From NCBI RefSeq assembly GCF_037975245.1, contig NC_092570.1, positions 12,749,001-12,813,000 on the forward strand: DNA of 64,000 nucleotides, read 5' to 3'. Positions 1 through 64,000 of this stretch are shown one piece after another. This stretch comes from Apostichopus japonicus. Lineage: Eukaryota > Echinodermata > Holothuroidea > Aspidochirotida > Stichopodidae. Numbering within the stretch: position 1 is the stretch's first letter; the number at the start of each line of letters is the position of its first letter. The position numbers were made by a program, and so were the translations under genes. Under the pieces are notes generated by a model, which was not told the origin of the DNA, did no database searches, and saw nothing but the letters and a program-made list of their open reading frames with translations.

Positions 1-199
1 ACCTATTTGTTCTCCGTTTATCTGCAAATTAGCAAGGCCCGGAAAGGGTCATTTCCTGCAATCTAGGGAGTAACTTTACTCAAAAATTTTCTGTACGCTC
101 CGCGCCAACCTGTGGTGGCGCTCCGCTTAGATAGTGTCGAAAGCGCCCCTACAGACCATTCTTGCCCCCTCTGACCAATACCCCTAGCTCCGCCACTGC
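1..199 (-). mobile_element. hAT-like element, terminal fragment (copy A)
   Basis: Read on the minus strand from 199, this begins with CAGTGGCGGAGCTAGG, matching the termini of the complete hAT-like elements at 26665 and 51457. The shared subterminal core (ACTATCTAAGCGGAGCGCC, then TTGGCGCGGAGCGTAC) follows at about 91-134. The other end is outside the window or lost, so target duplications cannot be tested. No coding potential. Confidence 0.55.
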
Positions 200-299
200 C
201 CTTATTACACTCAAAAACGTCTTTGCGAGTACACTACGAGTAATAGCTATTCTCTTAAAACACCATCGAATGTACAAATTACAATGTTTTTACAGACTT

Positions 300-513
300 T
301 TACGTGCAATCTGAGAAATTGCAGGCTTGAGACCCATATTTTAGGGCCAGGTATTCGCAGCATAAAACACTCGGGAAGTGCTGTTTCCGGCCATTTGGGG
401 GTTTGAAAAAACCCAAAATTTTCTTGCACGCTCCGCGCCAACCGATGGTGGCGCTCCGCTTAGATAGTCTCCACACATTAGCCCCCCCAATAATTTTTCC
501 GTTCCGCCGCGCC
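300..513 (-). mobile_element. hAT-like element, terminal fragment (copy B)
   Basis: Minus-strand sequence from 513 starts CAGGCGCGGCGGAACGG and then carries the same subterminal core (ACTATCTAAGCGGAGCGCC at about 470, GGAGCGTGC at about 428), followed by the family segment reading AAATGGCCGGAAACAGC. Short open frames across it are by-products of this repeat; the same frame recurs in the copy near 52.65 kb. The far end was not located. Confidence 0.5.
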
Positions 514-2758
514 TGCCATATACCATGTAGCCTTTGAAAAGAATCCATGACTTTTACCATGGGAAATCATGTGTTCAAGGTTTTCAGGCCTGGCAAATGT
601 TTTCAAACGTACTCGCTATTTGGCGACCGTAACTAAAAGTCTACACGCCAAAACGCAAAATTCACTCGACGCTTTGACTGCTGTTCAAATCTAAATAGTA
701 CAGATCTACGACATCTATACTTTCTATGAACAAAATGTTAGGCACTTAGGCAGATACATGGTGATACGTAATTGCACATTGGCAAATTATGTTTCTGTGC
801 AAAAGTACGTGTTGATCAAAGTAAAACATGTCGCAGAATAAGCAGCTAGGCCAACGGTAGTGTCTCAAACAAATAAATTAAATCATCTGCAAAAATGCCT
901 ACGAAGATAGCTTTGCTTCTGTAACATTAGGGCTCCCCTAAAGTATACACTATAGGAAAATACTAGACACTTTGCTAAAGGCGTGCGCGAGTCTTTAAGC
1001 CTATACAGTACCTCACTGCTACTTTGAACCGGTACTCGCTCGATTAGCGCGATTCGCACATGTTCCAAATTATTTATCTATCTTTTAGCTGCAGATTGGT
1101 GCGCGAAAAATATCGCTATTACTCCATGACACTGTCTTAATCAAAGCGATCTTTTACGCAATGAAAATTTAAGGTTTGAAAGAGCATCTTTCTTCCAAAA
1201 AATCCTTGCAGTTATAACACCAAACTTGTCTCAAAACTCCTTAAATTGTTGTACATTTTGCGAATTATGACGGATGGCATGTAGGAAAATAAATATTTAG
1301 GAGATGTTTTACCACCTTAAGTGTATTGGTATTCTGACTGGTATTCTTTAACGTTGTTGTGTCAACGAAACGAACCAAATTTTTAAGCCCACCGTTGCTG
1401 ACCTAGGCTACATAAAATAGTCCATAGGCCTAACCAGGTTTGTTCGAGTTTTCTCACAATCATTAACGTTAAGAAAGTTGAACGCTACTATAAAGGGATA
1501 GCTATGCAGAAACTGGTGGAAGAGACTACACAACTCGAGACCAACAGCCGATCCAGACACAGCCCGTGAACTCACTACCAAACTAAGACCGTTTTACACA
1601 ATTATTTCACATTGAGATTGGTCATTGTCACGAATCTAACCAGGTGATAGTTGAGTTTCGTAAACGGTGCCTGGTAATATTCCCAACGTAACGACATCCG
1701 ACCCTGAAGATTTTATTTTGCAGTGAATCTCGACAATTGCGAAATACGGCAGAAATATCCCAATAGCACCGCTGTTTGTACAAAGAGTACACCTTTTTGC
1801 ATGCAATGTATGATACTTTCGCTACATACATTGTGTGCTCCGGAGTATGCACCGGAGCGACGTGCTGAAGGCAATGGAGATTTTTGCACGAGTCTTGATT
1901 GGATTCTATGGATGCACATAAGCTTATTTCCAATTGCCAACAGCCTCACATTCTCATGAGGCGTAACGCACATGTTATCGAAAAGGCTGGTCGGTGGGAG
2001 ACACGGTAGATTATGAAACAGGTTTTCACAATTTGGCTTCTGGTGACTTTAAATGACCTTTCACCTCCACAAAAAAAGGCTTCTTGTACTGAACGTGTCA
2101 CAACTACAAATTAAATATGAAATTGGTCCAAGCTTCCCTTCTTGAGATATCGTGTTTACAATGTTTTCACTTTTTGACCCCCGGACCCCAAATGAACTTT
2201 AACCTCCACAAACAACAATACCCTTCTTGTACCTAATGTGGTCCTTCTTGAGATATCGTGTTTAAAAGCAAGGAGTCACACACACGCACACACATACTCA
2301 TCCGCCTGCATGACTGCATAGGTTACGATTATCTTCGAATCAAAAAACGGGTCTAAGAGCAGGGAAATTGTATCTGGCAATTTCAGGCCTATATATAGAA
2401 CTGCGTATATACGTTATCCTCGGTGCAAGAAAGTCATAATGGTTCATTGCATCTTTGACATACAACTCAGAAATTAAGTTATTGTTTAACATGCTTCACT
2501 GACAGTGACCTACAGAAATTTCATTATAAACTCGCGCTTGCAATCTTTCAGATTCATTCAGCCTTGTTTGCCTAACGTATAAACGTTAGGGGAAGTCAAA
2601 ACAGTTCTGCGTGGACCTGTACAAACGTGAATAGCTTAACGACTTCTTACTTTCCTGTAGCGTTGAGCATAACCACCGCACATGTGTACAGTATATGCCA
2701 GTTTCAAGTGAATGGAAAACTATCGCAAACTTAACATCGTTTTTTCTTTTTCATGCAG
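514..2758. other. noncoding, upstream of the Ig receptor gene
   Basis: No convincing exon was found. At about 2030-2275 lies a dispersed repeat with two copies of CTTGAGATATCGTGTTTA and two CACCTCCACAAA-type segments; a related copy lies inverted at about 44660-44905. The last bases (2735-2758) are a pyrimidine tract ending TTTTTCATGCAG, a good splice acceptor for the following exon. Confidence 0.45.
2030..2275 (-). repeat. dispersed 'GAGATATC' repeat, copy 1
   Basis: Two imperfect internal units, each with a GACC/CACCTCCACAAA segment and the end CTTGAGATATCGTGTTTA. Inverted relatives occur at 44660-44905 inside ACADVL intron 12 (GGTGGAGGTCAAAGGTCATTT and AACATGATATCTCAA). Nature unknown; no terminal repeats or poly-A seen. 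Confidence 0.5.
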
Positions 2759-2779
2759 CCCGACGTCAAAGTTTCCAGG

Positions 2780-4324
2780 ATGGATGTCACTGTGTTTGCA
2801 TTAGTTTCATGTTATTTTATAGCCTTATTTACTACAGCAGAGTGCGTTGTTTTCCAAATAAACGACTATGACTTAAACAGAGTCGTACTGGTTGGTGAAT
2901 CAGATATCGTGATGACATGTTCTGCTCCTGAGTTGAATGATCCTCAATTTGTAATCAGCCATCAATCAAACATAATCATCGACGGTCAAGACAATTTCAT
3001 GATAACTACGTTGAATAAGTCTATAGAGGTGAGGATTACACAAGTACAGGCATTCCACGGTGGAATATACCAGTGTTTGGTGACTGGTGATGGCTCTATG
3101 ACTTTGACAAACCTGACATTGGATGTCCGATCTGGGGCTGGAAACTTCTGTCCACAAAGCAGTGAAACATTAAATGTGAATGAAGGTGAAAGATTGACTT
3201 TATTTTGTTACTTTCTGTGGAGTGCCGATATAGGTGATTTCACATCATTTGACTTCATATGGCAAGAAAAGATTGAACCTAATCCCGTTCCTTTAAATAA
3301 TTCTACAGTTACTCAAAGTTCAAGTTTTATTAAAGGTATAGTAATAGCTGTTGTTGGTCCATTCAGTGCTGATGACGATGACACAGTATACGAGTGTTCA
3401 CACCTCATACCAAGCATTAGTGGAAATCCACCATGTTCTGTTGGACCCGTTAATGTAAAGTCAAGGCCAACTGACCCTACATCTCAAACTCCAACCCAGC
3501 AACCAGTGACCGTTCCAGCAACATCAACACCGATAAGATTATCCACAAAAGCATCGTCTCCTTCTACAACCACTACCTATCAGAGGACGTTAAATGTAAC
3601 CATCGAACCTGGGGAAAACACACCAACGTCATCATCATCACCACCACCAACATCACCATCAACATCATCATTGGTAGGGAAGGATATTAGTACTGAAGAA
3701 TCAATGACAACCACCTCAGTTCCAGAGAACTCGTCAATTATAATTATTATTTTATCATGTGTCGCTGTGATCATCCTCGTCACTTTCATCGCTATTCTAT
3801 TATGTCTAGTGTTCTTATGTAACGGAAAATCTAAAAAAAGAGATAAAGAGAAGAGTGATATAGAACTGACGAGACATCCTGCATCTCATTCAAATCATGG
3901 TTATCTTGAACCTCAGACTGTAACTGGAAGTTCATCTGGTAATGACAGCTCTGCTACCGGTAGTTCCTCCATGACGGGTCGTGTTTATGATAATAGTAGG
4001 AAAGAACAACTCCAGGCGAATGAGTATCAGTTAAACGACAGTGAGGACCAATACAATGACGTATCGCATGGTAATGCTCAATCCAAAGTAGGCCGAGACT
4101 ACGATGAACCAGCAAAGTCGACTAATGATGCAATGATGTTGTACGGGAAGGTGAATAAACCAAGAAAGGATGAAAGCGACGAAGAAAGCGATGAGGACCT
4201 CGACGTGGGGTATGATCCTCGTAAAAGTGGTATAAACGTACTGCCACTCTATGGAGTAGTAAATAAAAGCAGACCTTTAGCCAGATCTAAAGAACTGGAC
4301 GAGGCAGATGCGGGTCTGTACTAG
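2780..4324 (+). CDS. Two-Ig-domain type I membrane receptor with tyrosine-rich tail
   Basis: Predicted cell-surface receptor or adhesion protein of 514 residues. The reading frame is open from ATG 2753, but that ATG overlaps a splice acceptor (CAG at 2756-2758), so I start at ATG 2780, which opens a hydrophobic signal peptide (residues 1-21). Two Ig-like domains follow: Cys47-Cys99, with the typical GxYxC motif, and Cys143-Cys206, with Trp161 and YEC. A Ser/Thr/Pro-rich stalk spans about 230-318, a transmembrane helix 320-347, then a basic stop-transfer KSKKRDK. The tail has nine tyrosines, including YLEP (375), YDNS (403), YNDV (425), YDEP (441), a repeated LYGxVNK motif (Tyr455, Tyr491) and a C-terminal Tyr514. 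YxxP motifs are typical SH2-binding sites when phosphorylated; signalling is inferred, and the ligand is unknown. The coding region is intronless, which is unusual for Ig genes. An upstream 5' exon is implied by the acceptor. Family assignment beyond Ig superfamily is not possible by eye. Confidence 0.85.
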   Translation: MDVTVFALVSCYFIALFTTAECVVFQINDYDLNRVVLVGESDIVMTCSAPELNDPQFVISHQSNIIIDGQDNFMITTLNKSIEVRITQVQAFHGGIYQCLVTGDGSMTLTNLTLDVRSGAGNFCPQSSETLNVNEGERLTLFCYFLWSADIGDFTSFDFIWQEKIEPNPVPLNNSTVTQSSSFIKGIVIAVVGPFSADDDDTVYECSHLIPSISGNPPCSVGPVNVKSRPTDPTSQTPTQQPVTVPATSTPIRLSTKASSPSTTTTYQRTLNVTIEPGENTPTSSSSPPPTSPSTSSLVGKDISTEESMTTTSVPENSSIIIIILSCVAVIILVTFIAILLCLVFLCNGKSKKRDKEKSDIELTRHPASHSNHGYLEPQTVTGSSSGNDSSATGSSSMTGRVYDNSRKEQLQANEYQLNDSEDQYNDVSHGNAQSKVGRDYDEPAKSTNDAMMLYGKVNKPRKDESDEESDEDLDVGYDPRKSGINVLPLYGVVNKSRPLARSKELDEADAGLY

Positions 4325-4964
4325 ACAATGTACTCAAGAAAATTGTGAAATTGTGATTTCGGACAAATTTGCAGCAAAATCGGGGACATATAGATGGACC
4401 ATTTAATTGATACATCGAAGGATATCAAACAAAATCAAGTTTTTTTTATAGATCATTAGTTGGTTAATAACCGTTACGTTATGATGTAACATAGTCAGTT
4501 ATATTAGTTGATTGAGTAAGAAGCTAAGGTTCCTTGTCTGTGTAATGTTACTCAATATAAGCCTAAACCATACTACCATATATAGTCCTTATAGTGTATA
4601 CATGGATATAGCGACATAACGTTTACACTCGGTGCTATTTTCGGTAACAAGGAAGTCATTGCATATATCAACTTGGTGTTTGCCACCAAACTACAGCTTT
4701 TTGACACTAAACACACTGGTTGGTATAATAACCAATGGCTATACCCATGTCAATGAAAGGACTGCACCAGGCGTGAGCTATTCAGTGTTCCACTTGGATA
4801 GTTCACAATTTACACAAAATCTCTGTTTTGACGACTTGTCTTACATTTCTAAGTTTCAATTCGTTATCGAATTTGTGACCTTTGTATCACGAAAGCCGTT
4901 TATCTTTATTCATTTCTGCTTCTGTCGTTCTTTTAGGAATTAGAAACTGCATGACCAATTTAGA

Positions 4965-4970
4965 AATAAA
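4965..4970 (+). terminator. candidate poly(A) signal of the Ig receptor gene
   Basis: AATAAA about 640 bases after the stop codon, the first canonical hexamer I found downstream. Positional inference only. Confidence 0.35.
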
Positions 4971-7617
4971 TGCTTTTAACGCTAAACAACGGTTGGGGTT
5001 GAAATGAACTGAGAATTCATACTTTGGCTCTAATGTATAATGATTTTGTAATAGTTTTCAATAAGTTATGCACAGTAGGTCATAGATTATTCACTGCTAT
5101 GAGTAATTTATCCCTTGCAATACGTGTTGACTATTCTGTACAGGAACGCCTCGTTAAAGTTATTGCACCTAAAATGCTAGGAAGCTATATAATGGTCACT
5201 TAGATTACAGTTCAAGAAACACGTCAGTGACACTGTGAAGGTTTTTACATTTTGTAAAATATTAATTGTCTCTTTTATCTTTTCTTTTCGACATATTTGG
5301 GAATAATTCAGAGCGAGTCAGTAACTATATTGAAGCCGGCACTTTTTGACAACAATTGATATTAGAGCGCGTGTAAATTGATTAAACATATACAAATATC
5401 ATACAGCAAACTCTGGATTATTAGGACTCGTCATGGCCGAAGGTTATATCGATGTACCAAGAAATCCATATAGTCTAGTTTCCCATGATACAGTGTTGTA
5501 GGACGAGTACAACACCACGGGTACCAGTAAAAGTCTAAATCTCATTGGTATGAGTACCGAGTATGCGTGAAAGGCTATAAGCATGGCTATTGTATTTAAT
5601 GTCACACTAGCATGTTTATACTGTGTTCATTTCCAAACGCGTCAGTCACGTGTTCGAGTACAAAACCGCTGAGAGCCATTATGAGTACATGTAAATATGC
5701 TAGAAATATGCTAGAATAAAAGTACAGGTAAATGGCTCACTATACAAGTCTGGTATACTGTATAGTTAACAAGTTGAAATTCACAGTGCGCAGTGTAATG
5801 TATATACGGTATTATACATAAGGATTTCATCTTCTGTGTACTTCTCCTATCCTACCAACACTGCATTAATCCTCTCCTTTGATTTCACTAAGTTTGCTCT
5901 CTCTTTCATTTGTCACATTTATAGCTGTTTGTCTAAAACCCGACTCGTTTAAATGTATCCTTTTCTGCACAGTTAAGACACTGATAAAGATCTTACCAGG
6001 ATCCAAACGTCGTGCCCTCTAATTATACTATAAGTATGATAATCAATGTATGGAATATCGGATCTGGTCAATAGAGCCACATATTCCCGGATTTACTGTA
6101 TAATAATCTTCTCTTTTTATGCACATGCATGTGCTTCGTCCTCTAACAAGTGCCGGATTTATCTTGTTATAGAGGCTGTGGGTCATATATAAGAGGGGCT
6201 TTGTATTAACATTATAAGCTGGGTTCGCAGGTAATGTTTGTCAGATAGAGTGATGTATGGGCAGTGCATGGGGTCAAATGTAAAAATATCTCATTCGATT
6301 GTATTGTAACCTTTTAACTTTCTTTAAAAAAATGTAAAGATATTTGGTGAAAGTTTTCAAATAAGTGATTTTTTCATATAGTCACACCTCTTTTGGTTCT
6401 CACTTTGTGGCCCCTGGTTTGGGGGCCCTGGGCCAAGGTCCATCTGCCCGAATGGTAAATGTGGTCCTGCGCCATATGATATAAGGATACAACATTTTCA
6501 ATTGAACTTGTAACATTCCTTTTTTCTATCACGTTTTTTTTTTTATCATGGGTAATTTGCATATATATACATATATATACACTACTATGCTTACTCAGAC
6601 AAGAATGGTCGTTAAGTTATAATGGCCCAAATGTTATTCGGATCGTGTTATAAACATAATAGACGTGAACGACAAATATAATACTTAAAAATGCAAGTGC
6701 CAAATATATGTATCAAAATGTCTTGGTATTGTATGTGTTTGTGTGCGAATACCCCTATTCCGCTACACTCTGTATCCCCCACTTCATTGGCTCACCACCC
6801 CCCCCCCCCTTCAACAGCCCACTCCCCCCCCCCCCAACGCTACATTTTACATGGACGCTAACGTTATATATAACTCGTTTCCTAAACGGGAAGGAGGGAG
6901 CAACGCTTGGTAAATGCAATGCCAGATATTCCTCAAGATCTGACTCAAGTTCTTCAGCAGAAGATACCCCAAGATTGGAGAAAGAATCGAGGAATTTGGG
7001 CTTAAATTCCAGCAGCATCCAGCAGGTTTGTTTTCCTTTGCAAAAGAAGGAAGAGTTGTAGTCGTTGCCTGTGAAGGCAATTGCTATATAGCATAATGGG
7101 TAAAAGTGTCAATAAAGCCAGATATACAATCTGTGATCGCAAATTTACTAAGCAGAACAAGATCATTGATATGTCATTGCTACCGTGCACCATGCCAACA
7201 GACTCTTAAGCTACACATTCTTAGATCAAACTTCATTGCTAGAGAATGGCGCTCAGCGATCGTAAGTAGTTATAAGGCTGGAAACATTGATGACAATAGA
7301 TGGACGAATCACTAGAGCTGATATGGCCGAGAAGGTTATGCCTGATTATGTGCAAGAACTGTTGCTAGATAATGATTGTGAAGACTTTCTAGGCGACAGT
7401 GATGATAACGATTCAGAAGATTAATTAAGCATAATTGTTATGTACTTCAAAGAAAAAGACTTTTCAATTTGTCCCAAGTTAGAGTATTTGTATCCTATTT
7501 GAACTAAAGTTTTTATACACAAGTCAATGTAAAACTTGAAAACATTTCTGTAACGTCATCACAAATTGGTACCAAACTCACCCTACAGTGGTCCTATATG
7601 GACAAAAGTAGTGTTAA

Positions 7618-7960
7618 AATGAAAATTCTGGTTTAGAAAAACCACATTTTATCCTATTTGTGTGTAAATGTAACTTATGGTATTTTGTCCTTAAAAAATG
7701 GACCTCCCCCCGCAAAAAATCCTTTTCGGGGGATGCGTTCAGGATTTGGGCTTTTAATCTAACATATTCTTATTCCTTATGAAATTCTGGTCTAGAAAAA
7801 CCACATTTTATCCTATTTGTGTGTAAATGTAACTTATGGTATTTTTTCCTTACAAATGGACCCCCCCCCCCCGAAAGGACCCCCCTTTTCTGCGGGTGCA
7901 GGATTTGACCTTTTTACCCAATATGTTCTTATTCCTTATGAATTTCTGGTCTAGAATAAC
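7618..7960 (+). repeat. tandem duplication, about 160-bp unit
   Basis: The segment beginning ATGAAAATTCTGGTTTAG (7618) recurs at 7779 (ATGAAATTCTGGTCTAG) and begins a third time at 7938. Each full unit includes CCACATTTTATCCTATTTGTG and a poly-C stretch. Copies have diverged by scattered substitutions. Confidence 0.75.
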
Positions 7961-8832
7961 ATGGGTTAAATCCTTCTTCCAGGTGATACCTAGCTCATTC
8001 ATAGTCTGGTCTATGTACTACAATCGCATTCAAATCAAGGTGATGATGCCACCCATCGCCATCCCATTTCTTCTTATTCTCTTTTTTTTCTGTCTCTATA
8101 AAGGCTATACAATTTCGCAATAATATATGAGCAAATCAGAATTCGAAATCAAATGAGTTCGTCTCCGGTATTTTTTTTACTTCTCCAAGCAGGCTAAATG
8201 TACCGTTAGAAATCAATACCCAAGCACAAAGTGTTACAAAGCCATCTTAATCGTTAGTATTCATAATACTAGTGCAGTGCACTGTAACACACTGCAAATT
8301 ACAGCGGTTCTTTCGAGTATAGATATAACAAGCACACATATGCAGGTCATATTTAGCACAAAGAGACACCGTGTTAAAAATACGTTTGTATTGTTTGGTA
8401 GTTTTGGGCAGTAACTTAACAGATAGTCATAGGCTATGTAAACAAATATCTATTCATTCCACGAAATAACTATTGATGCAGCTCAATAGACATGTCACAC
8501 CGTCATTCGTGTCATAACTATATGACGAATTGTTTATTCTCGTCAACAGTTGCAACGAAGATCCTTGAGTCGCTGTACTGGACAGTTTAACGTATAGTAT
8601 ACCGTAGCCACGAGGGGTGGGGGCACGGGGGCACGTGCCCCAATTTTCATTTTTATTCAAAATTTCTAGCTCAATTAATAGCAAAGGTAAGGTTATATAC
8701 ACGGATAAATCTGCTATCCCATTAACCAATAAACTACCAAACAACCGCCCAGTTTTTATCAGTTTTATGGTATAGGCCTACAATAGCCTGATCGACATCT
8801 TTAGTGACTTTTCGTTAAGAAAAAAAAACATC

Positions 8833-8942
8833 TATGGAACGCGAAATGGGAATAGTTGATAATCAGGCCGTTGTTACATTGATACTATGCAACTACTAAT
8901 AAGGGCGTTGTTATTAATTGTTTCTATTTTCGCGTTCCATGG
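8833..8942. mobile_element. small inverted-repeat element (possible MITE)
   Basis: Arms ATGGAACGCGAAAT at 8833 and TTTTCGCGTTCCAT ending near 8940 are inverted, with partly matching sequence continuing inward. The size (about 110 bp) fits a miniature inverted-repeat element. No target duplication was established. Confidence 0.35.
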
Positions 8943-11236
8943 GCATCGTCATGAATGTGTTAAGTATAGTTTGGGAACTCATAAATCAGCTAGGACATGC
9001 ATTTGAGAAATATTACAATTAAAAGGTTAGATCGTTCATGTCCTAAAGAATGTCCGTATTCATAAGCCATTATTGACCGAATGATAGGTGCTTGGAGAGT
9101 ATTCGGGTGAACATGAATTATACACTTACATTGCTTAGTACCAAAGTTATCTCACTCCGATACACTACAGACGACAATAAGTTAAGATACATTGATTCCC
9201 ACGAACATGAACTATACTAGCTAATACATAGTGGTGGACTGCATGCATATAATACAGTTCGAAGATACAGACAACACCGCCGAGGGGATATATTCTGGCA
9301 GAAGAGATAGTTCTATTTGCGTAACAATAAATAAATACTATTATTCAAAAATACATATTAGGTTAATAGTCATTAACAATAGCCCATTGATTTCATACAA
9401 ATAACAAGTTACATGATTTTTTTTCGTCTCTTTCGTCTAGATGTCTTTATGATGAAAAGTCTTTCTTTGTCATATTTAATAACGATAATTTACTAACTTT
9501 TAAATGAGTTGATGATAATTGAACACAAAATCACATCGTGTGTCGCTATCTATCACAGTCTAGCAAGAAATAACATTTGCTCTGATTTCGATGAGAAGTT
9601 TAAAAATCATTGTTTCGGAATAATTAAAACAAAAAAATCATACTTCGTAAAATTTGATTGCTTTATAATGCAAGTCAAACCATTGGAATATATGTAAATC
9701 AAATTCCATAATCTCTATATGGCTATAAATACGATATGATTCAGCTCTGAGTAATTCAATCCTTTAAGGTAAATGTCCTGCTTCTCTTATATTATCCATA
9801 CGAGATTATTGCAGGTATTGACTTATATTTTTTGGAGATTATGTTATACCTTTTCTTTGTAGCATCTCTCTTATTAACACCGATCAAAAATTTCAAAAGT
9901 ATCCTACCGTAAAATCAGTAAACATTGTTTTCCTTTATTTAACCTTTGACCTTGATAGCCTCACCAAGAGATCATGCCGTGAAGAGAAAACGTGATAAAA
10001 CAACATTGATTTTTCACACAACAAACACATTTGAACCATCTACGTGATATCAACTTAATACAGTGTCATGGGAAGAGAAATATACGGACGATGATATGAA
10101 ACACGAAATCGATAAATCTATACCTTACAACCAGATGTCGTTATTAATATATATGTAACGTATTAGGTATATATTGCTAACGAGCGAATACACTCACGAA
10201 ACAGACGACTTTATAGGCTATGATACAGAACAGGAGAGAATAGTGTTGTGCTTTCTGCGACGTGTAACTGATAATATAGGCTATGGCGTTTTCAGATGGT
10301 AGTAGAAAATAACAACATAAAAGGTATGTTTGGAGGAAAGTCTTTGTTTTTTTTTAATTCTTCACGGACAACTATCATCTGCATTTGAAATTATTTTGTT
10401 AAGTATAGCTTAGGCCTTACATTAGGCAAAATTAAGAAAAGAAACAACTTTAATTTTACTTCTTGAGAGGCACACCGCTGAAGAGGAATGGTCTATAAGC
10501 ACATAGAGATACATAGATATATAAATAGGGTAGATCGAATGTGCAGTCTATATATATATGCCTCTAAAAGATCACTAGGGTAAGGCTATCCATAAACGAG
10601 TTATAAATGGATTAATATAAACCATACCAAATATGATATATAAGCGAGAACATAGGTTCGTTTTTCTTACAAAATTGGCATCAAATTAGGGAATTTCATA
10701 CACTGCAATTGTTACTCCGTTTATTTTCTGAGTGTAAACACATAACTGACGCAGATCGTTAATGATAAAAGAAACTGCAGTGTCGGATACCGGGTTTCAG
10801 GGAAGATAGGGCCCGGGAGATAGCTAGGTATAAATACTAATTATATTACTAGTACTATATTACTATATACAGAAATAGCGGTGTAGGCTACACAAGAAAA
10901 CATTCAAAACAAGAAAAAAGTAAACAATTGCCCAAGCGCGAATCTTGCTACATTTTCTCACTATGTACCTTGTGTTGGGCAATATTAAATTAACTGACAT
11001 GTCAGGTAAATTTTAGTATACAAAAAGTGGATATAAGTCAATTTAAAGTTAGATTTCCTGTTATTCTTTCACTGTTTGCCTCAATTGTAGTTATTATTCT
11101 TGGTACAATCCGCGTCTATTGCCTAGTAAAACTGACAAAAAAATAAAAAAGTTAAGCAATAAACAATTGATCTGCTTAGCTAAAGGGGATTCGGATTTTA
11201 CAAATTGTATATTAACAACAGCTTAGTCATACCAGG

Positions 11237-11325
11237 GAGGTGTAGGGGGTAGGGAGGTGTAGGGAGGTGTAGGGAGATGTAGGGAAGTGTAGGGAGGTGT
11301 CGGGAGGTGTAGGGAGGTGTGGGGT
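11237..11325 (+). repeat. GGGAGGTGTA tandem repeat
   Basis: About nine copies of a 10-bp unit (GGGAGGTGTA and variants) in a G-rich strand bias. Simple minisatellite; could form G-quadruplex. Confidence 0.8.
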
Positions 11326-12303
11326 GTAACAGCTCTCTAACACCTCCCGGATCAGATTTTTCCCCAGTTTTTCAGCACTGGGTAGTGTTGCACCGTCTTT
11401 TAAAATTGATCACGCCTGGTGATACTACAGCTATATGTGAGACTAACAGCGCATCATAACATTTAGCTGTAGCTCGCGGTACATTTCCTCTCATTAATTT
11501 TTGTTGCCATTATATTAATATCTAATTCGAAACAATACCAAGATTAAAGGTGCCAAAGCACATATATACAGCTCACGGATAAAGGACCTATATGTTAATA
11601 CTTATTTTAACTTCACAAAACCATGCATCTGTCGACTGAACAGTGAATTATAACTTTCATGCTTGAACGAAAACTGAACATCGTTGCATGATAGTGTTTT
11701 AATACAAATCGGAATAAAACATGAACCTCAGTTTCTCTGTTTTGATACAAGATAATAGTTTGTTTTGTATTGCCCGTAATGAAAAGAAAAGTCTCCTTTC
11801 AGAATACCCTATTCATTCTCGAAAAATTAAATCAGTTTTTTGCTAATGATATATATTACATGATGGCGATGGTTTGATCTCGGTCATAATAGTTGGTGTT
11901 ATTTATTTCTCATTTGGTACTTCTTTAAATTGGTTTCTCTTTTGTTAATTATTGAACTTTCAATACGGTAAGTAATATAACATTGAGTCGCAATAGTTTA
12001 TCTTGCTTACGTCATATTCGGTATATTATGACACCATATATGTTTCGGTGTTGTTTCCATCAAGTCGATCCGCCAAAATTATTATAATAACATCGTACTA
12101 AATCCGTTATTATTATTATTTTTTTCATTTTTTTTTTAATTTCTAGGACAAGCCCAATGCAGAAGTTGGAGGCTGAACCGAGGACATTAGCCAACTGACG
12201 CCACTTTTACAAAGAACTGTCCTTGAAACAGCAATAAAAACACGGAATAATTTAACATTTCTTTTTTTTTCACACGCTCTTCGTTATATATATACATGAC
12301 AAA

Positions 12304-13275
12304 ATGTTTGCGCAAAAGACTAAATCGAAATTTTCTGTGGATCTCGTGCGGCAGGATCCCGTCTTTTACGCCCAGTATTTAGGCAAGATGGAAATTGCCT
12401 CTTTTCGAAAACGTGATCTGATTATATCGGCGATCGAAATGTTAGTGAACCGTGGAGTTAAGATTAACTTAGGAAACTTACCGCGTGTGTCGCTAACGTT
12501 TAACCCATTCAATATACATATGGTCGATTCGAGCGATGGAAAACCAAATCACAAATACGCATTCAGTTTTAGGTTGTCTGACATTTCCTATTGCTTGGCT
12601 AACAGAGGAATGAAACGGATCTTCGCATGGGTCACTACCGATCCGGACGGCTTAAAGAAGCCCAAAGTCCACGCGGTACTATGTGGTAACGAGAATGTTG
12701 CTAGAATCATGGCGTTATTGATGACTGAATATTTTAACATCGCCTACAAAGATTATAAGACCGCACAAGGACGCCAAAAGCGCCAGAGAAAGCTCAACCA
12801 TCGTTTGGAAGGGTTGCGTCTTCATCAGTCTCTGGACGAAACTTCTTCTTCTTCGTCACCATCAGCAGGCCCCTCGTCTGCTCACTCAGAAACAAAACCA
12901 GAAACACCAGTCAGAAGACCCTCACAGTTGTTACCCCCTAAAGCAAGGCCCAGACCTCGTCTTCCTATGTGTGACCCTAATGCAGAGGGCCCATCTGGGT
13001 GGTCAGCTGCTACAGCATCTACGCTGGCCCGGTCCAAGTCGACAAGTGCAGCTGATCCCGTGCGTCCTCCGGAAAGAACTTCCAGCTTTTCGCATCAAAT
13101 TACGAAAGAGAGATATTTCAAACAAGCGATGCCTTACGACCCTGACACATCTGACGCAAAAAGCATCAAAGAAGCTTGTAACACTCTGCGGAGGTTAAAG
13201 GTTGATCCTTCAAAATGGGAAACGTCCGACCAATCAGAAGTAGACTCTCTCTTTGACTGGGTTGACGATGAATAG
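12304..13275 (+). CDS. FAM43-like PTB (phosphotyrosine-binding) domain protein
   Basis: A 323-residue cytoplasmic adaptor-type protein. Residues about 10-155 form a PTB/PID fold. The landmarks match what I know of the FAM43A/B family: DPxFYAQYLG (18-27), ISYCLA (94-99), IFAWV (106-110), HAVLC (123-127) and the C-terminal helix with MALLM (136-140), followed by a basic run (KTAQGRQKRQRK). The rest (about 175-300) is Ser/Pro-rich and likely disordered, ending in an acidic FDWVDDE tail. FAM43 function is poorly defined; PTB domains usually bind NPxY-type peptides or phosphoinositides. The coding region is a single exon, as in vertebrate FAM43 genes. The 5' UTR exon appears to begin after the TTTCTAG acceptor at 12146. 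The first in-frame ATG of the domain was chosen. A more distant PTB adaptor is the alternative. Confidence 0.85.
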   Translation: MFAQKTKSKFSVDLVRQDPVFYAQYLGKMEIASFRKRDLIISAIEMLVNRGVKINLGNLPRVSLTFNPFNIHMVDSSDGKPNHKYAFSFRLSDISYCLANRGMKRIFAWVTTDPDGLKKPKVHAVLCGNENVARIMALLMTEYFNIAYKDYKTAQGRQKRQRKLNHRLEGLRLHQSLDETSSSSSPSAGPSSAHSETKPETPVRRPSQLLPPKARPRPRLPMCDPNAEGPSGWSAATASTLARSKSTSAADPVRPPERTSSFSHQITKERYFKQAMPYDPDTSDAKSIKEACNTLRRLKVDPSKWETSDQSEVDSLFDWVDDE

Positions 13276-13418
13276 CTTTGTCAGTTCATTCGTCGATCTT
13301 AAAACACGAAATACGGTGGTCCAGATGGGACGTTGAAAAATGTCGATAATGTTATGTGCAACTTTCTTCTTTTTATTGACTGTACGAATTTCACTCTCCG
13401 TCGAAATTTTGAGAACAT

Positions 13419-13424
13419 ATTAAA
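13419..13424 (+). terminator. candidate poly(A) signal (ATTAAA) of the FAM43-like gene
   Basis: The common variant hexamer ATTAAA lies 144 bases after the stop codon. No canonical AATAAA is closer. Confidence 0.4.
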
Positions 13425-13728
13425 ATTAGACGTATGATGAGGTATTTTGAAACGGAAAAAACCCATATCATTTGGTTACCTGGCATAACTTTCTGCTTAT
13501 ACAAAGGATGCAGCTGAATGATTTAGCACTGCCGTAGAGTGCATCCCTAGTTGAAAAGTTGGGTGTTAGAAACATACGCCATCCTCCCCCACCCCCCTCC
13601 CCTTCCCCTCCCCTTCCCCTCCCCCAAAACTGAAAAGTGATGGCGCCCCTCTGCTCCATTCATATTCTGACGCTTAGGCAGCTATTTGGAAAATAGGTGG
13701 TGTTCTAATGTTGGAGTTGCTTAAAGGA

Positions 13729-14078
13729 ATTGAAGACTCGTCCCAAACCGCGTGCCGCGCTCTGAAAAAGTTAACGTTCCGTTGCTTGCAAGTGAAGTTT
13801 TCTTCTTGTCGCTACAAAATGCAGACATTAATGAAACGTGATATACCTTGTTATCTTTATCTAGACCTGAGATGTCCATCGCTGCTATGTACACTGTGTT
13901 ATGGGTATTGACCGTAGATGTATGTATTGACTGTACACTAGTGTCTAATTACCGACGGTAGCAAGCTGTGTGTGTATTTTCTGGGATCGACGGTGGTGTC
14001 TAACACTTCTGTTAAACCTCATTCGAAACTTGGTCAGATTACCGGCATGAGACGTTTCTTTGTGCGCGAGTCTTCACA
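13729..14078 (+). repeat. dispersed repeat, copy 1 of a 340-bp direct pair
   Basis: Starts TTGAAGACTCGTCCCAAACC and ends GCGCGAGTCTTCACA. A diverged copy at 15599-15932 matches along its whole length. The first bases (TTGAAGACTCG) also recur at about 19133, so this is probably a dispersed family and not only a local duplication. Start and end carry the inverted words GAAGACTCG and CGAGTCTTC. Confidence 0.75.
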
Positions 14079-15598
14079 TCATTTCACCTCTTCTCATATA
14101 CAGTAGAAACTATATTTAACGTACTTAAGAAGACTAAAAAAGAATTTGTATCTTCAAGGAAGCTTTCATTGTTTTATCTTAATCATCTTCCTTTCTATTT
14201 AGGACACGAACAATTTAGGATTAAAATTAACATGAAAGTTTATTTCAACATAATGTTCTCTAATTAAGGTTTACATGTCATTTAACAAAACCCAAACTAT
14301 CAGAGAAGTCTAAAGCTTCCAAAAAGTGGGTAGCTGGAGTGAGGGAAGGAGGAAGGGGTTTTCACGCCAGTATTTAACATTTACCGAGAATAAATATATT
14401 GTCCAAAAAACTTCGAGGATACTGAAATAACCAAAAAGTGATCATTTAATGGGTCCTCCAGCCACGTCCAGGACAATGTCATATCGTTCCATGGTCTAGT
14501 TCCACGAAACTTCAAAAGTTGCAGTCTCCGACTACAGTTCATAACGGTACCTTGAGCTGATCACTAACAACATATACACAATGTCGTTCGTACTGATTGT
14601 AGAGGAGGTTTTAATAGCATATTTCTGAAGTTCCAAATCAAGCTCATCGATTTAAAAACCTAAAACTTGTGTTTTCTGAAGAAATGTTCCTTCTCCTGGC
14701 CAAACAAATAAAACATTAGTACTCAAAGCCATATATGTATATCCGACTCTATCAGGACCCGATATGACGACCCACTCTCTGAAACGCTGTGTCGCTTCAT
14801 TGTCGGTCACTATTTTTATATAATTATATAATTCAACGAATCCGTCTGAATAGTCAAGCAACGCCGTGCAATACATCTCTGGTTATTCATAAACATACAC
14901 TTGCCCCTTCCCCTACCCCACACATCCCTACGTTTTGGAATATGATATGTAGTAGGCCTATATATTTGAGGGGAGAATGTGTTTAAACCTTCCATTTTTC
15001 ATTGTTTCAATATATATTTCTATCTTAGATAATTAATACTTTATGTATATAAAATGTAATGGTTAATTGTGCTCAATAATTAAAAGGTGGAATATATAGA
15101 AATCACATGTAGTCTAGATTTTGGCAGCTTATGTACCAGTTCTTCCATATTTAACGTGTCTTAACATTCCTAACGTTGTTGCGGCTGTTGTAGAAACTAA
15201 ATTTGTTATATACTTTGGATGGCGTCTTTGTAGATTTTAAATTATTTCGTACATTTTCTACATTATTTTGATGATCAGTTTTTACAACACCAGAAATCGA
15301 GCATCATACGTCTAGTTGCTCTTCATTTGTGATCGTTTTTTTCTTCTCCTTGTATATGATAACACTATTAACATTTCAAAGTGGTGCAGTGCGGGTGGGG
15401 AAACAATGGACGGGGTACAAACTAACGGTCAGTCAAACAATTATCACGACATTTCCCTCTTCCTCGTTCTTTGCACTCTACCGAGATAGACCCACAAACG
15501 ATTGCTCTGAAACCCTCGAAAAACGACGGACAACTCCATGCTAAACCTCTATTCAGCAACCTACTGCCGACGGTCTCATTTGGGTCACCGTTTCCGGC

Positions 15599-15932
15599 AT
15601 TGAAGACTCGCCCCAAACCGTTTGCCGCGCTCTGAAAAAGTTAACTTTCCGTTGCTTGCGAGTGAAGTTTTCTGCTTGTCGCTACAAAATGCAGACAGTA
15701 ATGAAACGTGATACCTTGTTATCTTTAGCTGGACCTGAGATGTCCATCGCTTTATCGTTTGTAGTACTGCGCTGTATGTACTGACTGTACACTAGTGTCT
15801 AATTATCGAAGGTAGCAAGCTGTGTGCGTATTTTCTGGGATCGATGGTGGTGTCTAACACTTCTGTTACACCTCATTCGAAACTAGGTCAGATTACCGGC
15901 TTTGGATGTTTCTTTTTGCGCGAGTCTTCACA
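15599..15932 (+). repeat. dispersed repeat, copy 2 of a 340-bp direct pair
   Basis: Matches 13729-14078 along its length with scattered substitutions and small indels, for example in the middle TCCATCGC segment. It has the same inverted terminal words (GAAGACTCG / CGAGTCTTC), which hints at a short terminal-inverted-repeat element. Confidence 0.75.
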
Positions 15933-16224
15933 CCCTTTAATAAAGACATATATGTATGGCGACGGGTTGGTTAGTGAGGTAAAGCGTGTATGTATATTTC
16001 GTCATTATACAAGTACCATCGTCAAAGCAGTTTTAAAGGCAGACACTTTCCCATTATATATATGGTACCAAACAGGCATGTGCAGAGGTGTAGAGAGCCA
16101 GGTCAGGCACCGGGACAATTACGTCAACGTGTGACGGGTCCACTATTTGCACTCTTCCTTTTTTGTACTTATTGTTAAGTATTTCTTTGAAAATTAGAAA
16201 TGCTCCATTATTTATGAAATATTT

Positions 16225-16335
16225 TCCATGGCCTATAGTTGGTTAAGTTTTCCGCATATAAAGCGGGAGGCCTGGGTTTCGAATCCCGGTGGAGGCTAGA
16301 AGTTTCTTCACTGTTCTGGACAATTCCAACTCATT
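16225..16335 (+). mobile_element. tRNA-derived SINE (family 1)
   Basis: The 5' part is tRNA-like: TAGTTGGTTAAG (A-box region) and GGTTTCGAATCCCGGTGGAGG (B-box GGTTCGAATCC with one extra base). It is followed by AGAAGTTTCTTCACTGTTCTGGA. The same module occurs on the minus strand at 43800-44010 and 19870-19925. Not a functional tRNA: the cloverleaf is incomplete. Confidence 0.7.
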
Positions 16336-17969
16336 GCAATTTAAAAAATAAACATGTGAAATTGATCCAAATCACAGTTTCATAGATTATTCCGTTGTGT
16401 AAGATATAAAATATTACAGTTGATTCATTTTATGTAAAAAGTGTATTTCGCAATAACGAGTGATGCAATACCAACATCTAGGAACACGTCAACCCATTAA
16501 AAGGGTCTAGTCGTTACGTAGACTAGTTTTAGATTTTTCTGTGACGTCACAGTTCTTAACAGTACTTTTTTCTGAAGTCACTCAATAATCTTATGAAGGG
16601 ACACCGTGAAGAACTTCTGCATGCGTCGTTCCCTTGCATTTTATCCAGCAGTAAATTAAGCATTGGGGAAAGTGCACAGTAAATAACGCAATGTGTGTCG
16701 ATATAGTAAGTCTAAATATTCATATCCTCTTTAAGTTACCCTGAATTTACATTCGGCCGATTGTTTGTTGTAACAGGAACTATTTTTGCGTGCAAGGATG
16801 AGTTCGGCTCAAATGTGCACTTTAGCACTTTAGTCATTATCCTTGTACTGTTCGTTCATTAGTCTCCATATCAATCTTACAATGGAAAAGTTGCATGTGA
16901 TGGCGGAATGATAAGAGGTGCGTTGTTAAGGGGTGAAGCCGGGGGTGGGGGGGGGGTATTTGTATTCATACAGTCACGTCACTCATTAGTTTTTTAGGCT
17001 ATGAATATATGGATTAAGAGCGATAGTTTAAAAAATAACTGATGTTGCTTCCTACATACGATTTCTACTTTATCAACTGTGAAATTCTGAAGTCTACCGA
17101 CACAACCACCCTCCCCCCCCCCCCCTTAAAGTGCGTATTCATACATTCAAAGCGAACAAATAAAAAATATATGAGATATCACGCTTCAAATAAAGACACC
17201 AGTATTCATTCTTCATCTTACTAGAATCATATATTTCTGTTTATTGGCGAAAATATGATCACATTACGACATCTTAAAAAAGAAATATTTCTTGACAGGC
17301 AATTAAGACCCATGTATCATCGCTGCTGCAAATTTAAAAGATATGATGGAGTGAAACTTGATAACAGATTACCTTAGAGTGACTTAAGATGAAATTGAAA
17401 TAATGCAATACCTAGGAACAGAGAACATTCACTGATCCAGAACGTATGTGGTGTATCCCCCCCCCCCCCCCCCCCAACACACACACTCACACACACATAC
17501 AAGTACAGTTACTAACACATTATTAGAAAATGTTTTCACATACACTATGTCATTACGGTTTATATATGTATATTGTTTGGTTGTTAATTAAATTGATTTA
17601 AGATTTGAAACTGTAAAATGGCGGATGTTCAGACTATATATGCTATTCAAGTCAATACTACACACAGCTGTTCCATGTGACTTAACCATTATTAAATAGA
17701 GTCAGGTGTTACAATTTGGCATACATGCCTGTACTACAGTCTCCGGTTTTGTTGGACTTCAAAAGAAAATTATTTGATGACGTAACTGATGATACGGGAA
17801 CATGCCATTTTCCAGTTTTACTAAAGTTTGCTCTTTTTCATTTCATAATATCCTTAATCATTTAAATCCCTGGATATGTAACCATATATTGCCATATCTA
17901 AATGTATTAGCGTATAGACTTTGTATTGAAGAATATACTTCGTTAAATATCTTAAGAAACCTTTATAGG

Positions 17970-18790
17970 AGCGGTATGAAGGGAAAGGAGGAAAGAGACA
18001 ATATTTTATATATCACTTCCCTACTTTACCTTCTTACCACACCCCTATATAGCCCCATACCCCCACCCCCCCCCCGGAGTGGGAGCGGTATGAAGGAAAA
18101 GGAGGAAAGGGACGATATTTTATATATCACTTCCCTCCTTTACCTTCATACCACACCCCTATATAGCCCCATTACCCCATCCCCCCCCCCTTCCGGAGTG
18201 GGAGTGGTATGAAGAGAAAGGAGGAAAGGGACAATATTTTATATATCACTTCCCTCCTTTACCTTCATACCACACCCCTATATAGTCCCATTACCCCATC
18301 CCTCCCCCCCCCCTTCCGGAGTGGGAGCGGTATGAAGGGAAGGAGGAAAGAGACGATATTTTATATATCACTTCCCTCCTTTACCTTCATACCACACCCC
18401 TATATAGCCCCATTACCCCATCCCCTCCCCCTCCCGGAGTGGGAGCAGTATGAAGGGATAGGAGGAAAGAGACGATATTTTATGTATCACTTCCCTCCTT
18501 TACCTTCATTCCACACCCCTATATAGCCCCATTTCCATCATCCCCTCCCCCTCCCGGAGTGGGAGCAGTATGAAGGGATAGGAGGAAAGAGACGATAGTT
18601 TATGTATCACTTCCCTCCTTTACCTTCATACCACACCCCTATATAGCCCCATTACCCCCATCCCCTCCCCCTCCCGGAGTGGGAGCAGTATGAAGGGAAA
18701 GGAGGAAAGAGACGATATTTTATGTATCACTTCCCTCCTTTACCTACATACCACACCCCTATATAGCCCCATACCTCCATCCCCTCCTCT
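17970..18790 (+). repeat. tandem array of seven fold-back units, 114-123 bp each
   Basis: Units begin near 17971, 18085, 18204, 18327, 18445, 18565 and 18685. In each, GGTATGAAGG(G/A)AAAGGAGGAAAG is followed about 10-20 bases later by its imperfect reverse complement, CTTCCCTCCTTTACCTTCATACC, so every unit can form a roughly 30-bp hairpin. The spacer has CCCCTATATAGCCCC and a C-run. Repetitive open frames on the plus strand are by-products of the array. It lies just beyond the predicted 3' end of the minus-strand gene ending at 19320. Confidence 0.85.
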
Positions 18791-19009
18791 TTTCACTTTC
18801 TGCAACCATACAAGCTAATGATTATGTACAACTTAATGGAAATTTGAATGGAAAAAAAATAGAAAAAAAATACTATACATGGAAATTTTGAAAGGAATGA
18901 AACTCATAGAACGAGGATGGAAGTCGATGGTTAGTTTCGATGACAGAAATGGATAGATTGTACTGGACAGAAGGAAAATGTGTTATTGTTAACAACGAAA
19001 AAAGAATTC

Positions 19010-19015
19010 TTTATT
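19010..19015 (-). terminator. candidate poly(A) signal of the RING/B-box/UBL gene
   Basis: AATAAA on the minus strand, about 305 bases after the stop codon at 19320. This is the nearest canonical hexamer I found downstream. Confidence 0.4.
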
Positions 19016-19319
19016 GCAGGGATGCAATTCACTGCCATTGGTATCTTCCTCATTTTTTTGATTTATGATATTTTTGCTTTTGATTTAAATCCGAACATTA
19101 TACTGAAATACACCCCGCAATGATTAAAAAAACGTTGAAGACTCGCCAAAATGTAGTGTTTTAATATAGTGAGCCTCAATTATTGAGTTCATGCTCCGAA
19201 AAACAAACACCATAAGAGTAATTAAGCACGAACGTTTGAAAGACTTCACACTGGCAAGACGTTCAACTAAGATGGAGTTATAAAACCAGTTATTGTGCAC
19301 TCCCTGTATCAACGAATTA

Positions 19320-19934
19320 CTAACACCCATAATCGTCTTCACCACCACGCAGTCTCAAAACCAATTGAAGGGTGCAGTTTTTCTCGACGCCGTAATCTGA
19401 TAGTTTCCCTTCACCGAGCTGACGTCCTCTGCAAATGAGTCGCATCTCGCTTACGGGTACACCAGTTCTCTCACATACGATTTTTTTAAGGTTGTCCACA
19501 CTGTCGTCGCTACCAGCAACCCTTATCGTGAGAGTCTTTCCGTCCATCGTCTTAACGAAAATCTGCAATTCCTGAGAAGTATAGAACATGTAAGAAACAT
19601 CAGTTGGTTGAAGAGATAGCAGACACTCACACCAAATCGAACATGATTTACAAATTTGTTATAAATGGAAGAGAGCAAAGACATTTATGACTAGGACGGG
19701 ATTGGAACCGGTAACTAGTGATGTACCCACTGAGCTTGCTGGTGGCTCCAGTCAGAAGCCACATGTGTATCTAAAATACAGTGCCACGAGGGATCACGCC
19801 CCAGTTACAACGCAGAAGCGGCCCGAGGGAAGGAATATCAAGAGATATTGAACAATTTATGAGTTGGAAAATCAAGAACAGTGAAGAAACTTCCAGCCTC
19901 CACCGGGATTCGAACCCGGGCCTATATATATATA

Positions 19935-20001
<67 letters not shown>

Positions 20002-21637
20002 AGATGTAGATATATGGATGGATGGATGGATGGATGGATGGATGGATGGATGGATGGATGGATGGATGGATGGATGGATGGATGGATGGATGGATGGATG
20101 GATGGATGGATGGATGGATGGATGGATGGATGGATGGATGGATGGATGGATGGATGGATGGATGGATGGATGGATGGATGGATGGATGGATGGATGGATG
20201 GATGGATGGATGGATGGATGGATGGATGGATGGATGGATGGATGGATGGATGGATGGATGGATGGATGGATGGATGGATGGATGGATGGATGGATGGATG
20301 GATGGATGGATGGATGGATGGATGGATGAATGGATGGATGGATGGATGGATGGATGGATGGATGGATGGATGGATGGATGGATAGATAGATAGATAGATA
20401 GATAGATGGATACAAAGATAAAGGTATAGATATCCTATAGATATAGACTGTTTCAGTGATTGTGCAAACATGGATGTGTGGGAGTGATAAGATAACAATG
20501 ACCAGGGTTCACTGCTATTAAGTAGTGTGAGGTCTTGGCCTTCAAAGAAGTTTGCAGTTTTAATACTATATGGTATGTTGCATATAAGCATTAATATAAT
20601 ATGGATTTGCTTATTAGCAGCTAATTAATTTCTCAATGCAGGGAATTTCCAACATGCGGAAGATATTTGCTTATATAAAACGTGTGATTTTACACCAGTA
20701 CTTCCTCCATGCATTTTCAGCACAATCATGAAGTACCATTTCCCTTCTAGTCTACCCCACCAAGTGTCCTTTATGATTAAAATGAATCGTGAGCATAGAT
20801 GGGTACCCTGTCCACCCACGGCATCCCTTGTTGCTTATAAGTATCCTGTTTCTTTGAAGATAATATTTTACATCCTGTCTTCTTATTCTCTGAATGAGAC
20901 AGCATTCTGTTTCTTCTATTCTACCACCGTAAACCCTACCTCTGCGCACAATCATTATCCACCCCCCCCCCCCCCATCTCTCTGGTACCATAACTAATAT
21001 ACACGCATGCATAGTAACTCACCTTAGTTTCTCGTTCGCTTAGATCAACAATCATATGACTAAGGAGCCTCTTCTTCTTTGAGTGATCTTCCATACAGGA
21101 TTTACAGATAGGGTTGTTGCAATCTTTACAGAACGCCACAGCAGGTGCACCTCCTTCCGAGCATTCTCCGCACTCTTCTTCATGAGTATCGCGTATACTC
21201 AAGCTTTTCATCTGTATTTTATCCTCCATATTTTGGGCGGTGAAATCTGTATTAAGCTTCTCCACGTCGTTGCCAGGGACGTTGGTAGTACGTCTGCATA
21301 GCCCACACGTAATTGCTCCATTGCCTGCCTTCCCTGCCTTTAAGCAAGTCTTGCAGAAACTGTGTCCACAGTTTAATAATTTCTCTTTCGGATTTTCTTT
21401 GCAAATTGCGCAGGTGAGATCTTCTTCAACATCACTTACTTTGAGAACTTTGATGGTGTTATCAATCGACGCCATTGCTAAATCTCTTACAGTTGCAGGA
21501 ATGTGAACGTTTGTACGACGAAGAAAGACAGATAATGATGAATCGACCTCCTCGTCCTGTAGAGACTGTAGTGCAAGGTTGGCTTTGCAGCCAAGGTATT
21601 TCCCGAAAATGACGTATCTTCTAAATACGTGCTTCAT
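19320..21637 (-). CDS. RING + B-box + C-terminal ubiquitin-like protein (two exons)
   Basis: Predicted E3 ubiquitin ligase of TRIM type with a fused ubiquitin-like (UBL) domain. Exon 1 is 21637-21023 and ends AAG at a GTGAGT donor. Exon 2 is 19571-19320 after a TTCTCAG acceptor. Both junctions are phase 0, giving 288 residues. RING C3HC4: Cys76, 79, 90, His92, Cys95, 98, 111, 114. B-box: Cys156, 159, 170, 173, 178, 181, His185, His194. UBL 207-282 starts LQIFVKT and ends LRLRGG, with six more residues (EDDYGC). Lys6, 11, 29 and 63 equivalents remain; the Lys48 equivalent is Arg. An in-frame TAA directly precedes ATG 21637, but the ATG at 21475 (residue 55) has the better context (GCAATGG), so the protein may be 234 residues. 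No coiled coil was found in the 1.45-kb intron, so this is not a full tripartite TRIM. Exon 2 has Leu where ubiquitin has Met1, so it needs an upstream exon. The join is inferred. Confidence 0.7.
19686..19925 (-). mobile_element. tRNA-derived SINE-like composite in the UBL-gene intron
   Basis: Minus strand 19925-19870 carries the family-1 module (GGTTCGAATCCCGGTGGAGG, then GAAGTTTCTTCACTGTTC). A second tRNA-like module lies at about 19750-19690, with AGCTCAGTGGGTA (A box) and GGTTCCAATCCCG (B box). The two modules may be one dimeric SINE or two insertions. Confidence 0.6.
19921..20411 (+). repeat. (TA)n, (GATATA)n and (TGGA)n microsatellite in an intron
   Basis: A (TA)n run (19922-19982) passes into GATATA units and then about 92 copies of TGGA (20013-20381) with a single visible interruption near 20329 (GATGAATGG), ending in GATA units. 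It is open in several frames on both strands but has no coding meaning. It lies within the intron of the RING/B-box/UBL gene. Confidence 0.95.
20470..20790 (+). repeat. duplicated flank of the RING exon, copy 1
   Basis: Diverged duplicate of 22030-22270. Shared landmarks include ATGGCCAGGGCTTAATTGC-like and TAGTATGTTGC segments, CTTCATGCATTTTCA, and TCCTTTATGATTAAAATGAATC versus TCCTCTATGATTAACATGAATC. The two copies bracket the RING exon in direct orientation. Confidence 0.5.
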
Positions 21638-22029
21638 TTATTGCACAATAAAGCCTGCAAACGCGGTGGAATTTCGCAATAAATTTCCGACATAAACATT
21701 AATTACGCAATTCAGGGGATTTCCAACCTTGCGGAAGAGATTTGCTGCAGTAAACATGTATGAGGTACATACGCATATACTGTACAAGGTTTCGGAATAT
21801 ATCCATTGATATGAAGGCTGTTAAAGTAAACATAAAAGAGGGGGGGGGAACCGGTGGGGTGGGGTGGGTGGGTGGGGTTGGGTTAAGTCAACCATCGTTT
21901 GACTCCATTATAGAAGGTCAGACGTGTATGATCATTAAACACATGCAGGTACATTACGTATGTATATGAACATAGTAGTAGATCGTTCCGGTATGTTTCT
22001 TTTGATTTCCACATATAACTTTATATATA

Positions 22030-22270
22030 CTAACAGTGACAACTTACCAATGGCCAGGGCTTAATTGCTGTAAAGTCGTGTCAGAAGGACTTGGTTCTTG
22101 ATTCAGGAGTGTGAACTTTCAACTATGTAGTATGTTGCTCATTAGCTTATATAGAAGCGTGTACAAAGTTGAATACTTTCTTCATGCATTTTCACCACAT
22201 CAAGATAAACCAGCTCCCTTTCAGACTTTAGTGTGTCTTACCAACTGTCCTCTATGATTAACATGAATCC
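22030..22270 (+). repeat. duplicated flank of the RING exon, copy 2
   Basis: Counterpart of 20470-20790, interrupted on its downstream side by the hAT-like element at 22288. A short segment beyond that element (about 22775-22830) again resembles about 21990-22030, suggesting further tandem duplication. Confidence 0.45.
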
Positions 22271-22287
22271 ATTCATGACGGAGGAGC

Positions 22288-22762
22288 CAGGGGCGTAGCG
22301 AGCGGGGTGTGTGGGGGTGTCACCCCCCCACCCCCCCCCAATAATTTGGTCGCTGTCGGCAAATTTTGGGTCTGTCGGCAAAAGGAGAAAAGGTGAAGAG
22401 AGCGGAAGTGGAAAAAAGAAGGAAAGCTGAATAGAGAAAAGGAGAACGGGAGCTTCTTTATCGGTTATTTCGATTTCCAGGTATTCGGTTATTTCGATTA
22501 CCGGTATGCAATTTTTCTTCGTTATCCAATTAATTCTTCTTCTGCCGAGTGCCATAAAAATAATATCGAAATGGAAATTCTACGGTGCCCAATTTGACTT
22601 AAAATATGCACCAGATTGCATTTAAGGACGTTTCAAAACTAAAAATTTGCCAAAGGGGAGGGGGTGTCCCCTTCCCCCATTTCAGTCACTACTTCCAGAT
22701 CCGTCGGCAAATCAATTCTCCACACCCCCCCCCCCCAACAACAAAACTTCGCTTCGCCCCTG
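22288..22762. mobile_element. short hAT-like element, 475 bp, with target duplications
   Basis: Left end CAGGGGCGTAGCGA and right end (reverse complement) CAGGGGCGAAGCGA match at 13 of 14 positions. Flanks are GGAGGAGC (22280-22287) and GGAGGAAC (22763-22770), an 8-bp duplication with one mismatch, as expected for hAT elements. No transposase; non-autonomous. Confidence 0.75.
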
Positions 22763-22770
22763 GGAGGAAC

Positions 22771-24034
22771 AATAGGGAATGTTTCGTTGCTTTTGATGTT
22801 CACGTATAACTCTATGGTAGTTTAAGTTATACTACTGTAATGCCATGTTATATGTGTTACATTGTCGAAGCATCTGACATGTCTAGGAAGTTCCACTTGT
22901 AATGCGTTATGTGTTATAGTGTGGAGGAAGGCCTTTACAGTCCAAGTTCTACGAGTGTGCCGCTGTTCGTATTGTGACGAGCCAATTAAAGCACCATGCT
23001 GAGTTCAAAATTTCCCCATCTCAAAGATTGTCATAACCGATGGTTAAAAGTTTTGGAATTGCTGTTACTTTTAAAAGAGTGCAGGTGGCGTTTACAATTT
23101 CGAATCGTGGCTAACGAGTCATGGATCTTTTTTGACAAAAACGAAAAATCTCTAACATATCGTACAGTTGGTCAAGTATGAGCTTTGATCTGCTGAAATG
23201 CTATGGAAGGCAGCCAGCTATACTTTGAAGGAGCTAGTTTACGTTGTTTGTTTACTACAATGGTGGAGAAGCCGGGAGAAACAGAAGGCACGTACCCTCA
23301 CCCCAAAGATTGGTAAAAACGTCCATTTTCAATATACATAAGAAGTTACCCTTTTCTTACTGAAACTAATACCCTTTTTCCAATTAAATTCTTCTCTTTC
23401 TGTTTATGTAACTTAGTAGCCTTATTGTTGAAATATTAAAACAAAATGCACCTAAAATGTTTCCTTATGTTGGGAAATTAAAATAATATGATTAAAATAT
23501 GACCCGCCCCTCTTTTTCTTAAAGAAAATTCAAATACTGGAAACTTCTCGCACAAAGGGTCCATGGTGGTTGACTGTATGGAAAGAACGTACATATATAG
23601 CAATGATTCTACTTTCTATGTAGGTAAATACGCATAGCCGTGTGTACGCCAAGAATTACAGTGGAATGTTTTTCAATCGAATGACACCAAGTGCTTATTT
23701 CCGTCTTCAGATCATTACAATAATCGCAGTTCCATCCGGTTCCTTATATGAAAATTAGGTTACATCAGATGCATTCTCTTCATATCTCTCATAACGTTAA
23801 AGGGTTCTTAAAAGGTTCAATTTTCATGTAATATTGTCAGAGCAAAACAACATAACCAATACTATTTTTGTGCTCAAAGTTTTTTCCCTCGTAGATGGAA
23901 GACTTATGCCACACAACCAGCTATATAATTGCATATGCAAGGTTGTCATAAGAAATCATCGTTTACGGCAATTTAAAGTAGAAGAAAAACCGAGACATCA
24001 TCATAGCTCTATGTCATGATGCGCTATTAATAGA
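22771..24034. other. noncoding interval
   Basis: No supported gene. A 61-residue frame at 22996-23181 contains NESWIFFDKNEKS, faintly like the catalytic-Asp region of mariner transposases, but the Asp is replaced and no other motif is present, so I do not call it. Confidence 0.35.
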
Positions 24035-24357
24035 GATACTTGTGATATAATAATAATGTTCGATTTATATAGCGCTTTATACCAGCGATAGGTCTCAAAG
24101 CGCTTTACAGACGTTATATTACCCCTGGTCGATGATAACCTGTCCCAGAGACAATCCCTCCAGTCGGCAGCAGTTATATACTGCGCCCAATGACAAGTTA
24201 CCTCACAGGTACCCATTTAACCCCTGGGGTGGAGAGAGGCAAGTGAGATAAAGCATCTTGTTCAAGGACACAACGTCATGAACTATAGGCAGGGATCGAA
24301 CCAGCAATCCTTGGATCACGAGTCCGACGCCTTAGCCACTTGGCCCCCACGCTCTCA
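24035..24357 (-). mobile_element. tRNA-derived SINE (family 2) with TAATAATAA tail
   Basis: On the minus strand the head reads GCCAAGTGGCTAAGGCGTC (A-box region) and GCTGGTTCGATCCCTGCC (B box). The body contains AAGCGCTTTGAGACC, and the element ends in TATATAAATCG followed by an ATTATTATTA tail near 24040. This is typical tRNA-SINE architecture in marine invertebrates. No target duplication was defined. Confidence 0.75.
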
Positions 24358-25511
24358 CATAATGTAAGTTCCCCAAACAGATATTAAACATATACTTAGT
24401 CTTATTTCATTTTTAATGTTTCTCCATATGACAGCAGACCATGACATCATCCATCCACATCATGATGCTTGCAATTTATTTTTACTAATCAATATCTCCT
24501 AATATATTAGAGATGAACTTTGCAACTGTAGAATCTGAAGCTCCAACAAGACCTTACTGGCAGGCTATCACTGTGATCACACTAGTTATTTTTTGCCATG
24601 TCAGTAAACATTGAACTTCGATATAGGTTCACCACCGCAAGACCAGGGCCAAATATGTAATCTGATCGCCTTTTGAGCTATTCATTTTTACTTACTATAA
24701 GAATAATTTGTGAAATATCTTTATCCTATACTTTCAATGTCCCTCCATAACCCCTATACACACAATTGACCCTGGTCAACTACACTACTTTACAATACAT
24801 AATGTAACTAACATGATGAACGATGTGCTATCGTTTGTATCATCGGCACATATAAACATCTGGACCGATTACGTCGATTGGGATACGCACCCCCCCCCCC
24901 AACGGACAAACAATACAAAATATACCAACCACAGGGTCATGTGACTTATTGCCCAGTTATCCTACTCGTTGAGTGTGGAGAATATTCACGACGCATGTTA
25001 TGTATATAGCGCGTATAGGTACATTTGTCAAGGTTTACCGCACTTTTTTCAATTCCGAAGTTGCTATTTTCTTTTAAACAATCAACCTGTAAATAGAACG
25101 CATGTATAGCATATCAGGACTTTATACACAGTACATAGACATACCCATCAGACGACAGGATTCGCTGTTCCTTTGCAACACCAGTCGTCTCAGTGCCCGT
25201 ATGTGAATGCGCAACAAGACTGTGTTTAACATGGTGCCAGTGACAGCAATACGCTATCTATAAAACTGACTGTAAATACTCGAATAGTAGCTGGCGTCCA
25301 TGTATTAAGCCCTTTCTGAGACACAGAAAGTACATCTCAACTTCAGTCTCATGTAAACCTAAGCAATTGCTCTAAAATTTACCGAAAAAATGCTCGTTAT
25401 TAATTGGGGTTGTGTTCTCTACGAAATTCTTATCACTTCGAAATGACTTAAATGCACAAAATTAATTTTGATATGTTGCAGACCGTTAGACACCATTGCT
25501 ATCAGTCCAGT

Positions 25512-25542
25512 CATGGAGCTATAAACAGTTTATAGCTCCATG
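25512..25542. repeat. perfect 14-bp hairpin
   Basis: CATGGAGCTATAAA (25512-25525) and TTTATAGCTCCATG (25529-25542) are exact inverses around a 3-base loop, flanked by GTCCAG on both sides. Confidence 0.9.
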
Positions 25543-25874
25543 GTCCAGTGTGCATTCTATGCCACTTTTAATTGATGAGAAATGACCCTGTAAGGAGCTA
25601 AGGTTAATTAATTCAATTGGCTGGCCTACTTAGTCCAACCAGGAAGCTGCTACCAGGCTAAGTAGCAGCCCCCCTGGTCCAACACACACTCAGCCAATTA
25701 GATCAGTTCCTCAGATGCAACGCAAACCTTTATGGGAAAACATAATACTTTTATCGCCTCAAATGACATGTTTACACTATCAAGGACAAATTGTGTTCAA
25801 TGTTCTCCAATGTGTTCTGTTGTTAAAATGAAGTTAAGGGAATATATTTTGGATGATAGTAGTAAGTTGAGTCT

Positions 25875-26045
25875 CGTCTATCCGACATGCTCAGTGATTA
25901 ACCTCCGCCACGTATCACGATCTTGCGCAAGGTTTATTGCTTCCTCGAAATTGTTAATATTAACGTCTTTAAATTGCGACTTTAGGCCTTCCTACTGGTT
26001 TAGCAGTATGTCTCGTGCTTCTCTTGAAGCAACCTTTGCTGGATG
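25875..26045 (-). pseudogene. LINE reverse-transcriptase C-terminal relic
   Basis: Minus-strand translation contains NLAQDRDTWRRLI, the AxDRxxWR signature common at the C-terminus of LINE polyproteins. An in-frame stop lies upstream and no RT catalytic motif remains. The opposite-strand 104-residue open frame (25732-26046) overlapping it is not taken as a gene. Confidence 0.5.
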
Positions 26046-26619
26046 ATGAGTTATATTAATAATAAAACAAAACAATGGATCAACATTAACGTTTAGACCG
26101 CTGCACTGTGGAGTCGATTTCATCATCAATTTATCCTTAAAGGATCATTCCAGACATTTAGCATTATCTAAAGGTGAATAAACGGAAAAGATGTAAAAAC
26201 GATACCAACACTAAAATCTTTGTTTTTCCTGGACTATGACATATCAATCTGGTAGTACCGGAAGCACATCACGTGACCCTCCGTGCATGTTTTTTTTTCC
26301 TATGGTAGCAAGATTTTCAGATATATGTATATTTCGATGTAAATGAAGAGCACATGAAATACAAAATAAATGGCGCATGTACGCCAAACGCCATGGTCAA
26401 CCAGGAGCACGGAAGATGGACTCTAGATCAGTGATCGGAACTTATATTATGCCTTGGTGTATTCCGAACGACAACTTTCTGTATTTCAATGTTCATCAAC
26501 GACTTAAAAACAAGCATCCTTCATCAACAGTACATTTAAGTTTTCAACATAAGGGCACCCTTTGCAAACAACTTAGGGGCACTTTTTATTTAAAAAACTG
26601 CAACCTTCTAAACTTTGTC

Positions 26620-26656
26620 TTGAAGCTGCTAAAAGAGGTACTGGGTTTTTGGTATG
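26620..26656 (+). pseudogene. LINE relic, part upstream of the hAT insertion
   Basis: The frame reading VFGMIK up to 26664 continues after the inserted element with RNFSFL, matching the usual (G)MIKRNF-type segment near the C-terminus of many LINE reverse transcriptases. Start of the relic is unclear. Confidence 0.5.
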
Positions 26657-27264
26657 ATCAAGAGCAGTGGCGTAGCTAGGATTTTTTGAGTGGGGGGGCC
26701 ATGGGGGGGCTGTTCTTTCTTGTGGGGGGGCCGGGGGTTACTATCTAAGCGGAGCGCCACCTTGGTTGGCGCGGAGCGTACAGAGAAAATTTGAGATTTC
26801 AGCACCCCCCAGATCGCAGGAGATGGCACCTGTGAGGCAAAATAGCAACCAAAAAGATGTGCAACTTTGGTGACAGAAATGCAAAAAAATTTTTTTCTCT
26901 TTCATGCTGACTGGCCTTGCCAACTCAGCCAGACTTTTAACTTGAGGGAAGTTGGCATCATTTGTCGTTTCAAGGTGTCAAGGCCTTTCTCCCAACTCAA
27001 ACCCCTGTGGGCTACCGGTAGGTTTGCAGGATATGCCCACATGTGGACTTAAATAGCATTAGAGGAAGGGGATGGAAGACTAACACGCATCGATGTTTCG
27101 GTAATGGTCCACATTGGTGGCTCGGTGCTAGTTAGGCCATTTATTGGGTTTCTTGAGGCAGCTGTCATCAGAATCTGGGTTTTGTGCCAATCGATGACCG
27201 ATAACATGTATTGGTATGTAAATTTCTTCTTCATATATCTAGCAACACTCTAAAAACAAGTGAG

Positions 27265-27415
27265 TGGATTTCATTCCATTGGAGTGATCACTCGGCGCAC
27301 TTCAAATTAAGAGTGAAATTTAACTCTATTGGAGTTAACCCTCACTCCTAATATGAGTGAATATAACTCTATTAGGAGTTAAGATTTACTCCAATGGAGT
27401 GGAAATTAACTCTTA
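27265..27415. repeat. cluster of ACTC/GAGT palindromes
   Basis: Consecutive short inverted repeats include GGAGTGATCACTC, AACTCTATTGGAGTT, CACTCCTAATATGAGTG, TAACTCTATTAGGAGTTA and ACTCCAATGGAGT. They lie inside the hAT-like element at 26665. Confidence 0.75.
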
Positions 27416-27749
27416 TACCGGAATGTGCTCAGTGATCAGTGTCTGACTGGTCCAGCCGCGCCTGAACGTAAGACTATCTAAGCGGAGCGCCATCATCGGT
27501 TGGCGCGGAGCGTACAAGAAAATTTTTGGCTTTACAAACCCCCCAGATGGCCGGAAACGGCACTTCCCGAGTATTCTAAGCTGCATGTACCTAGCCTGAA
27601 AATATGGATCTCATGTCTGCAATTTCTCAATTGATGAGAAAAAAACAATCTATGAAATATGGTATTACATATCAGATGAGTTGAGATGATACAAAAATCA
27701 TAATGCCTTTAGCCCCCATTCCCTCCCGTTCCGTCACCACTGTTTGATG

Positions 27750-28131
27750 CAGGGCCGGATCCAGGATTCTGGAAGGGTGAGGGGTTTGCTCTTGAAAAAT
27801 TCGTTAGCGCATCCTAGCAGCCTACCGCTCTGTAACCTCACCGTCCAAAAAAATTCGAACACCACCTCAATTTTGAAACTTTTCGGTCTGAAAATTGAGA
27901 TTGTTAGGCATTTTTGGCACGAGTAGCACGCGTGCACACTATTCATTTGACAGAAAAGACACACCTGGCTGACTTGTAAGGATAACCGCTTTTCTGACGT
28001 CCTACATGTTTAAAATTGGCGTTTAATTTAATTTTTTCTCTCTTTTTTTCTCTCTCTTTTTTTTTTCTCTTTTTTTTTGGCCAAGAGCAGGGGGGGTCCG
28101 GACCCCCTGGACCCCCCTGGATCCGCGCCTG
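27750..28131. mobile_element. possible nested short hAT-like element
   Basis: Left CAGGGCCGGATCCAGG and right (reverse complement) CAGGCGCGGATCCAGG form matching termini 382 bp apart. The flanking octamers (GTTTGATG, CATATATT) do not match, so this may be two unrelated ends rather than one element. Confidence 0.4.
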
Positions 28132-28587
28132 CATATATTTATTTGACTCGAGGCAATATATGAATACCTGATACCTCGGCTCAGTACAAACGGAGCCAAT
28201 CTTTTGATAGATTGTTGCGCTAGGTGGAAGCACTGAACATATTTTCAGCAGATATCGATATCGCGCAGCACAACAAGGTTCGTGGTGTATGGTCGCAATC
28301 GTCGCATCGACCATTGCCATGCCATGCTGTGTGACCATTCTCATGATTACTACAGATATTGTATTATTCTTATTCTGCCAGATGCAGACGAGAAAATTGT
28401 GTAACTCTATTTCCCAAATTATTGAACAAAAAATATTAGTGAATCGCACTTTTTTTTATTTTTTTTAAATTTTTTTAAATTTTTTTTTACGCCGTTCCCA
28501 GTGGGGGGGCCAGTGGGGGGGCCAGCCGATTTCATGGGGGGGCCTCGGCCCCCCAGGCCCCCCCGTAGCTACGCCACTGATCAAGAG

Positions 28588-29171
28588 GAACTTCAGTTTT
28601 CTGATAGAGGACATCGTAGTTAGGCTTTATAAGCAGTTGGTTAGGCTTCATCTGGAGTATGCAGGCTTGGAACCCATATTTTGCTAAGGATAAGAAAGTA
28701 CTTGAAAAGGTCCAGAGGGGGGCTACTAGGATGATTAGTTCCTTAAAGAGTGTTCCTTATATAATAGGCGGTTACAACTGTTGAATCTCACCGCACTGGA
28801 GCTTAGGAGGTTACGTGGGGACTTGATCAAGGTTTTCAAGATTGTGTATGATTTCGACAATTTATCCTTTACCGAAGTTTTCATGTTTGCTAACAGTAGT
28901 TGTACCAGAGGTTATCCAAAAGTCACATAGTAGGATTAATATTCGGCATAACTTTTTTTCTATTAGGGTTGTAAATGAGTGGAATGATTTGCCTGAGAAA
29001 GTTGTACTTGCTAGTAGTGTCAATGGGTTTAAGAATGCTTTGGACAGGCACTTTAAACATTGTTATCGGGTCTGAGTGTTTGTGTCTTCAGTTTTTTCTC
29101 TCTCTATAGGGTCCTTGATGGGGACTTAAGTGTCCCTCCTGATCCTTTTTTTCTACTAAACTAAACTAAAA
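28588..29171 (+). pseudogene. LINE reverse-transcriptase C-terminal relic with (ACTAA)n tail
   Basis: Broken frames keep the classic C-terminal signatures: LYKQLVRLHLEYA near 28625, KVQRGATRMI near 28710, and VVNEWNDLP with SSVNGFKNALDRHF at about 28965-29060. Stops and frameshifts separate them. The 3' end is a short ACTAAACTAAACTAAA repeat, a typical LINE tail. CR1/jockey-like by eye. Confidence 0.8.
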
Positions 29172-29309
29172 CGATATTTTTGTTCTAATTCATGAAATGC
29201 GGATGCGGGTTATATAAACGGGAATGGGAGGGGGAGTGGCACGTGCGCCTCCTCCTGCTCCCTGGTGGTTAAGAAGAAGCTTGTATTCAAATGAGCAGCT
29301 TTCTTATGT

Positions 29310-29639
29310 TTACAACAGCTTCGCCGAATAGTTCTCTTCCTCATTTGCATGATACTGTTTGCATGATACTGAAAACTTCAGGCTGTGGAAGATGGATGCT
29401 CTCTGAGACGACTTGTATGGTGAATCAACCCGCATTTCGATAACGTCGGAAACAAGTCCTCTGATATGACGTAACAGATTGACTCCTCCAATTTGATTCA
29501 TTCGCGAATCTAATTTCGATTTCCTTTTTTTTTCTAGATGAGTATCATTTAATCTACTGAAAATTAAAATCATACATAAATCAAAAAATATAAATGTAGC
29601 TAAAAGATGAATACATAGCACTGTTCTTATGTGTTGCAT
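29310..29639 (-). CDS. possible small hypothetical protein, divergent to ACADVL
   Basis: A 109-residue frame with its ATG 330 bp from the ACADVL start and pointing away from it. The N-terminal 30 residues are hydrophobic (signal- or anchor-like); the remainder is hydrophilic with NLLRHIRGLVSDVIEM. I recognise no family. A 14-bp repeat (CAGTATCATGCAAA, twice) sits near its end. It could equally be a chance frame, or one exon of a split gene. Confidence 0.2.
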   Translation of the reverse strand: MQHIRTVLCIHLLATFIFFDLCMILIFSRLNDTHLEKKRKSKLDSRMNQIGGVNLLRHIRGLVSDVIEMRVDSPYKSSQRASIFHSLKFSVSCKQYHANEEENYSAKLL

Positions 29640-29969
29640 TGAGCTTATTTAAAAAATACTTTCTTATAAGTCGACACCATGTTAAAAGAGGTAGGTGAAA
29701 AGATTACTCACATTTTCCGCTGTTCTGTGACGTTATGCAAAACGAGTGTTTTCGTTTGTATGACATAACGTTTAGAGTGTATAGTAAACACGTACTATTT
29801 AATATATGAGCACAGCGTAGATAAGGCCTAGCCTACTTGTCAATATCACTTTCTCACTTGTCTCTGCCTTTCTTTTCATCAAGAGTAACGAACGTCGAAC
29901 ATCAGCAATAGAAACGATCATAAGAAAAAATAAGTATCTTGATCCCGTAGTATTTTCTGTTCCAGAACC

Positions 29970-32900
29970 ATGTTTTCCAGTAAACTGATCAGCGCAGCTC
30001 AATCTCAAGTCGGACAACATGCACGACGTTCCGTCATAAGGTATGTCTACGGTATCGTATACGAATGTTATGTAAGTCTACAGTAATCGTTCAATAATAA
30101 TAATAATATTGAATTGAATCATTTGGCTACTTGGTTTCAAAATAATACCTTAGATAAGACTGTTGCAGCCTAGTTTACTAAATTCGTGGATTATTAATGG
30201 TAGCATTAACAGCACAGACATTCGCCAAGCAGTGGAATACAAATCGTAGCCACCGATTCATGAACTTAAAATTATAGGGCTAAGCTAGGCCTGAGTGGAC
30301 TAGCTGGCTTGCTGATTCACTGGGCATTTTTCCCCTGGCAGTCTTCTGGCTGTGAAACTAAAATCAGTAGATATAGTTTATGAAACTAGATGGTTAGTAT
30401 CTTTTTGTAGCCCTGGCATTACCCAATGCTTTTTTAGAGGTCAAAATGTCACCAAGCAGTGGAATACAAATCGTAGCCACTGATTCATGAACGTTAGGCC
30501 GATGGACCCATATGCCTAGGTGGACTAGCCTACGATAACCTAGGCATACAATAGCCTACATGCTGTATGCCCGATCAATGACAAGGACACTCAGTCTAAT
30601 CATGTGTTATCAGTCTAAAATGTTCAAGCTGGAGTCTCCTTGTGAACTACAGTAAGGCAGCAAGGTTTCCTGCTCTTTGCAAAAATTGTTTTCTTCAATA
30701 CTGTACTGTACTACTACTAGTAAAGTAGTAAGAATAAATGAATCATATACCTGTATAACCAAAATTGCAAGCCTAAGTAGAACAGAAAGTATTGGAGCAA
30801 TTGAATTAACTGGCTTTCAATCAATTGATAACACACACTTAACTATTGACTGGCCCTGTGTAGGAACATATGTATGTGAGAAAAGAATTCCAACGCAAAT
30901 TTTTGCTGATCTTCCAAGACGATCACTTTATTCCTGGACAGCCAGATTTTCCATGGAGCAAATATAGAATACCCCACCAAGCAAAAACAGACCCTCACAT
31001 CGAGTTGCTAATGTCAAGTTATCCAAAATCTTTTGGAAACATTTCCAAGGCCAAAGGTTGGTCAGGTAGTGGCTACATCGGATACTTCGTCAAACACTCT
31101 TGCAGTATTATAAAGACCCCAGTAGTTTCTTCCACCAGTTCAATTTTGAAAATATTTCCAAGTCCAAAAGTCTCCCTGGGAGTGGCTACACCAGCTCAGT
31201 CAGTTATGTCAAGAAGAAGTTGTTAATCTTCATGTACTGTGTGGGCATTGTGTGTACATGTGACAATGTAGTCGGCTACACCATGGATTTACATGTTGGC
31301 AGGGTATTCTATGGTAGCACCTTTCCCATGCCCATCCAAGCTTCCAAGAAGTCATTATGGTTTGCGATGATTTTATTAGCGAATAGATCATCAAGCTGTC
31401 TGAAAATATAACTGTACTCTGTACTCACTGCACACATAACTTTAGCCACAGCTTTGATCAATGTTAACAAATTTTAGGTTAATTTGTACTCTGTAAAGAC
31501 TGATCACAATCCTTAAAGATGGGACATTTTGTCATATTTTCAACACAAAATTTGTATTGATAGCCATCAGTAGCTTTTGCCATATCTGACGTACATACAA
31601 CAGTAATTTGTTAGAGGTTTTAACCGCAGTGGTCACAAGCTTTGGAAAATGTTGATAGGCTATTAGGCACCCAATAGGGCAGAACTGTTAACTTTTGTTT
31701 CTAGAAAAAGTGTGACAAAAAGCCCCAAAATTGTTGGCTTATAATAACAGCTCTAGTCGGGTACACTCAGCATGTAGCATTCTCTCTACAGATAGGACTG
31801 TAACAGTGTGCAGCAGTTCATGAAAGTAACTAATAAAGTCTACACTCTACAGTACTAAGATTCAACAATGTTTACAACCAATCGCAGGGGAAGGAGTTTT
31901 GCATGAGACCCAACAAGCACTGCCTGTTCTAAACAGAATTTAAGCAATCATTAAGTGTTGGCTCATCAGTCATGCAGTTGTAAGGTTTGTAAGACCATGG
32001 AGGTCTGTTTTTACCTCCATGGTAAGACTAGGTCACAGCAGTATCGGTTAAGGTGGAAACATCCAGTCGGAGGGGACGCAGCCGGCTTTTCACAAATGTA
32101 CATGTCTCAGCCATCCATATCGACAATATAAATCAGATTAATCCCCTACAACTTGTTTCATGCCTTTGTCAAGGTGCTTTTCACATTTTTAGATTATTAC
32201 GTGAGGCGTAGAGGATTGCTTTGTCACATATTGAAAAGTTATTTTACTGATAGACTATTTGCTTAGTGTATATTGGGTCTTACAGTCGGTACTATGACAG
32301 GTGAAAGGTTGTCCTGTACTGTAAAATGCATTGTCATGTACAGCACAGTACAGTATGTACACTGTCTGTAAGCATCATTAATTTCTGAAACCACTCATGT
32401 TGACATTGCTTCGAGAGTCCAACGATTGGGATTTTGCCAATGATTCACTTATTTCTGTTTGGAATGCACTTTATGTAGATATGATTCATGGTGATAGTTC
32501 TGTACCATACTACAAACTGTGGTTACCTAGTAGCCTACAGAGGAATCAAGGCTTGAGAACTTTGACCAACTGCTTATGCATATATTGTATATGGTTTAGT
32601 GGCACTATTCGTGCTCATTTGCATGCAATTTTGGATGCCTTGCTTCTGTACCTGTGTACAGCGCATTATTTGTTTCGGTAAGGTAATTATAGATAAGTCC
32701 TGCTAACTAGTAACTTGGAAATTTATGTACTTCCAAAAAATGTTGGCAAGATTTTAAATTATCACAGTACTTAAAAACTACAAGTATATATAACAAGAAT
32801 TCTCAGTTGATTGCAAGATATCATACATGTAAATGATGACACTAGAATTATTAACTAAAAATAAATCATCACTTTCTTACTGTTGATAACCATCACATGA

Positions 32901-35900
32901 CCTTTTAAGTTTTAAGGCATTAAATCTTTCACCATTAAAGTTGTATGGATTGACATTATACTGAATAATATCAATGTACTTGTCTTCACACAGTACTGAT
33001 GTATCATAAATGTGTACATGTACAGTATGTAACATTCATGGCCCACTTTGAAATGAATCACACCTGTTGTCCAGCAAATGGACCCTCAGGCATGGTACGA
33101 TTGCGGTATTACACTAGTTTGCATCTTCTGAACTACTGTACACTAGTTAGTGGCGAACAACTAAACACAGCATTCTGTCATAATACATGCAAGTGGTTAA
33201 TATGACAAGTGACCACACCTCTTCTGTCACTTGTACTGTGTCTGACAGAGTTGACAGCATTATCCATTCTTTACATTTTGATCATTATAGGATAATTATA
33301 GATGGTATCAAATACAGTAAACAGTGAATATAGACTATCGGAAAATTTATATATGTGAGATGAAAGTAGAGGAACCAGAAATAAGTGGATACTTTTCTGG
33401 TCTGGTCCCTTTGTAACGTAGATAGTGCAATGTACAACACCCATCCCATCACTCCCCCCTCCCCCCCAAAGATAACCATCAAAATCCATATCTTATGAAA
33501 AGAAAAAAAGAGAAATATATGAAAAAATAGCAAGTATGACTAAGATGAATTGCTTTGCACTTAGGTATTGTTTTAGTTCTGGCTTCAATGTATTGTGTGT
33601 TGGAGAAATTTTAATGACATGTGTTTAAGAGAATTCCAAAAGGGTAAACCTCTGTTAAAAATTTGAGAATAGATAAGACTACTGTACATAGTTCTAGAGT
33701 AATGATGGTGTAGCATATTCATCGAACAAGTGATATAGGAGTAATAACTTGAATTACAAGTATAAAAGTAGATTAAAAGATGGTGGGAGAAGACCCAGAT
33801 GAAATTTGTAAATAAAGATGCCTAGTTAGTACTAGTACAAATCATATACAGTAAAGTTAACGTATCAGAGTCTTTAGAGAGAGGAGCAGTATATATGCGT
33901 GATGTAATGAGTCTGGTTTCTGTATAGTAAATAAACTGTTTACTACTTGAAGAATTGACTGTGTATTGCCCCATACAAGAAGACTATATAGTTGAGATGG
34001 GGAAGCAAAGTAGCATTATACAGGGTAAAAAGTGACTTCTTAAGTTCTTAAGTAAAATATTCTTTAGTCTATTGATTGTAAAGACAATTGGATTTGGAAA
34101 GCTTTTTGCTGACCTCCGAGATCAATGGTTATCTTTAAACAATAAGCATGTGGTGAAGCATCAACTGATGCCCATCCAGTATAACATTAATATTACTAGA
34201 GTCTTTGACCTGTGTTATCAAAATAAGTAATTTTTAAGTGTTGACAGTTTCGACAATTCCAGACTCACAGACCTTTCTTCACTGGTTAGAGCTCTTGACC
34301 ATTTTTCTTTAAGTAAAGTAAAGTAAAGTGACTGAAGCTTGGGGGGGGGGGGGGGGGAGTCTTCATACAGAAGGGTGTTGTACACTAGTACTGTACAATT
34401 GTCAATGAAATGTAGTAAATGTATTAAGTATCAGTAGACAACACAGGCAAGCATTTAAACATAGAGCTGATAGACTTAATAAGTACTTTATGAAGAACAC
34501 AAACTCTTGATGATGTTGCAGTGAATTATATTATAATGTAAAACAAATAGACTGTAACAGGTCTACTAAAAAAGAGTTTTTTTTTATTGAAAACTTTGAG
34601 CACTTTACATAGTTCAAGTTGGTGCTCAATATACCATACTCTTACATACTGTACCTTCTCGCAAAGTTTAACTGAATAAGGCTGAAAAGACAGTACTGCA
34701 ATTACACTTACAGTAGTAGCCAGAGCAACAAACATGTTGAAAGTGTTCCTGAACTAGGAAAATCTTCTCTCACACCAATGGATCAAAGCTGCTGTCACAA
34801 CATTTTTAATGTTAAGAATATTGTTTCCTGTGTACACAGGTCTATCGATGTGTCACAGTAAAGGCCCAATCATGTATACTGTATACAGAGTCTAGTTGAG
34901 CTGCAACTGACCAAGTCAGTCAGACAAATGGGTTTGGACTTAGGATTCTGTTATCTAGTATATCTGACCATCTAGATTTGTAGGAGGGTCAGAGATACAC
35001 TGTACAAAGGGTCAATCAGTGGACTGACTTCTTAGCACTGATTAATTAACATTTAACCTCAGGTACTGTACTCCTTATCTGCTGACTAGAGCGCAACTAC
35101 TGTAGCAGCGGCTTGGCATTATTTGGAAAATACGAAATGGACATTGCCCTCCTCCATCCAATTTAACTGGGTTATTATCAATTGGTGAATAGTTACAACG
35201 TGAGGCGGGGGATTTGCCATCCCTCATGCCTTGCACTGGAGTACCTTGTTATGCGTGAAGAGGTTTGCTCAAATCTTGTTTACCCTTCGTTATCGTTCAC
35301 ATATTTTTGAGAAGCATTATTGTTATCTTTTTTTTAACAGTCTTAAAATTAAATGTTCGTTAGGGTCAATGTTCAAAGCACATCGTTCTGTCCATGCCAA
35401 GTAAGTCACAGTCTATTACATGCAATAAGCCCCCCACCCCCCCCACCAGTTCAAAGCATAATGTTCAAAGCACATCGTTCTGTCCATGCCAAGTAAGGCA
35501 CAGTCTATTACATGCAATAAGCCCCCTACCCCACCCCCCCCCCCACAGTCTAACCAAGAGATCCATGTCATTAGTGTTACGATCATTTGTCTTCTCAATA
35601 GTGAGTTATGGTATCATGGTGACTTTGTTTGATGCACAGTACAGGGGGTACTGTACACTTTACAGCAACTAAGAGATGACTTTTTGAGGTTCAATACAGT
35701 AGCTTCTAGCTTACATTTATCAGTCAAGTCTAATGCTAAATAACTCTGATACCCCCCTTCTCCACTGCCCCCCCACCATAAAAAATAACAAAGAAATACT
35801 ACAGTAAATACAACATGTAGGTTTGGATGGATAGTTAAATTGCTACAGTGTATAATATGATCGTGTCAACCATTGCATCATACTGTGTTTGATATCTGCT

Positions 35901-38900
35901 TCCATTCTGTTTTTTTTTTGTCTTCTGATATTGCAGAGCGAGTGTCACAGGCAGTCAAGCCCAACACAGAACCAAAGCCAGTGCAGCAGAGACCAAGGCT
36001 ACACCTGAAAAACAAAACAATGGGGTGAGCAATCTCTTTGAACTGGAAAGAAATGTTGTCAAGTTTGTTGTATAGAAGATTGTTACATGACATGTACATT
36101 ACACTATTACTGTGTGGCTGGAAAGATTCAGAATAAATTTTTATTTCAACTTCACCCTTATTCTCCTTGCTTTTTTTTTGTTTTTTTTTTGCAGGAATCT
36201 AAATCATTCGCAATGGGTCTCTTTAGAGGGCAGATCAACCCCGAACAAGTGTTTCCATATCCTGAAGGTAACATTAGGCATTACTTAGTCATAAGTGCAG
36301 AAGTTAGATGCAATAGCCATCATAACAACATTTCATAATCTGTTAAACAAGTCATTTCTATCACCTCAAACTCTTCTTGTGTAGTTATTTTGCACAGACA
36401 CATGTTTCCACTTAAATACAGTAGCAACTGAGCTGTCTTCGACCCTTGAAGAATGAATCCAGGCAGAATTTTACACTTTTAAGTGTACTGTTGATCTAAT
36501 GTACAGTAATTCAATATAAAAAAAAGAAAAAAAGTGGAGTTGTATTTATGTTTTTATAACTATTCTGATTTTCAGGATCTTCACTTTCAATATACATTAC
36601 ATATATATGAAAATGTGTCTTAGTATGTGCTTGATGTCTGGCCTTTAAGTAGCACTATAACTGTCTGTGATGTCCCTTTAAGGCTTAATCTTGGACGAGG
36701 CCAGTCCAGGCCTTAATTCTAACCCTTAACTGTCAACATGTTTTTGAAGCGCGAAACTCTTGTCTAATATGCTATTTGAGGTTTGTGATTCTTCATACAG
36801 CTGACCCCCGCAGTGGTTTGTGTGATAGACTAAGCTGGAACTGCTACTATGAGTAGTCCAGTCACCTTTATATTGATGAATCATTTGATACTTAAAGTGT
36901 CACTCCTCAAAACTTGAAATTGCTATAGAAATTCCAATACTTGTTGGACAAACATCAGTGGTTTCAAATGGTTCATAAGGTAGCTTATAAATTCCATTAT
37001 CCATTAGTCATCCTTTAAGTTGAAAGCTTTGATCCACAAACCTGTTTTTTATTGTTCTTCGTTTGTTCACCTTACTTCGGTGTCAGTCATGTGTGTACAG
37101 TAGTGTTGTTACAAAGTTTCCCAATGTAAGAGTGTATTATTATACAGTAGATTAGTAGTCTTAATTCACATGTAAATATTATTTTTCTAATTTATCCAGA
37201 ATGCTGTACGTGTTGACCTAAATTGTTTTGTTTTATGCACAAAGTAATGCCACACATTAAAAAGAAGATCGGGGGGGGGGGGGGTAGGGGGAGGGGTAGA
37301 AGCAAAGTCTGGTCCATTTTACCAATGTTAGCCTCACATTCTATATTTCTAATGCTTTGTTGGCTTAAGTATCTGACATATATGTACCTACAGTATATAT
37401 TCAGGTATTGGGAGAGTAGGAAACAAACAGCAAAACCTCACACACTTAACTGTCCATAGCCGAAATCTTGGCTAAAACACCTAGGCCTTGATTGCTCATT
37501 TCTGGTTAGATTCTTTGAAGGAGTCCGAAGTTCCGTCCACTAATAGCACATTGTATCATCTCTTAAATGCATGTAATAATGTCATCCCTGTAACATCTGT
37601 TTTCTCTTTCATTTACCAAACAGTAATGTCAGAAGAACAGAGGCAGAACCTGGAAATGCTGGTCGAACCAACTCACAAGTTTTTCCAGGTACAGTTCTTG
37701 GACTATCTCTCGCGATTCACTTTGATGTATTAATGCGACGTTTAACGTCCTAGCCTGTTCCGAATTTAGTGCTTGCATTTCAAGTTTTTTTTTTACTTTC
37801 AACATTTTGGTGTGATCAGATAAGGTTTTTGGAGTGTTTACAAATGACCTGGGTTCTTATCAGTGTTAAAACCCAAAAAAATTATTAACTGCTCTTTCTT
37901 TACAAAGGACTAAAATCTGTGGAAAATACCTGTGTACAAAATACCTGTGTACAAAATACCTGTGTACAAAATACCTGTGTACACTAAAACAGGTGATTTT
38001 AACCAACAGGATTGGTATTGGTTTGTGTGTGTGTGTGTGTGTTTATAATGGAATGTAGACTGACTTTTGAGTCACTCCAAAGTTCCTGAAACAGGCAATG
38101 TCATTTAGGATGGCATATTTTGTTGATTTTATCTGACTATAATTCTGGTTACCTTTGTCATTTAGTCTAGGCATGAAGTATAAAGGAGATCAAAGGAGAT
38201 CTCATCATTAAGAATAAATTCAATGGTTGTGGGTACTTTTGGGGTTTTGTTGTTGAAATATTACCAAACGATTCATCCAAATTCAATGTAGGTGTTCCCA
38301 TATCATCCATTGAGTGCCTGTGGAACTCACTTCCAGAACATATAAAGATGTGCAATACTGTGAACAGTTTCAAATCAGCACTCAAAACGTATCTCTTCAC
38401 CAAAGCATATATGTTATAATGGTTATTATTTTGTTAAGCGCAACAAGAATTATTTCATAGTTTGTTTGGCACTATATAAAAATTATGTATTATTATTATT
38501 ATTATTCGTGGACATGCATTATTTCCATTCTCTTGTATCCACAGGTGGTAAACGACGCCGCCAAAAACGATGAATTGGAGAAGGTCGAAGAAGACACCGT
38601 CCAAGGGCTCAGGGAAATGGGTGCATTTGGGTTGCAGGTGCCGGAAGAATTAAATGGATTGGGTCTTTCAAACACACAGGTAAACAGGACTTGTTCCATC
38701 TAGCTAGAATCTGTCATATCCATCACGCTATTTGTTAACTTAATTTCGATCATATCTTTCGTAGACTGGGAACGCTTCACAAAGCAGCTAACAATGACTC
38801 CAAAATTGCCCTTCCAAATAGAAAGAAAATTAAGTAATTTTTAGTGACTTGCAAAGTGCAGTGGTTGGAGGTCATGGTAAAGTGGTTTACAAAGGAGAGA

Positions 38901-41900
38901 GATGTTGTTGTCAGCGATATCTACTTCCCAATCCTATGTCTCTCTTTCCAGAGTAAAATTGGTCACGGAACAAGGAAGTTTGTTCGGTTTGTTTGTAACT
39001 ATACACGTAATCTATAACAAAAGAGCTACACTATAAAGGGTGTTTGTGCGTGCTCTGCCAAAATCCTGACAGTGCCATATTAATTGTTAGGTCCCAAAGT
39101 TATTATTAAGCATATCTATTTATAATCTATTGATTTCAGAGACCTGATTATTAATAAAAAAACAGTGTGGGTGTCATGACTTTATGACTCATTTTCATTC
39201 CAAAGATAATATCTATAAGCCAGTGGATTTGTTTTGTTCTAATCGGAACCATGTTGTAAAACAGTGATGTAGTTTCGACTATGATATAGCAGTACTGTGA
39301 TGGCACTGATGTTGGCCCAGCTTCAAACACAATCTTTCATAGTATCAGAAAATTCTCAATAGTTTACCCCAAAACATTTTTATCGTAATAATCATTCTTT
39401 GCCAACGGCTATGAGTGACGTATACAGTATGCCTTAGTATGCATGCTAGTGTTAGGTTAGTGTTAGCCTGTTAGGTATGGTGCACACAAAAACACTGCCA
39501 AATTTCCTGCAGTAATTCTGAAAGTTCAAGTTAGCGTAGCATGAGGTACATACACAACCGCCCCAAGCTTCAGTTTTGCAGAGCGATGAATATAGGGTCT
39601 CATCCTGGTTGCTCAGACTGGAGATCTACAGAGATAATCTCAGCAGTTCAACATTGAATCGTCTGTGCCTAGCCATCTTTAGCAGCGCGCATGTGATTCC
39701 TCTTTGATATGGTCCCTTAAGCTGATGCAGAAATTGTTTTGTCCCAGAAAAGTTTATTCGATCAAGTCTCCTTTTCCGACATGCATTATTCTTTGTTCCT
39801 GATATGAATTTATGGGTCATAAGAAGCAGCTGTTTTATGTACCTCGTCTGTCCAACGGTATTGTACCACAAGAACTTTAAATATTCCTTCATGCTGTGTT
39901 CCTTACAAGCTTTAATATCGACCAATTAAAATACTGGCCAGTTATAAACAAGTTTCAAGACCGTTAGCCATCCCACAATATTATGGAAGCACTCTTCTAT
40001 TCCCTGCAATTATCTTATAGTATGCCAGGATGGTTGAGATTGTGGGTCAGTACGATCTTGGAGTTGGTATCTTCCTTGGAGCCCATCAGTCCATCGGCTT
40101 CAAGGGTATCCTGCTCTTTGGTACACCAGCCCAGAAGGAGAAGTACCTCCCCACCTTAGCTACCGGGGAAAAGTTTGCAGCCTTCTGCCTTACCGAGCCT
40201 TCCAGTGGTTCCGACGCCAGCTCAATCAGAACCAGAGCTGTTCTGAGTGAAGATGGGAAACATTACATCCTCAATGGAAGCAAAATCTGGTAAGACCCAC
40301 TGAAGGGAAAGATAGAGGAATGCCAAAGATTCTGGGATTTCTACGATCATTTTGTAGGAAGTCGGTCAAAAATGGTAGCGTTATGTGTGGAAATGTAAAA
40401 CTGCCATCAAAGGTCCAGCAATTTCCAATCTTAATTTGATTTGCTTTCATTTGTGCTCACAGAGCATGTAGAAAAATTATGGCATTAATGAATTTTTGGC
40501 AAATTTGGACAGTACACCACCACTTTGCAAGAGCAAAAGGGCATTTTACTCATTCTCATGTACTTAAACATTTCAACATATTCCGAAAATCATACGCTCT
40601 GAAGTTTCAGTAGCAGTTTGTTTTTATAGCAGAAAATTTAATGGGGGGGGGGGTAGAGTTTAGAAGGGGTATTTAAAGGTTTGGCCTGCATGTTACCTTG
40701 GTGATGCATCTCTTATCCTCTTAACATTTCACTTTGCAAATCCAGGATCAGTAATGGGGGCATTTCAGAAATTTTCACGGTCTTTGCGCAGACGGCCGTC
40801 CCAACAGAAGATGGTGGTACCGTGGACAAAGTCTCCGCCTTTATCGTAGAGAGAGGCTTTGGTGGAGTTAGCAGGTTAGTCAATTTCATATATCTGGTTT
40901 TTTGTCTCTCAGCAGTGAATGATTTAAATGTGGGATTCCAACAATAAGTAAATTCCTTCTTAGGACTTTTGAACCAAACTTGTTAATATCATGTTATTCC
41001 TATACATATCAGGAATGAGCTTTTTCCGCGAATTCACAGAATATCCGTGATTTCTTTTCTACCTCGGGGACAATACTCTTATCCTAACACACTGTTACAT
41101 ATGCAAACTGGAGCCTATATCGCAATTTTTCCAAAGTTCTGTGATTTTTTTTTTACCAAGGCTCATCACTGATATATACATACATATGTTTTCATTCCAT
41201 CTTACAAGCCCGATATTCCTTTTAAACTAATTTGTTAACACAGATCTCTTTTGTGTCATCTTATTTGATTCAGTGGCCCTCCAGAGAAGAAGATGGGCAT
41301 CAAATGTTCGAACACAGCGGAGGTCTACTTTGAGGATGTTAAAATCCCTGTTGAGAATATCTTGGGAGGTAAACTCACCTATATACTTTTGTCTCCATGG
41401 TTGCAATCCCTCTTAGGGCATCCACATGCCGTCAAGTATTTTTCGGAAAAGACTTTTACGGGTCGGCACCTTTCCTCACTGAGGTGCAAGATCAAATGCA
41501 TCTTGGAAGTAAAGGCGTTGATGTAGGGATAAGATTGTCGACTCTACAACTATTAGGTTGCCAGTGGAAACTCATACCAGAAACCAGATTCTCGTGATCT
41601 ATTCAAAATTGTTGTTGTACGGCAGCATTGTTGAGATGAGACTTCCATGGTATTTCTAGTCTGCAAATTGGGAATCTGGGGTTTGGTTGGTTTTTATCCT
41701 CTGGTTTTGAAACAACTGAAATCACTGTAGCTGCACTGCACTGATCATGAGTCAACTCCATCATGAGTATTTGAGAAAGTAGGCAGATCCTGAGGTACAC
41801 TCTCAACCACAGGGGAAGGAATGGGTGCGATGATTACGAGCCTGCCTCATAATTCTCTGACCACCCAATGGAAAAGGCTCGATGTATAAGTCAGTGTCCA

Positions 41901-44900
41901 TCCAAGATCATCACATAGATAGGGTTTTAGAATAAGCTTGTGAAGGCTTCCTATAAACCCTTAGCAAATTCTAAGCTAAAACAGGTGTGTGTATAAGGTG
42001 GAGCAGGGGGGGAAGGGGCAAAGGGACTAACACATGGCACACTTACAGCTTAATATTCACAATTTTCACCATGAAACTGGCAGTTATGTGAAAGAAATAA
42101 AATGACTGTAATTTGAAATATCCTAGAGATACTATTCACGTGGAAGAGAAAGTGTGGATTTCTCTCCTTTGCTATGGAGAAACAGGAGTTTTTCCTTCAC
42201 CTTTCTTCCGTTACTCTTCGTGTCTTGTGATACTCACCCCTCCAAGCAATGGGAAAGATTGCTCTTGTCCGCACATTCTGTTTCTTGATAAGTACGTTTT
42301 ATTCTGATGAGTTCAATACATTCGTTCACCTTTGGAGAGAGGAGAATATGATGCAATAATAGAAATTATGCACAAAAAAATAATGCTTGGCTGATAGTGA
42401 CGTTTGTTGAAATTCTTTCCTCATTTTTTATTTTTCCAAACTTGTAGAACCTGGTGATGGCTTTAAAGTTGCAATGAACATTCTGAACAATGGTAGATTC
42501 GGAATGGGAGCAGCGTTGTCTGGAACAATGAAAGGACTCATTCAAACAGCGGTAAGTCATTTGAAGATAGACTGTTGATACCAGGATCTTGTGTGGTTGG
42601 TTGAGTCAGAATACTGACGTGGTTCATTGAAGCCTCTTGAATGTTCTTCACCGATAAATTGGGCTTGACATTATGAGCTTAGATCTGTGATTTGTATCCG
42701 TCTATTTCTGTATTTGTTATGTTTGACATGTCAGTTGGGTATATTCCAGTCTTGTTTACTTATTTAATGTAATAAATCTTGCAAAATTCTTTTAGCATGT
42801 ATGTTTTCTACATCATGTAATGCAAACAAGCTACTTTTTTTTATGGCAAATAGTTATTGCTTTACCCTTAATCTCTTTCAAGGGTATAATATATTACCTT
42901 CTAATTGCTTTAATAAACTCAAATGTTAAAGCAAAGCTTTGGAAATACCCTTTCCCATGTTATGCAATGAGACATGGTTAAGAAGAACATGGCTACGCTA
43001 AAGAACATGAATTTAATAACTGTTATCTCTGCTTGTGCTTCAGAAACTGAGGTGTCTTAACTTCTCCCAAATCATTTACTGGTAATGAGTTTTCCTTTCA
43101 TTCTGATCATTCTCACAGGTGAACCACGCTGCCAACAGGAAACAGTTTGGTCAGACTATCGACAAATTTGGTGCAATTCAAGAAAAGCTGGCCAGGATGG
43201 GTATGATGCACTATGTGAGTGAGAGTATGGCTTACATGATATGCGCCAACATGGACGCTGGATCTAAAGAATTCCAGATCGAGGCAGCGATCAGTAAGAT
43301 ATATGCATCGGTAAGTACCTATTATGAGAAAGATCGTTTGTTGGAACATCTTGGATTCTTTGTTGTGCCGATAAGCTGTTTACGTTCTCTCTACTGTTCA
43401 TCAGTCTAAAATGATGACTTTACAGATCGGTGAACCTTTGTCCTTTTCCTGTAAAGTCTAAGCAGGGCAAAGGAGTTGGTAGGCAAAAATATGAGTGGCT
43501 CAACGGTGTTCAAAGTTTTACATGGTAGTGTGTTTTGGCTCTGATGTTTGATTTGTCTGCTCTGTGAGAAATTAAATACTTGAGAATAGCTGAGAAAGAA
43601 AGAAATATATATGTTTTTATAATTCAATAACAGAATAGTATTAGAGTATGATAGCAAGAAATGTTAAAGCAGAAAATATGATAATGATGAAAAGAAATCA
43701 TCGAAAAGTACACAATTTAAGACAGATATGGTTATATGAAACGTACCTTGAGGCATAAGTTAACATACTAAAATCTATATATATATATATAAATATATAT
43801 AACTAGGCTATGGACGCTGATTGTATGTCCAGAGGTTTGAAACCGGTAAGGAATGTCGTAAATTTCACTGTAGGCGTTTGACACCTGTATCGGAAAACGT
43901 AATGAGAAGGAAAATCCAGAACAGTGAAAAAACTTCCAGCCTCCACCAGGATTCGAACCCGGGCCTCTAGCTTTGTATGCGGACACACTAACCAACTATA
44001 TATATATAGATTACATGTTATCCTTTGCAATCTCAGTTTCTTGCTAATTTAATTGAATGTTTTTATCTTTTCATCTCCCAGGAAGCTGCTTGGTTTTGTG
44101 CTGATGAAGCCATACAGATATGTGGAGGCACGGGATATATGAAGGTAAATCAAACAGCTGACCCTTGGTGTAAGGAGAGATGGGGTTGGGGGGAGGAGGG
44201 AGGTAAAGGGGATTCTTGGGATTGAGAAAAATTGGCTAGATTTTGCATTAAAGCTTTATTGTACTCATTCAGTTTATACTAAAAGTGCCAAATATTCATG
44301 GAATGTTTATGGTCTAAGAGAAAAAAAAATTCATTCTTGAATTGTGCACTGATGAGAAGTGATTCTGTGTGTGTATTGTGCAAATACTCATGTCAAGGGG
44401 TAAGGTCGCTTGTGTGATCCAAGGCAGGGTTCTACTTGCAGCACAGTAACATGCTTAGTTGCATGGCATGCTTATAATTAAAGCACCGAGACACCAATAG
44501 TGAAATATTTAGAAGCTGATCTTATTGATGTCTTCAAAATAAAATTTCAAGGTGTAACTGTTTTGAGCTGATAGTGAGGGATGGGACTGGGCAGGGGGGG
44601 GGGGGGGGTGGTTGGGGGGTGATTGAGTTTGTGTGGAAAGACCTCATATATGATGTGGTGAAGTACCACATTGAGTTAAAGAAGCCTATTGGTGGAGGTC
44701 AAAGGTCATTTGGGGTCATCAGAGGTCAAATTGTGAAAACCTTGTAAACATGATATCTCAATATTGGAAGTTTGGGCAGATCTCATACTTGCTATGAACG
44801 TGTATAACATTGAGTAAACAAGAAGTCTAATGATTTTGGTGGAGGTCGAAGGTCATTTAGGGACAACAGGTCAAATTGTGAAACGCTTGTAAACATGTAC

Positions 44901-47900
44901 ACTTAACATGACGTCAGATCCATGAAGAAAAGTCATCGAAACCATAATGGATTTTGCATTCTGGTTATTGTTCCACTCATAATTTAAAGCAAAAACAAAA
45001 AACGATTTTGTTCCTAATTTTTCTCAAAAGGAAAGAAGGATCTTTGAAATAAAATGGAAGTCCTCAAATGTTTTTTCCTCACATTAGATCTCACAAATAG
45101 TGCAGTCATCTGTTATTTCAGATCATCAGAAATTCAACCCCGAATCTCGCCTGAACATTTTAAGCATTTGATGAAAAAATATTAAGTATTTTATTATCCA
45201 TTTCAGAGTGCTGGCATGGAGAGAGTCATGAGAGATTTGAGAATCTTCAGAATCTTTGAAGGAACCAACGATATCCTGAGATTATTTATAGCACTGACTG
45301 GCATGCAGGTAGGGGAGAATTTAACCATCTCAACCATTATCAGTAATGTTGCAAAGCTGCTGGTTTTTACTTATTTTCTATTCCTCATTGTCCTTAGGGA
45401 GAATTTTTTTTTTGGGGGGGAGTGAGGCAAATACTCCAAGCTTGTTGTTGGATAACGTAAGTGTATGATAATTGTTCGTTAATCTTATGATATAAGATTT
45501 GATATGTAACATTTAATTTGTGATGATTAAATGTAACATGAATGCATGATGTAAAGTACATTTACTAAAAGTATGGTATCTGTAAATCAAGTTGTTGATA
45601 CATGGTACCTGATGAGAGGCAGGGGATGTTTTAGTTGAGAACTAAATGCATGGTAATATACAGTCAAGCAGTATTTATACAGTAGTTGATGAGGGGCAGG
45701 GGATGTTTTAGTTGAGAACTAAATGCATGGTAACATACAGTCAAGCAGTATTTATACAGTAGTTGATGAGAGGCAGGGGATGTTTTAGTTGAGAACTAAA
45801 TGCATGGTAATATACAGTCAAGCAGTATTTATGCAGTAGTTGATGAGAGGCAGGGGATGTTTTAGTTGAGAACTAAATGCATGGTAACATACAGTCAAGC
45901 AGTATTTATACAGTAGTTGATGAGAGGCAGGGGATGTTTTAGTTGAGAACTAAATGCATGGTAATATACAGTCAAGCAGTATTTATACAGTAGTTGATGA
46001 GGGGCAGGGGATGTTTTAGTTGAGAACTAAATGCATGGTAACATACAGTCAAGTAGTATTTATACAGTAGTTGATGAGAGGCAGGGGATGTTTTAGTTGA
46101 GAACTAAATGCATGGTAATATACAGTCAAGCAGTATTTATACAGTAGTTGATGAGAGGCAGGGGATGTTTTAGTTGAGAACTAAATGCATGGTAATATAC
46201 AGTCAAGCAGTATTTATACAGTAGTTGATGAGGGGCAGGGGATGTTTTAGTTGAGAACTAAATGCATGGTAACATACAGTCAAGCAGTATTTATACAGTA
46301 GTTGATGAGAGGCAGGGGATGTTTTAGTTGAGAACTAAATGCATGGTAATATACAGTCAAGCAGTATTTATACAGTAGTTGATGAGGGGCAGGGGATGTT
46401 TTAGTTGAGAACTAAATGCATGGTAACATACAGTCAAGTAGTATTTATACAGTAGTTGATGAGAGGCAGGGGATGTTTTAGTTGAGAACTAAATGCATGG
46501 TAATATACAGTCAAGCAGTATTTATACAGTAGTTGATGAGAGGCAGGGGATGTTTTAGTTGAGAACTAAATGCATGGTAATATACAGTCAAGCAGTATTT
46601 ATACAGTAGTTGATGAGGGGCAGGGGATGTTTTAGTTGAGAACTAAATGCATGGTAACATACAGTCAAGTAGTATTTATACAGTAGTTGATGAGAGGCAG
46701 GGGATGTTTTAGTTGAGAAGTAAATGCATGGTAATATACAGTCAAGCAGTATTTATACAGTAGTTGATGAGAGGCAGGGGATGTTTTAGTTGAGAACTAA
46801 ATGCATGGTAATATACAGTCAAGCAGTATTTATACAGTAGTTGATGAGAGGCAGGGGATGTTTTAGTTGAGAACTAAATGCATGGTAATATACAGTCAAG
46901 CAGTATTTATACAGTAGTTGATGAGGGGCAGGGGATGTTTTAGTTGAGAACTAAATGCATGGTAACATACAGTCAAGTAGTATTTATACAGTAGTTGATG
47001 AGAGGCAGGGGATGTTTTAGTTGAGAACTAAATGCATGGTAATATACAGTCAAGCAGTATTTATACAGTAGTTGATGAGAGGCAGGGGATGTTTTAGTTG
47101 AGAACTAAATGCATGGTAATATACAGTCAAGCAGTATTTATACAGTAGTTGATGAGAGGCAGGGGATGTTTTAGTTGAGAACTAAATGCATGGTAACATA
47201 CAGTCAAGTAGTATTTATACAGTAGTTGATGAGAGGCAGGGGATGTTTTAGTTGAGAACTAAATGCATGGTAATATACAGTCAAGCAGTATTTATACAGT
47301 AGTTGATGAGAGGCAGGGGATGTTTTAGTTGAGAACTAAATGCACGGTAATATACAGTCAAGCAGTATTTATACAGTAGTTGATGAGAGGCAGGGGATGT
47401 TTTAGTTGAGAACTAAATGCACGGTAACATACAGTCAAGGGATACCTCTCATAAAGTAATATCAAGCTTCCACATCGTATGGTGATACTTACATGAAGTA
47501 TGAAATTGTCCGGCTACTGCAACATGTTCACTTCAATTAATTTCTTCCTTCACAGAATGCTGGAAAGCAGCTTCAGGGACTGCAAAGAGCCCTTAAAAAC
47601 CCATCAGCAAATCTTGGTGTTATCATGGAAGAGGCAAATAAGAGGGCCAAAAGGTAAGGCTGCTAAATAGGGTGTTGTTGCTGTTATGGGTAGTTGTTTA
47701 GTACAATTATCCCTCTCATATCAACCAACGATCATGGTTGGGTTGTGTCTCCCGTTAAGGCTAAAAAGTGGTCACATGACTGCTATTTTGTCTGACTTGT
47801 TTCTTCTTGAAATCATGGTAAAAGTTCATTACATTCATAGAGAATTCATTGTCAGTATTGGTCAAAGAATTACACATTTCAACAGCATCTGCAAAACAGC

Positions 47901-49031
47901 ATTTGTTTCAAAGGAAATAAACAGATGAACGAGTGAAGGAAAAAATCATTTAAACATCTAGAGGATTAGTAGCACGGTGAGGCAAATTGCTCATATCCCT
48001 CATAAATACTAGAAGATGATGATTTGTTTACTATCGGCATCTCCATGACATAAAAGTGGATGAAGGTTTGTAGAGGCAATCTAAACACATATAAAAAACA
48101 TAATTGTTGATCAAACTAGTTCAAAGATAATTTCTTATTTGGTGCAATAAATTAGTCCATTTGCCTCCAGTTCCCTCTCACCATTCTGCTACCTCACTTG
48201 TTCTCCGTTTGGGTAACATTTTCATATTGAAATATTCTTATTTCTCATCATCGTAACTTAATATATTCATTCTCTTGTTCGTCATCAGGATGGTTGGGTT
48301 CAGTTCAGCGCCATCCCTGAGCCAGCATGTCCACCCAGATCTACAGGGCTCTGCCACCAAGACAGCTAAAGCAGTGGAAGAGTTTGGCATCAGTATCGAA
48401 GAACTCCTCATGAAATATGGCAAGGGTGTCGTGGACCAACAGTTCTTGCTCTGGAGAGTAGCAGAAGCAGCTATTGATATTTATGGAATGGTGGCCACAC
48501 TTTCAAGGTAACAGTTAGGAATCTTTAGTAGGTCCTTATGGCTCTCATAAATGTGGGTGGGTGGGTTGAAGTTCTAGCTATGGAGGTAACATCAAGTTGG
48601 CAATAGGTCTTATGGCAGTGCCCGATGCAAAGGGGTGAGGGGGTCACAGCCAGGGGCTGTCTAAACTGTAGAATTGAACACTCTAAATAGTCTGTGAAGT
48701 ATTTGGAGAGTAGCTCTGGAAGTAGCTCTGCAACTTTCTATCAATGTTTAGCATGATAAACCTAAGGGCAAATAGGGATAACTTTAAATTAATAAAACTG
48801 TTGTGTTTCTTCCGTAGGACATCAAGATCACTCAGTGAAGGGGTTGCTAGTTCAGAGTACGAGGCCAACATCTGTAACCTGTTCTGCAACGAAGCCGCCG
48901 AACGTGTGAGCGGCAACCTGAGATCTCTCAAGTCCAGTACGCAGAGAGGTAATTACCAGAAGATTTCATCCATCGCTCAGGAGATGGTGAAGAACGGAGA
49001 AGTCTGTCAGAAGCATCCCCTCGGGTTTTAA
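29970..49031 (+). CDS. ACADVL: Very-long-chain acyl-CoA dehydrogenase, mitochondrial (15 coding exons)
   Basis: Catalyses the first step of mitochondrial beta-oxidation of long-chain acyl-CoAs, using FAD and passing electrons to ETF at the inner membrane. Exons: 29970-30040, 35937-36024, 36195-36267, 37624-37688, 38545-38679, 40021-40289, 40746-40874, 41274-41368, 42448-42551, 43119-43310, 44082-44144, 45207-45308, 47556-47653, 48289-48507, 48818-49031. All have GT-AG borders and compatible phases, totalling 1917 nt (638 residues; human 655). Exon 1 encodes an Arg/Ser/Ala-rich mitochondrial presequence. Visible motifs: [24 protein letters not shown] (199-209, dehydrogenase signature 1), the second signature with [11 protein letters not shown], and FEGTND with catalytic Glu446. 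The C-terminal extension typical of VLCAD is present and ends HPLGF. ACAD9 is the nearest alternative, but the N-terminal segment and C-terminus match ACADVL better. Intron 1 is 5.9 kb; introns carry poly-G tracts, SINE and LINE relics and a minisatellite. TTCTGTTCCAG just before ATG could be an acceptor for an upstream 5' UTR exon. Confidence 0.97.
30227..30495 (+). repeat. 41-bp direct repeat pair in ACADVL intron 1
   Basis: CAAGCAGTGGAATACAAATC continuing to GATTCATGAAC occurs near 30227 and again near 30454, with one difference in the shared part. The spacing is about 230 bp. Confidence 0.8.
31994..32023. repeat. perfect 11-bp hairpin in ACADVL intron 1
   Basis: ACCATGGAGGT (31994-32004) and ACCTCCATGGT (32013-32023) are exact inverses around an 8-base T-rich loop. 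Confidence 0.9.
35368..35545 (+). repeat. 92-bp tandem duplication in ACADVL intron 1
   Basis: AATGTTCAAAGCACATCGTT starts at 35368 and again at 35460. Each copy continues through CCATGCCAAGTAAG and ends in a C-rich tract. Two copies only. Confidence 0.85.
37921..37985 (+). repeat. 15-bp tandem repeat in ACADVL intron 4
   Basis: Four near-perfect copies of AAAATACCTGTGTAC. No other feature. Confidence 0.9.
38220..38510 (+). pseudogene. LINE 3' end relic with (ATT)n tail in ACADVL intron 4
   Basis: The frame from 38318 reads [10 protein letters not shown], then [12 protein letters not shown], with a stop at 38417-38419. This is the common C-terminal end of CR1/L2-like reverse transcriptases. 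About 60 bases later the sequence ends in TATTATTATTATTATT. It is broken upstream. It lies directly before exon 5 (acceptor at 38544). Confidence 0.8.
43800..44010 (-). mobile_element. tRNA-derived SINE (family 1) in ACADVL intron 10
   Basis: On the minus strand: TAGTTGGTTAGTGTGTCCGC (A-box region), GGTTCGAATCCTGGTGGAGG (B box), then GAAGTTTTTTCACTGTTCTG and a 110-bp body. It is bordered on both sides by TATATA runs, possibly the target. It lies about 70 bp upstream of exon 11. Confidence 0.75.
44660..44905 (+). repeat. dispersed 'GAGATATC' repeat, copy 2
   Basis: Two internal units with GGTGGAGGTC(A/G)AAGGTCATTT and a GTAAACATG end (one followed by ATATCTCAA). This is the reverse complement of the family at 2030-2275. 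Confidence 0.55.
45608..47440 (+). repeat. 77-bp minisatellite, about 24 copies, in ACADVL intron 12
   Basis: Each unit reads GATGAGAGGCAGGGGATG, TTTTAGTTGAGAACTAAATG, then CAGTCAAGCAGTATTTAT. Units are almost identical. Two types alternate: type A (GAGAGG with GGTAATATA) and type B (mostly GAGGGG with GGTAACATA, often CAAGTAG). Every unit has a perfect small hairpin, TTTAGTT-GAG-AACTAAA. The last two units have GCACGG in place of GCATGG. It lies about 115 bp upstream of exon 13. Confidence 0.95.
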
Positions 49032-49182
49032 AACCGGAAAAAAAGTCTTGTTTTAACTTTGAAGATTAATACTTTGTGAGGCAAATATAGGATGTTGCAG
49101 ATTATATTTTCGTAGCAATATTGTGTATCATGTAAATATATCAAGTTATGGTTTAGAGGCTACCATTGTGTGAAATTATTGT

Positions 49183-49188
49183 AATAAA
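49183..49188 (+). terminator. poly(A) signal of ACADVL
   Basis: AATAAA 152 bases after the stop codon, in the TTATTGTAATAAAAATG context. Good position for the 3' end. Confidence 0.65.
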
Positions 49189-51448
49189 AATGAGAGACTT
49201 TTAAGTCAAACATGCATCATTGTCTTTTCTAAATCATTATGTTTTTAGATATAAAATATAAAATGTATCATTTTACTAGTTTGCTTCCTGTAAGATGCAT
49301 CTCCACAGTTGATAAGTCATATCATTTCTGATATCTGAGAATAGGAATATTTTGAATTGATTAAGCTGGATGTCATCAAACAACATCTCTGGCCTAAGTT
49401 ATGTAATTGTTTACATTTCTACTTACAGAGCCTGTGGGCTTCCCATCTGATACTGTTTAAATGGTTCATAAACATTATAATTGAGTTAAGGGAAACTAAC
49501 TATGTACGAAGTTGTAATTCTGCTGTAAATGTAACCACTCACTATTGAATCGGTATTGTTATATAGCCCTTGATATTATTTATTGTCTTTTTTAAGACGA
49601 CTTATTCACAAACCAGTTGTTGATTGGTTGATTGGTATTGGAAGGTTTTAGAACTGTAATAGAGTTTATTGTTACATTGAAGGTGCACTAACCATTTTAT
49701 TTTTCTCCCCTTTGACCCTGAAATGTATTTATATGGTATTAATAGTGTGTACAAGATACTGAAGATGACTTCATAAACTTAAACACAACAATTTGCCACC
49801 TGAAAAAAATGTAATAAATATAGTGTTATGTAACATAACATGAGATGCATTACATACTTTCATTCATTATTAATTATGTACCTCGTAATGAATGTGGTTC
49901 TTGTTTTGTTTGACTTGTTAATATCATTGATACATTACGAATGGTTGTAACTTCTGCCTTAATTGTCTTTGTATACTAAATTGGCCATTTTTAAGTCAGG
50001 GTGGTAAACACTACTTTTCAAAGCTAAAACATATTGATATAAGAACAATTGTAACTGAACAAACATGTGCTTCAACCTTGTTACACTTCACTTGCTTGTT
50101 GAGGATCATAGTTTCTGTAAAGTAGAATAACTTAAAATTTATCTCATTTTAATGTCACCAGCATTCCCCCCCCCCCCCTTAAGCAAGCTGAAATTACTTG
50201 AAATACAAAAGTAGGCAACAAACTGTCTCTTTGAGGAAAGCTGGTCTTACTTATGGCAGTTACATTGGACAAACATTGAGGGAGGGGGGGGGGGGGTGAT
50301 GTATAAAGTGCAAACAATTTTTGTTTTCATTTCTTTCTTTTTTTCATCTTTTTTGCTTGCATGCGGTTGATTTCATCATTTTTCGAAACTGTCATTTGTT
50401 TTTTCTCCTTTGTGTTATCCTCCCTCCCCCTTGTTATGTATTTTTTTGGTGGGGGGGGGGGATTTATAGTTAACAGAAATTATAGTGTAAAGCTATCAAG
50501 CTGTACAGCTATTTCCATTCTAAATGAGAATAAATTACATTGTCCATAATGTTGATAGCAACCATACACTAATTATAAATGAAGGTTTCATGAAATAATA
50601 GCTACACAGCGCCCTCATTTCACTCAAAATGCTGCTTTCAACAACAAAAAACGGAAGTTTGATATAAGTTCTTTTAATCATATCTTCTTTTCACTACCTC
50701 ATGTGACATTCAATAAAATATTGTTGAATTCACCTGAAATAGTGCGTTTTGAAATAACCATTGACGTGAAGTATTTACACATAAATACAAGGGAATCCCA
50801 GAACCTCAAATTATCCTGTCCTTGTGTTGTAATTTATTGTAATTTTTTAGTAGTAGGTTTGCACAATGCAGACCTTGTTAATAGATAGCTTTAAGGCACA
50901 ACACTAATGTTGACATGTTACATAGTCTCGTGTACTACTTATATCGGTCAAGGTTTCATGTGTATACACCACTCAAATGACCCTTGAAGTATTAGAGGAT
51001 CATCAGTTAAAGTGACTGGACCACTGAGTCTAGCTCACAGACTACCAGGTCGCACCAGGTCACTCAGAACTTGCAACACAAACCTCAGACTTGTATGGGC
51101 CCCAAACCAAATAACATGTGTAAAATACATTACAGATTTGTCAAGGATATATGGTGTTATCATCCAACGGGGTTCTGTCGTTCGTATCAAGTTGTAAAAA
51201 CGTTTCCATTGATATATTAGGAATTATTATTTTTAAATGGATTAACATGTAGACCTGTACCGCGGAACCGAAGACACCGTCTATGTAGCCTTAAAGGAGC
51301 ATTCCAGACGTTTAGTTTAAGTTTGAATATCTTGAGAAACAGAATAGCTATAGTAACATTACTACCAATCCACCCAAGCACTTTTATTATACTTGAACGT
51401 ATCAAGACTAAATTATGCGTACTAAGTCATCCTTAAATCTGTGGAGTT
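49189..51448. other. noncoding interval downstream of ACADVL
   Basis: AT-rich sequence without a supported gene. C or G homopolymer runs occur at 50166, 50282 and 50450. The open frames present (60-63 residues) have no recognisable features. Confidence 0.45.
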
Positions 51449-51456
51449 GCGGGAGG

Positions 51457-52812
51457 CAGGGACGTAGCCAGGGGGGGGAGCAGGGGGAGCGACCGCTCCC
51501 CCCCCCTTTCAGTGTCGATTTTTTTTTTTAAACTGTTGTTTTTTTAGCATGGTATTTTGTCAGTGCTCTTTTGATCTTGAATACTCGTCAGCTCCGTTAA
51601 CTCGATTATAATCGTAGTAACATTCACGCCTACTGATTCAACTACTAACTTAGTTTGGCAGATGCAATTAGCTAAATTTAGCCTATAGCCTATTACAAGC
51701 CTACAGTTGGCCACTGCGTAATAAAATACATATTGCCTACCTAACCGCACTCTATGGAATGTCACGAACCGTATGCACAACAACGTCGACAACGTTCGTT
51801 CTCATCCTTTCTATGATTCGTCCTAAGTTGTGCACGAACAGCATGTTATGAAGCTAAGCAATAGCAATCGTACGTGATACGCACTTCCTATAAATAATTA
51901 TTACACTGCTAACGATAACGATATTTGTTTTTAGGCCACTGCATATCTGGCTATATTACAAAATATGAAAGTTTATATTGTCCATCAGTTAAGTTCGTCA
52001 AATGTATTAAAGTCCAGACATTGGACAATAAACAAGAATCATCCTACTGGAAAAATTGTAAACCCATATTTCAAATCCATAAGCTTACTGGACGAGTTTA
52101 AGAGTCCAGACAGGAATAACTATTGAAATGAACGTAGCAAGAATATGGCTAAATTAGGTGACCTAGTCTTCTAATTTAGGCTGCCATTTCTATCGCGTGC
52201 CGTTTCATTCAACACTCTACCCGCCGGAAAAGTCTAGAATCCGATCTTGTCAGTTTTTTTAACATCTAGTTAAGAACCCGTTTACGCAGATAATATTTCA
52301 GTTGAGAAAACAGTTGAGAAATTTGCATCAGATGGCAATCGTCGGATAGCTCTCGCCTTCTCTAATATTAGGCTAACTTAAACATTTACAGTTGTATCAA
52401 AGACAATTACTGGCTATAGTTGTATCAAAGACATTTCTGGCCTATCTATATATGTATCTACAAGTATCATCAGTTGAAAAGTAAGACTACTCTGTACATG
52501 TACTTTGCTAATTTTAAATACCGAACATTATAGTATTGAATTACGTACTATTTTAACTCGTTTGTTTTTTTTGGTTTAAAAGTGATATTGAATGAGGTGT
52601 CTCAAGTTAGCAAGAGGCCATGGAACCAGAATGAACACTCGGGAAGGGCCGTTTCCGGCCATCTGGGGGGTTCGTAAAACCAAAAATTTTCTTGTACGCT
52701 CCGCGCCAACCGATGGTGGCGCTCCGCTCAGATAGTCGTGCCTACAATTTTGAAAATCCATATCAGTCGTAAAAAGTGCTCCCCCCCTTTCAAATTCCTG
52801 GCTACGTCGCTG
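51457..52812. mobile_element. hAT-like element, 1356 bp, perfect 8-bp target duplication
   Basis: Left end CAGGGACGTAGCCAGG and right end (reverse complement) CAGCGACGTAGCCAGG match at 15 of 16 positions. GCGGGAGG flanks both sides (51449-51456 and 52813-52820). The shared core (ACGCTCCGCGCCAACCGATGG to GCGCTCCGCTCAGATAGT) lies at 52694-52737, close to the right end, so this copy is inverted relative to the one at 26665. No transposase; non-autonomous. Confidence 0.88.
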
Positions 52813-52820
52813 GCGGGAGG

Positions 52821-55318
52821 GGTGGGGAGGTGGAAGGGGAGGGGATCAGGCATTTCGCACAGCCTTGTTAGTAAACCATATACCCTCGATCTGTTCGTTA
52901 CACGTTGTCGTACGAGAGAGATACGTATTCCATATCAGTACTTCAAAGTACAACTATATTACCTGCACTTCCACGAGATTTAAACATCCAGGGGGTATAG
53001 ATGATTATAAGAATATACCCATATCACGTTCTGAACTTCCACTTGGGGGGGGGGGGGTGATGGGGTTGGGAGGAGGACCCTCAACATGGTAGTCGGCTTC
53101 AACAATCTCAGGACCACCTTCCCCACCCCTGTTTTTGAAATCCTAGATCCGCTCCTGGTCTAGGTATACAAATGCTCTGAAAGTGTTGTATGCTGAGAAA
53201 AAATACTCAAGTTACAAAAACTGGAATTTCTCAACTTATGTTGTGACATTAATGCAATAAACCTATACCATAAGCGCCTCAGTCAGTGTATTTATACGGC
53301 GTGCAGGGGTGATGGAACCGGGTGTTTTTTTTTTTTTTTTTCACGAAATAATAAAGTCACGAAAAGTTACGTCATCACCATAGGAAACTTTCACTTCGAG
53401 GTTACCAAAATGTCTGCATCTATTCGTTGCAAGGAAGATATACCCGTTCAAAATTACCCGAAGCTTTTTGTAAATATATATATGTAGACATGTATGGAAT
53501 TGGTTTAGACATATTAAGCACACTAGTATCGTATGATTTACTTTGATCGAAGTTCTCTGTGAAGGCGTTATTCGATAACATCGCACAGTGAAAGTTTTGT
53601 ACATATGGGTGCATAAAACACGCGCTATAGGCGTATATGTATTATAACTGTGTACACAGTTCAGTGACAGAAATATATAATACTGCACACTATACTGTTT
53701 TGCGCATATTCATTTAAAGACTCGTGAACTCGCGTCGTGAACTTCGTGAAGTTGATTTTAGAACGGTTCACGAATCTTGGATTACTTAAACACGAACCCA
53801 ATGGAATGTAGCATATGGATCATAAGTAAGGTCAACAGGTGATCCAAACAATAAAAGTAAAGTTCGGGCGTTTGAATGGAAACCCCGTAACTAGACTTAA
53901 AGTGTCAACGGTAACTCAGCGTATGTCTTCGAACTTCCAAGCGATGGTCATCATTGATGCTGACGTCACGAGCAATCTGATTGGCTGAAAATTCCGTAAT
54001 TGAAAACCTGTTTGGGAGAAACAAATTCGCAGCCGGGTGGGGTTCACAGTGGGAATGCGCCCCAGGTTTGTAAAAACTTCAATAGAGCCCATTTTAATAG
54101 GAATTGCTCCTGTTTGGTACCAAAATATATCATTCCCATTTTTTGTAATTAAACAATATTCCCTTTGTTGACAAAATTAAACAGCATTAACATTTTAACA
54201 TTCTTATTGGAAAATGCCGTTTAGTTAAAAACGAAAGACGAAGAAAATGGAATGCAAAGAGGGCCCATTTTGTCCGTAACTTTCCCACTCAAATCAAAGT
54301 CACATACCCCAGTCCCTCTCAAAGTTTTGTACTTACCCCCTCTATTTTTAAACAATGCCATATCTAGGGCTTCAGGGGTCAAAGTTTCAAGAATGAGAGC
54401 AGGGGCCCTTCCGTGACTCTTTCATGTAAACAGCTCTGAACCCTTACACATAAAAAAAAAACACAAGGTTGCGGGTGGCTATCTTGCTTGCTTACCAGTG
54501 GTGGTCCTCTCTGACTCAAAATGTAGGAAACCAGCTCCTTGGGGCGGATATTGCTGGCCCTAGTTAAATGAACTTCAACCCTCTTCCGCGGTCCACGGTG
54601 GCGGGGGATATGACCCTGTAAAGTCTGATGAAATCACCATGAGGGTACCAGGACAACCGCAAATATTAAATGAAACAGGATTTTCTGATTGTTTTTTTTT
54701 AATTGCAGATTCTACCAACAACAAAAAATGAAACGATTTGCTTGAAGAAAGAACAATGGGGGTAAAAGAAAGCATGAAAATTATATCTCTTAATAAGAGA
54801 AAGTAAGGAGTTGTCTTCAACTTCATAAACTAGCATTTTGAAACTAGTTTCGTTGGACCTGCGAAGTACATAAATGAAGGCACTGGATCATACATTTCGT
54901 CTGTTACAAGGACACATCGCGGTATAATACAACACTATTATATTGGATCGTATAGTTATGTACATAGCAACCATTTTGTGAGTGATCGTCAGTACAACGT
55001 GTGCCGTCAACCCCCGTTCCCCAATTTCACACATGTGAAAATATACATATATTAATTACTGTCGGTAGTTTTAATACTGACTGCATAAGAGATTCAACGG
55101 GTGAAGGTTACTCCTATCGTAGCAATGAAAAAGTATCAAACTGCAGGTCTTAAATTAAGCATCAATTGTCAACCCTGCTCAAGTAATTTCGATTACGTGT
55201 TACCAAGATTCAGAACGTCGTTGCATGTAGTGATATGATTTACACTGGTATCAGATAAACATATGGATAACATATCAGATGACAGATGACATATCAGATA
55301 ACATACCAGATAAACATG
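52821..55318. other. noncoding interval
   Basis: No supported gene. A hAT-like terminus, AATCCTAGATCCGCTCCTG, ends near 53157 without a located partner. A 115-residue minus-strand frame (53688-53341) has no domain I can recognise. Poly-G and poly-T runs occur at 53045 and 53326. Confidence 0.4.
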
Positions 55319-55556
55319 GAGTGTTAGCTCAGTGTTTAACGCCGGTGCCTTTCAATCATAAGGTCCCCGGTTCGAGTCACTCTCAGATTAATTTATATAT
55401 ATCGTCCAGTTACAGAGTTGTTGACAATTAACAATTCATAATCATGGACGTTAAATATGAATGTAAGAGACTGACTTCGGTCAGCTTGCGGCTTTGATAA
55501 GCCAATGAGGCTTCTTCGCGAGTTCCTGCTTGCAGGAGGATCTTATATACATATAC
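55319..55556 (+). mobile_element. tRNA-derived SINE (family 3), copy 1
   Basis: The tRNA-like head GAGTGTTAGCTCAGTG (A box TTAGCTCAGTG) is followed by GGTTCGAGTCACTC (B box), with GAGTG/CACTC able to pair as an acceptor-like stem. A body about 160 bp long follows (GTTGTTGACAATTAACAATTC; GGCTTTGATAAGCCAATGAGG). Nearly identical to 63606-63858. Not a functional tRNA. Confidence 0.85.
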
Positions 55557-56298
55557 ATCATCATTATTACACAAATCGATAATTCATTTTTATGCAAATA
55601 TCGCTTAAAAGGTTCAATTCATTTGTACTTTAAACTGACATCGAATGCGACGAGCACACTGAGACAAAACTTGATTGAAAGCAGACGAGAGCAACGGAAA
55701 AACAACCTGGAAGAAATTTCGTAATTACCAGAGTCCCAAAATAGCAAGAAAAAAGGCAAGGCAAATGTGGTATACTTATTGATCAAACAACATTGAACTA
55801 AATCCATAAAACAAACTGGAAGATTATGTGACAAATAGTCCATCCCCTATAAACGACCATCCCTTATCATCGACCCATCCACCTCTCACTTAATGGACAC
55901 CGCATTCCGCGGTATGAAATGTGCCATGTATTACATTAACCTTAAAGCAACATTCAATAATCTGTAGTTGGCCCGTATCATTGTCATATTATTTAAATCC
56001 ATTTTTCTGATAGGCCTTGTTTTACATATATTGTTCTTTAGAGGTTTCAACTCTTTAGGAAACTTAATTACAATCCCCATACATGGCATGGGTATATTGT
56101 AACCATCTAGCCATATACTGTTATTCGACTCGAAAATACATTCTCCCTCCTTCCTTCGCTCCCTCCCCTGTCCCTCCCCACCCCACCCCGAAAATGGTGT
56201 AAATTAGTAAGTTTGGTTTATATCTGTTCACGTTCAAGTTAATTGATCAAACAGAAGAAAAATGCTTGACTGTATAAAAACAAAGACAAGGAACACTT
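55557..56298. other. noncoding, downstream of the LAMP-like gene
   Basis: No gene found. Includes a C-rich stretch at 56148-56189. The 64- to 74-residue frames here show no features. Confidence 0.4.
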
Positions 56299-56304
56299 TT
56301 TATT
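56299..56304 (-). terminator. candidate poly(A) signal of the LAMP-like gene
   Basis: AATAAA on the minus strand about 140 bases after the stop codon at 56444. Positional inference. Confidence 0.5.
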
Positions 56305-56443
56305 TGATTACATTATACCTGATCAAATTTTGAAATATCACTGAAGAGCAACTGTTTATCATGTACAAACAAACAAACAAACTATTATTTTGTACTGCGT
56401 TGAATCCATTGCCCTTCTTGTTTACGATTTGAAATTAATACAT

Positions 56444-59400
56444 TTAAACACTTTGGTAGGAATCACGTTTGCTCTTACAACAACACATGATTGCTACAAG
56501 AGCAAAGACTAGAACAGCGCCACCACAGACGGATATAATAATAATCCACATTGTAGACAAACCTTCCTCTTCACTACTGCATTCAACAACTGCAAGGAAG
56601 ATAACAAGAAAAACAAGTCTTGATAAAGATTGAAAAACTAAAGAAAATACATTAAGAAGGAAGAAGAAATGTTACCCACAATCGTAATGTGAAAAACTTT
56701 CAAATATATTTATTGACACATAAAGAGAAATGCATCTCCCCTTATAATGTCCGAAGTAGACCATAATCAAGTTTCCCTCCAACCAGCCGTACCCCCTTGC
56801 ACCATATTGTCCAATATAATGATTATACCCCACCCCCCCCCCCCCTCCACCCTCTTCCTTCCTCCTACTAAACAGGTACAATTTATGGGTCAATAACACC
56901 GCACTTTTCTTATAATCACTTTACCGTGTGATGCCACGATATGCGAGTATTATTGTCTCCTTTACTAAATGCCGTTTAATGAATCAATATTTCTTCATAA
57001 GTATAGTCATACTCGAGGATATGCACTCCATATGGTGGATTGAACGTCTTCACCAACCAAACTGGTAAATAGTTTAGAATTATTATCTTACCTTCTCCAA
57101 ACTTGCCGTCATTTCTCTGCGCAAACGGTTGGAACTTATACTCCACAAAGTGAATATAATCTAAATGGACATCTTTGCAGTGTAAGGAGTTACCGAGTGG
57201 TGCGGAGGCAAATTCGAAATCTTTAACCTCCCATTCGTTGATGAGTGTTGTACCGTTATCGGTATCTTTTATCAGAGAGAGACACAATGAAGAAACGGGT
57301 CATGAACACCAGGATACGTAATTCAAATGATACGGGAAATAGAGATCAAATTAATGGTTGTGGATATTGACTTCTAAAGCAAACTTCATTTTTGTTTGTA
57401 GGGACAAGGTAGTTTTCGGCGTGTCGTTGTATCAAGTTCATCCATTTTCTTGGAAAAGAATGGGAAAATACCCACAGGTTTAGATCAATAGATAAAGCAA
57501 GACAAAAAACGACATTTCCAAAGTAGACCCCCCCCCCCTTGTGTTTCTTAATGATATCTTCATAATCACTTATAGTATGTTTAAAACTTACGATATGTAG
57601 CTATAGGAAAACAAACTTCATAGAATACAGAAGATATAGTTTACATAACTTTTCGTTCTCTTACTTGGAGAAAGTTTTGAGCTTCTGTTTTTCAGTCATT
57701 GTATCTCTACCCTCCTCAAAACCCCCTTCATGCCATGATTTATCCCCTCAACATGACCAGGTGGGCCAGGTATTTCTTACCTTCGCTGTAGCTGCCATTT
57801 ACCAATACCACCGTGTAGTCGTTTTCCATCGCCTCAAAGCTTAGGCCCAGGGTCCAGTCGTGTTCATCCACATTCCAGACGAGTTCGATGTAGGCGGTTT
57901 CAAGGTCCTTGGGGCATTCTTCAGGACCCTTCACAACCGAGGCGGTTTCGGGGATATCAGATTGTATCTTGTCTCCTTCCTGCGTCTGGACAAGTATAGA
58001 AGTTTTGGTTAACCATAAGATAGTGACGTACCTGGAGTAGTTGGTACCCGTGGCGAATCTTACCTTTAATTGTCACTTCGTGCAGGGGATGCTTTCTTAG
58101 GGGAGGGTCGATAATTTGAGATAATTTTTGATTATGTAGGGTGGCTTAGATGCAAACTGGTGTTATCGTTGGCAAAGCTTTGAACTGCTTATATGATCAA
58201 TATGTGGCATTGCAACCCCCCCCCCCCTTTGGTACCGGGCGACTGCCCCCCTTTGGTACCCGGGCGACTGCGCCCGCCCTTCCCCATCTCCGCATAGTAC
58301 GCCACTGCCATAAGATATGGTTACCAATGTGTTATGCTAGCATTTCTTTAAAAAATATAATTCATGACGTTGTTTTGACGTAATTGTGTAGATATAGCTG
58401 TGGACGTTGTCATTGCTATTTACTTGGGAACGTTATTTGCTTAATGTCAAAGGTCATATGTTCCTTAAACTCAATTGAATATTCTCTGCTGTGTTTCTAC
58501 TTAACCGGTTTTGTGAAATGACACTTCAGAGAATATAATACATTCCTAGTAATCTATCTGACCCCCAAACAAATCTTATAACCACCGAAATGCGAGTTTG
58601 AGTTCATTTGAGCTATTTTTTCCCGTTTTAACTATTTTATTCCAAACACAAAATCATTATCGTAAAGCACCTCAATCATCTAAACCACGAGGGGGCAAGA
58701 AATTGATTTGACGGACCACAGAGAAAATATGTATACTCTATCCGCGGGTCACAAGAAGCCCATAACACTGTAGAATGTTCCTTACTACCGCATTGTTCAT
58801 GAGAGATAGTCACCTCAGCCGCATAGCCAGGAATTTGCCAAGGGAGGGGAGTATGGCGGGCCGCGAATTTCTTTTTCCTGAACCTTTCGGGCAGTGTACG
58901 TGGAGTTTAGCCAATCAGAGCGAGGCTGTGTTGATGACGTACTACAGTTAAGATGGCGGCGTGCTTACCAAATGTTGAAGTGGGGAAATCACATTCGATA
59001 AGTCAACGTAATTGTTGTACTACAGCAGAAGGTATGTAGGCCTTGCAATAATGACACGGATTATTGTGGAAACTACCAATATTTGTTGTAAACTGATTTA
59101 TTATGCAATAAATCCTCTCTTTTAAATTGTTCCAGAATGAATATCTGTTTCCCTTGTCAATTTTTCTAGCCAGTCATCTGCCTTTAAATTAGGATAAACT
59201 TTCCTAAAACGGATGTACCACATTTTGGGGCTGAGACCGATTTCCCTCTAATAAGATCTAGAAGGAAAATAAACAAAAGAAACTATATATATTTTCGCCA
59301 CACTATCTACGGAGATGACCATGCACTAAAACCATAACTACATAACTACTTGGACATGGGGAAAAGTGGAGGGAAAATCCACACGGGGGCTCAAACTCGC

Positions 59401-61017
59401 GGTCTTTCGTTTTCCACCTTATGTTATTGAAGCGACGCATTTACCCGACTGACCATCTTTACTGAGTAGTACGTCATCAACACAGCCTCGCTCTGATTGG
59501 CTAAACTCCACGTACACTGCCCGAAAGGTTCAGGAAAAATAAATTCGCTGGCGGGCCATCAGTCTCAAATCATGGGAGATCGACTTATACCGATTTAAAT
59601 CGACATATACCAGTTTCCTTCGACTTATACCAGTTTCCGGCAGCTGAAATTGACTTCTGCCGATTTAAATCGACATATACCAGTTTCATTCTACATATCA
59701 TCTATTTAAATCGACATATAGCCTATACAAATTTAAATCGATGATAAGTAAAATAAATCGATAATATGTCGAAAACTGGTATATGTCGATTTAAATCGAT
59801 GATATGTAGAATGAAACTGGTATATGTCGATTTAAATCGATGATATGTAGAATGAAACTGGTATATGTCGATTTAAATCGGTAGAAGTCAATTTCAGCTG
59901 CTGGAAACTGGTATAAGTCGAAGGAAGCTGGTACAGAACATTTTAGCTGGAAATGCCTCCCAAATCGCTGGAAATGGCACTTCCCAGGCCTTGTAAATTG
60001 CATATAAACTTGAAATTACTAGCGATATCACAAAAATATACAAAACAAATATGCTCGGGGGGGGGGGTTGGCGGACGTCCCTTCGCCCCCCTTGGCAACG
60101 CGCCTGAGTCATCTGGTGTGATTACATATTCTATCACAGGTAGGGCATAGGATATTACACCACCCTCCCCCCCCCCCGTCTCACCGAAAATTACACAAAG
60201 TTCATTTTTGTTCCACAGGAACGGAATCTAGATACATTATTTGCCGGAGATGACTACATCGTCGCCTTACTAATTCACGTACTAAACCCCATTGGTTGTT
60301 TGACCCTGATCTTTTACATACAAGCAGTTAAATTTTACTTAATATATTTATTCTTGTTTGCTTTTTTTTATGTTTTCTTTGCATACTGATTATTTCACAT
60401 AATAAGATTGCAATTCCCGTAGAGTAAGAAATAATTTTTTTTTTTCTTTGAAATAATGGTCAAAGGGTTTCCATATCATGTGTATGGAAAGGACATTTTT
60501 TGAAATATCATTTTATTTTGTTTCCGAGGTCTTGAGTGAAAGTTCCACCAATAAATCATTAAGTTTTGTGTATGTGTCCTCTGATGAACTAATGTATCAT
60601 GATCCACTAACAAACATTCACATAAGGACAAAGTCATTTGGTTACAGAGGAAGGACATATATGTAGCACTGCAGCGGTTGTGGGGCAGGAGGGATGTGAT
60701 GGGTCGTTATGGACCTGTCTCCTTACCTCCAAACTGATGATAGCGTTTATTGAGATAATCATACACACTTCTCCATCAACGGTCTGAGCATAGAATGTCG
60801 GTAGGTTCGGTTGGGGTGTAGCTGTGGTCTGGACCATTCTTGTGGTCATCTTGTCTTCTGTGGTCATCGCGTTCGTTGTCATTTTCTCAGTGGTTCCCGT
60901 AATAGTGGGTCCCGCAGTAGTCATTGTTGCGGTAGTGGCCGCCGTGGTTGCAGCCTTAGCAAATCCTGTAAACACAAAGAGAAGAAAAACAATGAAATAA
61001 CTGAAAATTAATTCCAT
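56444..61017 (-). CDS. LAMP/CD68-like lysosomal membrane glycoprotein (four exons)
   Basis: Predicted type I lysosome-associated membrane glycoprotein, 271 residues. Exons: 61017-60727, 57985-57781, 57265-57092 and 56589-56444, all with GT-AG borders and phases that join (816 nt). Exon 1 gives a signal peptide (about 1-22), a Thr-rich mucin-like segment (23-70) and the first strand of a LAMP domain with Cys85. Exons 2-3 complete the domain, including the SAPLGNSLHC motif that resembles the family's LGNSYxC, and KFQPF near the VQPF position. The luminal domain has four cysteines, as expected for one LAMP domain (two disulfides). Exon 4 encodes VVECSS, a transmembrane helix (MWIIIISVCGGAVLVFALVA) and a short CCCKSKRDSYQSV tail. 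The terminal YQSV fits the YxxPhi lysosomal sorting signal, like GYQTI in LAMP1. One domain plus a mucin stalk resembles CD68 or LAMP3 more than two-domain LAMP1/2. Exon 2 could start three codon pairs later at a second in-frame CAG. Confidence 0.85.
58863..59548. mobile_element. Mutator-like terminal-inverted-repeat element, 686 bp
   Basis: Arms 58863-58945 and 59466-59548 are inverted copies matching over 83 bp with one visible mismatch (GCGAATTTCTTTTTCC versus GCGAATTTATTTTTCC), and similarity continues to about 94 bp. The 9-bp duplication TGGCGGGCC is at 58854-58862 and 59549-59557. Long termini plus 9-bp duplication fit Mutator-like elements. No transposase. Immediately inside the left arm is AAGATGGCGGC, opening a 26-codon frame that ends at a GCAGAAG/GTATGT donor (about 58952-59032), an exon-1-like arrangement. 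Confidence 0.82.
59580..59936. repeat. long imperfect palindrome with GATTTAAATC units
   Basis: 59612-59745 and 59750-59930 are inverted copies, with landmarks CATATACCAGTTTC, GCAGCTGAAATTGACTTCT and TTCATTCTACATATCATC. The right arm has an extra tandem copy of an about 41-bp unit. The 10-bp palindrome GATTTAAATC recurs about seven times. It could extrude as a cruciform or be read as a long hairpin RNA. Confidence 0.85.
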
Positions 61018-61345
61018 CTGTGAGAAATGGAAGACATTATGGTAAGTTCTGAGACTGATTCACTGAGGATAATTATATGGGATTGTGTAACTCAATAACA
61101 GTATGTCTTAATTGATGTGCAATTAGTGTTCGAGGTCTCCATACCGCCCTCGGTCTCGAGCTGGCCTCGAGCTGGTGTCAGTTTCGGACCTCTATGGTCT
61201 CACACCTTTCGGATCTCGACTATTTGACTGGTCATGATCGAGTCGATACCTTTATATCTTTACTATTAAACAAAACATCTTGCAAATCATATCTTAACCT
61301 CGAAATGTTGTCTGATCGTAGTATTTATGCTATAGTTGCCGTATA

Positions 61346-62068
61346 GGAAAAGGAGGGACAAGAGGGATAGGAGGAATAGGAGGGAAAGGAAGGATAGGAG
61401 GGATAGGGGGATATGAGGGATAGGAGGGATAGGAGGAATAGGAGGGATAGGAGGGATAGGAAGGATAGGAGGGATTGGAGGAATAGGAGGGAAAGAAAGG
61501 AGAGATATACAGGAGGGATAGGAGGGATAAGAGGGATAGGAGGGATAGGAGGGATTGGAGGGATAGGAGGGATAGGAGGATAGTAGGGATAGGAGGGATA
61601 TGAGGAATAGGAGGGATAGGAGGGATAGGAGGGATTGGAGGGATAGGAAGGATATGGGGATAGGAGGGATAGGTGGCTAGAGGGATAGGAGGGATAGGAA
61701 GGATAGGAGGGATAGGAGGGAAAGGAAGGATGGGAGGGATAGGAGGAATAGCAGGGATAGGAGGGATAAGAGGGATAGAAGGGATTAGAGGGATAGGAAG
61801 GATAGGAGGGATAGGAGGGATAGGAATGATAGGGGGTAGGAGGAATAGGAGAAATAGAAGGGATAGGAGGGATAGTATGGATAGGAGGGATAGGAGGAGT
61901 AGGAAGGATAAGAGGGATTGGAGGGATAGGAAAGATAGGAGGGATAGGAAGGATAGGAGGGATAGGAGGGATAGGAGAGATAGGAGGGATAGGAGGGATA
62001 GGAGGGATAGGAAGGATAGGAGGGATAGGACGGATAGGGGGGATAGGAGGGATAAGAGATAGGAGGGA
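61346..62068 (+). repeat. polypurine minisatellite (GGGATAGGA)n
   Basis: About 720 bp of GGGATAGGA and related units, almost purely purine plus T on the plus strand. It starts about 330 bp upstream of the LAMP-like start codon. Apparent SYPSYPSYP and GGIGRIGG proteins on the two strands are by-products. Confidence 0.95.
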
Positions 62069-62133
62069 TAGAAGACGTCCTCTGAATCAGAACCATGTAG
62101 AAGACATTGATGCATTACATGAACCAAACCAGG

Positions 62134-63605
<1,472 letters not shown>

Positions 63606-63858
63606 GAGTGTTAGCTCAATGGTTAACGCCGGTGTCTTTCAATCATAAGGTCTCCGGTTCGAGTCACTCCCAGATTAATGTATGTCGTCCAGTTACAGAG
63701 TTGTTGACAATTAACAATTCATAATCATGGACGTTAAATATGAATGTAAGAGCCTGACGTCGATCAGCTTGCGGCTTTGATAAGCCAATGAGGCTTCTTT
63801 TCGAGTTCCTGCTCGCAGGAGGATCTAATATGCATACATACATACATACATACATTGA
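63606..63858 (+). mobile_element. tRNA-derived SINE (family 3), copy 2, with (CATA)n tail
   Basis: The head GAGTGTTAGCTCAATGG has a perfect A-box match, and GGTTCGAGTCACTC is the B box. The body is as in 55319-55556 with few differences. The 3' end is CATACATACATACATACAT, a short tandem tail. This copy looks younger and more complete than the other. Confidence 0.88.
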
Positions 63859-64000
63859 TGCCACTTATATGGCTGCAGGTTAAGTTTACGATTAACCCTA
63901 AGTTCCTCTGTTCTAATTGTTTGGCCAGGGAAGTTAAAGTTGCCCGCCAACAATTTTTTAGGTTCGTGTTAATATGAATATTTTGTATTGTTTCTTCAAT

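Follow-up and report, generated by a model that had tools for sequence, protein, structure and literature searches.

A predicted two-exon gene of Apostichopus japonicus joins a TRIM-like RING/B-box part to a diverged C-terminal ubiquitin and is a candidate pre-primed K63 ligase

Introduction

Ubiquitin-like domains (UBLs) in RING ligases usually act as docking domains, and in the RBR ligases parkin and HOIL-1/RBCK1 they are N-terminal and have no free diglycine. Ubiquitin precursors and ISG15-like proteins present LRLRGG followed by a short extension. The gene described here, which lies in the window (the whole 64-kb stretch of A. japonicus DNA that was analysed), differs from the precursors and ISG15-like proteins in that its UBL sits behind a RING/B-box part and has Leu as codon 1. 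In parkin and HOIL-1/RBCK1, as here, a single polypeptide combines a RING-type ligase with a ubiquitin-like domain (UBLs are mentioned in PMC3503706).

An N-terminal RING combined with a C-terminal ubiquitin-like domain is also found in the PRC1 RING proteins RING1B and BMI1, whose RAWUL domain shares <20% identity with ubiquitin and has neither the diglycine nor the three most common acceptor lysines (PMC2447854). Since the PRC1 RAWUL is already known, a C-terminal UBL in a RING protein is not new in itself; the first-pass annotation, which held that UBLs in known RING ligases are N-terminal and without a free diglycine, is contradicted by RAWUL on the first point and borne out by it on the second (PMC2447854). 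The window UBL, in contrast to RAWUL, matches ubiquitin and keeps the diglycine.

TRIM21 and TRIM5 are self-anchored K63 ligases: TRIM21 holds Ube2N~Ub via E12, E13 and D21, TRIM5 does so via the equivalent residues, and such acidic anchors are common among TRIMs in general (PMC6776665). Ube2N/Ube2V2 requires a priming ubiquitin whose K63 attacks, and the TRIM21 structure was obtained with an engineered Ub-TRIM21 RING fusion, carrying G75/76A in the crystallised form, with acceptor contacts at S57, Q62 and K63 (PMC7900206). Chain elongation starts in trans and needs RING clustering; Fc gave no stimulation of full-length Ub-TRIM21, and the activity of a single-RING Ub-RING-PRYSPRY construct lacking B-box and coiled coil was only weak (PMC7900206). 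The passage from priming to a self-anchored K63 chain has, in TRIMs, so far been studied with an artificial ubiquitin-RING fusion.

The window gene resembles these systems in its RING (natural TRIMs also have the B-box), its acidic Ube2N anchors and its fused K63-bearing ubiquitin (PMC7900206, PMC6776665). Unlike the engineered fusion, it is natural and retains the diglycine; it further differs in carrying its ubiquitin, of about half identity, C-terminally after the B-box, and in having neither coiled coil nor SPRY. It shares RING, linker and B-box1 with TRIM2/TRIM56-type TRIMs and with the genome's TRIM paralogues, and differs from them in being without B-box2 and the later parts, in an extra intron and in having a UBL instead. 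No UBL class was found in the part consulted of Marin's TRIM classification (PMC3503706), and none of the literature titles or abstract openings searched names a C-terminal ubiquitin in a TRIM or B-box protein.

Gene structure

The gene consists of two exons on the minus strand, whose phase-0 join gives 288 aa plus stop when read from the ATG at 21637. Its elements are:

21637..21023, minus strand: exon 1 in its first-pass extent, 615 nt, a multiple of 3, ending ACT AAG/GTGAGT; open frame 21637-20936
21476..21637, minus strand: in-frame upstream extension of exon 1, 54 aa, with the weak start context TGTGCAATAAATGAAG; probably 5' UTR
21023..21475, minus strand: coding part of exon 1 from the likely Met (MASIDNT...), 151 aa, ending ERETK in phase 0
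21017..21022, minus strand: splice donor GTGAGT with AAG before it, a perfect MAG/GTRAGT
19572..21022, minus strand: intron, 1,451 bp
19572..19586, minus strand: splice acceptor with pyrimidine tract, TTCTATACTTCTCAG, rated by an ad hoc pyrimidine-tract score
19571..19320, minus strand: exon 2, 252 nt, a multiple of 3, starting CTTCTCAG/GAA TTG
19320..19322, minus strand: stop codon, from the translation
19010..19165, minus strand: poly(A) signals ATTAAA at 19165 and AATAAA at 19015, 3' of exon 2

The exon 1 donor is the sole 9/9 match to MAG/GTRAGT in the window (one on the minus strand, none on the plus strand). By the ad hoc score, the exon 2 acceptor is unmatched among the 52 AGs from the donor through this acceptor, itself included, and its score is reached by 15 of the 3,404 minus-strand AGs in the window, again itself included. 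The predicted two-exon RING/B-box/UBL gene model is well supported: the phase-0 joining of a RING/B-box exon with a diverged ubiquitin exon, proposed in the first-pass annotation, holds given that both exon lengths are multiples of 3, the Pfam domains are found and the splice sites are strong.

The join to 288 residues is possible as first proposed; the size of the protein, conversely, is probably smaller. Specifically, the ATG at 21475 (GCAATGG) is a likelier initiator than that at 21637 (TAAATGA), because it has the better context and leaves a short leader as in the relatives, and its MASIDNT start resembles those chosen for three relatives (MAQEQT, MAGKVV and MEEELV); the protein would then measure 151 + 83 = 234 aa, not 288. 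In agreement with the first-pass annotation, exon 2 is probably not a free ubiquitin gene, since its codon 1 is Leu and a strong acceptor lies 3 nt before it, notwithstanding an in-frame ATG 18 nt upstream of the exon (19589).

The intron contains pieces of dispersed repeats as well as a (CATC)n array (20014-20411); near 19850-19935 it also has a short repeat, which is found two more times in the window. Its stretch 20788-20483 resembles 22269-22035 and 21763-21698, in the flank upstream of exon 1, at 69-79%, and between intron 20483-20788 and flank 21698-22269 the shared pieces are reordered (A, C, B in the former and A, B, C in the latter). A genome search with the upstream flank (best 40 scored of 554 candidates) returned, besides the flank itself, short stretches matching query 202-305 or 4-59, and dispersal over the genome was demonstrated for piece B alone (query 217-305). 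A duplicated promoter in the intron is weakened as an idea, since part of the resemblance is a dispersed repeat. Just downstream of the gene, at 17968-18787, there is a tandem array of 120/241-bp units.

The RING and B-box part

Exon 1 codes for the features that the protein shares with the TRIM family, namely an N-terminal RING and one B-box after it:

21296..21412, minus strand: RING, C3HC4, with 8/8 zinc ligands and Arg after the last Cys; E18 and D19 lie just before the RING and E27 inside it
21056..21172, minus strand: B-box, at the first B-box position of relatives, with 8/8 zinc ligands

In the joined protein the best RING model is zf-RING_UBOX (Pfam, E 2.2e-7), and the B-box is matched by the ANCHR-like BBOX model (3e-7) and by zf-B_box at 23.8 bits, just under the 24.1 cut-off; NCBIfam gave 0 families. 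In the PDB, exon 1 is matched best by chains of TRIM2, TRIM56, TRIM21 and TRIM5 (47 distinct sequences, E <= 0.01). The RING shows peculiarities of spacing, with one residue fewer between ligand pairs and a Gly after the seventh ligand where three aligned relatives have Pro. The AF2 model of exon 1 alone (pLDDT 43.2) was left out of the argument.

In the joined model the ubiquitin follows within about 12 residues after B-box1, and the predicted protein is TRIM-like, not a full TRIM, because the coiled coil is missing. A search with 26 TRIM queries for remnants of the parts that follow B-box1 in TRIMs gave no convincing match: two hits fell in 15000-21022 (E 0.40 and 0.94) and a third fell in 21640-30000 (E 0.23).

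In an ungapped HMMER alignment to the TRIM21 chain 5olm, the residues E18, D19 and E27 are paired with E, E and D, which we take to be TRIM21 residues 12, 13 and 21, counting from the first RING Cys as C16; the Arg after the last RING Cys presumably occupies the place of the TRIM21 linchpin R55. Among the window gene and 29 paralogue loci, drawn from the 150 matches scored, the single anchor positions are acidic in 14/30, 3/30 and 23/30 TRIM RINGs, and all three are acidic only in the window gene. With a looser RING pattern (rows L048 and L051 out of register) the counts become 16, 5 and 21 of 30, and again the window gene alone has all three.

The ubiquitin-like domain

Exon 2 codes for almost nothing but ubiquitin and a short tail:

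19341..19568, minus strand: ubiquitin-like domain, 76 aa, ending LRLRGG; 39 identities to ubiquitin in 77 alignment columns
19323..19340, minus strand: C-terminal extension EDDYGC after the diglycine, from the translation

The domain combines a ubiquitin-family sequence with a predicted beta-grasp fold. Specifically, Pfam finds ubiquitin in the joined protein over all 72 positions (E 9.6e-17) and no match to RAWUL at E <= 0.1, while the single-sequence AF2 model of exon 2 (pLDDT 69.5) gives 1,534 PDB matches at E <= 10, with TM to query of 0.72-0.81 in the 50 listed; 49 of these 50 have ubiquitin or Ub in the title, and 8oyp names a USP11 substrate mimetic. The first-pass description of a C-terminal UBL with LRLRGG and six further residues agrees with the translation, which reads EDDYGC, and its statement that the Lys48 position is Arg with Lys63 kept is seen in the alignment to ubiquitin: K63 is retained, K48 is replaced (K48R), and K29 and K33 are lost. 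The domain also keeps S57, R42, Q49, R72 and L71-G76, while Q40 is changed to Glu, and R42, Q49 and R72 are presumably the residues facing E1. The binding patch retains I44, G47 and V70, and the surface is altered by L8M, F45C, Q62E, E64N and H68Q. The first codon of the domain is Leu in place of Met1.

Selection on the ubiquitin exon

Compared with the genome's canonical polyubiquitin, exon 2 is identical at 33-37% of third positions (7 repeats compared), has pS of 0.74-0.80 and pN of 0.33 (3 repeats computed), and is thus saturated at synonymous sites, while 39 of 75 aligned residues are identical to ubiquitin. Because some of the synonymous change may sit on the polyubiquitin branch, a simulation of neutral decay to the amino-acid identity of exon 2 was added (4,000 runs). 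Runs free of stops numbered 726/4,000, and the conservativeness of the changed residues, with an observed mean BLOSUM62 of +0.53 versus a neutral -0.57, was reached in 0/4,000; the conservation of the last 13 residues was equalled in 256/4,000, which alone is weak evidence. Judged from the sequences, the ubiquitin domain has evolved under protein-level selection, in view of the synonymous saturation, the retained residues and changes more conservative than in any neutral run. In a comparison of 49 distinct UBL units from 11 loci of the A. japonicus genome, LRLRGG is kept in 1 of the 29 units having <=50/76 ubiquitin residues, and exon 2 also keeps it.

Copy number, relatives and origin

The genome searched comprises 35 sequences with 671,581,487 bases in total. 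Exon 2 as query finds a single full match there, the next best having 52% identity (43 matches, a lower bound), and the exon 1 query likewise finds one, with the next best at 40% among 150 scored of 316 candidates; PF00240 gives at least 97 matches, one of them on the window's contig. No second UBL match beside a RING/B-box match, and hence no second copy of the ubiquitin-tailed gene, occurs among the matches listed in the exon 1, exon 2 and PF00240 searches. A search of viral contigs gave 6 pattern matches and 0 relatives.

About 110 of the 150 scored exon 1 matches lie in open frames >= 600 aa. In the eight relatives whose frames were examined, five (L032, L034, L036, L040 and L042) continue in a single frame through B-box2 and beyond, L033 and L043 do likewise in shorter frames, and L041 shifts frame directly behind B-box1 and takes up B-box2 in the following one. 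Because the relatives continue past B-box1 through B-box2, the donor after B-box1 is probably derived in the ubiquitin-tailed gene. The TRIM repertoire of this genome is very large, with clusters on many contigs (e.g. C1, C9, C10 and C17; L032-L060), and many TRIMs occupy one uninterrupted frame of about 700-800 aa (among the 150 matches scored of 316 candidates).

As to the source of exon 2, its best pairwise score is with canonical ubiquitin. Human UBC and UBB have 5'-UTR introns. In the polyubiquitin gene of this genome, TTTTCTTGCAG stands seven bases ahead of the first ATG and resembles the acceptor of such an intron; in exon 2 the acceptor is three bases ahead of the Leu that took the place of Met1. 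A simple origin would thus be that a ubiquitin coding exon was captured along with the acceptor of its own 5'-UTR intron, given that polyubiquitin, too, shows an acceptor-like site only a few bases ahead of codon 1. RPS27A is a less likely source, since in this genome introns interrupt its ubiquitin. A tree of the 49 UBL units plus exon 2 places the latter on a long branch that joins a C8 unit (85/84) with a long-branch warning, and no origin was taken from it.

The genome holds other unusual UBL loci. At C16:17132280-17221466 (L011, L013-L017, L019-L028, L030) giant, diverged ORFs of poly-ubiquitin-like type are clustered, and one of them, of 2,123 aa, contains a long series of UBL repeats; among the distinct units examined, one keeps LRLRGG and three have LRLKGG, because of which many of the unit junctions look non-cleavable. 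Two neighbouring loci at C8:33745018-33754156 (L061 and L062) have strongly diverged multi-UBL ORFs of 596, 334 and 203 aa, with one unit in each keeping LRLRGG or QKLRGG, and C11:18416967-18417407 (L012, L018) has a two-UBL ORF of 176 aa with an LRLPGGS end and an ISG15-like layout.

A possible pre-primed K63 ligase

We tentatively read this two-exon gene, of which no second copy was found, as coding for a TRIM-like RING E3 that ends after B-box1 and bears a diverged ubiquitin as a built-in priming ubiquitin for K63 chains, a reading to which we give somewhat less than even weight. The protein looks like a pre-primed K63 ligase because the acidic anchors are there and K63 and S57 are kept, while K29, K33 and K48 are lost. 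In such a mechanism, the RING would recruit Ube2N~Ub with Ube2V through the acidic anchors, the fused ubiquitin would serve as the acceptor, and the K63 chain would be extended on the fused domain, normally that of a neighbouring molecule, so that the Ube2W-type N-terminal monoubiquitination used by TRIM21 would be skipped; a possible second output would be the removal of EDDYGC by a deubiquitinase, exposing the diglycine. The broader proposal of a natural pre-primed RING ligase, with its acceptor ubiquitin fused, K48 removed and K63 kept, that would build self-anchored K63 chains without a separate priming E2, and whose LRLRGG would further allow processing or conjugation, is held as a doubtful possibility.

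Several points temper the pre-primed reading. The acidic anchors support it without singling it out, because they are common in TRIMs generally; the ubiquitin follows the B-box rather than being N-terminal, and the coiled coil and B-box2 are absent, a difficulty for an elongation published to start in trans with clustered RINGs. The Fc and Ub-RING-PRYSPRY results given above also count against it, as do the Gly after the seventh RING ligand and the shorter spacing between ligand pairs. Moreover, Ube2V binding may be weak because of L8M, F45C, Q62E, E64N and H68Q. Of the two earlier suggestions, an intrinsic mimic of a ubiquitinated TRIM is the better fit and a conjugatable modifier the poorer one, in view of the three acidic anchors and of the need of Ube2N/Ube2V2 for a K63 priming ubiquitin, but it applies to a protein that is only TRIM-like, with no coiled coil. 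If true, a natural fusion with a selected ubiquitin, in a TRIM-rich animal, would show hard-wiring of the priming step to be possible, would offer a ready-made test of which lysine and geometry the chain needs, and would add a TRIM-like ligase with a C-terminal, diglycine-bearing ubiquitin.

Alternative explanations

Two readings take the protein as a whole and give its ubiquitin another task. A C-terminal UBL that recruits ubiquitin-binding-domain partners or the proteasome, as in parkin/HOIL-1 or RAWUL, would fit the docking role usual among RING ligases, the C-terminal position of RAWUL in PRC1 and the retention of I44, G47 and V70; it would leave the diglycine as a leftover, against which speak the changes at L8, F45 and H68 and an LRLRGG kept intact with about half of the domain changed, as in just 1/29 diverged UBL units, and we regard it as rather unlikely. 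If instead a deubiquitinase removed EDDYGC and E1 activated the diglycine, the whole RING/B-box protein could be attached to targets. The conserved R42, Q49 and L71-G76 and the short precursor-like extension, comparable to the GG-F end of the last polyubiquitin repeat in this genome, favour such a conjugatable ligase, but Q40 is now Glu, patch residues are changed and we know of no precedent for a whole RING protein conjugated through its own C-terminus, which makes it distinctly unlikely.

The remaining two readings dissolve the join itself. Exon 1 might be what is left of a truncated TRIM, with exon 2 forming an independent UBL gene that starts from the ATG at 19589 (MFYTSQEL...), given that this ATG is in frame, that the frame is open for 112 aa and that the roughly 300 bp of intron resembling the exon 1 upstream flank could hold a second promoter. 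This start, however, has a poor context and overlaps the high-scoring acceptor, which no other AG from donor to exon 2 equals in score, and part of the resemblance is a genome-dispersed repeat, so that two separate genes are quite improbable. That the locus is without function, with a TRIM pseudogene truncated at its 3' end lying next to an old pseudogene of ubiquitin, is suggested by the divergent RING spacing and the intron repeats and is highly improbable against the selection signature on exon 2, the intact zinc ligands, the perfect donor and the absence of convincing TRIM remnants with the 26 TRIM queries. The pre-primed K63 ligase is the reading that we prefer, with the reservations given above.

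Other features of the window

A stretch at 24281-24353 on the minus strand matches the Rfam tRNA model with 29.1 bits against a threshold of 29, while ARAGORN finds no tRNA in the window; it is possibly a tRNA-derived repeat. Ten other ORFs of the window were checked with Pfam, and eight had no family at E <= 0.01. The two with hits are long frames on the plus strand, one at 2735-4321 for an Ig-domain protein in which a hydrophobic stretch resembles a membrane segment, and one at 12256-13272 for a PTB (PID_2) protein, which presumably resembles FAM43.
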